Origin: Cantharellus purpuraceus
Taxonomy: Eukaryota > Basidiomycota > Agaricomycetes > Cantharellales > Hydnaceae
DNA: 64,000 nucleotides
Assembly: GCA_025174535.1 (NCBI GenBank)
Contig: JALBUN010000033.1
Coordinates: forward strand, 31,327 to 95,326
Direction: 5' to 3'
The position numbers and the translations under genes are program-made. Below, piece by piece: positions 1-64,000 of this stretch. The notes under the pieces are model-generated. The model saw only the letters and a program-made list of their open reading frames with translations, had not been told where the DNA came from and ran no database searches. How positions within the stretch are numbered: the first letter of the stretch is position 1; each line of letters opens with the position of its first letter.

Positions 1-1076
1 AATCAGGACGTGTCTGGCATCAGACTCTCAAGAAGGAGATGGAGAGATTAGGTTTTAAATCCAGTGAAGCCAATACCACAATCTTTTTCTGCTTTGAAAA
101 AGATGGTTCCGTTGAGATTGCAGAGTGGTATGTCAATGACAGACTCTTAGCCGCAAACTCTGTCAAATCAATGAAGAAGATGATCAAGGATATAGAAGGG
201 ATTTTCAATATACAAGACCTTGAGGAACCCAACTGTCTACTTGGGATCAGGATCATTCAAGATAAGGAACTGGGGACTATACATATATCTCAGCCTTCCT
301 TCATCAACACCATGGCACGGTGTTTTGATATAACGACTGGAAGAGCTGTCTTGTCACCCATGGATCCATCCTTGGACTTACACACATCCACAAGTATCAA
401 CACAATCATGGATATACCATATGCATCCCTGATTGGTAGTGTCAACTACTGTGTGATCTCCACTCGACCTGACGTCGCTTATGCCACTAACAAATGTGCA
501 CAGTTCACTTCTAATCTGACTCTCTCTCATTGGGAAGTGGCCAAACGCATCGTTGTATCACATATACGCAGGAGGGGAGAGGAGTAGAGGGATATGCTCA
601 CAACCTAGTGGGATTTACGGACACAGATTTTGCAGGAGATGTAAATGATCAAAAATCTACCAAGGGATGGATCTTCACATATAATGGAGCACCTGTCTCA
701 TGGGCTTCCAAGAAACAGGGGCTTGTGATGTGATCATCGATGGAAGCAGAGCTCATTGTGGGATCTATTGCATCAGCAGAGGGGATATGGCTTATTAAAC
801 TTGGACATGACTTTAAGCATGATTTCAAACCCATTCCAGTTTTCACTGACAACCAATTGTTTATTTCTCTCACAAAGAATGAGGTCAACAATTTGAGGAC
901 GAAACATATCGATACTCATTATCATTACATGCATGAACAGGTTGATGCCAGTACTATAAAACTTCATTATATCCCCACCTTCGAAAACCCTGCCGACATA
1001 CTCACAAAGCCCTTATCACCTCACAAGCACATGAATCTCCTAAATGTTCTAGGGATTCATCGTACTTGAGAGGGTG
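1..1076 (+). pseudogene. Copia A pol, 3' part (reverse transcriptase and RNase H)
   Basis: This is the C-terminal part of a Ty1/copia polyprotein; the 5' part lies off the left edge. The RT segment runs to about 587 and shows the conserved stretch from ADRLLAANS to LLGIRI, but its active-site box reads YVND instead of YVDD. A frameshift near 550-590 ends that frame. RNase H follows in other frames: FTDTDFAGDVNDQKS near 614-660, then SSMEAELI, FTDNQ and RTKHID, and the usual tail ADILTKPLS up to a stop at 1069. A stop at 730-732 splits the RNase H. A purine-rich tract (GAGAGGG) directly precedes the LTR. It is closest to copia B in this window. The loss of YVDD and the stops mark it as dead. 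Confidence 0.9.
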
Positions 1077-2103
1077 TGTTGAGAAATGTACTCACCTGCT
1101 GATCACTCAACTCAGGCTCCATACCACTGGATCATATCAATATACATCTTGAACTTGATATTGCTGGACCGTATCTGAACATCCCATGAGATGCAGTCAT
1201 GTTACTGTTGTCCACATGAACATCCATCCATATATCCAATCACTGTTTACATTCAGGAGTAGTGAATGAATATGCTAAGCATTTACCTGTGTATATGTCA
1301 TTCTGACATCATGTTACATCCCGTAACACCGAGTTCCAATCTCCGGATTCCATCTCCACCTCCGTCAACTCCACCTCCATCAATTCCAGACCCCACCATT
1401 GTTCTCCTCATTAGTAGTCTTCTTCTTATGGGTTACAACAACTGTTATACTTTCTAATTGTTTAGTATTAGTTCGGACATGAGTCCGAACTCCAAACTCC
1501 TTTCCATGTTGTATTCCATATTAGTCTTATTGTCTTATTGCTTTTAGTTTTACCATTCAATTCTCTACATACTTATACGGGCTACTTCTTGTATGTTACA
1601 GTAGTTCGTATATCGACTAAGATTCCCCATCAGCTTCTTGGTTACTAGCTACTTGACAAGTATCTTCTTGACAAGTTGAACTCTGGATCCTTGATCCAAC
1701 TCCATACTCCGAACTCCAAAATATTGGACCAACGATTTGAGGGGGCGCAACACATAAGTTGAAGCCAAGTCCACTCGATCTGACTCAATAGTTATTTGTC
1801 CCCATCTGTCTCCGGTTGAACTTGAACAGTAAAGTCCCATCCCCTTCCTTACTAGTATCCGAACACCAGCTACTCCTTTAAACTCTGAGTTTTCAGCACT
1901 TAACACATCATGTTCATGATCCAGACACCAAGGTCATTCTCATATGTATAAGTATGCATTCTACCAATATGCAGTGCTCCAGTCAATCACAGTTGTACTT
2001 TTCTCTCTGACTCACTGCCTTTTATCCCTAATATTCCAATTATATATTGGAATTCTATGCTCTTATTCTACTGTCTGCTATCTGTCTACTTAATCTTACA
2101 ACA
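1077..2103 (+). repeat. LTR A, 3' LTR of copia A (with nested LTR B)
   Basis: It starts TGTTGAGAAAT directly after the polypurine tract and ends CTTACAACA. Related copies lie at 22287-22812 (+) and 40863-41463 (-). Without the nested LTR B it is about 430 bp. The five bases that follow (TGAAA, 2104-2108) lie inside a reversed LTR C and match, with one change, the TGAAG that abuts the other copia A end at 41464. Confidence 0.85.
1312..1905 (+). repeat. Solo LTR B nested in LTR A
   Basis: This is a 594-bp LTR running from TGTTACATCCCGTAACA to GCACTTAACA. It is flanked on both sides by a perfect 5-bp target duplication, CATCA (1307-1311 and 1906-1910), so it is a clean solo LTR inserted into LTR A. 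The same family occurs at 28203-28803 (-) and 29423-29994 (+). At the latter it follows a gypsy-type purine tract, so LTR B belongs to a second Ty3/gypsy family. Confidence 0.93.
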
Positions 2104-3699
2104 TGAAATGGGTAACAACAGTGTGTGAAGTAGTCTAGCAACTGCTTCACATGAGTTCAAGTTTCTAATGCTCTGCAAAGGCAGTACACACTAGTTACTT
2201 AAACAAGAGCACTATGGCAGGACTATTGACAGACAATCTCACCCTGTAGATTTGTATTCACGTGAGGCAGATACTACACTCACACCCAAAGCAGGGAAAT
2301 CACTACTTCAAGTGCAATCAAGTACAACTGTAAGTGACCCTTGAACTGGACAATCAACAGTTACTGAGATATAGAGGATGACACTGTATGTCACTCTAGT
2401 CACACTGATGTGCAGAAGATGGGGTAGAAGTGGTTACTATTTCAGAGGCAAAATGGCCTCCTTATATATTGTATTTACAGGGGCTGACTAATGCTTCTGA
2501 ACTATTCTATCTATTAATAGATGGAAACTGCTGGAAGAAAGGGCTAGAATATTCCAAGCCAATCACCTGCTCTGATTACTGAACTAGCACTGATCAGGGG
2601 GCTGAATAATGCTTCTGGAATCTTCTATCTAATAATAGAGGGAAACTACTGGAAGGTTGTGGTAGGTGGAAGAAAGGGGTAGAAGATTCCAAGCCAATCA
2701 CCTGCTCTGATCACTGGACTAGGCACTGATCAGGCAAAAAAAGAGGGTATCCACCCTGTTTTTTGCACTGGTTTGCACAGCCATGCATAGATGCTTGTTT
2801 GGAATGATGCTGTTATACAATAATCTGATGTATATGAGATGTATATCAGAATATATGAGATATACATCAGAATTTTAATAATGATCATAAAAATAGGGAG
2901 TTACAATCTGGATATCTTTAAAGATTTTGGATATCCAAATTTTTTTTGGATATCTTAAATTTTTATAAATATAAATATATATTTCATATTTTAATAAACT
3001 TGAAAAGATAAGATGTTTGTTATGGATGAACATAATTATTTATATGAATATAACAGTAATATATATTAATATTATTGGTATAATAGAGAATATTTAAATG
3101 CCAGGTGAGGATTCAAGGTACATTAGATCATTTGACCAGTATAGTACAAGAAAGAATGAGTGAAAGAAATTAAGTGTAGTAGGAGTAGAATATTCCCTTG
3201 AAGCAGTTGCCACTGGTAAATGAAAAAAAAAAAAAAAAAAACAATTATTTTTGAGAATCATGTCAAAATATCAAAATATGTTTTAATATAAGTATATTAT
3301 GTAAAATTTGAGGAAATGGGTTGTATATACATATTTGATGTATTTCTGAACAAGCATCATAGCCACATCTTAGATGGTAATCTCCATGGAAAATGGTGCC
3401 CTGAGAGGCTGTGGTTATCAAGTTACAGAATATTTATTGATCAGAGACATCTGAGCTTGAATTTGGGCCAAATGCCTGGTTCTGAGGTGGAGTGCTGACT
3501 GTGTGGAGGTTTGTGGGTGTCAGTGGGTCCACAACTGTAGCACAGCAGAATCAGCACATTCTGGGCAAAGTTCTGCATGAAAAATTCCCAAAAAAAGGAA
3601 AAAAAAAACAGAGAATATTTTAATAAGTCCACTCCAGGTAAAAGCACCATATATGCTGATATTTAGGAATAGAAAAGTGAAATAAAGCACATTGGTGCT
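2104..3699 (-). repeat. LTR C fragment, reverse orientation, split by MITE copy 1
   Basis: The sequence is the reverse complement of the middle and 5' portions of LTR C (compare 16712-18143). Copia A is inserted at 2103/2104, and MITE copy 1 occupies 2790-3358. The 5' end of this LTR is missing: at 3699/3700 it abuts a forward LTR C, forming a head-to-head junction. No coding sequence is seen. Confidence 0.85.
2790..3358 (+). mobile_element. MITE-like TIR element, copy 1
   Basis: This is a 569-bp AT-rich element. It starts GATGCTTGTT and ends AACAAGCATC, giving perfect 10-bp terminal inverted repeats that continue imperfectly to about 15 bp. It is flanked by ATA on both sides (2787-2789 and 3359-3361). 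The homologous unfilled sequence in LTR C near 17080-17090 has a single ATA, so this is a true insertion with a 3-bp duplication. It has no coding capacity and is mobilised, if at all, in trans. An internal inverted repeat built around TGATGTATATGAGAT lies close to the 5' end. Confidence 0.88.
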
Positions 3700-4931
3700 T
3701 ATATGGGAACTGGTTTTCCCTTAAAAAAATCTTGTTTAAAGTCCCAAAACTGTACAATTTCACTGCATGGCCTTAAAATATCAGCATATATGTGCTGCTT
3801 TCTCTTGATTCAGGGCCATTCAAATATTCTCTATTTTTTCATATTTTTTTTAGGAATTTTTCATGCAGAAATGAGTCCACAATGTTATTGTCCTGCTGGG
3901 CAAAATTTTGGACCCACATGGACCCAAAAAACTTCACAGATGTCAGCAGCTCAGCAGAGTCACCTGATCTACTGACTCATTTTCACATGACTCATTTTCA
4001 TCTCCTACCCAATCTGATCACCACTGCCAGTAAATCCTCAATATCTTGGCAACCACAGCTCCTCCTGACTCCATTTTTGGTGGAGAGTTCAATAGAAGCT
4101 GTGCCTACCCATAGCTGTGCTGATAAGCCTGGGAAACAGAGTATTTCCCAAGTTATTTGAGTAATAGTGACTCATGCTATGACTCCTGCCATGACTCATA
4201 ACTATTAATAGGTAGAAGTCAGCTCCTGTAGATACAGTATATAAGGAGGTCATTTTGCCTCTGAATAAATAACCATATCTACCCCATAATTTGCACATCA
4301 GTGTGACTAGAGTGACATACAGTGTCATCCTCTATATCTCAGTAACTGTTGATTGTCCAGTTCAAGGGTTGCTTACAGTTGTGTAACTGTATTCAATTGC
4401 ACTCGAAGTAGTGATTGTCCTGCTTTGGGCATGAGTGTAGTGTCTATCTCGTGTGACTACAAATCTACAGGGTGAGATTGTCTGTCGATAGTCCTGCCAT
4501 TAGTGCTCTTGTTTAAGTTACTAGTGTGTACTGCCTTTGCAGAGCATTAACTTGTGTGAAGCAGTTGCTAGACTACTTCACACATCGCTGTTACCTGCTT
4601 CAGAGTGTCACTGGTTGGACGGTTGGATTCATCCACCTACTTCCTCTAGCCTCTAAGTGCATTCCCCTCTTTTTGGAATATCTGGACCCTTAAGTGTCTG
4701 TGAACTCTAGACTCTGGAAGTCTTATTCATTCCCTACTGCTAAGGAACATATTGCCTTCCTGCGTATTGTCTGCATTGACCATTACAACAGATTGTAACC
4801 AAAGTACAAATGTTAAATTGTTTCTGGAGTTGTGCTGCAGTAGGATTTGATATTCTTCTCAGCTGTTCATTCATGGAATTGTGGTGATTTAGAGTTTTCC
4901 CTAACACCATAATTTTGCAGGTTCCAAAACA
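3700..4931 (+). repeat. LTR C (C2 variant), forward
   Basis: It starts TATATGGGAACTGG (TG decayed to TA) and ends GGTTCCAAAACA. It has the C2-type 5' segment shared with 37413-38863 but absent from 16712-18143. It contains the TATA-like run TATATAAGGAGG near 4238 and four TGACTCA motifs (3973, 3988, 4168, 4192). The flanks differ (GTGCT and TGTCA): the left side is reversed LTR C and the right side is Gypsy-D integrase. It is therefore a recombination or deletion junction rather than a clean solo LTR. Confidence 0.83.
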
Positions 4932-5374
4932 TGTCAAGGCTGAACATTTCTGGACCACCCATCCATCAAAGAAACTCTCCAAGAAATACTTAGGTCCTTA
5001 TGAGGTCATTGCTTGCACAGGCAGCAGGTCCTTCCCTCCACCTCCCTGACCACTTCTGAGCAGTTCACCTGGTCTTCCATATATCAATGCTCAAACCTGC
5101 CACCACAAATGAGATCTCTGGTCACACCCCACCTCTGCCTCCTCTGATCATCATCGAAGGAGATAATGAATATGAGATATCTGAGATCCTGGACTTGAAG
5201 ATTGATTGTTGGTACAAGTGCAAGCTCCAATACCTAGTCAAATGGACTGGATATGAAGGCACCAATGAAGAGTCCTCATGGATCTCCGCATCCAAACTTG
5301 ATCATGCATCCAAATCCATTTCCGATTTTCACTCTGCTTATCCAGACAAACCTGGCCCTCTTATGAATCTTTAA
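4932..5374 (+). pseudogene. Gypsy-D copy 1: integrase C-terminus and chromodomain
   Basis: The first bases match the integrase C-terminal region of copies 2 and 3 (compare 15361-15480). Everything 5' of it has been replaced by LTR C. The 95-codon frame at 5087-5374 is a chromodomain: EYEISEILD, then KLQYLVKWTGYEG, SWISASKLDHA and the tail PGPLMNL. In chromoviruses this C-terminal domain binds histone marks and steers integration to heterochromatin. The domain itself is open in this copy, unlike copies 2 and 3, but a frameshift and stop separate it from the integrase remnant. Confidence 0.87.
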
Positions 5375-5530
5375 GTTCCATTACTGATGCTAATTCTATT
5401 ATTTCACATCATCATTTCATTACAAAGTCACAAAGGAAATTACAAGTCTACCCAACCAAAAGAATCTCACTCCACCCCATTTTTTCTCTGCTCTGAAATA
5501 TTACAATCTAAATCATTTTCATTTTTTTAG

Positions 5531-7584
5531 TTATACATTGCACTTCCTTTTTCCCTTCCCCTTGTCTACCTCAGGCTCTGTCTCTGACTCATCCTCACTC
5601 TCCACATCCAACACCCAATCTTTCTCATCCCCCATGTCTGAATCCTTGTCCAAGGGGGCCATGAACTTCCACAGTTGATGCAACTCAGCAGTCCACCAAC
5701 CCTCCAGAACCTCCTTCTTTTTCATCATCTTCACTAACTCCACTAACAACCCCTCCATCTGCAGGAGGTGCTCCAACTGCAGGTTAACCAGCCAGATAAG
5801 CTGGCCCACAGTACTGTTGGGTGCAGAGATGCACCCTGTACCTGCGCCAGTTGTTGCCCCTTCTGATCTCCAGCTGCCACAGCATCTGTCTCCGTCTGCT
5901 GTTTTTTGGTCAGACGACCTTCTGGTTCTTTCTCTGCACCTCCTTGTACCACTAGTTGGGGCTTGACGCTCTGACTTTGGGGATTGAACTTGCCATTTAT
6001 CCTACACCCTCCTTTCTGACCCCGACAACGATCGCAGGACCAAAGGTGGCGGGTTGGACCAGTGGGCCATACACAAGTTGCAAATTACGCTGGGCCCACC
6101 AAATGGCTCTGTTGGAGCCAGAGCCTTGGGTGGTCCACTCCTTTTTGACATGGCCTCCAAGTGCTCCCTCTCCTCCTCCTTGTCCTGCTGTTCTGCTGCT
6201 GCCTTCTCCATCTTGCACTTGTGAAGCTGGATCACTGAACTAGCAATATGCAGCTCTTTCTTATGAGTTGCCAATGATGCTTGTTATGAAATACAACAAA
6301 TATGTATATACAACCTATTTTCCTCAAATTCTACACAACACACTTAGGTTAAAACTTATTTTCATATTTCAACATGATTCTCAAATTTTACACAAAAACA
6401 TATTTTGATATTTTGGCATAATTCTCAAAAATAATTCTTTTTTTCCCCATTTAGTGGTGGCAACTCTCTTGAGGGAACATCCAAATATCATTGATTCTTT
6501 CTTATACAATACTTGTAACATAATTTGAACTATCTTTAATCCCCACCTGGCATTTGTATATCTAAATATCCTATATAATACCAATTATATTAATACATAC
6601 ATTCCTATTATATCCATGTAAATAATTATGTTCATCTCAACCAAAATATCTTATCTTTTAAAGTTTATTAAAATATAGAATATATGTTTATATTTATGAA
6701 AATTTCACACATCTGAAATCTTTTAAGATATCCAAATTGTAACTCCCTGGCTTTATGTATCATTGAAATTCTGATGTATATCTCATATACATCAGAATAT
6801 TGTATACTAACATAATTCCAAACAAGCGTCAATACATGATTCTCTGCCTTGCACCATATGATCCTCCAATCCACTTCCCACTTCTCTGTATCAGCACTCA
6901 GGTGCACCTTCAATGAAAAGACCATGACCTTGAGGTTCTTCTTGGTGGTAGCAGCGTATAGCTCTGCCCTTTTGCAAACTTCAACTGTGGCTACCCAAGG
7001 CATCTCCTCGTAACAATTTGAGGTTGGATCTGGCTCCATATCCATCCTGACATCCGCACCTGCCTCAGGCTCTGCATTTGCATCGAGCTCCATGTTGGCA
7101 TTGGGATCTGCCTCCGCTTCTGCCCTCTCCACCTCTGCCACATCATCCTCTTCAGCCACACCCACTGCAAATAACAGCTGTAGTTGCAGATGCAACGACA
7201 AGTCTACCGGAGGGACAGTTGTTGGATGGGTCAACTCCATCTGTGTGACTGAGATAATGGCAACCTCAGGGGTTCCTGCCTGTATTGGCACACTTGGACT
7301 CCCTGGGTGACTAGTTGCCCCTGCCCTGGTCACCTCCTCCTCTGCCTCCATGGTGGCTTCTAGCTCATGCACCTGCTCTTCCACTTCCTTCAGCTTGTGG
7401 CCTCCATCATGGATGCAAGCTCCTTGACCCTGCATGCTCACTCAGCCTTTGCTTCTTCCTCCTTCCATCTCTGTTCTGCCTCCACCTCCCTGTTCCATCT
7501 CCACTCCTCTTCCTCTTCCTTCCATTGGGCCAGGAGCAGCTGCTCAAGCTCAGCCACACTCATGTTTGCTAAGGGGTTTGACAT
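5531..7584 (-). pseudogene. Antisense Zn2Cys6/AT-hook-like gene of Gypsy-D, copy 1 (decayed, MITE-interrupted)
   Basis: This is a minus-strand gene lying between chromodomain and 3' LTR. The best start is the ATG at 7584 (MSNPLANMSVAELEQLLLAQ). It sits a few tens of bases inside a TATATAAAAGG box on the minus strand near 7615-7625. The glutamate/lysine coiled-coil, the acidic middle and the C-terminal tail (EVDKGKGKRK) are recognisable in several frames. MITE copy 2 splits the middle at 6276-6830. The AT-hook and Cys cluster region at about 6000-6230 is frameshifted, and at least one zinc-binding segment has been lost. Copies 2 and 3 show the better-preserved protein. Confidence 0.8.
6276..6830 (-). 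mobile_element. MITE-like TIR element, copy 2
   Basis: This is a 555-bp reverse-oriented copy of the element at 2790-3358, starting GATGCTTGTT and ending AACAAGCGTC. AAT flanks it on both sides (6273-6275 and 6831-6833). The intact antisense gene of Gypsy-D copy 3 (near 31720-31735) gives the uninterrupted sequence and confirms the 3-bp duplication. It carries no coding sequence. Confidence 0.88.
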
Positions 7585-7724
7585 TGTTGAGGACAAGACC
7601 TCAAACATGCCCCTCCTTTTATATGTCTCCAGACCCCCAGTATAACTCTGACTGCGCCCAACCGTCTCACCTATTCAATCCACAGACATGAGGCCTCAAG
7701 GGCTTGGCATTAATGGGGAGATAC

Positions 7725-8254
7725 TGTTATGACTATATTCATTAACACCCAGATCCCCATCCGATCTACTCAGATCCCCATGCACATGAAATCTATACTC
7801 CATTTGAAAACCATCACATCTCCATTTATCTGTCTGATTGTCACTGCCAATCTTGCTCATCCACCTCTGGTTCCAATTGATGCATCAGCATCACCATAGG
7901 AACCCAGACATCCATCCCCATTGGACTTGGACATATTCATGTAAGGCTGTCAGCCTCAGAGACCCATCACTGGAGTAATTATTATTAGATTTCAAATATG
8001 TATTTAAGTTGCCCAACTGGGGACTTCATTCCCCAGTTCAAATATCAAATCACACCTAGCTCCTAAGTCTGATCCTAACCATCTAAATTGTACCTCCATC
8101 TCTGAAATCTCAGACACCGGTATTAGTGAGGGTGCAGCACATAAGCTGAAGCCAAGTCCATTCCAACCCCCACAACACACCCCGATTCCTGCTCCAACTC
8201 TGACTGATGACTCCAACCCAATCTCTGACCCCCAATTGGACCTAGTGTGTAACA
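7725..8254 (+). repeat. LTR G, 3' LTR of Gypsy-D copy 1
   Basis: This 530-bp LTR runs from TGTTATGACTAT to GTGTGTAACA. It is preceded by GGGGAGATAC, the polypurine tract that also precedes the 3' LTRs at 19148 and (minus) 30757. The right flank is copia B coding sequence, so this Gypsy-D end joined copia B within its protease/linker region. Confidence 0.9.
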
Positions 8255-10169
8255 ATCATTCACCTTGCTTGATGTCAATTACATGCCAAAGCTTCAAGTA
8301 AATCTTTTGTCAGTCAGATGAATCACCAATGCCAATGTGAATGTATCATTCACAAAGACTCATTAGTTTTTGTTTATGGATAATGCCATTATTGTGCAGG
8401 GTTCAGAGATCAATAATTTATTTGTGTTCAAAGCTTTCATTGACGAACCTCCTGAAATTGGTGATAAAAGTCCATTCATCCATCAAATCCTTGGATGCCA
8501 CCATTTGGCATCATTGACTTGTGCATACAAGCTATTCTGCAGTTGATAAAATGTTGAAGAATAATACTGCCATTGGTCTTCCCTCAAAAATGAATTTTGA
8601 TGAGATGGCTCAATGCCAAAATTGTCCATATGGAAAGCAAATTTGCACACCATTCCAGGAGATTGAAGAAATTCTGGACAATATTGGAGACATAGTCAAA
8701 TCTGACCTTTGTGGTCCATTTCAATTATCCATAGGAGGATATAGGTATTTTGTCACCTGGATTGATTTGAAGATGAGATATGTCAGTATCAAGTTCTTGA
8801 AGAACAAGCAGTGCAAGACTGTCATGGATTCGTTAAAGAGATTCTTATCATGGATTTCAAGGCAGAAGAACATACAAGTGAAGTGAATTTGAACAGACAA
8901 TGGTGGTGAATACACTGGACATGAATTTGAACAGTTATGCAGTGAGCTTGGTATAATACATGAAACAACTTCACCATATACTCCAGAGCATAATGGTGCC
9001 ACCAAACAATATAATCAAACACTTCAAGAAGGTGCATTCACATTATTGCATGATTCATCACTGTCATTCAGATTCTGGGTATCTGCTATCCATACCATCA
9101 ATTTCATCAAAAATCACCTTCTACACTCGCATATTCAAATCTCTCCATATGAGGCATTTTGGGTACAGAAGCCTTACATCAATTGGCTCAAGACTTATGG
9201 CATTAAATGCTGGGTCCTTGTACTGAAACAAATCAGAAAGAAAGGCAATTTCAGATCGATTGAAGGAATATTCATTGGCTACTTCAACAACTCAAAAGCT
9301 TACAAGATCTGGATTCCACATACATGAATGATCATGAGTCGAGATGTGATTTTCAATGAGTCTAATCACATTGAACAAGTAACTATTCATGCTACTGATG
9401 ATGATGACCTCCTGAATCCCTGGGAAAAGGATATCATCACTCATATCACTCCAATTAACACACCATCCCCTGGAACTCATTGGACAGATGATCACGAGCT
9501 TCCATTTGCATTCAAATTCAAAGAGCTGGATGGAGAAATTGAGATTGAAGAAGTGGAGAGAGAAGTGGAAATGAGAGAAGCTGAGGAGCTGGAAGAGTTG
9601 GAGGAAGAGCACATATATGCACCCAAGGACTTCAAAAGAGGCGCCTGGCTCGATCCGTCAAATGTCACTTATGGACAAGGTAAACAAGTCAAAGCTTTGT
9701 ATACAGAGTTATCTGCCCTATCAGAGGGTACAATGGCTCTTGAACAAACTGAGCAAATCTTTGTCACTTTGGCAGATGATGAACCATCAAGTTATCGAGA
9801 TGCTATGAATTCTCCACATGCAGATGAATGGAGACAAGCTTGTCAAGACAAAATGGAGAAGTTATCAAGTTACAATACATGGACACTCATTGATAAACCG
9901 AGTGATACCAATATCCTCAGAAATAGATGGGTTTTTCATGTCAAAAAAAGATTATCTGGGACAAGCTTACAAAATTAAAGCTAGACTCATAGCTCAAGGC
10001 TTTTCTCAGATTCCTGGCATTGATTACAATGAAACATATTCACCCACTATCTGATTCACATCTATTCAATTCATTCTCATGCTTGCAGCTCAAAACAATC
10101 TCGAATTACACCAAGTGGACATTAAGGGGGCGTACTTGAATAGTATACTTGAGGAACATATATATGTGT
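8255..10169 (+). pseudogene. Copia B pol: linker, integrase and start of RT
   Basis: Domains occur in copia order. The gag-pre-integrase zinc region has CQNCPYGK near 8613. The integrase core has KSDLCGPF near 8700 and TDNGGEY near 8895. After NG, the usual catalytic AER appears as ATKQYNQ, so the third catalytic Glu is lost. The acidic linker follows (ORF 9328-9978), then the RT start (NSPHADEW, TWTLIDKP, then ARLIAQGF and DYNETYSPT in a shifted frame). Stops at 8884-8886 and 9325-9327 and a frameshift near 9945 break it. The frame ends at EEHIYV where Gypsy-D copy 2 begins, and the RT resumes at 19685. Confidence 0.9.
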
Positions 10170-10381
10170 TGTTATGACTATATTCATTAACGCCCAGATC
10201 CCTGTCTGATCCACTCAGATCCCCACACACATGAAATCTATACTCCATTTGGAAACCGCCACATCTCCATCTACCTGTCTGATTGTCACCGCCAATTCTG
10301 TCCATCCATCTCCAGTTCCAATTGATGCATCAGCATCACCATAGGAACCCAGACATCTGTCCCCATTGGACTCAGACATAC
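10170..10381 (+). repeat. LTR G 5' fragment, left end of Gypsy-D copy 2
   Basis: The first 212 bp of LTR G (TGTTATGACTATATTC onward) end abruptly at GGACTCAGACATAC. There they fuse to the gag coding sequence of the same element (AAGGGCTCCGATAAG). The rest of the LTR, the leader and the N-terminal two thirds of gag are deleted. Two bases (AC) are shared at the junction, which fits end joining or template switching. Confidence 0.87.
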
Positions 10382-10667
10382 AAGGGCTCCGATAAGAGGA
10401 CCACCATCAACTCAGGCCAGAAATCAAATACTGGTAACGCTGCCGCTTCCGGTTCCAGTCAGAACAACTCCGGCACCAGCAATAACTCTGGAGCTTGCAA
10501 GAGTACTCTGGACCTCTCCACCAAGCTGGGGAAGGACAGAAAACTTACCCAGCAGGAATGCCAGCGCCACATGGACAACAACCTCTGTCTGTTCTGTGGA
10601 AAGCCTGGTCACCAAGCCAAGGATTGCAACAAGGCAACCTCGTCCACAGCAAAGGCAAAGGGCCATT
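10382..10667 (+). pseudogene. Gypsy-D copy 2 gag, C-terminal zinc knuckle part
   Basis: This is the 3' third of gag. It has a Ser/Asn/Gly-rich linker followed by the CCHC knuckle CLFCGKPGHQAKDC (about 10585-10626), which binds RNA in the capsid. It matches the gag of copy 3 (36328-37197, minus) closely up to GGGCCAT. Homology then stops and the foreign segment 10668-12080 follows. Confidence 0.88.
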
Positions 10668-12080
10668 GTCAGTTTGCTTATGGAATAGATCCTATAAGCC
10701 TGTGCACAATGGTCCTAGCAAACAGATAGTGTGTAACGCAGTTGTTCAGCATGCCAAAGAACAATCGGGTCAAGGGGTAGGAGCAGCACTGGGTAACAGG
10801 AAAGTGGAATAGTGCTCTGTGGTTGGATGAGGATGGGAGCAAAAGGTCGGTCCAGATGGCTGATCATGCTCTGTGACTGGATGACAATGGATAGCCTGGT
10901 TGGGAGGTATGCAAAAGCTGGTTTCAGGAGAAGTGACCTCTCAGTGGCGGAGGGAAATCTGATTGTTGAACCAAGGTGCTTTACCTCAGTGTAGAGATGA
11001 TGGATTGTGATGTAGAGCGTAGAGCGTAGACTTAGAGCATGGACTTTGACTTTAGAGCGTTGGCTGAAAACTTGTTGATTGATTCCAAAGGTGAAAACTA
11101 GCACCCTTTTATATACAAATCCCCAGGGCACAATGACACAATATGAGGAGCAAATGATGCAATATGATGCAAGAAATGCTGATCAAGCCAGCTGATGAAG
11201 CATGTGAAGTTGAACTACTAATGGGGAAATCATGGAGAAATGAAGTGACAGATAGGGGTAATCTTTGTAAGAATAGGAGTGATGAGTAATAAAAGAACCA
11301 AAAATAGAACAAGGATGAGTAAGTCGTGTATGAATGAATTAAAAGATGAAACAGGGGTAAGTCATATAAAAGAACAATAGAAACATCCACTAATACCATC
11401 TTTCCTATGGCTCCAAAGGTAAATTGACCCTGAGTCACATGAGGACTTCAGTCAGCATCCACAACAAATACTCCTTATTGTCTTAGTGATCTGTCTCCAT
11501 ATGGTATCCCGTTCCAAGGATATTTGGTCCCTTTGCCTGACACGATGTAACCTGAGCCAGATTGAAGTGGGAGGATAGGTCGGTGATGGTGACTGAAACT
11601 CCACCTCACATTTGACTCTTCTATCCATGTTATGATATAGAGGCAAAATACCGAGGAATGTATATGGTTCAATGGAATTGTGAAAGAATATGGGATCGCC
11701 AATGGCATAAGAGAGACATGGTGGGGATCTTGGACGTTGAAAGAGTTTTGGAAGTATTTTGACACATGGAGGTGGCTTAACATGCCCATGGAGCTCGGCG
11801 TATTTTTGATAGTCCTCTGTGTCCAGAGACCAGTGTGAAGTATTATTAGAAGAGATGTTGGAGAGGGGAATAGAATTGGAAGCCATGTGAATGATGAAAG
11901 GATTGGTGTGAATAGAAGGCTGATAATGATCAATGGCGATGAAACACGAGTGACAATCGATGGCTAGAATTAGAGACTGAGGTGGAGAGGGAGTTGCGGT
12001 GCTATTTAAAAGTTGATATGAGAAGACGCTGGCAGTCAGAGTGGTTCAATATACATCCTCGATGTGTCCTGGCTCTTCAC
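10668..12080. other. Foreign 1.4-kb segment inside Gypsy-D copy 2
   Basis: In copy 3 the gag sequence GGGCCATGCC runs straight on. In copy 2 it is split here, resuming near 12080-12096 (GTGCCACCAATGCCACGAC). The segment has no clear terminal repeats and no clean duplication. It carries a gene-like unit on its minus strand (see 11452-11886) and downstream minus-strand sequence with possible further exons to about 11109. I do not recognise a transposon family in it. Confidence 0.7.
11452..11886 (-). CDS. Unknown gene-like ORF carried in the gypsy insertion
   Basis: This is a 144-codon frame on the minus strand starting MASNSIPLSN. I do not recognise the protein. What suggests a real gene is its surroundings: a TTTAAATA box near 12003-12010, then a CT-rich leader running to the ATG, as in many fungal promoters. 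A plausible intron (GTATTTG to CTCAG, about 45 nt) follows near the end of the frame, and beyond it the frame QFTFGAIGK continues. The last residues of the ORF (ICCGC) would then be intron read-through. It may be a captured host gene fragment. No signal peptide or membrane segment is evident. Confidence 0.4.
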   Translation of the reverse strand: MASNSIPLSNISSNNTSHWSLDTEDYQKYAELHGHVKPPPCVKILPKLFQRPRSPPCLSYAIGDPIFFHNSIEPYTFLGILPLYHNMDRRVKCEVEFQSPSPTYPPTSIWLRLHRVRQRDQISLERDTIWRQITKTIRSICCGC

Positions 12081-15000
12081 CGTGCCACCAATGCCACGAC
12101 GGACAAGTCCGACACAAAAGCGACGGACCCAAAAAAATAGTAAGCAGTCCTATAGCCTCTGTATGGGCTGAGGGCTGCGTTGGTACTCCCTGTATGACAA
12201 ACAAGGTCCGCCTGAATGCATCCACTCTTTCCCACTCCAACTCCCTTACCCTCCTCATCTACTCCGACTCCATTCCCAATACCACTATCCAAGCATTAAT
12301 TGACTCCAGTTCTACTCATTGTTTCCTCGATTCCTCTTTTTCCGATTTACATAAACTCCATACATACACCATAACTCCAATATCACTCTGATTATTTGAT
12401 GGCACTACTAATGCTGTTATTTCACAAGCTATAGATCTGCCTATCTGTTTTTCTGTTGAGAAATCCAGAACCTTATGTTACTCCGCTTGACTCCAGCTGT
12501 TCTGTGGTTCTTGGACATAACTGGCTCACCCACTACAATCCATTGATTGACTGGGCATTGGGCCATATCACATTCCATTCTCCAGTACAGGCTGTGTCAT
12601 TCCTGACATCACCAGCAACTTTAGGTGCGAAACTATCTTCCACCTCCACTGATTCCGCTCTGATAGATACTCTGTCTACCCCGCCATTTATATCAATAGT
12701 GGATGCTATGGTCTTTGCCAGACTAAGCAAACTGGATGGTTCTCACACATTCCAGGTTCACCTCTCCGATCCAATATCCCTCATTCTGCCTGATCAACTC
12801 CACCGGACCTATCTATGGTTCCTAAGGAGTATCATGAGTTTGCCGACATGTTCAGCAAGTCTAAAGCTGACTCCCTAGCAGAACACTGACCATACGATCT
12901 CAAGATTGAACTGGATGACAACTCCACCCCTCCGCTTGGCCCTATCTACTCACTATCCCAAAGAGCTACTGGCTCTCCGAACATTCATAGATGAGAACTT
13001 GGCCATGGGCTTCATCCGCCCATCCCTATCGCCCCATGGCGCTCTGGTCCTATTTGTCTGCAAAAAGGATGGATCACTCCATCTATACGTTGACTTCCAG
13101 GGACTCAACAAGATCACCAAGAAAGACCGATACCCAATACCCTGCACCATGGACCTACTCGAGAGTCCTTGAAAGGCTAAGATCTATTCCAAAATAGATC
13201 TCCGACATGCCTACCATCTAGTCCACATCCGAGAAGGCGATGAATAGAAAACAACTTTCCGCACATGATATGGATCTTTGAGTGGTGCGTCATGCCCTTC
13301 AGACTAACCAATGCTCTGGCCGCCTTCCAGAGGTTCATGAATGATACCTTTGCTGACCTCCTCAATGTGACCGTCCTTGTTTACTTAGACGACATTTTGG
13401 TATATTTGGACAACAAAGAAGAACATTGGACACATGTCCAAGAGGTACTCCGACATCTCCAAAAACATGGCCTTTTCGCCCACACTGACAAATGTGAATT
13501 CCACTCTGACTCAGTCAAATATCTAGGCTATATCCTCTCCCTGGCAGGACTGACAATGTCTGATGACAAAATCAAAGCCATACAGGAATGGCTGGAACCC
13601 TGGAAAGTCAAAGACATACAGTCCTTCCTGGGGTTTGCCAACTTCTACCACCACTTCATTCACAGCTACTCCAATATCACCGTTCTGCTCACCTGACTCA
13701 CTAGGAAGGGTATCCAATGGAATTTCACTGACGAATGTAGACAGAGCTTTGAGACCTTGAAAAAGGCCTTTACTTCCGCTCTGATACTGACTCATTGGGT
13801 TCCAGATGTTCCTATCCTATTAGAGACCGATGCCTCCGACTATGCACTTGCCACGATCCTGTCCATCATCTCTCCAGACGATGGACAAGTCCATCCAATC
13901 GCTTTTCACTCATATACATTTATGCCCCACGAACTGAACTATGATGTCCATGACAAAGAGCTCCTTGCCATATATGAAGCCTTCCGGATATGGAGACACT
14001 ACCTTCAAGGCCCCTCCAACCTGATGGACGTCATAACTGACCACAAGAACTTGGAATACTTCTCCACAATGAAACTACTCACCCAAAGACAAGTCCGATG
14101 GTCCGAATACCTATCTCAGTTCAATCTCATTATCCATTTCTGTCCTGGTCGACTCAGAGCAAAGCCTGATGCATTAACTAGACACTGGGATGTCTACCCT
14201 AAAGAGGGGAATAACGACTATGCCACTGTAAACCCACACAACTTTCATCCTGTGTTTACTAACAAGCAGCTGGCATCGTCCCTACAAGCATCCACCCTCT
14301 TGACTCCCACCCTCCAAGCTGTCATCATTATGGACATTGACCAACTCCGCTCCGACATCCACTCATCACTCCGATCTGATCCTGTTGCAGTTAAACACTT
14401 GGACAACCCTTCCAATCCGAAATGGTCACTTGACCCCAAAGGACACCTCCGACACAACAACTGGATATACATCCCCGACGCCAACGGTCTCCAACTCCAA
14501 GTTTTGCAGTATTATCATGATCACCCAATCTTGGGCCATTTTGGGCAAAATTGCACACAAGGATTAATCTGATGAGACTACATATGGCCAAAAATGTGAG
14601 AATACATCCAACACTACTGTAACTCCTGCACCATGTGCATGCGCTCAAAATTGCAAAGGCACAAACCCTATGGAACACTTAAGCAACTTCCAGTCCCAGA
14701 GCAACCATGGAACTCCATCTCCATGGATTTCATAGAGAAGCTCCCCCCATCACTCGGATACGACACCATACTCATGATTGTTGACAGGTTCACTAAACAG
14801 TCACTATTCATTCCAATGCGTGACACCATCACCTCTGCCTCACTAGCTAAACTGTTCATTCTCCACATATTCTCTAAACATAGAGTCCCATTGCGTGTCA
14901 CATCCAATTGGGGCTCAGAGTTCGTGTCCTCCTTCCTCTGCACATTAGGAAAGGCTCTTGACATGAAGCTTCATTTCACCTCCAGATACCATCCTGAAGG

Positions 15001-15801
15001 AGACAGACAAACAGAACGAATGAATCAGTCCCTGGAGCAATATCTCCAAATCTATTGTAACTATCAACAAGACAACTGGGCTGATCTACTTCAATCACAG
15101 AGTTTGCCTACAACAACACTCCAAACATAACTACTGGCATCTCTCCGTTCTTTGCTGATAAAGGCTATCATCCAAACATCTCCGTCCACCCTGAGAAGGA
15201 ACTCGCCTCCACCAAAGCCCACCAATTCATAACTGACCTCAATCAACTACACCAACATCTCTGAGAAACCATCTCCAATGCCCAGAAACAATATCAAGTC
15301 TCCACAGACCGACGCCACATTCCAGCTCCGGACCTGCAAATTGGAGGCAAAGTATTCATTAAGGCCAAACATTTCTGGACCACCCATCCATCAAAGAAAC
15401 TCTCCGAGAAATACTTAGGTCCTTATGAGGTCATTGCTCGTGCAGGCAGCAGGTCCTTCACCCTCCACCTCCCTGACCACTTCTGAGCAGTTCATCTGGT
15501 CTTCCATATATCAATGCTCAAACCTGCTACTATGAACAAGATCTCCAGTCGCACACAACCCCCACCTCCCCCAATCATCATCGAAGGAGATAATGAATAT
15601 GAGATATCTGAGATCCTGGACTCAAAGATCAACTGTTGACACAAGTGCAAGCTCCAGTACTTAGTCAAATGGACTGGATACGAAGGCACTGATGAAGAGC
15701 CCTCATGGATATCCACATCCAAACTTGATCATGCATCTGAATCCATCTCCAACTTTCACTTTGCTTATCCAGACAAACCTGGCCCTCTTATGAATCTTTA
15801 A
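12081..15801 (+). pseudogene. Gypsy-D copy 2 pol: protease, RT, RNase H, integrase, chromodomain
   Basis: This Ty3/gypsy pol is in canonical order. The protease shows ALIDSSSTHCF near 12290. The RT runs from about 12950 with [12 protein letters not shown], then PFRLTNALAAFQR and an intact YLDD (about 13384-13395, [12 protein letters not shown]). RNase H has LLETDASDYAL near 13820, DKELLAIYEA and ITDHKNLEYF. The integrase HHCC region has HDHPILGHFG and CNSCTMCMR, and its core has SMDFIEKLPP, VTSNWGSEF and QTERMNQSLEQY. The second catalytic Asp is Asn (AAT at 14906-14908), as in copy 3. The chromodomain lies at about 15576-15801 with a stop at INC. Several in-frame stops and frameshifts (12391, 13172, 13260, 14570, 15130) make it non-functional. 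Confidence 0.95.
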
Positions 15802-15953
15802 GTCCCATTGCTAATGCTAATTCTATTATTTTGCATCGTCATTTTATTACAAGTCACAAGGGAAATTACAAGCCTGCTCAAAAAACTCTGAAGGAATCAC
15901 TCCGCCTCATTTTTCTCTGGTCTGAAATTTATAATCATTTTCATTTTCATTTT

Positions 15954-18900
15954 TTATACATTGCGTTTCCTTTTCCCCTTCCCCTTATCTACCTCAGGCT
16001 CCATCTCTGACTCATCATCACTCTCTACATCTGACACCCAATCTTTCTCATCCCCCATGTCCGAATCCTTGTCCAAAGGGGCCATGACCTTCCGCAGCTG
16101 ATGTAACTTGGCCGTTGGCTGACCCTCCAGAACCTCCTTCCATTTCATTGTCTTCACCAAGTCCACTAGTAACCCCTCCGTCCACCGGAGGTGCTCCGAC
16201 TGCAGGTTAACCAGCCAGATAAGCTGGCCCACAGTACTGTTGGGCGCAGAGACGCGCCCTGTACCTGTACTGGTCGTTGCCCCTTCCGATCCGACACTGC
16301 TACCCCCAGCTGCCACAGCACCCATCTCCATCTGCTGCTTTTTGGTCGGACAACCTTCTGTTTCTTTCTCCTCCTTGTACCACTAGTCGGGGCTTGACGC
16401 TCTGACTCTGGGGATTGAACTTTCCATCGATCCTACACCCTCCTTTCCAACCCTGACAATGATCACAAGACCGAAGGCGGCGAGTTGGGCCGGTAGGCCA
16501 CACACACTCCACGCCTGCATCATGACACAAGTCACAAGTTATGCCGGGCCTGCCAAATGGCTCTGCTGGAGCCAGAGCCTTGGGTGGTCTGCCCCTTCTC
16601 GCTGCGGCCTCCAAGTGTTCCCTCTCCTCCTCCTTGTCCTGCTGTTCTGCTGCCACCTTCTCCATCTCGCACTTGTGAAGCTGGATCGCCGACCTAGCAA
16701 CATGCAGCTCCTGTATGGGAACCACCTTTTCCCTATCAAATTCCATTTATGCAGCACCAATGTGCTATTCTTTGCTTTTCCATTCCTAAATATCAGCATA
16801 TATTTGATGCTTGTACCTGGAAAGAACTTATTCAAATATTCTCTATTTTTCCATATTTTTTCGGGAATATTCCATGCAGAACTCGGCTCAGAATCATTTA
16901 TTTCTGCTGTGCTACAGTTGTGGACCCATAGGCGCCCACAAACCTTCGCACAGCCGCCTCTCCCCTTTTGGACCAGGCATTTGGCCTGAATTCAAGCTCA
17001 GATGTCTCTGATCAATAAATATTCTCTAACTTAACAACCACAGCCTCTCAGGGCACTATTTTCCGTGGAGATCATCACATGACATGTGGCTATCCATGGC
17101 TGTCCAAACCAGTGCAGAAAACAGGGTGGACACCCTTCTTTTTGCCTGATCAGTGCCTAGTTCAGGGATCAGATCAGCTGATGGGTGATCAAATCAGGTG
17201 ATTGCCTTGGAATATTCTACCCCTTTCCATAACATTCTAGCTGTTTCCCTCTATTATTAGATAGAACTTTCCAGAACCATTATTCAGCTCCTGATCAGTG
17301 TTAGTGCTGTGATCAGATCCTGTGATTGGCTTGGAATATTCTACCCCATTCTTCCACCTTCCACAACCTTCCAGTAGTTTCCATCTATTAATAGGTAGAA
17401 TATTCCAGAAGCATTAGTCAGCCCCTGTAAATACAATATATAAGGAGGCCATTCTGCCTCTGAAAGAATAACATATCATCACATTCTACCCATCTTCTGC
17501 ACACCAGTGTGACTAGAGTGACATACAGTGTCATCCTCTATCTCAGTAACTGTTGATTACCAGTTCAAGGATCTTTTACAGTTGTGTAACTGTACTTGAT
17601 TGCACTCGAAGTAGTGATATTCCTGCTTTGGGCATGAGTGTAGTATCTGCCTCACGTGACTACGAATCTACAGGGTGAGATTGTCTGTCGATAGTCCTGC
17701 CATTAGTGCTCTTGTTTAAGTTACTAGTGTGTACTGCCTTTGCAGAGCATTAGAAGCTTGAACTCGTGTGAAGCAGTTGCTAGACTACTTCACACATCAC
17801 TGTTACCCGCTTCTGAGTGCCACTGGTTGGACGGTTGGATTCATCCACCTACTTCCTTTAGCCTCTAAGTGCATTCCCATCTTTTTGGAATATCTGGACC
17901 CCTAAGCGTCCGTGAACTCTAGACTCTGGAAGTCTTATTCATTTCTTGCTGCTAAGAAACGTATTACCTTTCTGCGTATAGTCTGCATTGACCAATACAA
18001 AGGATTGTAACCAAAGTACAAACGTTAAATCGTTTCTGGAGTTGTGCTGCAGCAGGGTTTGATATTCTTCTCAGCTGTTCATTCACGGAATTGTGGTGAT
18101 TTAGAGTTTGCCCTAACACCATAATTTTGCGGGTTCCAAAACAGCTCCTTCTTACGGGTTGCACCATATGACCCTCCGATCCACCTCCCACTTCTCCGTA
18201 TCAGCACTCAGGTATGCCTTCAATGAAAAGACCACGACGTTGAGATTCTTCTTGGTGGTAGCAGCATAGAGCTCTGCTCTTTTACGAGCCTCGACCATGG
18301 CTACCCAAGCCATCTCCTCATAACAATTCGAAGTTGGATCCGGCTCCGCATCTGTCCTGACATCCACAACCACCTTGGGCTCCACATTTGCATTGAGCTC
18401 CATATTGGCATCAGGATCCACCTCCACCTCTGCCCTCTCTGCCTCTGCCGCTTCATCTTCCTCAGCCACACCCAACCCAAATAATGGCCATGCCCACAGA
18501 CATAATGGCGAGTCCACCACAGTGACAGTTGTTGGATGAGTTGTTTCCATCCACGTAACGGAGATGATGGCAACCTTGGGGCTGCCTGTCTGTATTGGCA
18601 CACTTGGACTTCCTGGGTGGCTGGTTGCCCCTGCCCCGGTCTCCTCCTCCTCTACCTCCATGGCAGCTTCTAGCTCATGCGCCTGCTCCTCCACTTCCTT
18701 CAGTCTCATGGCCTCCATTGTGGCTGCAAGTTCCTTGACCCTGTGGGCTCTCTCAGCCTTCGCTTCCTCCTCTTTCCTTCTCCATTCTGTCTCTGCTGCC
18801 TCTTTCCGTCTCCGCTCCTCCTCCTCCTTCCATCTCCATTCCACCTCCTCCTCCTTCCATCTCCATTCTGCCTCCTCCTCCTCCTTCCGTCTCCGTTCTG

Positions 18901-19009
18901 CTTCCTCCTCCTCTTTCCATCTCCGCTCCTCTTCCTCTTCCTTCCATTGGGCCAAGAGCAACTGCTCAAGCTCAGCCATGCTCATGCTTGCAAAAGGGTT
19001 TGACATCAT
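15954..19009 (-). pseudogene. Antisense Zn2Cys6/AT-hook-like gene of Gypsy-D, copy 2, split by LTR C
   Basis: The minus-strand frame starts at 19009 (MMSNPFASMSMAELEQLLLAQ). It runs through a long Glu/Lys/Arg coiled-coil, then LKEVEEQAHELEAAMEVEEE, an acidic region and RAELYAATTKKNL. A solo LTR C (16712-18143) interrupts it at ELHVA. After the LTR come AEQQDKEEEREH, an AT-hook (RRGRPPK) and the cluster CDLCHDAGVEC, 12 residues, CDHCQGWKGGC. This spacing matches the fungal Zn2Cys6 pattern C-x2-C-x6-C-x5-12-C-x2-C-x6-8-C. A frameshift near 16330 separates the acidic tail ending GKGKRKRNV (15954). The protein is inferred to be nuclear and DNA-binding; its role is unknown. A TATATAAAAGG box on the minus strand near 19040 precedes the start. 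Confidence 0.82.
16712..18143 (+). repeat. Solo LTR C inside the antisense gene
   Basis: This 1432-bp LTR starts TGTATGGGAACC and ends GGTTCCAAAACA. It has a perfect 5-bp duplication, GCTCC, at 16707-16711 and 18144-18148. Copy 3 of the host gene (near 31742-31750) shows the empty site with one copy of this sequence. A TATATAAGGAGG box lies near 17438. Long LTRs ending in CA with 5-bp duplications fit Ty3/gypsy or copia, and I cannot assign the parent element. Confidence 0.95.
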
Positions 19010-19147
19010 TGAGGATAAGACCTCAATCATGCCCCTCCTTTTATATGTCTCCAGACCCCCAATATAACTCCAACTGTGCCCAACCATCTCACCTATTCAA
19101 TCCACAGACATGAGGCCTCAGGGGCTCAGCCTTAAATGGAGAGATAC

Positions 19148-19684
19148 TGTTATAACTATATTCATTAACACCCAGATCCCCATCTGATCTACTCAGATCC
19201 CTGTGCACATGAAATCTATACTCCATTTGGAAACCACCATGTCTCCATCTACCTGTCCAATTGTCACCGCTGATTCTGCCCATCCATCTCCAGTTCCAAT
19301 ATGCATCAGCATCACCATAGGAACCTGGACATCTGTCCCCATTGGACTTGGACATACTCATGTAAGGCCATCGGCCTTGGAGACCCATCACCAGAGTAAT
19401 TATTATTAGATTTCAAATATGTATTTAAGTTGCCCGACTGGGGACTTCATTCCCCAGTTTGAATATCGAATCACACCTAGTTCCTAAGTCTGATCCCAAC
19501 TCTCTAAGTCGTACTCCATCTCCAAAATCTCAGACACCGGTATTAGTGAGGGTGCAGCACATAAGCTGAAGCCAAGTCCGTTCCAACCCCCACAATGTAA
19601 CCAACTCCTTCTCCAACTCTGACCAAACCTCTGACCAAAACTCCAACCCAATCTCCAACCCCCAATCAGACCTAGTGCGTAACA
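19148..19684 (+). repeat. LTR G, 3' LTR of Gypsy-D copy 2
   Basis: It is a full 537-bp LTR from TGTTATAACTAT to GTGCGTAACA, preceded by the GAGATAC purine tract. Its right neighbour is the continuation of copia B RT (QPEGF), so this end marks where Gypsy-D copy 2 entered copia B. The flanks at 10165-10169 (TGTGT region) and 19685-19689 (TGCAT) do not form a clear duplication. Confidence 0.9.
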
Positions 19685-20774
19685 TGCATCAACCTGAAGG
19701 CTTCATCATCAAAGGGAATGAAAACTCTGTTTGCAAACTAAATAAAGGTGTCTACAGCCTCAAACAGTCTGGATGTGTGTGGCATCAAATGCTCAAATCC
19801 AAACTAGAGAAGCTTGGATTCAAATCCAGGCTAGCCAATGAAATGGTTTTCTTTCAATCACAGGGACCAGGGAATATTGAGATTGCCAGTTGGTATGTAG
19901 ATGATGGATTGCTGGCAACATGTACAAAAGAATCAATGGACAAACTCATTGGAGAGATCAGTAGTTTCTTTGAAATCCAAGATTTGGGTGAGCTGACATG
20001 TCTATTGGGCATTAAAATCTACAGAGATTGAACCAATGGATCCATTCACATTTCCCAACCTGCTTTCATTCATAACATCGTGAAACACTTCAAAATTTCC
20101 TCTGAAAAATCTATTAATAATCCAATGGATACATCACACAATCTCAGAAAGTCTACAGACTTGAATGATGAATTAATGTCCCCTATGCCTCACTTATTGG
20201 TTCAATTAATTACTGTTCAGTATCGACTTGACCAGACATTGCGTACACTATGAATTGATGTACCCAATTCACATCTCTTCCCATGGTCAAGCATTGGGAG
20301 GCCATCAAGAGAATTGGACTCACAGATGCAGACTTCACTGGTGATGTAAATGATCAAAAGTCCATGACCAGCTGGATCTTCACATATAACAATGCTCTGC
20401 TCTCATGGGCTTTGAAGAAACAGACTTGTGTTGCCAGATCTTCTATGGAGTCAGAATTGATTGCAGGATTGTTTGCATCTGCAGAAGGAATATGGTTGAA
20501 TAAACTGGGAGCAGATTTTACACTTCCATTCATTCCAATTCCAGTGTTCACTGATAATCAATCATCCATTGCATATGTGAATAATGATATCAGTAACACT
20601 CGTACAAAACACATCAACATACACTATCACTATACTCATGATCAGATTGTGAACAGAAACATTATCCTTCATTATATTCCTACATGTGACAACCCTGCCG
20701 ACATACTTATGAAGCCATTATCTCCATGCAAGCATCAGCATCTACTCAAGCTTCTTGGTATATGCTGTGCTTGA
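19685..20774 (+). pseudogene. Copia B pol, RT and RNase H continuation
   Basis: The RT resumes with HQPEGFIIKGNENSVCKLNKG, VYSLKQSGCVWHQ and an intact active site, WYVDDGLLAT (about 19887-19920). A stop at 20029-20031 and frameshifts near 20175 and 20290 follow. RNase H is at 20283-20774: TDADFTGDVNDQKS, SSMESELIAG, FTDNQSS, TRTKHINIHYHY, then the PADILMKPLSP tail and LLKLLGICCA before the stop. The purine tract GAGGGGGC and then LTR J follow directly. Confidence 0.92.
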
Positions 20775-20781
20775 GGGGGCA

Positions 20782-21591
20782 TGTCAAGAATTTACTTGAG
20801 AATTATCATGACTTACTGGAGTAAGAGGGAAGAGATGTATGATAAGAGAAAGGTGTGAAAAGATTAGGGATTCTGGTTAAGGGATGGGGAGGAGGTCATT
20901 TTTGATTTTATTCTGTGAGCCCTCCTTTCATTCTACAGGGGCGGTTACTACTCAAAAAGGGAGATATCATGATGACATTCATTCATCATAAATCTCAAGT
21001 TAAACAGGTGAAAATTCACTTCTCTGTAAAAGGTTTTTCTTTTATGACATCACATATTACAATTATTCTCTGTATCATTTATTTCTTCATTGGTTTCACA
21101 TCATTTATGACTCATTTTCCATGTAATTATTAAAACATATATTATGTGTATAGCTACATACCATAATCACATTGGATTCACTGATTTTAATCCCTTCCAA
21201 GCTGCAAACAAACAGCTTGTATCAATTTTCTGTCATTTCTGGAATAACTCCTATAGACTTATTCAATCTCAAATCCTTTGCATATACAATTAGAATATTG
21301 CACCATCTAGTTCTATCTCAAATTATGAACAATTTGGACCATTGGGTCCATTTCTATTAAGCAAACACTTTCTTGAAGTGTTGCTGTTCCCTATTTCTGC
21401 TTAAATATTTCACAGAACATCCAGTTCTTAACCGAATCACCTGAAATTTGGTGACAACATCCTACTTGAATATATATAACATACGACTGCACATACATCC
21501 TCTGCACCCCAATAATACTCCTATTTGATTTCTACTCAGCATTCACCCCCTGCCTTACACATATCACACTCCTCCTTATTTTCACCTAACA
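20782..21591 (+). repeat. LTR J, 3' LTR of copia B
   Basis: It starts TGTCAAGAATTTAC immediately after the RNase H stop and the purine tract, and ends TTCACCTAACA. At 21592 reversed LTR C resumes, so the 3' end of copia B sits inside an LTR C. Only this copy is in the window, so the boundaries rest on the TG..CA rule and on the neighbours. Confidence 0.75.
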
Positions 21592-21999
21592 ATAAGACTT
21601 CCAGAGTCTAGAGTTCATGATGCTTAGGGGCCCAGATATTTTAAAAAGAGGGGAATGCATTTAGAGGCTAGAGGAAGGAGGTGGATGAATTTGATTGTCC
21701 AACCAGTGACACTCTGAAGTGGGTAACAACAGTGTGTGAAGTAGTCTAGCAACTGCTTCACATGAGTTCAAGTTTCTAATGCTCTGCAAAGGCAGTACAC
21801 ACTAGTTACTTAAACAAGAGCACTATGGCAGGACTATTGACAGACAATCTCACCCTGTAGATTTGTATTCACATGAGGCAGATACTACACTCACACCCAA
21901 CGCGGGGCAATCACTACTTCAAGTGCAATCAAGTACAACTGTAAGTGACCCTTGAACTGGACAATCAACAGTTACTGAGAAATAGAGGATGACAATGTA
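21592..21999 (-). repeat. LTR C fragment, reverse orientation
   Basis: This is the reverse complement of the 3' half of LTR C (compare 17530-17945). It keeps the uninterrupted stretch TGAAGTGGGTAAC (near 21715), which shows the site before copia A inserted at 2103/2104 and 41463/41464. It is bounded left by LTR J and right by LTR F. Confidence 0.85.
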
Positions 22000-22196
22000 T
22001 GTATTTGTAGATACCTAGACAGGTAATCTACAGTCCAAGATAAGTGTGCATATTAAACACAACTGAGGGAGGGTGACAGCTGTGACCCACTTATATAAGG
22101 GCACAGCTGCAGAAATGGATTATACCAAATGTAATAATAAAGTGATTAGCATTGGTGGGTTACCATGTGGATCAGCTTAGGATCCACATTCCAACA
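22000..22196 (-). repeat. Short LTR F, 3' LTR of copia F
   Basis: On the minus strand it reads TGTTGGAATGTGG to CTACAAATACA, 197 bp, preceded by the purine tract GAGGGAGAG. It is inserted in reversed LTR C. A second purine tract with TGTTG lies 58 bp further in (22253), so the exact start could be either. Confidence 0.65.
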
Positions 22197-22286
22197 CTCT
22201 CCCTCACTCTGGTAATTGTTAAATAGCATAGCATTTGGGATATACATCAACACTCTCCCTCACTGGGATGCCAGTATGCACAACAG

Positions 22287-22812
22287 TGTTGAGAAATATG
22301 CTCATCCACTGATCATCCAACTTAGATTCCATACTGCTGGATCATATCCAACCTCTGGATCTTGTCAATACATGTCAATATCCACAAGATCATGCTATAA
22401 TACACTCCCCAAGTTCCATCTGATCACCAGTCACAAGATACAGTCAGGTTACTGTTGCACACATGAATAACCATCTGTATAACCAAAGTCATCAGATACA
22501 TTTAGGAGTATGAATGAATATGCCAAGTCTTATTTCTAGTTTACTTGTAAAACACCTGACTCTCATTTCCAATTCCTGTCACATTTGTACCTCTCTGTTC
22601 ACAAATGACTCACAAACACAGTCTATTTTTTTGGTTTATCTTTGTTCATGTGTCCCTCATAACTCATGTATGTTCCAGATGCCAAGACTACTCTCAGATC
22701 TATAAGTACATGTACTACCAATATGCAAATCCCTAGGGAAAATCAAGTTGTATATTTCCTCATTGATTTACTGCTTGTATTGTCTACTACTCATCTACTT
22801 AATCTTACAACA
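22287..22812 (+). repeat. LTR A copy within the 3' end of copia F
   Basis: It runs 526 bp from TGTTGAGAAATATGC to ATCTTACAACA. It splits the last codons of copia F, which read LGLHST on one side and CAYWHP on the other. The flanks AACAG and GTTGG do not show a clean duplication. Confidence 0.82.
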
Positions 22813-23980
22813 GTTGGTTGAGTGCAGGCCTAGCATTTGGGTGAATTTCTCATTTTTGGATGAGGCAAAGCCTTTGTCATAATGTCTGCTGGCATCTTGG
22901 AGGTAGGAATATAGTGGAAGGAGTGTCTTTATTCTCCACACATTTGCATGTATAGTGGAATTGGACATCTATATGTTTGGAGCAAGCATGAAATGTGGTG
23001 TCTTTCATGAGGGTGATGGAACCTGAATTGTCACTGTACATAGTTGATGTGGCTTGTTTGTGACCTAGAAGCTCAAGTAAGTGACATAACCATATTGCTT
23101 CCTTTGTCACATGACAACTGGCAATGTACTCCACCTCACAGGTTGATGTTGTGACAATGGGTTGTCATTTTGACCAAGATATCAATCCACATCCCAAGGT
23201 GAAAGCATAGCTGAAGTGGAGTGGTGGCTGTCAATATAGCTGGCGTAGTTGGAATTTGTGTAACTGGTGAGAATTGGTGCTTTCTTTCCTCCAAGGACAA
23301 GTATGTGATTTCATGTTTGCCTTAAGTAGCAAAGGACATGTTGTAGTGCTGTCCAGTGTGCCTGGCCAGGGTTGGAGTTGTATTGACTGAGTTTATTTGT
23401 AGCAAAAGTAATATTTGGGTTGAGTTGCCAACAATGTGTACATCAAGGACCCCATGCCAGCAAGATATGGTATGTTTTTCATCTCCTTCTCTTTTTCAGA
23501 TGTGAGTGACATTTTCTTAGATAGGATTACATTGGAATCAAGTGGAGTTGAAACGCCATAGCTGTCTTGCATGTGGAAGTGCTGGAGGATTGTATCAATG
23601 AAAGCTCCTTGAGAAAGAGCAATTGTCTTTGCAACATGATTGCATGTCACTGCCATGCTGAGGAACCAGCAGATGTCCCCCATATCAACTATGTTGATTA
23701 TTTTCCTGAGGCTGTCATGTGTCTGTTTCATGGTTTTACTGTCACTAGTTGCAACCACCATGTCGTTGACATGGATTGTGACCATAGCCTTGCCTGAGTG
23801 ATCATGTTTTATGAAGATGCTGTGGTTGACACTCACTCATGTGAACCCCACTTTTTGCATTTCCTCACACAGTCTTTCATACCAGCATCATCCAGCCTGC
23901 CTCAAACCATAGAGAGATTTATGCAGCTTGCATACCCAGCCTTCCTTACCCTTTTCTTTGTGCCCATCTGGTTGCTCCAT

Positions 23981-24545
23981 GACGCTTGTTCGGAATCATG
24001 TCAGTATACAATATTCTGATGTATAGGAGATATACATCAGGATTTCAATGATACATAAAGCCAGGGAGTTACAATTTGGATATCTTAAAAGATTTTGGAT
24101 GTGTGAAATTTTCATAAATATAACCATATATTCTATATTTTAATAAACTTTAAAAGATAAGATATTTGGTTGAGATGAACATAACTGTTTATATGAATAT
24201 AATAGGAATGTCTGTATTAATATAATTAGTATTATATAGGGTATTTAGATATACAAATACCAGGTGGGAATTAAAGATAGTTCAAATTATGTTACAAGTA
24301 TTGTATAAGAAAGAATCAATGATATTTGGATGTTCCTTCAAGAGAGTTGCCACCACTAAATAGGGAAAAAACAATTATTTTTGAGAATTATGCCAAAATA
24401 TCACAATATGTTTTAATCTAGTATATTGTGTAAAATTTGAGAATCATGTTGAAATATGAAAATAAGTTTGAATTGAAGTGTATTGTATAAAATTTGAGGA
24501 AAATAGGTTGTATATATGTATTTGTTGTATTTCTGAACAAGCGTC
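23981..24545 (+). mobile_element. MITE-like TIR element, copy 3
   Basis: This is 565 bp, starting GACGCTTGTTCGGAA; the reverse complement of its end is GACGCTTGTTCAGAA, so the 15-bp TIRs differ at one base. CAT flanks both sides (23978-23980 and 24546-24548). It is inserted in copia F RT. It has no coding capacity. Confidence 0.9.
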
Positions 24546-24609
24546 CATGTAGATTTCCTCAGTGAGATTTCCATGAAGAAAAGTTGTTTTGACATCAAAC
24601 TGATGTATT

Positions 24610-24948
24610 TGTCAGGGTTCATCTGACTCAGTTTCTATTTTTAGTACCTTTCTTATTGCCCCTATCAGCACAGCCTGTTAGGGTGCGCTCTCCTATCTCT
24701 CCCCTATTGTTCCCCTATCTTGGTTCCCCTATTCCTTGTGTCATCTAGTATAAAGACCTTGCCTGGTGCAGCACAGTTTCCTCAGCTTGATCTCTGAGGA
24801 TATCTGCTGTACCAGGTGAGTCCCATATTCACCAGTGACAAGTGTATAGACTGAGGATATCTGCTGTACCAGCTGGCATTATCTCTTATCAGCTCTCATC
24901 TATTGAGTATCTTGTTGTTGTGGCCTTGTCATTCAGCATAGCCCTCAC
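24610..24948 (+). repeat. Solo LTR I in copia F
   Basis: A 339-bp LTR running from TGTCAGGGTTCA to AGCCCTCACA has a perfect duplication GTATT on each side (24605-24609 and 24949-24953). A 20-bp motif (GAGGATATCTGCTGTACCAG) is repeated within it at about 24798 and 24853. A second copy lies in reverse in LTR A at 41006-41367. Confidence 0.93.
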
Positions 24949-25762
24949 AGTATTTCCCAGTCAAGTGATGCTGTGAGTCCAAGGACAGTGTGGACAGACT
25001 CTAACCTGGCCACAGGAGTGAATGTGTCCATATAGTCTACTCCTTCAATTTGGGAATACCCTTTTGCTACTACACATACCTTCCACCTTGAGACCATGTT
25101 ATTCTCATCCCTTTTTTGGAAGAATATGGCTCTACTTCCAATTATTCAGTGGCCTTTGGGAACAGTGGATCAGAGGACTAGAGTCCAGACACCATGGCAT
25201 TGAAGTGAGTTCATTCCACCACCATAACCCCTGTCCCAGCACAGTGCACCATAGGCCTCAGTGGCTTCTTTGTAAGTATGGGGATCATCATCTGCAACCC
25301 CCAATAGGTCATCAGTTTCTTTGTCTGGAGCCACTTGGAGATTGTCAGTGAGAGAATGCATTTGTTCAAGGTGATTTATCTGCTGCTCTGCTTGTTTGCT
25401 GATCTGGCACTTAGTCTGTTCGAGGATGGATTTGTGAGGAATTCCCTGCATCGCTGCACGTGCTGCAGATAACGTCTTGGGTCTGGTTGATCAGCATGGT
25501 GAGCTTGTATGCAGTTCATCAGGAGCATTGTATTCAGTAGTATGTTCCTCATCTCCCTGTTGAGATCTGATACTTTATTAGTTGGACTCAATGTATGATG
25601 CCTGAGCATGTCCAGCTGTTCATCTATTTTGGGATCATCCTGTGTGTTCTGAATCTTCACACCAGGGCAGTAAGGTTGTATCCTGGCAATGAATGAAACA
25701 TCTTACAACACTATGATATGTCCTGTGGGAGGATAATTGTTAATGGGTGTCTTAGTTCACAC

Positions 25763-26013
25763 TGTTGCACAGAACTCAACCAAGTGTATTGGTTGGGTGA
25801 TGTGCTGTACAGTGTGATAGTTACTAAGTTCTTTTTTTTACTACATGTGGACCCACATGTGTACTTGGGTCCACTGGATTACATAATAACTATACATATG
25901 CACCCTATGGGTGCATATATCTATCAAGAAGACAGCATTCCTTAATGGAATGCTGCATACATTAATTATTACTATCTAGCTATATACTATAGTAAGTACC
26001 TTGGGTACTTACA
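25763..26013 (-). repeat. LTR-like terminus of element H
   Basis: On the minus strand the sequence AAAAAAGGGAGGG, which resembles a polypurine tract, is followed by TGTAAGTACCC and, 251 bp on, by TGTGCAACA. This is a TG..CA unit in the position of a 3' LTR. A 48-bp piece of the same terminus (GCACAGAACTCAACCAAG) recurs at 30194-30241. No second full LTR is in the window, because LTR B cuts the other side at 28203. The LTR assignment is therefore an inference. Confidence 0.5.
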
Positions 26014-28009
26014 CCCTCCCTTTTTTGAATGAGGCATGATCTCATTCAGTACCTTTTAATCATACAGCTCCTTATGAAGCTGTTCTGACAAGTTGGTGTC
26101 CATATGGTCATCTTGTTCATATGGCTCTGGAGGGGGATGGCTCTCAGTCATTCCTGACATGGTTGCAGTATCCTCATCCACTTGAATGGATGAGGAGGAT
26201 GCAATTGCTACTGCAGCATCCCGATCAAGTTCACAATTAAATTAATTGTGACCTAAATGCTCAGCAAGAGAGCATTTAGCAGCTTTATGAGCTGCTTGGG
26301 AGACTCCCTGAGTCTCCTGCTTTATCCTGCTTTCACTTACCAACCCTAGTGGGCTGGTTAAATGCTGCTCTAGAGGCGATGTGTTTAGCAAACTCCTCTA
26401 ATATAGCAGCACAATCAGAGGTGATGCCTCCCGATTGTCCAAACCAGAGCACAAGCTCTAATTCAGTATGTTCTTTGGGGAGCAATTCCCCCAATCATAT
26501 GCTCCAGTGACTGAAGTGCGAAAGGTGTCACCAAGAGTTGGTGACAACTTTTGGCCACTGGTCAATAATCCCCAGTGGCTGGGATTCTGGAACATAGTCC
26601 AGAGGTTCTTCTTAAATACAGAAGAACCCTTCTTGAGAGTGGCCTTTTGTAGCCACATCCAGATGTCCACATCGGACAGGTTCATAGTACCATCCTACTC
26701 CTGTCAGATGGCCAGGGGGACCCCATTAGGGTTTACTTGCCACCCCTGTATGAGAGCAAGTGTGTCTACTGGTGTGGTCAGTAGAGTGATGATAAGACTC
26801 ATGTTATCAGCGTGAGCCAGTAGAGTCATTCTCTTGATGACTCTGCACATTGGTACAGTCCGTTCTATGAACGGCATGGCCAATGCCTTTTTATGGAGTG
26901 ATACAAACTCCAGAGTGTCCATATCACAGATGTCAAACCAGTCTGCCCTGATAGGGGCAGACTTGCCCAGAGGTCATGGCAGGTGGCCAGTGACTGCTCT
27001 GGAGGGGTCAGCTGCAGTCATGAACCATGGTGCCCATTTGGGGAATGATTTCCCCACATTGGCATGCTTGAGAGCATGCCCAAAATCATCCCAGTGTTTG
27101 CAATAATTCATATGCTGGGCTTCCTCCAGCGTCTTCAACACTGGGTCTTTTAAGGTACAGCTGGCATCACCAGCCATATATTCCTTTCAAAGCTGATCAA
27201 TCTCAGCTTTGGTTTCTGATAGGGCAAACTCTTTGAATTTTCCCAGTTGCTTAGCACCCTTGGGGATGCTAGCCAGGAGGAGGCCACGATTGTGGTTGTA
27301 TTCCTCCCTGATTGGGTTGGTGTCGTCCCAATCTTGACCCTCAGACCCTTGAGGATCGATCCAAGGCAATTTGCTCAGGCAATCGTCCTCTTTGGTAAGA
27401 TCAATCATTTCCTGTGATGATGAAGCCATGGGCTGTAATGGCATAATGGCAGGCAATGATTTGCCTGCCATAGCACACGATAGCAATGCTACTGGAGCCA
27501 AGTGCACTGTTGTGAGCTTGGTCTTAAATGTAGGAGGTGCTCTATTAGCAGCCTCCTTCAGTGTTTTTAACTTGTCTCTGAGACAAGTTACTTTGGACTT
27601 CTCATTGTTAAGAAGCCCTTCAAGTTCTTGGACCTGTGCAAACAGGTCTGAGTTATCCTTGTACATCTTATTGTAGTCTTCATGATAAGGTGTCATCTTC
27701 AATGTCGTGTATAAGTTGTGGCCATGTGACTCTTAATGCGCTTTCCACTGAAGCAGTGGAATGATATAGTCGGCCTCCATTTTGGGCCTCAATTAAGTGC
27801 AACACATATGCATTGCACTTGTTGCACCTGTGAGGGTGATGGATGGCAGCACCACCATGCCATCTGTCAATTTTCCAGGTCATCTCATCTTGATGACCCC
27901 TGATCATATCTGCAGCACTCAGTACCAGTGCTGCTGCTGTGGAAGTTTGTTCAACTTCCATTGGATGCTCATCCTGAGCATCCATCATCTCCCTTCTGAG
28001 AGATGACAT
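26014..28009 (-). pseudogene. Decayed ORF of element H, unknown product
   Basis: The minus-strand frame starts at 28009 (MSSLRREMMDAQDEH). It shifts frame near 27700 and then stays in one frame down to about 26030, with some eight in-frame stops, for a total of about 650 codons. Visible traits are a possible metal-binding stretch HRCNKCNAYVLH, then a short coiled-coil (LFAQVQELEGLLNNEKSKV, LRDKLKTLK). A conserved-looking middle follows (WFDICDMDTLEFVSLHKKAL, GWQVNPNGVP, LSDVDIWMWLQKA). I do not recognise the family, and no RT, integrase or transposase motif is present. If the element is an LTR element it is non-autonomous. Both arms of many hairpins fall inside codons. Confidence 0.6.
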
Positions 28010-28202
28010 TTTGATGGGGGGGTTGTGGTGGTTTGAAGAAACACTGCTAGCTTTTTATGGCTGAGCTTGAAAATTCTTTATTGAGAATTTTTCCAGTGAC
28101 TATGTCACATGGGTGTAACATGATTAATTATCACTTACCCCTTTCATGCTACTATGAGTAGCATGATGGTGAACTGCTCCCATAGGGAGCAGTTTTTCTA
28201 CC

Positions 28203-28803
28203 TGTTAAGTGCTGGGATGCTCAGAGTTCAAAAGGAATAACCGGAGTTAGGCTGCTAGTAAAAGAGAGGGGTGGGACTTTACTGTTCCAGTTCAACTGGA
28301 GACAGTGTGGGAGCAATACTATTGAGTTGGATCGAGTGGACTTGGCTTCAACTTGTGTGTTGCGCCCCCTCAGATCATTGGTCCAATATTTCAGAGTTCA
28401 GAGTACAGAGTTGGATCAAGGATCTGGAGTTCAACTTATCAGGAAGGTACTTGACAAGAAGCTAGCAATCAAGAAGTTGATGGGGCAAATCTTAGTCGAT
28501 ATATGAACTACTGTAATAGACAGAGAGTAGCCCATATAAGTATATGGAGAATTGAATGCTAGAACTAAAACAAGAAAACAATAAGACAGATATGGAGTAC
28601 AACACGGAAAGGAGTTCAGAGTTTGGACCCAAGTCCAAACTATACTAGCAATATAAAAGAAGAGGTTTGTTGTACCCCATAAGAAGAAACTACTTATGGA
28701 GAACAAGAAAAGGAGTTTGGAGTTGATGGAGGTGGAGTAGGAAGATGGAGATGGAGTTGGAGATGGAGTCTGGAGATCAGACTTGATGTTACAGGATGTA
28801 ACA
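28203..28803 (-). repeat. LTR B, reverse
   Basis: This is the reverse complement of LTR B, from TGTTAAGTGCTGG to GGATGTAACA, 601 bp. Flanks CTACC and ATCCA do not match. It truncates the upstream side of element H on one side and abuts gypsy-B internal sequence on the other. Confidence 0.87.
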
Positions 28804-28867
28804 ATCCACTGCGCTACTGCCCTCCTCACAATTGTGTTTCCATCAAGGAGGAGCACTCCCTTTTACC

Positions 28868-29278
28868 TCACATTTCAGCCAGTTTGTCTGGCATGTGAGG
28901 CAAGAGCAAGATTTCCTGGTCTAGGAAACAAAAGTAATAATCAGTAGGATATCCTGACATCCAGTCACTATGTTCACTCACTGTTGCCCACTTGCACACG
29001 TCATCATGCTTGATGCATGTATTGCATATGAGGTCCAATTCAGATTCTTCATCCAGATCCTTATCCACCTCCTTGCCTTTTGCAACTACCCTCGATAATG
29101 CCCTTTTCTTTGTGGCCTCCACCCTGACTTGAGCCACCTCAGCAGCCCTCTTGCAATCTGCTACCTCCCTTGCAATCCTCTTCTCCTCCTCCACCTTCTT
29201 CTTCTCTGCAGCATCAGCCTCAGCAATCAACTTATCCAATGTGGCGCATTGCTGATGAAGTTCTTTGGCAGAGGGCAT
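28868..29278 (-). CDS. Antisense coiled-coil/CxxC ORF of the gypsy-B element
   Basis: This 136-codon minus-strand ORF (the frame is open upstream to 29359) starts best at MPSAKELHQQC. It has a charged coiled-coil of about 70 residues (AEADAAEKKKVEEEKRIAREV, then VRVEATKKRALSRVVAK). An acidic patch (DKDLDEESELD) follows, then CNTCIKHDDVCKW, a C-x2-C-x6-C half of a Zn2Cys6-like cluster. The second Cys half is not seen before the stop. It lies between lost pol sequence and LTR B (29423), which is preceded by AGGGAGATAC. That position and orientation match the antisense gene of Gypsy-D. It looks like a truncated relative, though the evidence for homology is architectural. Confidence 0.6.
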   Translation of the reverse strand: MPSAKELHQQCATLDKLIAEADAAEKKKVEEEKRIAREVADCKRAAEVAQVRVEATKKRALSRVVAKGKEVDKDLDEESELDLICNTCIKHDDVCKWATVSEHSDWMSGYPTDYYFCFLDQEILLLPHMPDKLAEM

Positions 29279-29422
29279 GTCAGATGGTGGTAAGAGATAA
29301 GGAGAGAGGTAACATGCATTTAATAATTTGGCCAGCCTCATGTGCCAATTCAAATGCATATACCACCAATTTTCCCATGATGCTGACTAAGATCTTGTGG
29401 ACTCAATCTAGAAGGGAGATAC

Positions 29423-29994
29423 TATTACATTCTGTAACACCAAGTCCAAACTCTGGATCTCCATCTCCATCAACTCCACCTCTGTCAACTCCACCTTCGT
29501 CAACCCCAAACTCCATTATTGTTCTCTTTATAAGTAGTTTCTTCTTATGGGTTACAACAAACCTCCTTCTTTTATATTGTTTAGTTTTAGTTCAGACTTG
29601 GGTCCAAACTCCAAACTCCTTTCCGTGTTATACTCCATCTTATTGTTTTATTGTTTTAGCTTCAGCATTCAATTCTCCACATACTTATATGGGCTACTCT
29701 CTGTCTATTACAGTAGTTTGTATATTGACTAAGATTTGCCCCATCAACTTCTTGATTGCTAGCTTCTTGTCAAGTACCTTCTTGACAAGTTGAACTCCAG
29801 ATCCTTGATCCAACTCTGTACTCTGAACTCCAAAATATTGGACCAATGAAGCCAAGTCCACTTGATCTGACTCAATGGTTATTGTCCCCACTCTGTCTCC
29901 AGTTGAACTGGAACAGTAAAGTCCCCTCCCTTTCACCACTAGCAGCCAAACTCCGGTTATTCCCTTTGACCCCCGAGTTTTCCAGCCCTTAACA
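29423..29994 (+). repeat. LTR B, 3' LTR of gypsy-B fragment
   Basis: It starts TATTACATTCTGTAACA (TG decayed to TA) right after the purine tract AGGGAGATAC, and ends CCCTTAACA, 572 bp. Its right end joins the interior of an LTR G, so gypsy-B inserted into a Gypsy-D LTR. Confidence 0.87.
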
Positions 29995-30193
29995 CCTAGC
30001 TCCTAAGTCTGATCCAAACTATCTAAGTTGTACTCCATCTCCAAAATCTCAGACACAGGTACTAGTGAGGGCGCAGCACATAAGCTGAAGCCAAGTCCAT
30101 TCTGACCCCCATGATGCACCTCAATCCCCACTCCAATTCCAATGCCAAACTCCAATCCCGGTTCTGACCCCCAATCAGACATAGTGTGTAACA
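29995..30193 (+). repeat. LTR G fragment, forward
   Basis: This is the 3' 199 bp of LTR G (CCTAGCTCCTAAGTC to GTGTGTAACA), truncated on the left by LTR B. It faces the minus-strand LTR G of copy 3 across a 48-bp spacer (30194-30241) derived from the terminus of element H. Confidence 0.85.
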
Positions 30194-30241
30194 CCAGCAC
30201 AGAACTCAACCAAGATATATTGGTTGGGCAATGTGATATAT

Positions 30242-30757
30242 TGTTACGCACTAGGTCCAATTGGGGGTCGGAGATTGGGTCGGAGGTCGGGTCAGAGTCA
30301 GAGCACATCATGGGGGTCGGAACGGACTTGGCTTCAGCTTATGTGCTGCACCCTCACTAATACCGGTGTCTGAGATTTCGGAGACGGAGTACGACTTAGA
30401 GAGTTAGGATCGGACTGAGGAACTAGGCGTGATTCGATATTCAAGCTGGGGAATGAAGTCCCCAGTCAGCAACTTAAATACATATTTTGAAATCTAATAA
30501 TAATTACTCCGGTGATGGGTCTCCAAGGCCGATGGCCTTACATGAGTATGTCCAAGTCCAATGGGGACAGATGTCCAGGTTCCTATGGTGATGCTGATGC
30601 ATCAATTGGAACTGGAGACGGATGGGCGGGATCGATGGTGACAATCGGACAGGTAGATGGAGACGTGGTGGTTTCCAAATGGAGTATAGATTTCATGTGT
30701 GTGGGGATCTGAGGGGATCAGATGGGAATCTGGGTGTTAATGAATATAGTCATAACA
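30242..30757 (-). repeat. LTR G, 3' LTR of Gypsy-D copy 3
   Basis: On the minus strand this runs from TGTTATGACTAT to GTGCGTAACA, 516 bp, with the GAGATAC tract just inside (30758-30765 on the plus strand as GTATCTC). It is rich in CpG compared with copies 1 and 2, suggesting it is the youngest. Confidence 0.9.
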
Positions 30758-30859
30758 GTATCTCTCCATTTAAGGCCAAGCCCCTGAGGCCTCATGTCCA
30801 TGGATTGAATAGGTGAGACGGTTGGGTGCAGTCGGAGTTATACTGGGGATCTGGAGACA

Positions 30860-30867
30860 TATAAAAG
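30860..30867 (+). promoter_or_regulatory. TATA box of the antisense gene, copy 3
   Basis: TATAAAAG lies about 30 bp upstream of the ATG at 30896. The same ACATATAAAAGGAGGGGC context precedes the antisense gene in copy 1 (minus, near 7615) and copy 2 (minus, near 19040). The box is outside the LTR, in the stretch between LTR and ORF, so the gene appears to have its own promoter. Confidence 0.6.
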
Positions 30868-30895
30868 GAGGGGCATGATTGAGGTCTTATTCCCA

Positions 30896-32501
30896 ATGAT
30901 GTCAAACCCTTTGGCAAGCATGAGCGTGGCTGAGCTTGAGCAGTTGCTCTTGGCCCAACGGAAGGAAGAGGAAGAGGAGCAGAAACGGAAAGAGGAGGAG
31001 GAAGCAGAACAGAGACGGAAGGAGGAGGAGGCGGAATGGAGACGGAAGGAGGAGGAGCAGAACAGAGACGGAAGGAGGAGGAGGAGACGAGAAGGAAAGA
31101 GGAGGAAGTGAAGGCCGAGAGAGCCCACAGGGTCAGGGAATTTGCGGCCGCGATGGAGGCCGCAAGACTGAAGGAAGTGGAGGAGCAGGTGCATGAGCTA
31201 GAAGCTGCCATGGAGGTAGAGGAGGAGGTGACTGGGGCAGGGGGAACCAGCCACCCAGGAAGTCTGAGTGTGCCAGTATGGACAGGGACCCCTGAAGTCA
31301 CCATCATCTCCGTTACACGGATGGAGACAGCTCGTCTGAAAACTGTCACAGCGGAGGTCTCGCCATTACATCCGCGGGCACAGCCATTGTTTGGGTTGGG
31401 GGCAGCTGAGGAAGATGAAGTGATGGAGATGGAGAGGGCGGAGGTGGAGGCAGATCCTGATGCCAATATGGAGCTCGATGCAAATGCGGAACCCAAGGCA
31501 GGTGTGGATGTCGGGATGGATGCAGAGCCAGATCCGACTTCAAATTGTTATGAGATGGCTTGGGTAGCTGCAGTTGAGGCTTGCAAAAGAGCAGAGCTCT
31601 ATGCTGCTACCACTAAGAAGAATCTCGATGTCGCGGTCTTTTCATTGAAGGCGTACCCAAGTGCTGATACGGAGAAGCGGGAGGCGGATCGGAGGGTCAT
31701 ATGGTGCAAGGCGGAGAGTCACGTGTTGGCAACCCATAAGAAGGAGCTGCATGTCACGAAGTCGGCGATCCAGCTTCGCAAGTGCGAGATGGAGAAGGCG
31801 GCAGCAGAACAGCAGGACAAGGAGGAGGAGAGGGAACACTTGGAGGCCACAGCGAGAAGGGGCAGACCACCCAAGGCTCTGGCTCCAGCAGAGCCATTTG
31901 GCAGGCCTGGCGTAACTTGTGACTTGTGTCATGATGTGGGCGTGGAGTGCGTGTGGCCTACCGGCCCAACTTGCCGCCTTCCTGTGATCATTGTCGGGGT
32001 CGGAAAGGAGGGTGTAGGATCGGTGGAAAGTTCGATCCCTGGAGTCGGAGCGTCAAGCCCCGACTAGTGGTACAAGGAGGGGCAGAGAAAGAATCGGAAG
32101 GTTGTCCGACCAAAAAGCGGCGGACGGAGACAGGTGCTGTGGCAGCTGGGGGTAGCGGTGTCGGATCGGAAGGGGCAACAACCGGTACAGGCACGGGGCG
32201 CGTCTCTGCACCCAATAGTACTGTGGGCCAGCTTATCTGGCTGGTCAACCTTCAGTCAGAGCACCTCCAGCGGATGGAGGGGTTGCTAGTGGACTTGGTG
32301 AAGATGATGAAACGGAAGGAGGTTCTGGAGGGTCAGTGGACGGCTGAGTTACATTGGTTGCGGAAGTTCATGGCCCCTTTGGATGAGGATTCGGACATGG
32401 GGGATGAGAAAGATTGGGTGTCAGATGTAGGGAGTGATGATGAGTCGGAGACGGAGCCTGAGGTAGATAAGGGGAAGGGGAAAAGGAAACGCAATGTATA
32501 A
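30896..32501 (+). pseudogene. Antisense Zn2Cys6/AT-hook-like gene of Gypsy-D, copy 3 (best preserved)
   Basis: It is encoded opposite to the gypsy pol. The start MMSNPLASMSVAELEQLLLAQ leads into a Glu/Lys/Arg coiled-coil. A frameshift near 31080 moves the reading to a frame open from about 31080 to 32067. That part holds LKEVEEQVHELEAAMEVEEE, an acidic segment, RAELYAATTKKNLDVAVFSLKAY, a second helical stretch (AEQQDKEEEREH), an AT-hook RRGRPPK (about 31855-31875) and CDLCHDVGVEC. Another shift near 31975 leads to CDHCRGRKGGC, completing a Zn2Cys6 pattern with a 12-residue linker. A hydrophobic helix (VGQLIWLVNLQSEHL), an acidic tail and the basic end GKGKRKRNV (possible nuclear signal) close it. 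The family is unknown to me; a DNA-binding role is inferred. Confidence 0.83.
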
Positions 32502-32656
32502 AAATAAAAAATGAAAATGATTATAAATTTCAGAGCGGAGAAAAATGAGTCAGAGTGATATTCCTTCAGAGTTTTTTGGGCAGGCTGGTAATTTCCCTTG
32601 TGACTTGTAATAAAATGATGATGCAAAATAATAGAATTAGCATTAGTAATCGAACT

Positions 32657-35600
32657 TAAAGATTCATAAGGGGGCCAGGTTTGTCTGGATAAGCGGAGTG
32701 AAAGTCAGAGACAGATTTGGATGCGTGATCGAGTTCAGACGTGGATATCCATGAGGACTCTTTGTCAGTGCCTTCATATCCAGTCCATTTGACTAAGTAC
32801 TGGAGCTTGCACTTGTGTCAACGGTTGATCTTTGAGTCCAGGATCTCAGATATCTCATATTCATTATCTCCTTCGATGATGATTGGGGGAGGTGGAGGTT
32901 GCATGCGACCAGAGATCTTGTTCGTAGTAGTGGGTTCGAGCATTGATATATGGAAAACCGGATGAACTGCTTGGAAGTGGTCAGGGAGGTGGAGGGTGAA
33001 GGACCTGCTGCCTGCATGAGCAATGACCTCATAAGGACCTAAGTATCTCTTGGAGAGTTTCTTTGATGGACGGGTGGTCCAGAAATGTTCAGCCTTAATG
33101 AATACTTTGTCTCCGATTTGCAGGTCCGGAGCCGGAATGCGGCATTGGTCTGCAGAGACTTGATATTGTTTCTAGGCATCAGAGATGGTTTCTCAGAGAT
33201 GTTGGTGTAGTTGATCGAGGTCAGTTACGAATTGGCAAGCTTTGGTGGAGGCAAGTTCTTTCTCAGGGTGGACAGAGATGTTCGGATGATAGCCTTTATT
33301 AGCAAAGAACAGAGAGACACCAGTGGTTGCATTCAGAGTGTTGTTGTAGGCAAACTCTGCTATCGGAAGTAGGTCAGCCCAGTTGATAGTTACAATAGAT
33401 TCGGAGATATTGTTCCAGGGACTGATTCATTCATTCCGTTTGTCCATCTCCTTCTGGATGGTATCCGGAGGTGAAGTGAAGTTTCATGTCGAGAGCCTTT
33501 CCTAGTGTGCGGAAGAAGGAGGACATGAACTCTGAGCCCCAATTGGATGTGACATGCAATGGGACTCCATGTTTAGAGAATACGTGGAGAACGAACAACT
33601 TAGCTAGTGAGGCAGAGGTGATGGTGTCATGCGTCAGAATGAATAGTGACTGTTTAGTGAACCTGTCAACAATCATGAGTATGGTGTCGTATCCAAGTGA
33701 TGGGGAGAGCTTCTCTATGAAATCCATGGAGATGGAGTTCCATGGTTGCTCCGGGACTGGAAGTTGCTCAAGCATTCTGTAGGGTTTGTGCCTTTGCAAT
33801 TTTGAGCGCATAGACATGGTGCAGGAGTTACAGTAGTGTTGAATGTATTCTCACATTTTAGGCCATATGTAGTCTCGTTGGATTAATCCTTGTGTGCGAT
33901 TTTGCCCGAAATGGCCCGAGATTGGGTGATCATGATAATACTGCAAAACTCGGAATCAGAGGCTGTTGGTGTCGGGGACGTATATCCGGTTGTTGTGTCA
34001 GAGGTGTCCTTTGGGGTCAAGTGACCATTTCAGATCGGAAGGGTTGTCCAAGTGTTTAACTGTAACAGGATCAGATTGGAGTGATGAGCAGATGTTGGAG
34101 CAGAGTTGGTCAATGTCCATAATGGTGACAGCTCGGAGGGTGGGAGTCATGAGGGTGGATGCTTGTAGGGATGATGCCAGCTGCTTGTTAGTAAACACAG
34201 GATGAAAGTTCTGTGGGTTTACAGTGGCATAGTCGCTATTCCCCTCTTTAGGGTAGATGTCCCATTGTCTAGTTAAAGCGTCGGGCTTTGCTCTGAGTCG
34301 ACCAGGACAGAAATGGATAATGAGATTGAACTGAGATAGGTATTCGGACCATCGGGCTTGTCTCCAGGTGAGCAGTTTCATTGTGGAGAAGTATTCCAAG
34401 TTCTTGTGGTCAGTTATGACATCCACTGGATTGGAGGGGCCTTCAAGGTAGTGTCTCCATATCCAGAAGGCTTCATATATGGCAAGGAGCTCTTTGTCAT
34501 GGACATCATAGTTCAGTTTGGGGGGCGTAAATGTACGCGAGTGAAAAGCGATCGGATGGACTTGTCCATCATCTCTCCAGATGATGGACAAGATCGTGGC
34601 AAGTGCATAGTTGGAGGCGTCAGTCTCTAATAGGATAGGAATGTCTGGAACCCAATGAGTCAGTATCAGAGCGGAAGTAAAGGCCTTTTTCAAGGTCTCA
34701 AAGCTCTGTCTACATTTGTCAGTGAAATTCCATTGGATACCCTTCCTAGTGAGTCAGGTGAGCGGAACGGTGATATCGGAGTAGCCATGAATGAAGCGGC
34801 AGTAGAAGTTGGTGAACCCTAGGAAGGACTGTACATCCTTGACTTTCTGAGGTTCCAGCCATTCCTGTATGGCTTTGATTTTGTCATCGGACATTGTCAA
34901 TCCTGCCGGGGAGAGGATATAGCCTAGGTATTCGACCGAGTCAGAGTGGAATTTGCATTTGTCAGTGCGGGCAAAGAGGCCATGCTTTCGGAGACGTCAG
35001 AGTACTTCTCGGACATGTGTCCAATGTTCTTCTTTGTTGTCCAAATATACCAGAATGTCGTCTAAGTAAACGAGGACAGTCACATCGAGGAGGTCGGTGA
35101 AGGTATCATTCATGAACCTCTGGAAGGCGGCTGGAGCATTGGTTAGTCCAAAGGGCATGACGCACCACTCGAAAGATCCATATCATGTGCGGAAGGTCAT
35201 TTTCCATTCGTCGCCTTCTTGGATGCAGACTGGATGGTAGGCATGTCGGAGATCTATTTTGGAATAGATCTTAGCCTTTCGAGGACTTTCGAGTAGGTCT
35301 GCGGTGCAGGGTATTGGGTATCGGTCTTTCTTGGTGATCTTGTTGAGTCCATGGAAGTCGACGCATAGACGGAGTGATCCGTCCTTTTTGCAGACAAATA
35401 GGACCAGAGCTCCATGGGGAGATAGGGATGGGTGGATGAAGCCTGTGGCCAAGTTCTTGTCTATGAATGTTCGGAGAGCCAGTAGCTCTTTTTGGGATAG
35501 CAAGTAGATAGGGCCAAGCGGAGGGGTGGAGTTGTCATCCAGTTCAATCTTGAGATCGTATGGTCAGTGTTCTGCTAGGGAGTCAGCTTTAGACTTGCTG

Positions 35601-36327
35601 AACACGTCGGCGAACTCATGATACTCCTTAGGAACCATAGATAGGTCCAGTGGAGTGGATCGGGCAGAACAAGCAGCGAGGAATATCGGATTGGAGAGAT
35701 GGACCTGGAATGTGTGAGAGCCATCCAGTTTGCTTAGTCTGGCGAAGACCATAGTGTCCACCAGTGATATAAATGGCGGGGTAGACAGAGTATCTATCGG
35801 AGCGGAGTCAGCAGAGGCAGAAGATAGTTTCACACCTAAAATTGCTGGTGACATCAGGGATGACACAGCCTGTACTGGAGAACAGAATGTGATATGGCCC
35901 AATGCCCAGTCAATCAACAGATTGTAGCGGGTGAGCCAGTTATGTCCGAGAACCACAGAACAGCTGGAGTCAAGCAGAGTAACATAGAATGTAAGGTTCT
36001 GGATTTCTCCGACAGAAAAACGGATGGACAGATCTATAGCTTGTGAAATAACAGCATTAGTAGTGCCATCAAATAATCAGAGTGGTATCGGAGTTATGGT
36101 GTATGTATGGGGTTTATGTAAATCAGAAAAAGAGGAATTGAGGAAACAGTGAGTAGAACTGGAGTCAATTAACACTTGAATAGCGGTATCGGGAATGGAG
36201 TCGGAGTAGATGAGGAGGGTAAGGGAGTTGGAGTGGGAAAGAGTGGATGTGTTCAGGCAGACCTCGTTTGTCATACGGGGAGTACCAATGCAGCCCTCAG
36301 CCCATACGGAGGCTATAGGACTGCTTA
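32657..36327 (-). pseudogene. Gypsy-D copy 3 pol: protease to chromodomain
   Basis: The minus-strand order is the same as in copy 2. Protease (VLIDSSSTHCF) lies near 36160. RT has [13 protein letters not shown] and YLDD near 35055, and RNase H has LLETDASNYAL near 34630, ELLAIYEAFWIW and ITDHKNLEYF. The integrase has SMDFIEKLSP, VTSNWGSEF (AAT at 33544-33542 in place of the Asp codon) and YHPEGDGQTE. The chromodomain lies at about 32880-32657 (EYEISEILDS, QYLVKWTGYEG), ending PGPLMNL. About a dozen stops and shifts interrupt it, for example after RTF near 35180, after GHL near 33996 and in the chromodomain at INR. Reading the aligned frames of copies 2 and 3 identifies every domain. Confidence 0.94.
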
Positions 36328-37412
36328 CTATTTTTTTGGGTCCGTCACTTTTGCGTCGGACTTGTCTGTTGTGGCGTTGGCGGCATGGCCCTTTGCCTTT
36401 GCTGCAGACAAGGTTGCCTTGTTGCAATCCTTGGCTTGGTGACCAGGCTTTCCACAGAACAGACAGAGGTTGTTGTCCATGCGGCACTGGTGTTCCTGCT
36501 GGGTAAGTTTTCCGTCCTTCCCCAGCTTGGTGGAGAGGTCCAGAGTACTCTTGCAAGCTCCAGAGTTATTGCTGGTGCCAGAATTGTTCTGACCGGAACC
36601 GGAAACGGCAGCGTTACCAGTGTTTGACTTCTGGCCTGAGTTGGCGGTGGTCCTCTTATCGGAGCCCTTGTTGGACTTTGGGGTCTTGTCCGATGATTTG
36701 TCCAATTTGTTGTTGGCCGAATTTTTGCAGGAGACCTCGGATTGACATTCCCAATATCGGGTGTCGATGGATTGGGTGAGCTTGTGGAGGTTAACCAAAG
36801 TATCCAGCTTACCGACACATGATATCTCATCCTTGATGCAGGATGGGAGTCCAACGTAAAATTGGCATTGGAGTGCGGCGTCACCCCATTGGACTTTTGG
36901 GGCTAGCTGCTGGAAGCTCACAATGTATTTTGCAATTTTGTGATTTTCCTTCATCCAAAGTTGATCGAGTTTGTTCTCGGCATCAGCCTCGGGGTTGTAA
37001 GGACTGAAATTGGTCTGAAGTTCGGAGATGAAGTCAGAGTAGTCCTCCAACCATATCGGGTCAGAGTCGTCCATGAGCACTGGTTCAAAGTAGTCCAGTG
37101 CGGTGCCCTTGAGATAGGACATGGCGAAGGTGACCTTTGCCCAATTGGATGTGAACATGTCAGGGCGGTCGCAGAAATTCAACTGGCATTGTACCAAGAA
37201 CGGCTGGAGTTTTCGCGGATCAGACCCATCGAATGGGTTGGGTTCTCAGACCTTGGTCCAGGACTTAGGGGCTTGTGGGTTACGGATGCTGCTGGCAAGC
37301 AGGGAGATGGCTTGCATCAGATTTGGAGAGGGTGGGGTGTTGTCTTCTTCATTGATGGCCTCTATGTGGTCCATTGGTTCTTCAATGACCTCAGGGATGG
37401 TGTTGATGCTGG
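36328..37412 (-). pseudogene. Gypsy-D copy 3 gag
   Basis: The capsid-type gag has the retrotransposon gag domain (RKLQPFLVQCQLNFCDRP, KVTFAMSYLKGTALDYFEPVL, FSPYNPEADAENKLDQLWM, VGLPSCIKDEI), then a Ser/Asn/Gly-rich linker and the CCHC knuckle CLFCGKPGHQAKDC. The frame is open from 37197 to 36328. Upstream it continues (MDHIEAINEEDN, NPFDGSDP) but with one TGA near 37245. The 5' LTR and leader are missing: LTR C2 starts at 37413. Gag would assemble the particle that packages the element RNA. Confidence 0.92.
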
Positions 37413-38863
37413 TGTATGGGAACTGGTTTCCCCTTAAAAAAGATCTTGTTTAAAGTCCCGAAACTGTACAATTTCACTTCATGGCCTTAAAATATCAGCA
37501 TATATGTGCTGCTTTCTCTTGATTCAGGGCCATTCAAATATTCTCTATTTTTTCATATTTTTTTTGGGAATTTTCCATGCAGAAATGAGTCTACAAACTT
37601 ATTGTTCTGCTGGGCGAAGTTTTGGGACCCACATGGACCCACAAACCTTCCCAGATGTCAGCAGCCCCAAAGTCAGCCGGAGTCACCCAGACTACTGACT
37701 CATTTTCAATCACATGACTCATTTTAATCTCCGACTCAATCTGGTCACCACTGCCAGTAAATGCTCAATATCTTCGCAACCACTGCACCTCCTGACTCCA
37801 TTTTCAGTGGAGAGTTCAATAGAAGCTGTGCCTACGCATAGCTGTGCTAATCAGCCCGGGAAACGAAGTATTGACCGAGTTATTTGAGTAATGGTGACTC
37901 ATGCAATGACTCCTGCCATGACTCATGCTATGACTCCTTCCATGACTCATACCAACTCCTGTGATTACTCATACTATGACTCCTGCTCTGAGTCACACTA
38001 TGACTCCATCCATGACTCATGCCATGAGTCAGAGCAAATCAAGCAGCTCATTGGCTAGGAAACTTCCACCCCTTCTCACATATTCCACTAGCTTCCAGTA
38101 GATTCCATCTATTAATAGGTAGAAGTTTCCGGTAGTATTATTCAGCTCCTGTAAATACAATATAAAAGGAGCCCATTCTGCCTCTGAATAAATAACCATT
38201 TCTACCCCATCATTTGCACATCAGTGTGACTAGAGTGACATACAGTGTCATCCTCTATATCTCAGTAACTGTTGATTGTCCAGTTCAAGGGTCGCTTACA
38301 GTTGTGTAACTGTATTCGATTGCACTCAATGTAGTGATTGTCCTGCTTTGGGCATGAGTGTAGTATCTACCTCGCGTGACTACAAATCTACAGGGTGAGA
38401 TTGTCTGTCGATAGTCCTGCCATTAGTGCTCTTGTTTAAGTTACTAGTGTGTACTGCCTTTGCAGAGCATTAGAATCTTGAACTCGTGTGAAGCAGTTGC
38501 TAGACTACTTCACACATCGCTGTTACCCGCTTCAGAGTGTCACTGGTTGGACAGTCGGATTCATCCACCTACTTCCTCTAGCCTCTAAGTGCATTCCCCT
38601 CTTTTTGGAATATCTGGACCCCTAAGCGTCCATGAACTCTAGACTCTGGAAGTCTTATTCATTCCCTACTGCTAAGAAACGTATTACCTTCCTGCGTATC
38701 GTCTGCATTGACCATTACAATGGATTGTAACCAAAGTACAAATGTTAAATCGTTTCTGGAGTTGTGCTGCAGTAGGATTTGATATTCTTCTCAGCTGTTC
38801 ATTCACGGAATTGTGGTGATTTAGAGTTTGCCCTAACACCATAATTTTGCGGGTTCCAAAACA
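37413..38863 (+). repeat. LTR C (C2 variant) with a TGACTCA-rich segment
   Basis: A 1451-bp LTR runs from TGTATGGGAACTGG to GGTTCCAAAACA. It contains eight TGACTCA/TGAGTCA motifs (37696, 37715, 37895, 37919, 37943, 37989, 38013, 38025), six of them in an imperfect tandem repeat at 37890-38035. A TATA-like AATATAAAAGG lies near 38159. Flanks GCTGG and ACTGC do not match. The left neighbour is Gypsy-D gag and the right one is copia A, both minus strand, so it marks a rearrangement junction. Confidence 0.88.
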
Positions 38864-40340
38864 ACTGCAGTATATGTGAATAGATTGTCAATCTTTGGTC
38901 CTCATGCCAGGATCTGTCCTTTGTGTGACAATGTGGATTGGTTTTTGCTGAATAGTATGTTGACATTGGCATTTGTCATACATCCAACTGATAGTAAATT
39001 GGCACGTAGTTTAGGTGTGTATATGACGTTGGTGAGTGTGATGTGAAGGTCAGGTAGTTGTAATAAAGGGTTGGATATGATCTTTATATGTATAGATCTG
39101 CTCTGATTTGCAGTGAATGATTCCCCACTGGCGGTTTGAATCATGACGGGTGGGATGTTATTCATGTCAAAAAATAATGGTAAGTTTCCAGATAAGTGAC
39201 TAGATGCAGTGGAATCCACCCAGCCATGTATAAGCATTGTTATGGATTGATGGAGCTGAGATGGGTGATTGGATTGATACGATCGATGATTCAGTGATTG
39301 AGGTGACCATGATGAAGTCCTTTGTCTGTCCTGCAAGGTGAGCTGGTGTATTGATCATAGGTTTATCCATCTGCTGGTTATATTGCTGATGATTTGTCAT
39401 CTGTGTAGGTCTACCTGTAGGAAACTGAGGAATATGTGCATGTAATCCCTGGTTCTGCCTCAAGGCATCTGTCCTTCAAGTCCGCCACCTTGTGCATAGC
39501 ATTGAGATGCCATGTGTCCAGATTTTCCACAGTGATTACATTGCATCATGTTATATTGATTAGCTCTTGGTGTGTGATTTTGAGAACTATTGTCAGGTTG
39601 TGGAATATATGAGTTTCATGTCAAAATCTTTGGTTGTAGAGGTCAGAGAGGTCTGGACTGTGCAGCAAATGCAGTGCCAGCTTGGATGGATATTTTGAGA
39701 GCATTAAGATCAGCTTTGTGTGCCTCGAGATGTTCTTTGATCTCTTCTGGTTTGCGTGTAATCATCCTGATTGTTTGCGCAATCAGACACCAGGATTCCA
39801 GTATGTTCCTGAGTAAAGTGGCTGCATGAGTGGAGTCAGGTATCGTTTCACCCATCCATTTCAATTGATTCCTGTATTCCTTCATGACAGTGATACATGT
39901 GATAACAGACTGGTCAATCATGTGGTAATTCTCATATTTTGTCCTGATTATACTGATTTTGCTCAGATCAGTAGATTTGAATTTCCCAATGAGTATGTTC
40001 CATGCTTCACTTGCAATGTTGGTATCATCGATTGCAGTCTGGAGTTCAGGTGAGATACAGAGCAGAATTTGGTTATATGCAACATTGTTATGATCATTCC
40101 ATTCATTGATGAGATGGGATAGCGGTGTGGTGCTGATATATGGAATGTTATTGGTTGTAGTAACTGCTTGGTCCATGAGTGAAGGTAGAATATCAGTACC
40201 AAGAATGATAGCATATAAGCTGCAATCTCTCACCATGGCTAAAAGTTCCCTTTTCCAGGAAATCCAGTTGTCTCAACCCAATTTGGGTTTGAGATCTCGA
40301 AATTTGTGTACATCAAGTAAGGTTGTGCGGTAGATCTAAG
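38864..40340 (-). pseudogene. Copia A 5' half: gag, zinc knuckle, protease
   Basis: This minus-strand copia begins near 40330 with DVHKFRDLKPKLG, a stop, then DNWISWKRELLAMVRDC and an open frame 40236-39643 (AWNILIGKF, MKEYRNQLKWMGE). The CCHC knuckle CNHCGKSGHMASQC lies near 39555-39510. The protease has GWVDSTASSHL near 39225 and NLLSVGCM near 39000. It stops at 38864 where LTR C2 begins, before the integrase. Its LTR (40863-41463) is family A, so this is the missing front half of the element type seen at 1-2103, in opposite orientation. Confidence 0.87.
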
Positions 40341-40769
40341 TTTATACTCTCTTCAGCAACTCCTATGGTGGACAGTCATTATCAGATGGAATCTATATAC
40401 AAACTACTAACATCTAACATTAGTGGAACTGGTTTTGTATCCTTCAACTCTACTGTTGTGGAGAAGCCTAGATCTATATACATGGGATTACCCAACGATC
40501 ACATTGTGCCACATGTAGAGCTAGTAAAGATGAGAGGACACCAAAGGATTGAGTACCTCAAAGAGGAGTCTACAACCAAAGTTCTTGATATCTACAAAAA
40601 GCTAACCCATCTTGCCCTATTCACCTTCCCAAACACTAGAGACAACAATTCTATAATGGCAATGAAAACAAAAGGCCGAGTGCTACCCATTAAAGGCAAA
40701 AGAACCATGAGAGACATAACATATAGTTCGTTTTCTGTACCAGAGCGTCTGAAAAGACTCCAGTTGTAA
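40323..40769 (+). CDS. Unknown 148-codon ORF in the copia A leader, antisense to the element
   Basis: It lies between the copia A LTR and gag, on the opposite strand. A better start than 40323 may be the ATG at 40365 (MVDSHYQMESIYKLL). Its composition is balanced and protein-like, with no low complexity: VEKPRSIYMGLPNDHIVP, VLDIYKKLTHLALFTFPN, then the basic end TKGRVLPIKGKRTMRD. GTAAGT follows the last sense codon directly, so it could be an exon whose partner is elsewhere. I recognise no family. It could also be chance within a 500-bp leader. Confidence 0.3.
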   Translation: MCGRSKFILSSATPMVDSHYQMESIYKLLTSNISGTGFVSFNSTVVEKPRSIYMGLPNDHIVPHVELVKMRGHQRIEYLKEESTTKVLDIYKKLTHLALFTFPNTRDNNSIMAMKTKGRVLPIKGKRTMRDITYSSFSVPERLKRLQL

Positions 40770-40862
40770 GTATCACAGACTTATGAAAAATATATCTCAT
40801 TTTTCAGGTGAGAAGTAGTGAACACAACTTGAGTCATGGTAGATCGATGAGACTCTTAATCT

Positions 40863-41463
40863 GTTGTAAGATTAAGTAGACAGATAGCAGACAGTAGAAT
40901 AGGAGCATAGAATTCCAATATATAATTGGAATCTTAGAGATAAAAGGCAGTGAGTCAGAGAGAAAAGTACAACTGTGATTGACTGGAGAGTGCATATTGG
41001 TAAAATGTGAGGGCGACGCTGATGACGAGGCCACAACAACAAGATACTCAATAAGTGAGAGCCGATAAGAAATAATGTCAGCTGGTGCAGCGGATATCCT
41101 CAGTCTATACAGCTGTTTCTGATAAATACATGGGACTTACCTGGTGCAGCGGATATCCTCAGAGATCAAGCTGAGGGGATCACACTGCACCAAGGCAAGT
41201 CTTTATACTAAATGATGGAGACAGATAGGAGAACCAAGATAGGGGAGGAAAGATAGGGGAAGTGATAGGGGCAATGAAATAGGGGAGATGCACCCTGACA
41301 GGCTGTGCTGATAGGGGTGTCAAGAGAAAATACTAAAAATAGAATATGACTCATTTGAACCCTGACATACTTATACATATGAGAATGACCTTAGCATCTG
41401 GATCACGAACATGATGTCAGAATTACAGGTAAATGCTTAGCATATTCATTCAACATTTCTCAA
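40863..41463 (-). repeat. LTR A, 5' LTR of the copia A front half (with LTR I inside)
   Basis: On the minus strand this reads TGTTGAGAAATG to AATCTTACAACA. Relative to 1077-2103 it lacks about 180 bp just after the first 12 bases and contains a reversed LTR I. Its outer flank is CTTCA (41464-41468) inside LTR C, the counterpart of the TGAAA at 2104-2108. Confidence 0.85.
41006..41367 (-). repeat. LTR I, reverse, inside LTR A
   Basis: It is the reverse complement of the solo LTR I at 24610-24948: TGTGAGGGCGACG on the left, GAACCCTGACA on the right. The GCAGCGGATATCCTCAG motif is again duplicated (about 41087 and 41144). The flanks TAAAA and TACTT do not match, so the surrounding LTR A has also lost bases. 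Confidence 0.85.
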
Positions 41464-41794
41464 CACTTCAGAGTGTCACTGGTTGGACAATCACCCACCT
41501 ACTTCCTCTAGCCTCTAAATGCATTCCCCTCTTTTTAAAATATCTGGACCCCTAAGCATCCATGAACTCTAGACTCTGGAAGTCTTATTCATTCCCTGCT
41601 GCTAAGAAACATATTACCTTCCTGCATATAGTCTGCATTGACCAATACAAGGGATGGTAACCAAAGTACAAATGTTAAATCATTTCTGGAGTTGTGCTGC
41701 AGTAGGATTTGATATTCTTCTCAGCTGTTCATTTCACAGAATTGTGATGATTTAGAGTTTTCCCTAACACCATAATTTTGTGGGTTCCAAAACA
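41464..41794 (+). repeat. LTR C, 3' part
   Basis: This is the last 331 bp of LTR C, from CTTCAGAGTGTCACTGG to GGTTCCAAAACA. It starts exactly where the copia A LTR was inserted and is the last clear repeat before the host-like region. Confidence 0.88.
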
Positions 41795-44700
41795 GTTTCA
41801 ATGGGTTGAGATGATGAATCACTCCAAGAACACTTCTCACAAGCATTGGCTTCAACAGTCCTCCTACTTACTCCACACACACCCACCATTAATAATCCAT
41901 TTACAAATGTCTTCTTCTTTGGCTCATTCCATCATATTCCCTACCTCAGGTCACTTTGCACCCTTTCCCAAGAGCCCACTTGGCATCCTCAACTTCAGCA
42001 GAATGGCCATTTCAACAACTGTCTCATGATCACAAAAACACTATCTTCCCAATGAGATGACAGATTCAACAAATATGCTGTACCTGTGGTGCACATTTTG
42101 GAAACCATTGATGCAGTGAGCCAAGACCACCTGTTCTTTACTGCAGTCCAGATAGATTCTATCCGGCCACATATTCTGTGAGCCTGGCACTATATGTTTG
42201 ATCTTAATGTCTTTGTAGGGGGATGCAGGATCAGTATATGGAATATTTCTACTGAGGAGTGCCATGCAGCTCTTTCATTGCTTGTTGAATATGCAAGGAA
42301 ATGATAGGATGCAAGTCAAGCAACAAACTGTTTAATAGAGCTGGTTGACAAGGTGTGTGGTAAACTTGTAGAAGAAAACCAACAACGTGAATGGGGTGGT
42401 ACCCAACACATACAAGGCAGCCCATTTTGGAAGGAGGCCTTCCCAGTTCTACACACAAATATCCAAGTTGCTGGATGCCTCCTGGAGAAATGCCTGATGC
42501 ATGGATCCATTCACACTGGTGCTATGTACAGCATCTGGGACCATGCACCACCAAGTATAATCATCCATCAACATTACATCCCCAGTTGTGTAAATATGAA
42601 ACACAGATCTTGTTCAACACAAAGTCACCATATTGCTTTCAGGCATGCCACTGCATCTGTTTGTGCAATGGGAATAATTAGGATCAAAGCATACATAGAA
42701 CTACATACAAGCCTGCAACGCAACGATACAACACCACAATGACCAAGCTGGGGTTGAGTTACCTTGAGTCTACCACACGAACACACACCAAGCTCCACGA
42801 GGAATCAAGCAGACTACCAATGGTATGAATGTCGTGAGACCTCTCACCTCTCGATGGGAATACAGTCGGGTCAAAGCATGCAAAGGAAACAGACTATCCC
42901 CTGCCTCAAGCATGGGTATCGGACAATTGTCTGAGACGACCGTTACCATCACCTGCATGCACGTAAACCAAGCTGGCAAGCTAAAGCAGCTCCTAAATCG
43001 TGTCAGCTTGGTGCTTTGCTGTCATGCTGTACCACCCTAACATTCAATAGTGTTTTCACCTGACCATAGAACCATTACACACAAACATCCCTTACCTATT
43101 CCCTCACAACCTGCATCGCCCTCCAAACCATTATCAAATCTACGACTCCAGCACAATACATATATGTGCACTCGTCTCATAGCCAGTTCACCCTCTCACG
43201 CTGCCAGAGTCATTCAAAGCCCCCACATCTAATCGTGTCTGTCTTAAAAGCGGGGACATAGATACATGTACAGCACCGTGCACGCACGTTAGTTGACATC
43301 AGGATTGATCGTGTCAAGGGCAGAACACTCTGCAACGGTCTCTGCACCGCTGTTCCCAATAAACCCTCCAGATGCCTGTCTATGTTAGCTGTCTTGTCAT
43401 CAGAGTCAGCGATCTTGTTAGGGAGGTTTCATGATTAGCGCCTACCAGACATGGCGTACTGCATTCATCATCTTTGACAAACAGGGATAGAACCATATTT
43501 CATGTAGACGTAGCGTCGTGTTAAAAGACACCTTGCCTAATGAAGGAAAGGCTATCAGTGCCAACCTATCCGAGGATCCTAGCTAAATATTGGGATACTT
43601 ACCTGCTTGGGATGTCACAAATGGCAGTGCCACAAACAAGAAACAGAGGGTCGACCCGAATAAGCTGGACCAGCAGCTTCTTGAGCACCTTCTGAGGCAC
43701 TCTGAGATCTTTGGTGACTCACCCAGAACACACACGTACATCCAACCCAAACACGCGGTAGCCCTAGAAAACTTGCAAAAGGGAGGCCCCATCTGGCAAT
43801 CAACATGTGTGTGTATCGATGACAGAAAGGCGCGAGGGCGACGGCATTTGGGTCATCGATCATTGCCGTGGGTGCGGATTTAATAAGAGACCAAGTCAAT
43901 GGCCCCTGGTGCTGAAACGAGGTACAGACAAGACGTGGCAGGTGTTGACTGTGTCCAGCTTATGTGAAGCACGGCACGAACGGCGACCTGCCACGGTGTG
44001 GCCTTGTCGATCAGAGCGGGACCTCGGGAAGACTCCGGCAGCTTAAAACATTCTGTCCCAATCGCCTACCATATAACAACCACCCATCGGCCAGGTATTT
44101 CAGGCAGGGCGCTAACTGGCACCACCGCCCTTTCCCACTACCACTTTTTCATATCCCTTCTCCCTCTTTTTCCTTGTCGCCTTGTACGATGGAAGCACCA
44201 ATGCGCGTGCCCTCGTGCTCGACGGAGAGATGCGTGCGCTGGCTTACACGGTGCTGGTTCGGGAGTCCCAAGAGACCGACTCGGGCGAGTGCAGAGCCAT
44301 AGCTATACCGCGCTTTTCTCCTCCGCAGTTCCACTCCATTCGCAGTCCCCATCCTCTTCGTCTTCTTCTCCTTCTATGGCTCGACGTCCATATGAAGCAT
44401 CGCCGTGATACGATTGTTGTTGATAATGCCGCTGGATGGGGCCCACGCACGATCGTTGATGTGTGTCCTCCACACGTGGGCTCATCAACCGTTGTTCACG
44501 GCCATGCTCCCTATCGACAGTCTCTCTCTGCACTACCCATAGCCTTCATTGTGCAAACGACGAGTCTACGCTCGAGTGCAACACCTTTTGCGATACGCCT
44601 TATCTCCATGCACACCCTGTCCTGACACGTCTCTCTTTCACGTCTTTGAGTAGGCCTGCGATGACTGTATGTTGACTTAACTGTGCATCGAGTTTGTCGC

Positions 44701-45195
44701 CGCCATCGGGCAGCATACTAGTGCAATGAGACGTGGGTGCCACATCGGTGGGTGGGTGCCACGCACGGACCACCCCGTCGAGTCGATTCGCGTGTTGGGT
44801 CATCGTCCACAATCGTGCCAAGTATCAGAACGTGCTTGTCGACGTGCTATGAGCTCGTACACCATGTCCCTCGACGGGCGCTTGTCGACCACCCGACGAC
44901 AAAGCCGCTTTTCTAGCATCTGTTGACGTGCTGGTTTTTTTCCACTTGACTGGGCTGGCTGTCCACCTTGACGACAAGCCGCTGTGTAAGCATCCAGCAA
45001 CAGTGGATGACCGGAGAACCTCCACGTTGCATCGGGTGAATCCGCTTGGACGTTAATCACGCCTGTCCATGGCTTGGTGTTCATTCCATCATAGGAACAT
45101 GTGTCGGCTCACATTAACACAGCACCAGCGAGACGATGGTCGACTGGTTGACGGGTTGTATCTGGTGTGCGCGTCAGCGATACGTTCCTTCCGTA
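41795..45195. other. No recognisable gene
   Basis: The repeat nest ends here. Short frames exist on both strands (for example 42353-42742 +, 43590-43883 +, 44182-44625 +), but none shows a domain I know or a convincing exon structure. From about 43.2 kb the base composition is clearly richer in GC and CpG than the nest, suggesting ordinary host DNA rather than old transposon sequence. Confidence 0.5.
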
Positions 45196-45199
45196 CGCG

Positions 45200-45960
45200 T
45201 TTTCATATAGCACCATTTAAATATACTCATCTCGTCTCATCAACCATCGACAACATCGAGGATCAGACTCTACGTCGACAAAACGCTTCAGATATAAGCA
45301 TATGCCTGTTCTTCATCGTGACAATAACATCAATTGAAGCTTGGCGCATTGTCAAAAGAAGCAAACACACTCACGGGATAAAGTGCATGGACGACCAACA
45401 AAGTTGTTTTTGTTTAGAAGCGCGGCGACGAGCGTGTCTGGTATGCGCAGTAAGAGAGATATTCCTTTGATACACATTTTATATTGCTCACCGTTTAAAT
45501 ATGTCTATTTGTTTCGTCAGCCGTCGACAGCGTCGAGGATTAAACAAGGAAAGGATCAGATCTAAGCATGGATCCGCTCTTCATTGTGACAACAACACGT
45601 CAATTGAGAGTTGACGCGCTGTCCAAAGAAACAAACTCACGGGATAGAGTGCATGGAGCAATCTTTGTTTGAGAGGCTCTGCGACGGCCATGTCTGGTGT
45701 GCACAGTAAGACATACAGTTCTTTAATCCACGTTTCATATTGCTCACATTTGAATATGCCTATTTTGTTTCGTCAGCTGTTGACAGCGTCGAGGAATGAA
45801 ACTTTGACAAGAAGCGTTAGGTCTAAGCATATCTGTTCTTCATCGTGACAACACGTCAATTGAGATTTGGGGGGCATTGTCAAAAGAACAAAAGCAAACA
45901 CTTACCGGACAGAGTGCACGGACACCAGCAACGTCTTTCACTCGTTCAATCATCAAAGGA
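45200..45960. repeat. Diverged tandem repeat of about 260-270 bp, nearly three units
   Basis: Landmarks recur in the same order: a TCATAT-TGCTCAC-TTTAAATATG block at about 45209, 45480 and 45737, each followed by GTCGACAGCGTCGAGGA or a variant. The recurring blocks GTGACAACACGTCAATTGAG and GGGATAGAGTGCATGGA follow. Units are perhaps 70-80 per cent alike and the third is partial. Possible splice signals (CAGTAAGA, TTTCGTCAG) recur too, so this may be a decayed duplicated exon and intron. Confidence 0.75.
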
Positions 45961-46319
45961 AGGAAGGCTTCGCTTTTCTGACATTCCGAGTCCTCCGAGT
46001 CAAGTTTCAGGCTTTGGGGGATCGCAACGTCGGAGAAACCATGCCTTGACTGTCTGACTTGACTGTCTGACTGTCTGACACTTGCCTCGTCCGTCCATCG
46101 ATTGTCTGGCGAGAATTTGTCTGCTAAATCAGCTTGGATGGCATGCGTTATTCACCTTCGTAGTCTTGAGCCATCGAGCTACACAGAATATGAATACTGT
46201 TGATCAGTTGTTTTTCTGCAGAAACACCCACCGTCTCTGATTCATAATACCACGTCCAAGGGCTAGCGTATCAAGTTAAGCAGACTGTCGTCATCTCAAT
46301 CGCGTGTCCTTTTCCAGAC

Positions 46320-46930
46320 TTGTAAGACTCACGATTTACACCCGACATGCTCCCAGTCCCTGACATGTATGGATACTATCATAACTCAATCACAAATTCC
46401 GTCAGGACTTATTAGACTCACACCTTGCATTCAAACCACCAGTCTTTCATGTCTGGCAAGATGATAACCGGGACAACAGTCCTGCTGCAGATCCTCAAGC
46501 TACGCATACAGTCGTCAGCTGGTCATATGTTCTGTGCAAACCTATAAGACTCACGACTTGCATCCAACTTCCCAATCCGTCACACGTGTCTCCCAAAGCA
46601 TGCCAAAACGCATTCCCACCATTGTCGCATCGTTGATGTTCAGGCTACAAAAGTGGGTAATATCCTCAGCTGAAGATCCTTTCTCAAACCGGATGACTCA
46701 CAACTTGTGTCTAACCTCGTTCCCAGTCACGTCGATACCCCATTGCCAGCGGAACGTCCATAAATCATCGGAGCTTCAAGTAACAGGTAATGTGAATGCC
46801 TCAGTGGCATGTTGTGAGACTTACGTCTCGTAATCTCAGTCCCGCTATAATGAAGAGACTCATGACTTGCGTTCATTCCTCCCAGTCACGTATCCATGTC
46901 ACCACACCATGAGAACAGAATGGGGGCCTT
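46320..46930 (-). pseudogene. Array of five similar exon ends on the minus strand
   Basis: On the minus strand, five segments end in a similar coding block followed by a GTGAGTC-type donor at plus-strand 46326, 46415, 46548, 46695 and 46857. Three decode clearly: VRDWEHVGCKS, VTDWEVGCKS and MKDWWFECK. Others are shifted or stopped. Between them plausible introns of about 55 nt end in TAG or CAG. It looks like repeated duplication of one exon, now decayed. I cannot name the protein. Confidence 0.5.
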
Positions 46931-49185
46931 CTTCATGTCTTCACCACCCCGGAAAAGGATCGCAGAGCATGCTCGTATCTTGAGTATCCACGCTACATTG
47001 ATTGTTAGTATGCTCTATCGTGTATCATCTCTGGAGACGTGACGCTCACCGCTCCATCTCTGACCTTCACCGGTGTCAATGTATGGGGAGCCTTGTCTCA
47101 AATCTCCTCCGCCATCCCCCTTATCCATATCGTCACCTTTGAAGGAGAAAGGGTAGCTGGGCTGGTGTGTGTTACGACTGGAGAAGGTGTCTGTCGACCG
47201 ATGACCATCAGAGAGGATAGATCTAATAACGCATATAGTTTGACTTGGGTTAAGTGAAAGAGCAACAAGTGAAACTATACCTGAAGCACTCACCTACTTC
47301 TCATGTGGTTTCAGTATGGATGTTTCTGCAAACGGCAGGATAGGTGTCTCTGGCCACGGGGATCGCAAGTGTCCCGGCACGGGGGGTTTGGTTCACCCAG
47401 AATGAGAGTGGGAGGTTGGGCGCCGTTCTCCATGTCGTTCCCCCCGTCGTTGGATAACAACCGTGCCATAGGGATGAAGGTTTGTTTCAAGTATACGCGC
47501 TCGGGAAGGAGGGGGGGTGTCACTGGACCGGATAACCGCCTTTCTGGATCTCCGAATTTCGCCGTGCCTCTCGGCTCTCACATTTTGGTGCTGCCTAGCA
47601 TTAGTGTTCTCTGTCGTTGCACCCTGCCACTGGACTCGCCATAGATACATCTGTTCAACGCTCTTTGGTCCATGTCTTCCTCTTCCAGCTTCAACCCTAG
47701 GCTACTCCAGCCATGCTCACAGTGCTCCAATCGCTCGTCCTTTCCAGCCAACCCTCGCCTCGGCATCCGGAGTCGCGGGGAAGATGCGGGGGGCAATGGC
47801 CGCTTCTTACTGACAAGATCGATTCGTCCTGTTTTGTGTATACGTGGTCAGATCATTATTATTGGCAGGCCTTTCTGATCGACGTGCATTATTTTCAGCA
47901 ACGGCAGCTGCAGCTGTACTTTATTCTTTTGAGAACACCCACCTGCACGCTCTGGCTTACCACAGTCTCTTACAAGGAGGGTAGTTGATCCCAGCCATTT
48001 CGAAGACATCGATATTTCAATATCAGGTCATCTCTTGTCGTTCGCACACCATTTTCGAGCTTGTGGCCTTGGTGGTCCTATTACTGTCGGTCTGGCTATT
48101 CAATCAGGAATAGAGGCTTAAGCTTTATGCCGGCGTCCGTTCTTCATTGGCCTTGGGTACTCGCTTTTGACGAATATTCACCAGGAATGTGGGGGTGAAC
48201 GGTTTGTGCATTCCGGGACATTGTTACTATATTATGGAGAACATTGCTGTATGCTTACTCTATTCTTCTAGGTCAAAGGCAACGTCGCAAGACAAACACG
48301 ATGAATGCCCGTTCCCAAAGCTCCGATGCAAAACCTTTTAACAACTTGAGCGCAACCCGAACGAGTTTGCAGTCATCTCATCAATAGGCAACGTGTGGCA
48401 TCCAATCATTGTCTCGCTTGCGAACACGCATGGACTTCAGGGATCGAGATGATTCCCACAACGCTACGTGTTTCCCGGGAAAAAGCTTCTATGTCAGGCA
48501 CGGTGTTGACGTGTACCTGTTGATTTATATGTTCATGTAAATCATACCTTAGTAGGTCAGTCCGCTCAATGTCAGATAATGCGGTCGACACTAAATAACC
48601 CATACAGCCGCACGTGTAGCGCTGTGTCCCTCCAGTAGGAGATTTTGATATTTACTCCAGTTAATTTGACGCGAGGTTAGATCAGCTGCAGAGGTCAATC
48701 GGGAGCCACCCTACCTTTAAATGTCTACGTGAGGCATCAGAGCACCGATCGTTGTAGTGGGCCACATCGGCACTTGCAGTGTTGATGTTATCCCCGACGC
48801 AATTCATCTATAGTACCGTTATGAGTTCAAATCACCTGTTTGCTATATTTCATAGTTGAAGGCTGCTGTTTTTGTTTTTTTTTGTAATTTTCTGTTTCAA
48901 TGGTCTCGATCACTTTGCGGGTCCCTCCGACTCCGTTCCATGTAGTGGCAGGAGCATTGTGTGCTACGACTGCATAAGTGTGCTGGGATGGTCGCATTTA
49001 TGTCAATCTCCTTAATCCATCCATCGGAGTGTGCCCTAGCCGTATTGGCATCGTCCTTGATAGAATCGGGTTAAGACAGCGCATGACTTCAGTCGGTATG
49101 AAACCCAACTTTGCGTGACTAAAGACTTGGGACTGGAAATACCCATACTTTTAAAGATCACATGCTTCGTAAATAACTATCCAAT
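46931..49185. other. No recognisable gene
   Basis: Several overlapping short frames on both strands (for example 47303-47644 +, 47517-47813 +, 48406-48603 -) show no known motif and no consistent exon chain. No repeat shared with the rest of the window was found. Confidence 0.4.
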
Positions 49186-51111
49186 TCAGTGCACCTTCAC
49201 CATACTCCAAACTCCTTCCCATCCTGGCTGATCCACTGGTGTTCCGTTTTCGCGCCATCTACCTACCAGGTTCTGGTTGCCATGGATGTAACCACTAAAG
49301 AGCAGCGAAGGATCTGGCTCCGTCTAGGCATAGAGAACGTGCATAAGCAACATGTTCTTAGGAACCAAAAACCACGTACAGCCACACTAACAAGCGCCAC
49401 AAGACCGTCCCAGTCCCTCACACGCCCATAGTATTCCTTGTAAACCCAAACATCCCCAAGCTTATCATCTGTCTGAAGTTATAGAGAATGTGAGAATGTT
49501 ATTTGTTGGCCCATGTTGTTTCACACACCCTAGCCGTTAGGATGATGTCGTATACTCCATAGCCAAACGGTCCAGTACGTTCGAACTCTTTATCAAGTGC
49601 ACGTTTCGCCAATTCAACAGGGTCATAGATGTTGTAGGTCGATGCTCGTACGTTGCTGTTGGAAAATCTGGGTTTGAAGTGCAGATGGCCCTGTCCCAGT
49701 CATCAGTGGCGAATAGTCGGATGGCAGAAAGCACGTACCGGAGTTTTGGTCATGAGTACATCTTCAGGCAGCCATGCGTTAAATATACCTTCGCCATTCG
49801 TATCATTGAATCCAATCGTCTGATTTGAATCGTATTGGTGATATTCACTGCATCGAGTATGCGATAATGATCATCTAAGTGCAGTGCGTCAATACTCACC
49901 GAACATGAAACTGCATCGGCCAGGAGTACATGTCCATTCCAGCTTCTACAGCAGTTGTCCAAGGACGTGAGGTCAAGGTAGCATCAAACGGTGCCTCAGG
50001 TATTTCCTTGAAATAAACATTGGTCAAGGCGATGATCACAACTTTGAGATAAACCAATGCACAAATAGGCGACCGACCCAAGTGCCTGCCAGCATTCCGG
50101 GAGTGAATACACGCTTGATCGTCGGCTGGGTCCACGGATTATAGAAAGTTATCAGGCGATGCCAGTCGTGCTCGAAAGTATCCCCACGACCTGGCCCCCA
50201 CTCTACAAACTTGGTCGTCAGAAGCGTTGTTTGGTCTGTTGAACCATCATGATCCTCTGGAGAGGCGACCGATGCGGCAGCTTCAGCGGCCTCAAGACGG
50301 ACAACGCATATCAGGAAGGCAGCCGGTGTGAGCAGCAGCTGGGTGACGAGTGAGCTTACGCCGAAATGATTCTTTATGTGTCTGATGAGAAAATGGTCGC
50401 ATAGTCTCGACTACGCAAATTGAATCACCTTGAACGACCCTATAAACACATGACCAAAGGCATCCAGCACATGTTGCCGGTCTTCTGTAGTCTCACTTGC
50501 TGCGCGCTCTGAAAAGATCATGAGCCTCATGAATCAGGATGAATATTGAAGATACCTTTGTCCGTGAACCAGAAGAGCCAAGCAACAAGAGCATTAACCT
50601 CATCGCCCACCTTCCAACCGTTGTTCCATTCCTTTCTATCATGGAAGGGTCCCTCGGGTTTGACATACTCTGTTGCGAACTTGTTGACGCCTGCGTAGTG
50701 GACAAGCTGCTCATAGTTCTTTTGATCGTGCTCAATAAACATCAAATACGCCACCCAGAGGTCATCACAAGCCATTGGGGATGTAGAAAGTTCGCGACAC
50801 GCAATGTGTTTGAACCGTTTCAATGCCATGAATCGTTTGACTAGCTCGTTTGCATTATCTCCAGCATTCCTGCACCCACCAAGTCTGCGCGTCACCCATT
50901 GAGCGTCGAATTTTGTTGAGAAGATGCTCGAGTAAAGTGAGGGGTTGTTATTTAGGGATATTTTTGAGTATATCGACGTTGACGTTTGCAGCAATTGAAC
51001 CAAGTCAGTGGGTGGACCGAGTAGATTTCCCTCAACAAGAGCGAGGGCCACTCGCTCCAAAATCTCGGTCGGGCATGCCTCCAAGCTCGACAAGGGGGCG
51101 CGGACGGACAT
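49186..51111 (-). CDS. F-box-like protein, paralogue 1 (8 exons)
   Basis: The gene model on the minus strand has exons 51111-50556, 50508-50429, 50371-50063, 50006-49900, 49847-49739, 49690-49529, 49472-49380 and 49323-49186. All junctions are GT..AG, introns are 44-57 nt and the phases add up to 517 residues. The N-terminus (ACPTEILERVALALV) resembles an F-box, the adaptor that ties substrates to SCF ubiquitin ligases, but is degenerate. Two hydrophobic stretches (ALVAWLFWF; LLLTPAAFLICVV) follow. The C-terminal half has recurring motifs FTPGMLAGTW, PMQFHV, NQTIGFND, RTGPFGYGVYDIILTA, YYGRVRDWDGLVALV and FSGYIHGNQNLVGRW. The substrate is unknown. It is a close relative of 55883-57973. Confidence 0.85.
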
Positions 51112-54100
51112 GGGGAATCGAGTGGAGAAGCAAAGTAGATTATAAGCGGGTCAACTCTATTATTATTTTGAACATTAAACAAATAATCATCAGACAAGGT
51201 TCAGCCCCAAACCCCGCACTGGCAGGCACTGCGGAGTTCGGGCAGCCAGCAGTTAAAACGTTAATTCTTGGGCAACTCCACTCAAAGTATAGCGCTTCAC
51301 GCTGTATCGGTTCTATTTGATATAAGCTGCGTCGTATCGTCATTTCCTCTCACCTTTCATGAACTCACGCGCTGTAAAGATGGTGCTGGGGTATGTACAT
51401 GCTCCCAGGTCGCACAGATGCGTTCATAATGGTTACTGAAACCTTGAGGAAGACGTCAAGCATGACGGTCCATGCACACACTAAGTCTGAAGCCAAGGGG
51501 GCCAAGGGTTTAAACAAGACTCCGATCCATAACCGTAGCGACACATTTTTTCGAGAGGTTCATATCAGCTAAATTGATATGGGATGTGTATAAAGATATC
51601 GCTGGTGTTCGGTTTGGAGATAATACCATTCTTTAGTTGCAGACATTGACGCATGACTTGGAGAATGGTTCCTAAGGCCCTGGCGGGGGTGGTTGTACTG
51701 ACAACTGCTTGTATGGCTAGAGAGGATTTGAGGGTTAGAAACAGGTCGTTACGAAAATTCGGGAAGGCCATCTCTCACTATTGTGGTTGACTCTCAATGA
51801 CTGGAAAGCGACCGGTCACTGATATCGTCGGCATGAGGGAATGTGTAAAACCGAGTCAGAATAGGCGCTGGCGGGTCCGTGCTTCACCTCATCTTCTTCG
51901 AACCGTACAAGTCACAGGGGGTAGGTCACGATAGGTGATGGCATGTTTTTTCGTTATGGCCTTAACATATTGATTTTCAGAGCGTTGGATGACCTCGCCA
52001 ATGGAACCATCGAACTGTGCCATTCAGGAATTCAGTAACTGACCGCCTGGAAGATCCTCGAAATCGACTAAATAAAAGAGTCATCCACTTCATTATCCTC
52101 ATCCGTTGTCATGAGGAAAGTATTTATGCTATTGGTGTTTGGAAGACCATTGGTACGAACCCTACCCAACTGTATAGCAACGTTGTCCCTGATTTACCCC
52201 ATTGGCCTAATCAGAATACTATAACAGGAATCTCCTAGAGTTTTGGTCAATAGTGTAACAGTGTAGCCCCTACTTTCGACATCACACTGCATCAATTGGG
52301 ATTCCCATGAGCCTACGAGTAATCAGTTCAGCTTGCTCTGAGATAGTTTCTCTTCAATCTTTCGCAGCATGCCCTTGCTTATCGTAATATATATGAGTTA
52401 GTGCTCCCTCATCTGACGCCGATGTTACACTAATCTTCTTTTAGTGATGGACGGTGAAGGAGCACATTGAATGAATTTCGTGGGTCTGCGTTTGGCGAAC
52501 ATCCAAGGTTACCCGGCGTTTCCGTGTGAATGTGATGTTGGTCGAACGAAGGGTCGAGGTCATGGACGTATCGTGCGAGCGGCATCAAGAAAATAGTTGA
52601 GCCTCACAGAGAGCTGGCGATATGGCCTTCGACCAATCACGCGTCACAACGTGACCAAAACCTCGGGCAGGGCAGGATGTAGTTTAGTGACACCAACTAC
52701 CGAATGCACTATGAGACACACACTGTTCCTTGATCAACGCCGCTTAATTCAGTGTTTTCCATGGCCAAAGCCAAGAAGAGCAACGTCAAACTTTCGAACC
52801 AGCAGACAGCTTGACTCTAATATCAAGTTCGCATGGTCGCATCATTGTCAGAGCGTTGAATTTAATGATCAGACGCGAAGATTCAAGTTCAAGATACGCA
52901 AGCCTCAAGTTTTCAATGCACATTTGAAGAATAAGCAAGCTGGAAGTCCCGAAGCCCCCTGCCACAAGACTACGAGCTCGACAGTTGCCGTGTGGAATAT
53001 CAGCTTCACAGCCAACGTGATGATTCGGGCGACCTTTTAATGCTTGAAGACTAACAAGGCTTGAAGTCCAATCCCCAATGATGTATCCGTGGGATCGAGG
53101 GTGATTACTGACCCATGGTCAAGGTTCAACTTCAAGTTGCAAAGGCTAGCTAGGCCAATCAGCAAAATCGTTATCACAACATCACAAGAACATTACACGT
53201 TGTTCGGTGACCAAACCTGAAACAACAAGCTCAGCTGCACTAATCGCGCTCACGCTTGAGGACACTAGCAGGATCAATATTTCGCGAGATGGATAGCTAA
53301 CGATCAAACGCGAAGTTCCAACACAAGGTAAACGTGTTCCAAACCTCCTATACATACTCAAAGACCAGAGATTCCGAATGCTTAAAGATCAAGTTTGTCA
53401 ATGGGCATTGCGTGGGATGGCTTTGTCGGATCAAGCGGGGTCCAAGAATCTCATCGAAGACCAGCAAGTCGCAAGACTGCAGGTATGACCAAAATAAAGA
53501 AGGTCGTCTTTGAGGCCCAAACGTATGCCAACAAAAGCCACAGGACTGAAACAATCGTTCTATAGTAGAGTACCATACTGTATTGGAGAATCTGGGCGAC
53601 CTTGGTCGTCTTCTCTGTGTGCATGGGTAAGAAGAGCGCACATGCGGAAGACTATATCAGCTTCAGACCAACATACCTGTTGCAGTGTCTCAGAGCGTGC
53701 CACCCTTACACACTTCTTTTCACCAAAGCTGTCCCTCAACGGCTGATCAACAGCAGCTGCGCCAGTGCCAGTGCTCCTCAGACCACTAGAGGCGCCTTGT
53801 TATGGGGCTATTACTGATCTGCGGAGATGTGACATGACCAGTGCCTGGGCATAGAAGACTTGATAGAGTCAATGGAGAGAACGTCGGAGGGAGAGAGGGG
53901 GGGGATAGGATTAAGTGCTTCCAGGCCAGGGTAGATGGAGGGGCATGGCATCCGAGGCGGAGCTTACAGTAGAGCCCCAATCACGAAGAAGCCCACCAAG
54001 CGCGCGTGGTCAAACAAGCGTCGTGCACTTGTTTTTCTGCCAGTCAAACAAGCATCCAACTCCGGGTAGCGCATCACAAGAGCTCCAATACAGTCCGGCG

Positions 54101-55882
54101 AGAGAAGAAGTGGTTCGATAGCATGGCTGTCATAGAGTTTCTGGGGGGGGGAGGGGGGTGAAATACGCTACTGGGTAGGTGTCCAGTTGCCAACAGCAAC
54201 TGGGATATCTATCGTCGGCTCACTTAATCCAGACCATTCAGTGTGGCGCAGATGAAGATGGCTTTTGATGAAGAATCAGAGTGAAAATTTTGGCCGTATC
54301 GCAACACACAAGCATCCCGGTTTTCAAGATTGACGATCATGGGGAGGAGACATCCAACTGGTTCAGATCGTAGGTCGCGGTATATATTGAAGACACATAA
54401 TCATGAGGAGCATTATCTGTAAACGGCAATGCATGGCCGTAGGCAGATCGGTGAGCGGCAGATTGTGCTCCTAGCATAGACATTTGGCTGAATATTCTCC
54501 AACTGAGGGTGCAGATCGGTCTACGACCACCATGAGATACCCATAGGAGGACATCCAGGACAATAGCCTGCAAGATGAATCGATCAGTGGATACTGGTGT
54601 CGACTTTGAGGCCCACCTTTTCTCACTGATATCGAACCCTCAATCCTCTCTTAAAACCCTAAATCCCACTTTTAATGTTTCGCACCACTCAGTCTATCGT
54701 CATCTTGGAGGATTGCCTTTCGGCTTGACGACCGGGACCACCAACAGGGTAACAACATCTTAGTTTCGGAACACTTACATCCTCAAATTCTCCAACACAC
54801 ATAAAAACCACCCCATGAGCAATACATGGTCACGGTGACCTTGGATCCACGGCGTGCCAAAGGCTGTTGGTCATCTAGAAATTAACACTAAGACCCCTGT
54901 CTCGTTAGTGGGCGGATCGAATTCGAATGTGAATGCACTCGCCGTATATGGCGACGATATAGTCTTGATATGTCATCCCTGGACCTCCAGTTGGTCGACC
55001 GATGTTCAAGACGGAAGATCGCAACATGCACAACCTCAGGCACATCCCCTACAACAGGCACATCCCACAGAAACCACATCCCACAACACATGCATTACAG
55101 CAAGCCTCATAGCAAGCACCTCTTCGACAGAGCCCATAGCCAGAAGCATCCAGTGGTCCTTCAAAACGCTCTGAAGGAGACTCATCGCTTTAGTGCTTCT
55201 ACACTGGCCGAACTCCCATCCTTTTATCATCCATTGTCTCGCTAGCTGTCGTCGATGTAGCACAACGTCGGAATGGAGAACGCGATATACAAAAGAAGAC
55301 GAGTGCAACTGGAGCGATGATTCCAGGCAGGCGCAAAATTTTGACTCGCTGTATGGTTCGGCGAAGCTTAAACTCGGCTCTCCTCTCGCGCGAAGTGCCT
55401 ACGGGCTCTGTCACGCAAGGCTAACGGAGTCACTCGGAGCTGGTTCGGAAATTGGCAGAAAGGCTATTCGTGCTTCAAGTCGACCAGCGGACGAAGAGCT
55501 CCGATGCTTTCAGGCGTAGGAAGTGCGGAGTTTGCAGCTTTGTTCTACCGGATTGAATTTATGTTAAGTCAGACAAGTTGCTTGCAAGCAACGAACTGGA
55601 ATATTTCTTAACCCCATCGCGGCCTTGAGTCCTTCTAGACCGCAGTAGTCACTTTGCATTAACGCCCTATTACACGTGAAGGAGGACTGACCAGCCTGCA
55701 TGAGGTGCAGGGTGGCTTTCCAGAGGGCGCAGACAAGAAATTTGCATCGTTCAAGCCAAAGATCCTCCTCTGCTGGAGAACTAGCCATGGCCAACAAATA
55801 TTAAATTCAACGACCACGAAGATAGGAAGTATCTTTAAACAAGCAAGTTGAATGACATGCTTTGTGATCTGTGCTATCTAAT
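51112..55882. other. Spacer between paralogues, partly duplicated downstream
   Basis: The first 200 bp match the region upstream of paralogue 2 (GTCAACTCTAT, TTTTGAACATTAA, CACGGAGTTC), so the promoters are duplicated too. The stretch about 53300-54100 is recognisably similar to 60000-60980 (GCTGAAACAATCG, GGCGGAGCT, TGCACTTGTTT). Short minus-strand frames there (53348-53641, 54337-54573, 55036-55308, 55564-55797) may be exons of unknown genes, but I could not build a chain. No transposon was found. Confidence 0.5.
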
Positions 55883-57973
55883 TTAATCCAACTTTGCCAT
55901 ACTCCAAACTCCTTCCCATCCTGGCTGATCCACGGGCGTTAGGGTTTCACGCCATCTACCTACTAAGTTTTGGTTCCCGTGGATGTAGCCAGTGAAGAGT
56001 AGGGATGCTTCATTGTATGTCTGTGCGTATATAATATGAGTTGGCGACACTTGCATAGGAAGCAACAAGGACGTACATCCACGCTAACGAGCACGACAAG
56101 GCCATCCCAGTCCCTCACATGCCCATAATATTTCTTGTGTCCCCAGATGTTGCCGAATCTATCATTGGTCTGAAATCCAAGGTGGTATGAAAATAATATA
56201 TGGATGTGAAGTTTTTGCACACACCGTTGCTGTCAAAATGATATCGTACACTCCATGACCAAACGGCCCGGTACGTGCAAATTCATCATCAACCGCATGT
56301 CTCGCAAATTCACAGGAATCGTACAGGTTATACGTTGATGTTCGTATGTTGCTATCAGGAGACCTGGGTCGGAAGTGCAGGTGGCCCTGTTCCAGTCATG
56401 TGAACGGCAAAGCTGAAGACTACAGAAAAGAACACACCGGCATCTCTGTCATGAGCACACCTTCAGGTAGCCAAGCTTTGAATACCCCTTCGCCTTTCAA
56501 GTCATGACTAAAGTCATTGAAGCCGATCGTCTGAGATGGGTCATGTTGGTGATATTCCCTGAATCATAATAGATGCAGTGAGATTATATGTCTTGAAGTG
56601 CAGCAGGCCTTACCTAACATGAAACTGCATGGGTCGAGGGTATACATCGAGTAGTTGGAGGGTAGCTGCAGCTGTACGGGCTTGTGGGGCCAGTATCGCA
56701 TTAAACTGCACCTGTGGGATTTCCTTGAAAGGGCCATTGGTCAATGCAGCTATTGCGAATGTCAAGCAGAATGGCATACAAAAAGTCGACCAATCCAAGT
56801 TCCTGCCAACATCCCGGGCGTGAACACACGCCGTCTGATCATCTGCCGTGTCCACGGACTGTAGCAGGTGGTTAGACGGTTCCAGTCGTGCTCGTAATTG
56901 CTTGCCCGACCCTCTCCCCACTCCGCAAACTTGGTTATTGGACGGGTTTGCTCCTCTACTTCCTCAATTGTTGGACCATCATAGCCCATTGGAGGATGGA
57001 TCGGCGGGATAGCCCCGGCTGCCTCAAGACGGACAACACAAACAAGGAAAATGGCCGGTGTTAGAAGCGGGCACGTTATAGGAGTGTTGATCCCGAAGTA
57101 GTCTTTAATGAACGTCGGACGAGAGCAGGGTAGAGAGGCGAGGGCGAGAGCAGGCCTGGGTGGTGGAGGCAGCGGCGGCTCATGTGGTGGAATCAAGAAG
57201 GAGGTGATTGGAGCGTGTGTCGAAGCGTACTAGGAGAGTTTTAGACAAAAGGTGTGCGATAGGAAGCAAGCCAATTACCTTGAACGACCCTATATAGAGG
57301 TGAGCAAGGCTGTTCAGCACACGCTGCCGCTCCTCTGCAGTCTCAGTTGCCATACGCTCTGAAATTAGCAATGAGTTTCACTAACTAAGGATGAGAATTC
57401 GAAAGCACCTTTATCCGTGAACCAAAACAGCCATGCCACTAAGGCATTGACCTCATTGTCAACTTTCCAACCCTCGTTCTGCTCGGTCCCACGGTGAAAT
57501 GGACCCCTTGGGTTGATATATTCAGATGCGAACTTGTTCACGCCGGCGTAAGGGACAAGTTGCCTATAGTTATGTCGCTCGTGTTCCAAGAACAGCACGT
57601 AAACAAGCCACATATCATCACGAGCTGTTGTGGCTGTCATGAATTGAGGAAATGGCATAAGCTTGAACCTTTTCAAGGTCATGAACCGCTTCATCAGCTC
57701 ATTTGCCTTCGCTCTGGCAGCCCTGCAACCTGCCCCGAGTCTGCGCACCGCCGGCCAAGCGTCAAACTTTGATTCAAAAATGTTGGAGTAAAGGGAAGGG
57801 TTGTTTTGCACGCATATCTTGGAATGTATGGTCTTTGACGTACACAACAATGGAGGAAAGTCTGTGGGTGGACCGGCTGAGTTTTCATCAACGAGAGCAA
57901 GTGCTATGCGTTCCAATATATCGGTGGGGCAGCCCTCCAAGCCTGACAGAGGGAGGTGAACTTGAATGGACAT
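55883..57973 (-). CDS. F-box-like protein, paralogue 2 (about 8 exons)
   Basis: This is the same gene type as 49186-51111. Exon 1 is 57973-57409 (GCPTDILERIALALV, ALVAWLFWFTDK) and exon 2 is 57358-57279 (ERMATETAEERQRVL). A Pro-rich exon then carries LLTPAIFLVCVV, EHDWNRL and FTPGMLAGTWIGRLF to about 56780. After a 56-nt intron come EIPQVQFNAIL and PMQFHV. Further exons hold HDPSQTIGFNDF, RTGPFGHGVYDIILTA, DRFGNIWGHKKYYGHVRDWDGLVVLV and FTGYIHGNQNLVGRW, ending SMAKLD at 55883. The acceptor of exon 3 is uncertain, and its Pro-rich start (PPLPPPPRP) differs from paralogue 1. No stop breaks the chain, so it is probably active. Confidence 0.82.
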
Positions 57974-60426
57974 AGGGAGTTGGGGAAAGAGAGGGTAGTG
58001 GATTGCGGGTCAACTCTATCGGCTCTTTTGAACATTAAGCGTCAATGCAGTAAGGTAATCATGAGACGAAGCTCGGCTCAGCCCTCCGCAGGCACCACGG
58101 AGTTCTGCCTGCTAGTGGTTAGTTTTTGGACATCGAGGCAACTTGACATTGTTTCAGGTTGTATATATTCATATAGATCTCATCCACCCATGTGGCAACA
58201 CAGATCTGTCACTCAACCCTGGCAACGAGTCGTTCAAGTGCAAGCAATCCTGCTGCACCTTATCTAAGTAAATCTGCCCTGGTTCCTAAGTTCAACTTGG
58301 TAGCAGACCGCTGAAAATATATAGTGAGCATGAGGCATAACGGCTCATACGGGTACAAATAGATCCAGAGAGTAGTTGGAGCGACATCAGAGATCGATGT
58401 GTTGGCGGAAATAGCCGCATTCAATACTGTAACCAACATTCGGCGTGCTAAGAGGTGTGAGCCTTACATTTTATCCAAATTTCTTCCCTATTCTCTATTG
58501 AATGCAGCTGCCAGGGAACCAGGGAACGTACTCCATTGTTCTGTGGTAATTTTCTAGAAGCATGGATTTGCCATGATGTTTTGAATGCAGCAATCTGTAG
58601 AGTCATGCAACGGGGATTGTTTCTGCTTCGACGAAAGCTTCAGTACGGTTCGATCCGGCATCTAATGAGTCCAGACACCGAGTCAGAGACTTATGTGATA
58701 TATCTCCTCGTCATGGTGGTTACCTTGCCTCTGGAAAAAAAACTCAAGACCGAGACGAAGCACGGTGCCGTCGGCGGGGGAAAGAGTGTAAAGTCGAGTC
58801 GGTGTAAGCGCCGGTCCGGGCGAGTTAGCCTCCGATTAACTTCCATGGTTTCCTCCTACCAATGCCCGAAAAGGCGAAGGCTAGAATGCCATGGATGAGC
58901 GTGTTCTGTTCTTGATTCATACTTGTCAGACGAGTTGAATGCAGGTGATTGTTTCCAAGTCTCATCGAGAGAGCATTCGGGGGGACACCAAGCGATACTG
59001 ACGAATCTAGACGACGTTGCTTGAAGCCAACGGTGTGACATAAAATGCCCACTTCATGCTCCTCGCTGCGGGAGTGTTTTGGTTGATGATATAAATGAGT
59101 CAGAGGGTCTAGGTATGAACCCGATGAATCGTAAAACAATGTCGCTTAATCCGTTGTTAACAAGAACTTACGATATCGAGTCTGTTGCTTTAATGTAAGA
59201 GCAAGGGTTTTTCGACATCACCTAGAGGTGACGGGAATACTTCTCTCACAATCGCCGCAATGACGACTGGATCTATTCGGCGACGGTCGCACTATCCCAC
59301 CATTCCAACCGTTCTAAGTGTGGTGATTCACCAATTATCGGCGGCGCATCTGACTCCTTGTAGCATCTGTAAATGCGTCTTCTTTGTACGTGAGCATCAC
59401 ACTGACTTTCGGTTGACATGCAGTGACCGAGCACGATGAGGTACATTACAAACCACTCACTGCTGTTGCCTTCTCAAATATCGAGTCCAATGACAATGAC
59501 CAAGTTTGAGCGAATCATTGGTTGGCTCATCTATTGTTTGATGGGATGGGATGGAGCACGATGCAAGTTGATAGGGTGTTTCCAAGGTCGAGGCCACGCA
59601 GGCGTAGTGAATGGGGTGCGGCATTCACAACGGGCGATGTGTCCGTGAATTACGCTTCACAATCAGCCTTCCACCCTTGCGTATACCCCACAAAGTCGAG
59701 TGTGGTGGTGTAATATAGGGACAACACCCATGCAATGCATTATGTCTCCAAGCACTCCTATTCATCGGTTCTCGAACCAACACCAGGAATTATGTTCATG
59801 ATTGGCTGGCCTCAATCCTTCCATTCAAGACCGGCAAGTCTCAAAGACCACATGGCCAGACCAAAAGATGGACAAGACGTTATGCCCGACCAATGTTTGA
59901 TGAGGAAACGTGAACATTCAAGTTCGAGAATTTGCCATCGACGCTCATTTCATGGTTGGGGGGTAGCAAGTTTTTCAGCTCAATAGCGCAAGACGAGAAG
60001 TTTTAGAGAATTGCCGCGCGGGATCGATGTGAAGATGCAACTTCAAGATCTGCTTCAAAAACCTCTGAAGACTCCTTGAAGACCGAATATAAGAAGTACC
60101 AGGAGAGACCACAGCTGACAGAGATGACATGCAGCACGACCTTCCAGTAGCACGCCCAAGTCACAAAGGCTGAAACAATCGGCCACGTAGTAGAAGCTTG
60201 TAATGTATTAGGGGCTATAGGCGGTCTTGATCCTCCCATCTGTGTGCCTGGACGTAGTCCGGACACCAGTATGCCCCATCAAAAGACGTTCAACAACAAC
60301 CCGCCAGTATGTTTCACCCAGCCAGGGGTCACCAAATAGCCATTGGTTGGTAAATATTTAACATGGTCTCGTGCCCAAGACGCAGAGATAGGCTGATTGT
60401 CCCAGAGCCAGGATTATTGGAAGCGG
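57974..60426. other. Region upstream of paralogue 2, no firm gene
   Basis: It contains the duplicated promoter segment next to the gene and, from about 60000, the counterpart of 53300-53640. Frames at 58536-58898 (+), 58825-59139 (-), 59735-59986 (+) and 60003-60266 (-) show no recognisable domain. The last is collinear with 53348-53641 and could be an exon of a duplicated neighbour. Confidence 0.4.
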
Positions 60427-60592
60427 AACTATGCCAGAGTTTAGCTAGTCTACACGGTATGGGTGTAAAGACTTTATTTTACCTATGCCAGAGTTTAACT
60501 AGGGCATAGTTGAGCGTGAGTACACATAATGAGTAGTTACTAAAGTAAAGTGTTTCACCTCAGTCTACACGGTATGGGTGTAAAGACTGAGG
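60427..60592. repeat. Compact inverted and direct repeats
   Basis: A 27-bp sequence beginning AGTCTACACGG is present twice, identically, at 60447-60473 and 60562-60588, and is itself nearly palindromic (AGTCT..AGACT). A 20-bp block CTATGCCAGAGTTTA-CTAG is repeated at 60429 and 60483. Perfect 9-bp arms pair 60427-60435 with 60503-60511 and 60558-60566 with 60584-60592. It may be a small fold-back element or its footprint. Confidence 0.7.
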
Positions 60593-60782
60593 GGAGAGAA
60601 TGGGAATATGGCGTCAGTATATAGTGCTTATTACGGGTGCTTGTAGTCTTGCGATCTATCTCCAACAAGGATGTCGGTCGGGGATCTAGGAGAGTAAGTT
60701 CATTCAAAGCAAGGGTAAGAAAGACGCATAGCAGTCCAAATACAACAGCATGTGCGATCCGGGGCGGAGCTACAGTGAGCGG

Positions 60783-61238
60783 TTAATCCATATCAAACTT
60801 CGAAGCAAACGATGGTATATCCTTCAAGCGCGCATACCTGAACAACCCACCCTGCACTTGTTTGTCTACCCTCCAACAAAGAGACACTAATCCAGGTCTT
60901 GCAGAGATAGAAGCATGGCTACGGGTAGATGATGACGTAGTCGCAGAAACTCGAGCGAAAGGTAGGTAGCATGCACGCCGGTAGGCTCTAGTTGTGAACA
61001 GAAAGTGGGTAACTGTCGTCAGCTCACTCAAGTAGCCATATGCATGCAATACGAACAGAATTCTTTGAATTCCTTGACGCCTACAGGTGCAACGTATTGC
61101 AACATACAAGTCCATTGCGCCTGTCAAGGGTGACAAACGGGCAAGAGAAGGGAGAGGAATCCAACTCAAATGGAACATTGATCGTAGTGCATATGGAAAA
61201 TGCTCATTAATGCCGTATGTCCACATAAAACTGTGCAA
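60783..61238 (-). CDS. Possible exon of an unknown gene in the duplicated segment
   Basis: A 151-codon minus-strand frame ends RLKDIPSFASKFDMD. The first 100 bp or so from its stop end are similar to minus-strand sequence near 53940-54060 in the upstream duplicate, which hints at a shared coding end. No motif is recognised. The frame may include intron sequence (a GTGAGT-like donor is visible near its middle). Confidence 0.25.
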   Translation of the reverse strand: MHSFMWTYGINEHFPYALRSMFHLSWIPLPSLARLSPLTGAMDLYVAIRCTCRRQGIQRILFVLHAYGYLSELTTVTHFLFTTRAYRRACYLPFARVSATTSSSTRSHASISARPGLVSLCWRVDKQVQGGLFRYARLKDIPSFASKFDMD

Positions 61239-63440
61239 AACGCGGCCTTACACAGAGTTTGGCCAACAAATTGTGAGTCCACGACTCTGACCCTAGCATA
61301 AACAATGACTGACCTTCTCGCGATCTGTTTAGGACAAGACTTTGGAAATAAGAGATAATATGATGGAAGACGACTTTGTCGGTGAGTTTTCGCATCGGCA
61401 TTGATGCTCTTCGGTCGATCAGATATAGACCGTACCAGGAGCAAGTCTTCACGATAACCGGGGAACCTCTAAACTTCCTGTGTCCATTTCAGCCCACTTT
61501 CCCCGTCAAGCCTTCTCCTGCCCTCCCCACATTGTCAGATGGACTTCGACTCGACCATCCTATTCCGCTGTATGCATGGATGATGTCCAAACACGCCCAT
61601 CTTCAAGAGCCAAAATAGGACATGCAACAATGAAACCAGACAGCGTACCACATTCCATATACGAATGCAATAACCCCAACCTCAGAGGGGCGTTAAAGCT
61701 GAGGATTTACGCCACATCTACCACCCATTAACAATAACGCTTCTATATAAAACATGACCGGGTCAGAAGGACAGAAGTCAAAAGGACCAACGATCATTGC
61801 ACCCACCAACATGTCGTCGGGCAGATCCTGCTATAGGAGTCTCGCTGCTGCATCTGAGTGTGTCGACCGCTGGTTGGTCGCTCGACGGTCGACCAAAGTG
61901 CTCCAACGACTCACAGGAAGCATATCACGAACAGAAAACTCGAGCCACCAGCAACCGTCTTTACCACACAACTTCACTCCGCCAACGACCGAGCATCCCA
62001 TCCAAAGCGGCGCTACCGACCCTCGTATCGCTGACCTTGATAAAGGCAAAATTCACAAGAAGAAGCGTCACTCGAGACCTGAGAAAAACGATGTTGGCCA
62101 GGGTGCATTGGCATGAGAGAGAAAAAATCTGGAATAGTCCCGAGTGCAAGTCTGACTCTCGTCATGCGCGATGGTGCATACGGGCTCTGTCGACTCGTGC
62201 GAGACGTTCGTGGTGAGCTGAGATGCAACCGAGTGCGGGACCAACTGCTACGCCAAGGTCGATGGGGAGCAGGACAAGCCCGGGTCTAGTGTCGATCGGC
62301 CCACTACAGACTTTATCAAGTTGTATCGTTAATTACCACAACAAAGAACACTTGTCGACAAAACAGGTCGACGCCCTGGACTTCTGGCGGAATGCCATAC
62401 TTAACCTGACATTTGCACTCTATCTATGGGATCCAACATCCTGAGGACGACTAGGTGAAACATTGTTCTTGTGGCTCTATAAGTATGTCATATTGTCGAG
62501 TATAATGCGTGTTCTCATGGTTTTATCAAGCGATGAAGTATTCTGGAGCTTTAAGTCTACAAAGTTGTAATGTGCGTTTGAACACCGGCAATTGCTCAGC
62601 AAAGTCAAGTCATTACGATTTCTGTGACACGGGTTGCAGCGCAGTTGCATCGCTCATTCGTATCGAGCAGTAAATTTCAAATTTTCGACGAGTTATGAAA
62701 ATTATGCTCGATAAGGTGTGGACCCTTTTCTTGTGCCCACCGCCGTCGCTTGCGGGAGGTTGCGCAATGGATTCACTTATTGCTTTTGAGCACATCTGCG
62801 GATACCATCGCCCATGCCTCATTTAGTTTTGCTTCATGACTACAGCGTTGTTCTGTTCATATTCATGTGGCATGCTAATGTCTCGAGTCCGTCTACCTCC
62901 ACCTTCGAATTTAGCAGAGGGCGCGATCGAACTCGCTGAACACCCAATGTAATGAATCTTGCATGGCGATGAGAATACAAGGCCTCTTGTCAGCGCCTCC
63001 AACAACATGGCAAATTTTATTCACGAAGACGAGTTTTCAAAACAATTGCGTCGATGATATTGACAAAAAGGTACAACGTTCGTCGAGAGGGATGCAGGAT
63101 ATCTAACGGCCCCAGTAATCATTTTGGAGTCACCTGTGTGTCTGCTCGTTTTACTATCCAGGCAATTTCACTATCGATAAAGTAGTAACAATGCTTAATG
63201 TTTGCAACAGCGTCTATCCAGCCGTTGACATATTCCACGGTTCAAGTCTGCCAATATGTAAGGTCATACTTGAATTGTGACGGTATTTATGCAGTTTCCA
63301 AGCCGATGGGGTCACCTCTTTCTGTGGACCATGGAGATCATAAGTCCCATGACCTCGGTGTACATCTTGAGAACCCCTCAACTTTTAAAATGGCAGTGAA
63401 ACACTCAAAGGAAGTAAACCGTTGTACCTCAACATGACAT
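61239..63440. other. No recognisable gene
   Basis: Frames such as 61754-62116 (+), 61797-62216 (+) and 62613-62822 (-) are short, overlap in several phases and show no known domain. I see no repeat shared with the rest of the window here. Confidence 0.4.
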
Positions 63441-64000
63441 AATAATGAAGGAATATAGAAGTAAACTCATTATAAGAATATGATCAAAACTTCCTGAGCT
63501 CAGAGAAGACCATCTCTAGGTGGTGTTTGTGCTCTTGTATAGTATGAGAGTACATGAATATATCATCCAGTTATACATGGATGAATCTTCTGATATGTTC
63601 TCAGAATATAGTGGTCATAAGCCGCTGGAATGTCAAGGGGCATTGCAGTCCCTTGCTGCATGATTTGGCTGATGAATGTCCCCAAGATGGTCACAAAAGC
63701 CATCTTTGGTATATCCACCAGCCTGATGCATATCTGTTCATTCACTCACATAACTCAACATGTTTCAAACATCTTCCAGCTTCAATCTGTGCATTGCATA
63801 ATGAGGGTAAGGATTGCCACTTCAATTTACCTCATCCACTTGTTGAAAACACTTACACTGATGATGACAGCCACATTCACCTTAAATTCAGTAATGGCTA
63901 TATAAATGGCTATAATCCTACATGCATTACATGTCTTTGCTGTAATATGTTGGGTCTGGAACAGCTGCACTTGCTATGGTTGAATACATCACAAACTATA
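63440..64000 (-). pseudogene. Ty3/gypsy-type reverse transcriptase fragment
   Basis: Minus-strand frames read NEQICIRLVDIPKMAFVTILGTFISQ, then IMQQG, matching the gypsy RT region YEQIR..KTAF..GTFVS..MQQGD. Then RFIHV, a stop and LDDIFMYSHTIQEHKHHLEM follow: the catalytic YLDD is there but its Tyr codon is now TAA (near 63575). The element enters from the right edge and fades near 63440. It is not Gypsy-D; the motif style fits a different gypsy clade. Confidence 0.8.

What the first reader, a model, noticed from the sequence alone, without database searches (positions are those of the whole stretch)
25757..28200. A 2.4-kb element tiled with dozens of perfect short palindromes
Seen directly: at least 26 perfect inverted repeats with arms of 8-11 bp and spacers of 1-10 nt, about one every 90 bp, plus many 5-7 bp ones. 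Several are nested (27090-27098/27137-27145 encloses 27114-27118/27126-27130). Random expectation for 8-bp arms at these spacers in this length is about 0.4. They cover the LTR-like end, a frame of about 650 codons and its leader, so coding alone does not explain them. Possible causes are selection for a structured RNA (packaging, protection or small-RNA production) or repeated hairpin-templated copying during replication that perfects imperfect palindromes. I know of no described element family with this property, and it is the best candidate here for something new.
Basis: seen in the sequence. Interest (0 to 1): 0.92.

Follow-up and report, generated by a model that had tools for sequence, protein, structure and literature searches.

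The report
Jumping gene tiled with perfect hairpins
A fungal jumping gene (an LTR retrotransposon) carries a perfect short hairpin roughly every 90 letters through its coding and non-coding parts; the pattern is real, was seen in one element family only in the sequence examined, and looks Watson-Crick copied or selected on both strands, which may expose an unusual habit of how the element copies itself.

Summary
In detail: 27 perfect inverted repeats (arms 8 bp or more) in 25739-28202 against 0.57 in dinucleotide shuffles. The stretch is the truncated 3' end of a Ty3/gypsy-type LTR retrotransposon on the minus strand, found at 40 places in this 40-Mb genome (a lower bound). Other copies show the tiling running through integrase, RT and gag-side parts. 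Five loci of related families (43-48% RT identity) have 0-4 such repeats in 3-3.8 kb each. Helices are Watson-Crick perfect with little sense G-U preference, fold equally on both strands, have short spacers and a span near 23 nt, and show no detectable protein cost. Apparent covariation between copies is CpG decay. Some loops are inverted; in one LTR hairpin 42 of 189 LTRs, at similar rates in two flanking haplotypes and not more often in decayed copies. I favour hairpin-templated strand switching during the element's replication, filtered by selection on its proteins (0.42), over selection for hairpins on both strands (0.33). Cause unproven; new variant of a known kind.

The parts
25738..26013 (-). 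3' LTR (TG...CA, 276 bp), itself carrying hairpins at 25777-25795, 25847-25874, 25896-25918, 25933-25955 and 25992-26012
   Evidence: left boundary from the copies that reach it; a unit of this length lies alone in the opposite orientation in L010 with a 5-bp target duplication AACTC; hairpins
26014..26026 (-). polypurine tract next to the 3' LTR
   Evidence: read directly from the sequence; function inferred from position
26056..28009 (-). broken remnant of a third ORF (about 650 codons) lying after integrase, of unknown function; start and stop placed by eye
   Evidence: broken frames; 10 homologues, all JGI metagenome proteins; no Pfam family over its cut-off in the two pieces scanned
25738..28202 (.). 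truncated element copy; 34 non-overlapping helices with arms of 7 bp or more by a column tally over 20 copies
   Evidence: the copy stops at 28202 where other copies run on towards integrase
27446..27471 (.). example: perfect hairpin with arms of 11 bp and spacer 4, inside the ORF
25896..25918 (.). LTR hairpin (arms 10, loop 3) whose loop is inverted in 42 of 189 matched LTRs of the genome
28172..28194 (.). hairpin (arms 10, loop 3) whose loop in the window copy is the inverse of the commonest state; 4 of 58 matched genome copies are inverted
27962..27984 (.). coding hairpin (arms 10, loop 3); 2 of 80 matched genome copies carry an inverted loop

Best explanation
The element is a Ty3/gypsy-type LTR retrotransposon whose replication habitually switches template at short fold-backs. 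When the nascent strand folds on itself, or pairs with the complementary strand, over a near-palindrome of about 19-27 nt, one arm is copied from the other, so the arms become perfectly Watson-Crick complementary; when the switch runs through the loop on the complementary strand, the loop comes out inverted. Over many cycles this perfects local palindromes everywhere, and selection on the proteins keeps the outcomes that leave the amino acids acceptable. After insertion the copies simply decay, largely at CpG. Shown: tiling over the parts examined, perfection, locality, sharp ends, a constrained span, strand symmetry, loop inversions that do not increase with copy decay, restriction to one family in the sequence examined. 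Inferred: that the switching happens during reverse transcription, and that it made the palindromes rather than only acting on them.
For: Watson-Crick perfection: in 3bp-X-3bp windows X is a WC pair 180 times (plus 11 in CpG columns) against 6.0 by shuffle, sense G-U 9 against 1.7, sense A-C 8 against 3.2, other 12 against 10. Sharp ends: one step beyond the first outer mismatch pairing is random (18 WC of 68). Spacers up to 13, then background. Span (2 x arm + loop) has sd 3.31 against 3.87 permuted, p=0.0012; arm and loop correlate negatively (rho -0.27, p=0.006). Both strands fold equally (mean z of four pieces -3.6 to -4.0 sense, -3.6 to -3.8 antisense, paired p=0.52, 57 windows). Loop inversions: 10 of 2658 loop-copies are exactly or nearly the reverse complement of the commonest loop, against 4 of 5155 for reverse-only or complement-only; with arms of 8 or more and loops of 2-4, 7 of 207 in 5 hairpins. 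One LTR hairpin: 147 LTRs against 42 inverted; 13 of 47 and 16 of 62 inverted in two haplotypes that differ 16 bp away; 13 of 47, 21 of 86 and 8 of 56 at 0, 1 and 2 mismatches, so inversion does not grow with decay (my counts from the listed rows, the two-mismatch class partly by subtraction). Shared non-CpG variants: 9 in 685 stem columns against 55 in 1403 others. Related families lack comparable tiling. Arm homogenization plus spacer inversion is the published signature of template switching between inverted-repeat arms (PMC8604942, first of seven parts read).
Against: No clear case of an arm rewritten in one copy: private changes at mismatched flanks made a WC pair 24 of 42 times, 19.0 expected. 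No 5'/3' arm bias against relatives, though small samples hinted at one. Stem codons agree with relatives at least as well as others, whereas rewriting should cost residues. Arms stay at 12 bp or less in the four non-coding pieces too, and stem ends in coding could be extended synonymously about as often as control pairs (16 of 52 against 325 of 890, p=0.46), which an open-ended ratchet would not leave. In one LTR hairpin with a 5-nt loop none of the 100 listed of 187 matches was inverted. Two apparent same-strand LTR pairs about 600 bp apart are discordant in loop state, as later flips in the host genome would also give. CpG-decayed arms show almost no coupling (344 compensated, 308 not; control 2306, 2199), so no repair between arms is visible after insertion.
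Confidence: 0.42

Rival explanations
1. Selection for local hairpins on both strands: the element gains if both its RNA and the complementary strand (antisense RNA or cDNA) fold into short hairpins, for example because this slows annealing to double-stranded RNA and so hides it from RNA interference. WC-only pairs are needed because a G-U pair on one strand is an A-C mismatch on the other.
For: WC perfection and equal folding of both strands; no detectable protein cost, so realised largely through synonymous choice; arms of moderate length in coding and non-coding parts, as if a hairpin of 8-10 bp suffices; loops closed by 5'C-G3' 31 times against 10 G-C, a physical hairpin preference that reads the same on both strands. 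Precedent for the principle: RNA replicating with Q-beta replicase evolves structure with less dsRNA formation (PMC6913131, abstract and outline seen).
Against: Related families in the same genome, presumably under the same host defences, show nothing comparable. Arm and loop lengths correlate negatively, whereas a stability requirement would pair longer loops with longer arms. Does not by itself explain the loop inversions.
Confidence: 0.33
2. Selection for a structured sense RNA (packaging signals, stability or dimer contacts in the genomic RNA).
For: Strong sense folding (z -4.5 against -0.6 to 0.05 in four controls); sense loops A-rich (0.394 against 0.32 in the whole pieces); sense G-U is slightly more in excess over shuffle than A-C (9 against 1.7, 8 against 3.2).
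Against: Sense G-U pairs are still few beside 180 WC pairs and hardly commoner than A-C mismatches; the antisense folds as well; the loops show no obvious shared motif, the most enriched trinucleotide being TTT, 12 against 4.3 (judged by eye); pairing is local only.
Confidence: 0.12
3. Ordinary host DNA template switching at inserted copies, not linked to the element.
For: Known in yeast genes (PMC8604942 first part read; PMC3820800 passages seen); discordant apparent LTR pairs.
Against: Other sequence examined, related families included, is near background; the aligned copies share the same hairpins; inversion does not rise with decay; almost no arm coupling at decayed CpG.
Confidence: 0.04

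Closest known systems
Ty3/gypsy LTR retrotransposons (Tf2-1-like integrase C-terminus)
   Same: LTRs TG...CA, 5-bp target duplication at a solo LTR, polypurine tract, RT before integrase, RVT_1 and SH3_Tf2-1 matches; protease, RNase H and gag pieces named by eye only
   Different: tiling with perfect local hairpins over the parts examined; an extra ORF after integrase; chromodomain not detected by Pfam in the one piece scanned; primer site not identified
Quasi-palindrome template switching (yeast; PMC8604942 first part read, PMC3820800 passages seen)
   Same: perfect short inverted repeats with arms of 7-11 and short spacers, spacer inversions, recurrent events
   Different: there scattered events in host genes; here about a hundred helices over pieces of one element family, and no individual arm-rewriting event was caught
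Genome-wide RNA structure in RNA viruses and Ty gRNAs (Ty3: PMC11381356, passages seen)
   Same: structure along the whole element; folding energy well below shuffles
   Different: here mainly local hairpins, WC-perfect and strand-symmetric; the Ty3 passages I saw mention palindromes only as a few short candidates for dimer sites
Hairpin-loop microinversions (chloroplast, birds; PMC6444266 and PMC3123225 seen in a search listing only)
   Same: small loop flips between inverted arms, homoplastic (the mechanism in plastids partly recalled)
   Different: there in scattered natural hairpins; here in a retrotransposon family

Membership tests
Ty3/gypsy LTR retrotransposon | LTRs with TG...CA ends and short target duplication | tested here: met
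   276-bp LTR; solo LTR in L010 flanked by AACTC, empty site in L012 and L024. Against: L021, with two LTRs, shows no target duplication.
Ty3/gypsy LTR retrotransposon | RT domain | tested here: met
   RVT_1 38.5 bits, cut-off 29.6, on a 150-aa piece
Ty3/gypsy LTR retrotransposon | integrase after RT/RNase H | tested here: met
   order of pieces in broken frames (RNase H by eye); SH3_Tf2-1 2.2e-14; integrase relatives with PF17921 and PF00665
Ty3/gypsy LTR retrotransposon | polypurine tract and primer binding site | tested here: inconclusive
   polypurine run beside the 3' LTR; the sequence after the 5' LTR lacks the usual TGG start, read by eye
Chromovirus | chromodomain at the integrase C-terminus | tested here: inconclusive
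   no chromodomain match at E<=1 in the one 255-aa piece scanned; a resemblance by eye only
Template switching between inverted-repeat arms | perfect (homogenized) arms | tested here: met
Template switching between inverted-repeat arms | spacer inversion | tested here: met
   none seen for one 5-nt loop in the 100 listed of 187
Template switching between inverted-repeat arms | a copy in which an arm was rewritten from its partner | tested here: inconclusive
   24 of 42 against 19.0 expected; no arm bias
Selected sense-RNA structure | compensatory changes with G-U intermediates on the RNA strand | tested here: inconclusive
   no complementary double change outside CpG columns among 20 copies (low power); fixed sense G-U 9 against 1.7 by shuffle, A-C 8 against 3.2; no amino-acid covariation in relatives
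Selected sense-RNA structure | folding below shuffled controls | tested here: met
   equally met by the antisense strand

The most novel reading that the evidence does not exclude
A lineage of LTR retrotransposons copies itself with a hairpin-templated switching habit strong enough to have rewritten its genome, coding and non-coding, into perfect local palindromes of about 23 nt at no detectable cost to its proteins, so the genome carries a record of how its cDNA strands fold and jump.
Probability: 0.38. Interest if true: 0.92.

Novelty: new variant of a known kind. Interest (0 to 1): 0.78.

Why it matters
Template switching by reverse transcriptases is known (from general knowledge) mainly as occasional error and recombination. 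An element saturated with its apparent products would let one measure where, on which strand and over what span the switch occurs, and how much of a genome such a process can rewrite under protein constraint. If selection is the cause instead, it would be a protein-coding element written so that both strands fold, a possible shield against double-stranded RNA. Either way it warns that covariation between transposon copies can be CpG decay: here 84 of 85 double changes looked compensatory before masking.

Tried and rejected
Covariation between copies as proof of structure: rejected, it was CpG decay. A 77-81% copy in L012 as a separate lineage: it looks like an older copy with the same stems. 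Stem codons more conserved against near relatives (0.68 against 0.56): confounded by other gypsy loci among the hits; at matched positions (20 copies with enough shared codons, one of them without stem codons) the mean difference is +0.08, +0.07 and +0.10 for three sets of relatives and rarely significant. Amino-acid covariation of arms in up to 120 RT and 120 integrase relatives: none clear. G-T excess on the window plus strand at stem edges: partly composition, not used. DNA of relatives: viral contigs twice without a relative; genome contigs gave one distant contig, filed under a lichen cyanobacterium MAG, with 3 repeats of arm 8 or more in 5.25 kb. Rfam on 20000-34000: no match. Ten paper searches: among the rows listed I saw no hairpin-tiled LTR element; the library holds open-licence papers only, and I opened five papers (PMC6911290, PMC3820800 and PMC11381356 passages, PMC8604942 first part, PMC6913131 outline).

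Full report
Check. In 25739-28202 there are 27 perfect inverted repeats with arms of 8 bp or more and spacers of 0-10; the other 61.5 kb of the window hold 22. Sixty dinucleotide-preserving shuffles of the stretch give 0.57 +/- 0.72, maximum 3 (spacers to 12). Codon-preserving shuffles of nine coding pieces give means of 0.28-0.92 for arms of 7 or more where 3-11 are observed; seven of the nine exceed every shuffle, the integrase pieces of L010 and L012 do not.

Identity. A search of the window's own genome (40.15 Mb, 50 contigs) with 26500-27500 gave 42 matches at 40 places, the window included, nearly all 87-92% identical; only 40 of 182 candidates were scored, so this is a lower bound. The left boundary is that of a 276-bp LTR with TG...CA ends; an oppositely oriented solo LTR in L010 is flanked by AACTC, and L012 and L024 show the empty site. 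The window copy ends at 28202, where an element with inverted arms begins; other copies run on. On the minus strand their broken frames encode RT and integrase pieces (RVT_1 38.5 bits, cut-off 29.6; SH3_Tf2-1 2.2e-14; no chromodomain match); protease, RNase H and gag pieces I named by eye. L021 has two LTRs in the same orientation spanning 5.9 kb end to end, with a similarly tiled gag-side region (9.1 helices per kb), but no target duplication. So this is a Ty3/gypsy-type LTR retrotransposon, and the finding covers its 3' end.

Extent. Over the window and 28 fetched loci, sequence matching the element has 7.0 such repeats per kb and the rest 0.79 per kb; the element library included some flanking repeats and the rest included unrecognised element parts, so the true contrast is probably larger. 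Loci of related families at 43-48% RT identity have 1, 1, 4, 0 and 3 in 3.0-3.8 kb each (L037, L038, L041, L042, L043; spacers to 13); with spacers to 12, one search gave 0 and 0 for the first two, which look like one family. L040, fetched as a possible diverged relative, proved to be this family and is tiled (11 in 2.8 kb). Mean folding z of 150-nt windows is -4.5 for the window copy and -0.6 to 0.05 in four controls.

Anatomy. Four pieces from different copies, together 8.8 kb, hold 101 non-overlapping helices with arms of 7 or more. Arms are 7-11; spacers mostly lie at 1-13 and then fall to background. Span is usually 19-27 nt; its spread is smaller than when arms and loops are re-paired at random (3.31 against 3.87, p=0.0012). 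One pair beyond the first outer mismatch is WC 18 of 68 times. Between 3-bp flanks the middle pair is WC 180 times (6.0 by shuffle), sense G-U 9 (1.7), sense A-C 8 (3.2), other 12 (10); with 3-bp inner and 4-bp outer flanks G-U 8 (0.6), A-C 6 (0.5). Sense and antisense fold alike (p=0.52, 57 windows). Closing pairs are 5'C-G3' 31 times, G-C 10 times; sense loops are A-rich.

Proteins. Stem codons match relatives at least as well as non-stem codons; a larger contrast was confounded. In coding pieces the first mismatch beyond a stem could be turned into a pair by a synonymous change in 16 of 52 cases, control 325 of 890, so stems have not been stretched as far as the proteins allow; arms in four non-coding pieces reach 12 against 11 in coding, and hairpins are denser there (13.9-24.8 against 12.2 per kb).

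Copies. Double changes in stems look compensatory (84 of 85), but shared variants are mostly CpG transitions; without CpG-suspect columns no complementary double change remains. In CpG pairs within stems, compensated and mismatched double decay are nearly equal (344, 308), as in controls (2306, 2199): the arms decay almost independently after insertion. Shared non-CpG variants, which I take to date from the active lineage, are rare in stems (9 in 685 columns) compared with elsewhere (55 in 1403), so stems were kept or corrected while the element was active. Stems were defined from the same alignment, which biases this contrast somewhat.

Loop inversions. In 10 of 2658 loop-copies the loop is exactly or nearly the reverse complement of the commonest state; two of the ten come from one duplicated locus; reverse-only and complement-only controls gave 4 of 5155. 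Seven lie in hairpins with arms of 8 or more and loops of 2-4 (7 of 207; 5 hairpins). Genome-wide, one LTR hairpin has 147 LTRs with the common loop and 42 with the inverted one (up to two mismatches; segmental duplicates not removed). In two haplotypes differing 16 bp away the inverted share is 13 of 47 and 16 of 62, and by mismatch class 13 of 47, 21 of 86 and 8 of 56: recurrent, and not accumulating with decay. Other hairpins: 4 of 58 inverted, 2 of 80 in coding, 1 against 11 of which 8 have the exact common loop, and none in the 100 listed of 187 for a 5-nt loop. Two apparent LTR pairs about 600 bp apart, same strand, are discordant (a third such pair is a duplicate of one of them) and two pairs are concordant, so some flips may be late.

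Judgement. Perfection with little wobble, locality, sharp ends, constrained span, strand symmetry, restriction to one family in the sequence examined and loop inversions fit hairpin-templated strand switching in the element's replication. The lack of protein cost, the unmaximised stems, and the absence of arm bias and of any caught rewriting event fit selection for hairpins on both strands better. I put the first at 0.42 and the second at 0.33. The span near 23 nt might reflect the geometry of reverse transcriptase and RNase H; that is a guess from general knowledge, not a result.

Noticed in passing
window 28203-29995: A separate element with inverted arms (28203-28804 and 29459-29994) abuts the truncated copy and recurs in other loci.
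   Followed up: no
L026 oriented coordinates just right of 6252; L018 oriented about 6180-6560: The non-coding spacer between integrase and the third ORF holds an array of hairpins sharing one stem theme (AGCTACC...GGTAGCT), as if one hairpin had been multiplied.
   Followed up: partly
G000 contigs C5, C10, C49: LTR matches only about 430-620 bp apart in the same orientation suggest miniature derivatives (LTR, short internal part, LTR).
   Followed up: no
aligned copies; RVT_1 hits: Many CpG sites have decayed to TG or CA in the copies, and many listed RT frames carry in-frame TGA, pointing to methylation-driven decay of repeats in this fungus.
   Followed up: partly
window 32700-36500 and 18000-21000: Other retrotransposon remnants there (gypsy and copia by eye) have 2 and 1 repeats with arms of 8 or more.
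   Followed up: partly
L021 5' LTR junction (oriented about 9390): The sequence after the 5' LTR lacks the usual TGG start of a tRNA primer site; self-priming or an unusual primer is possible.
   Followed up: no
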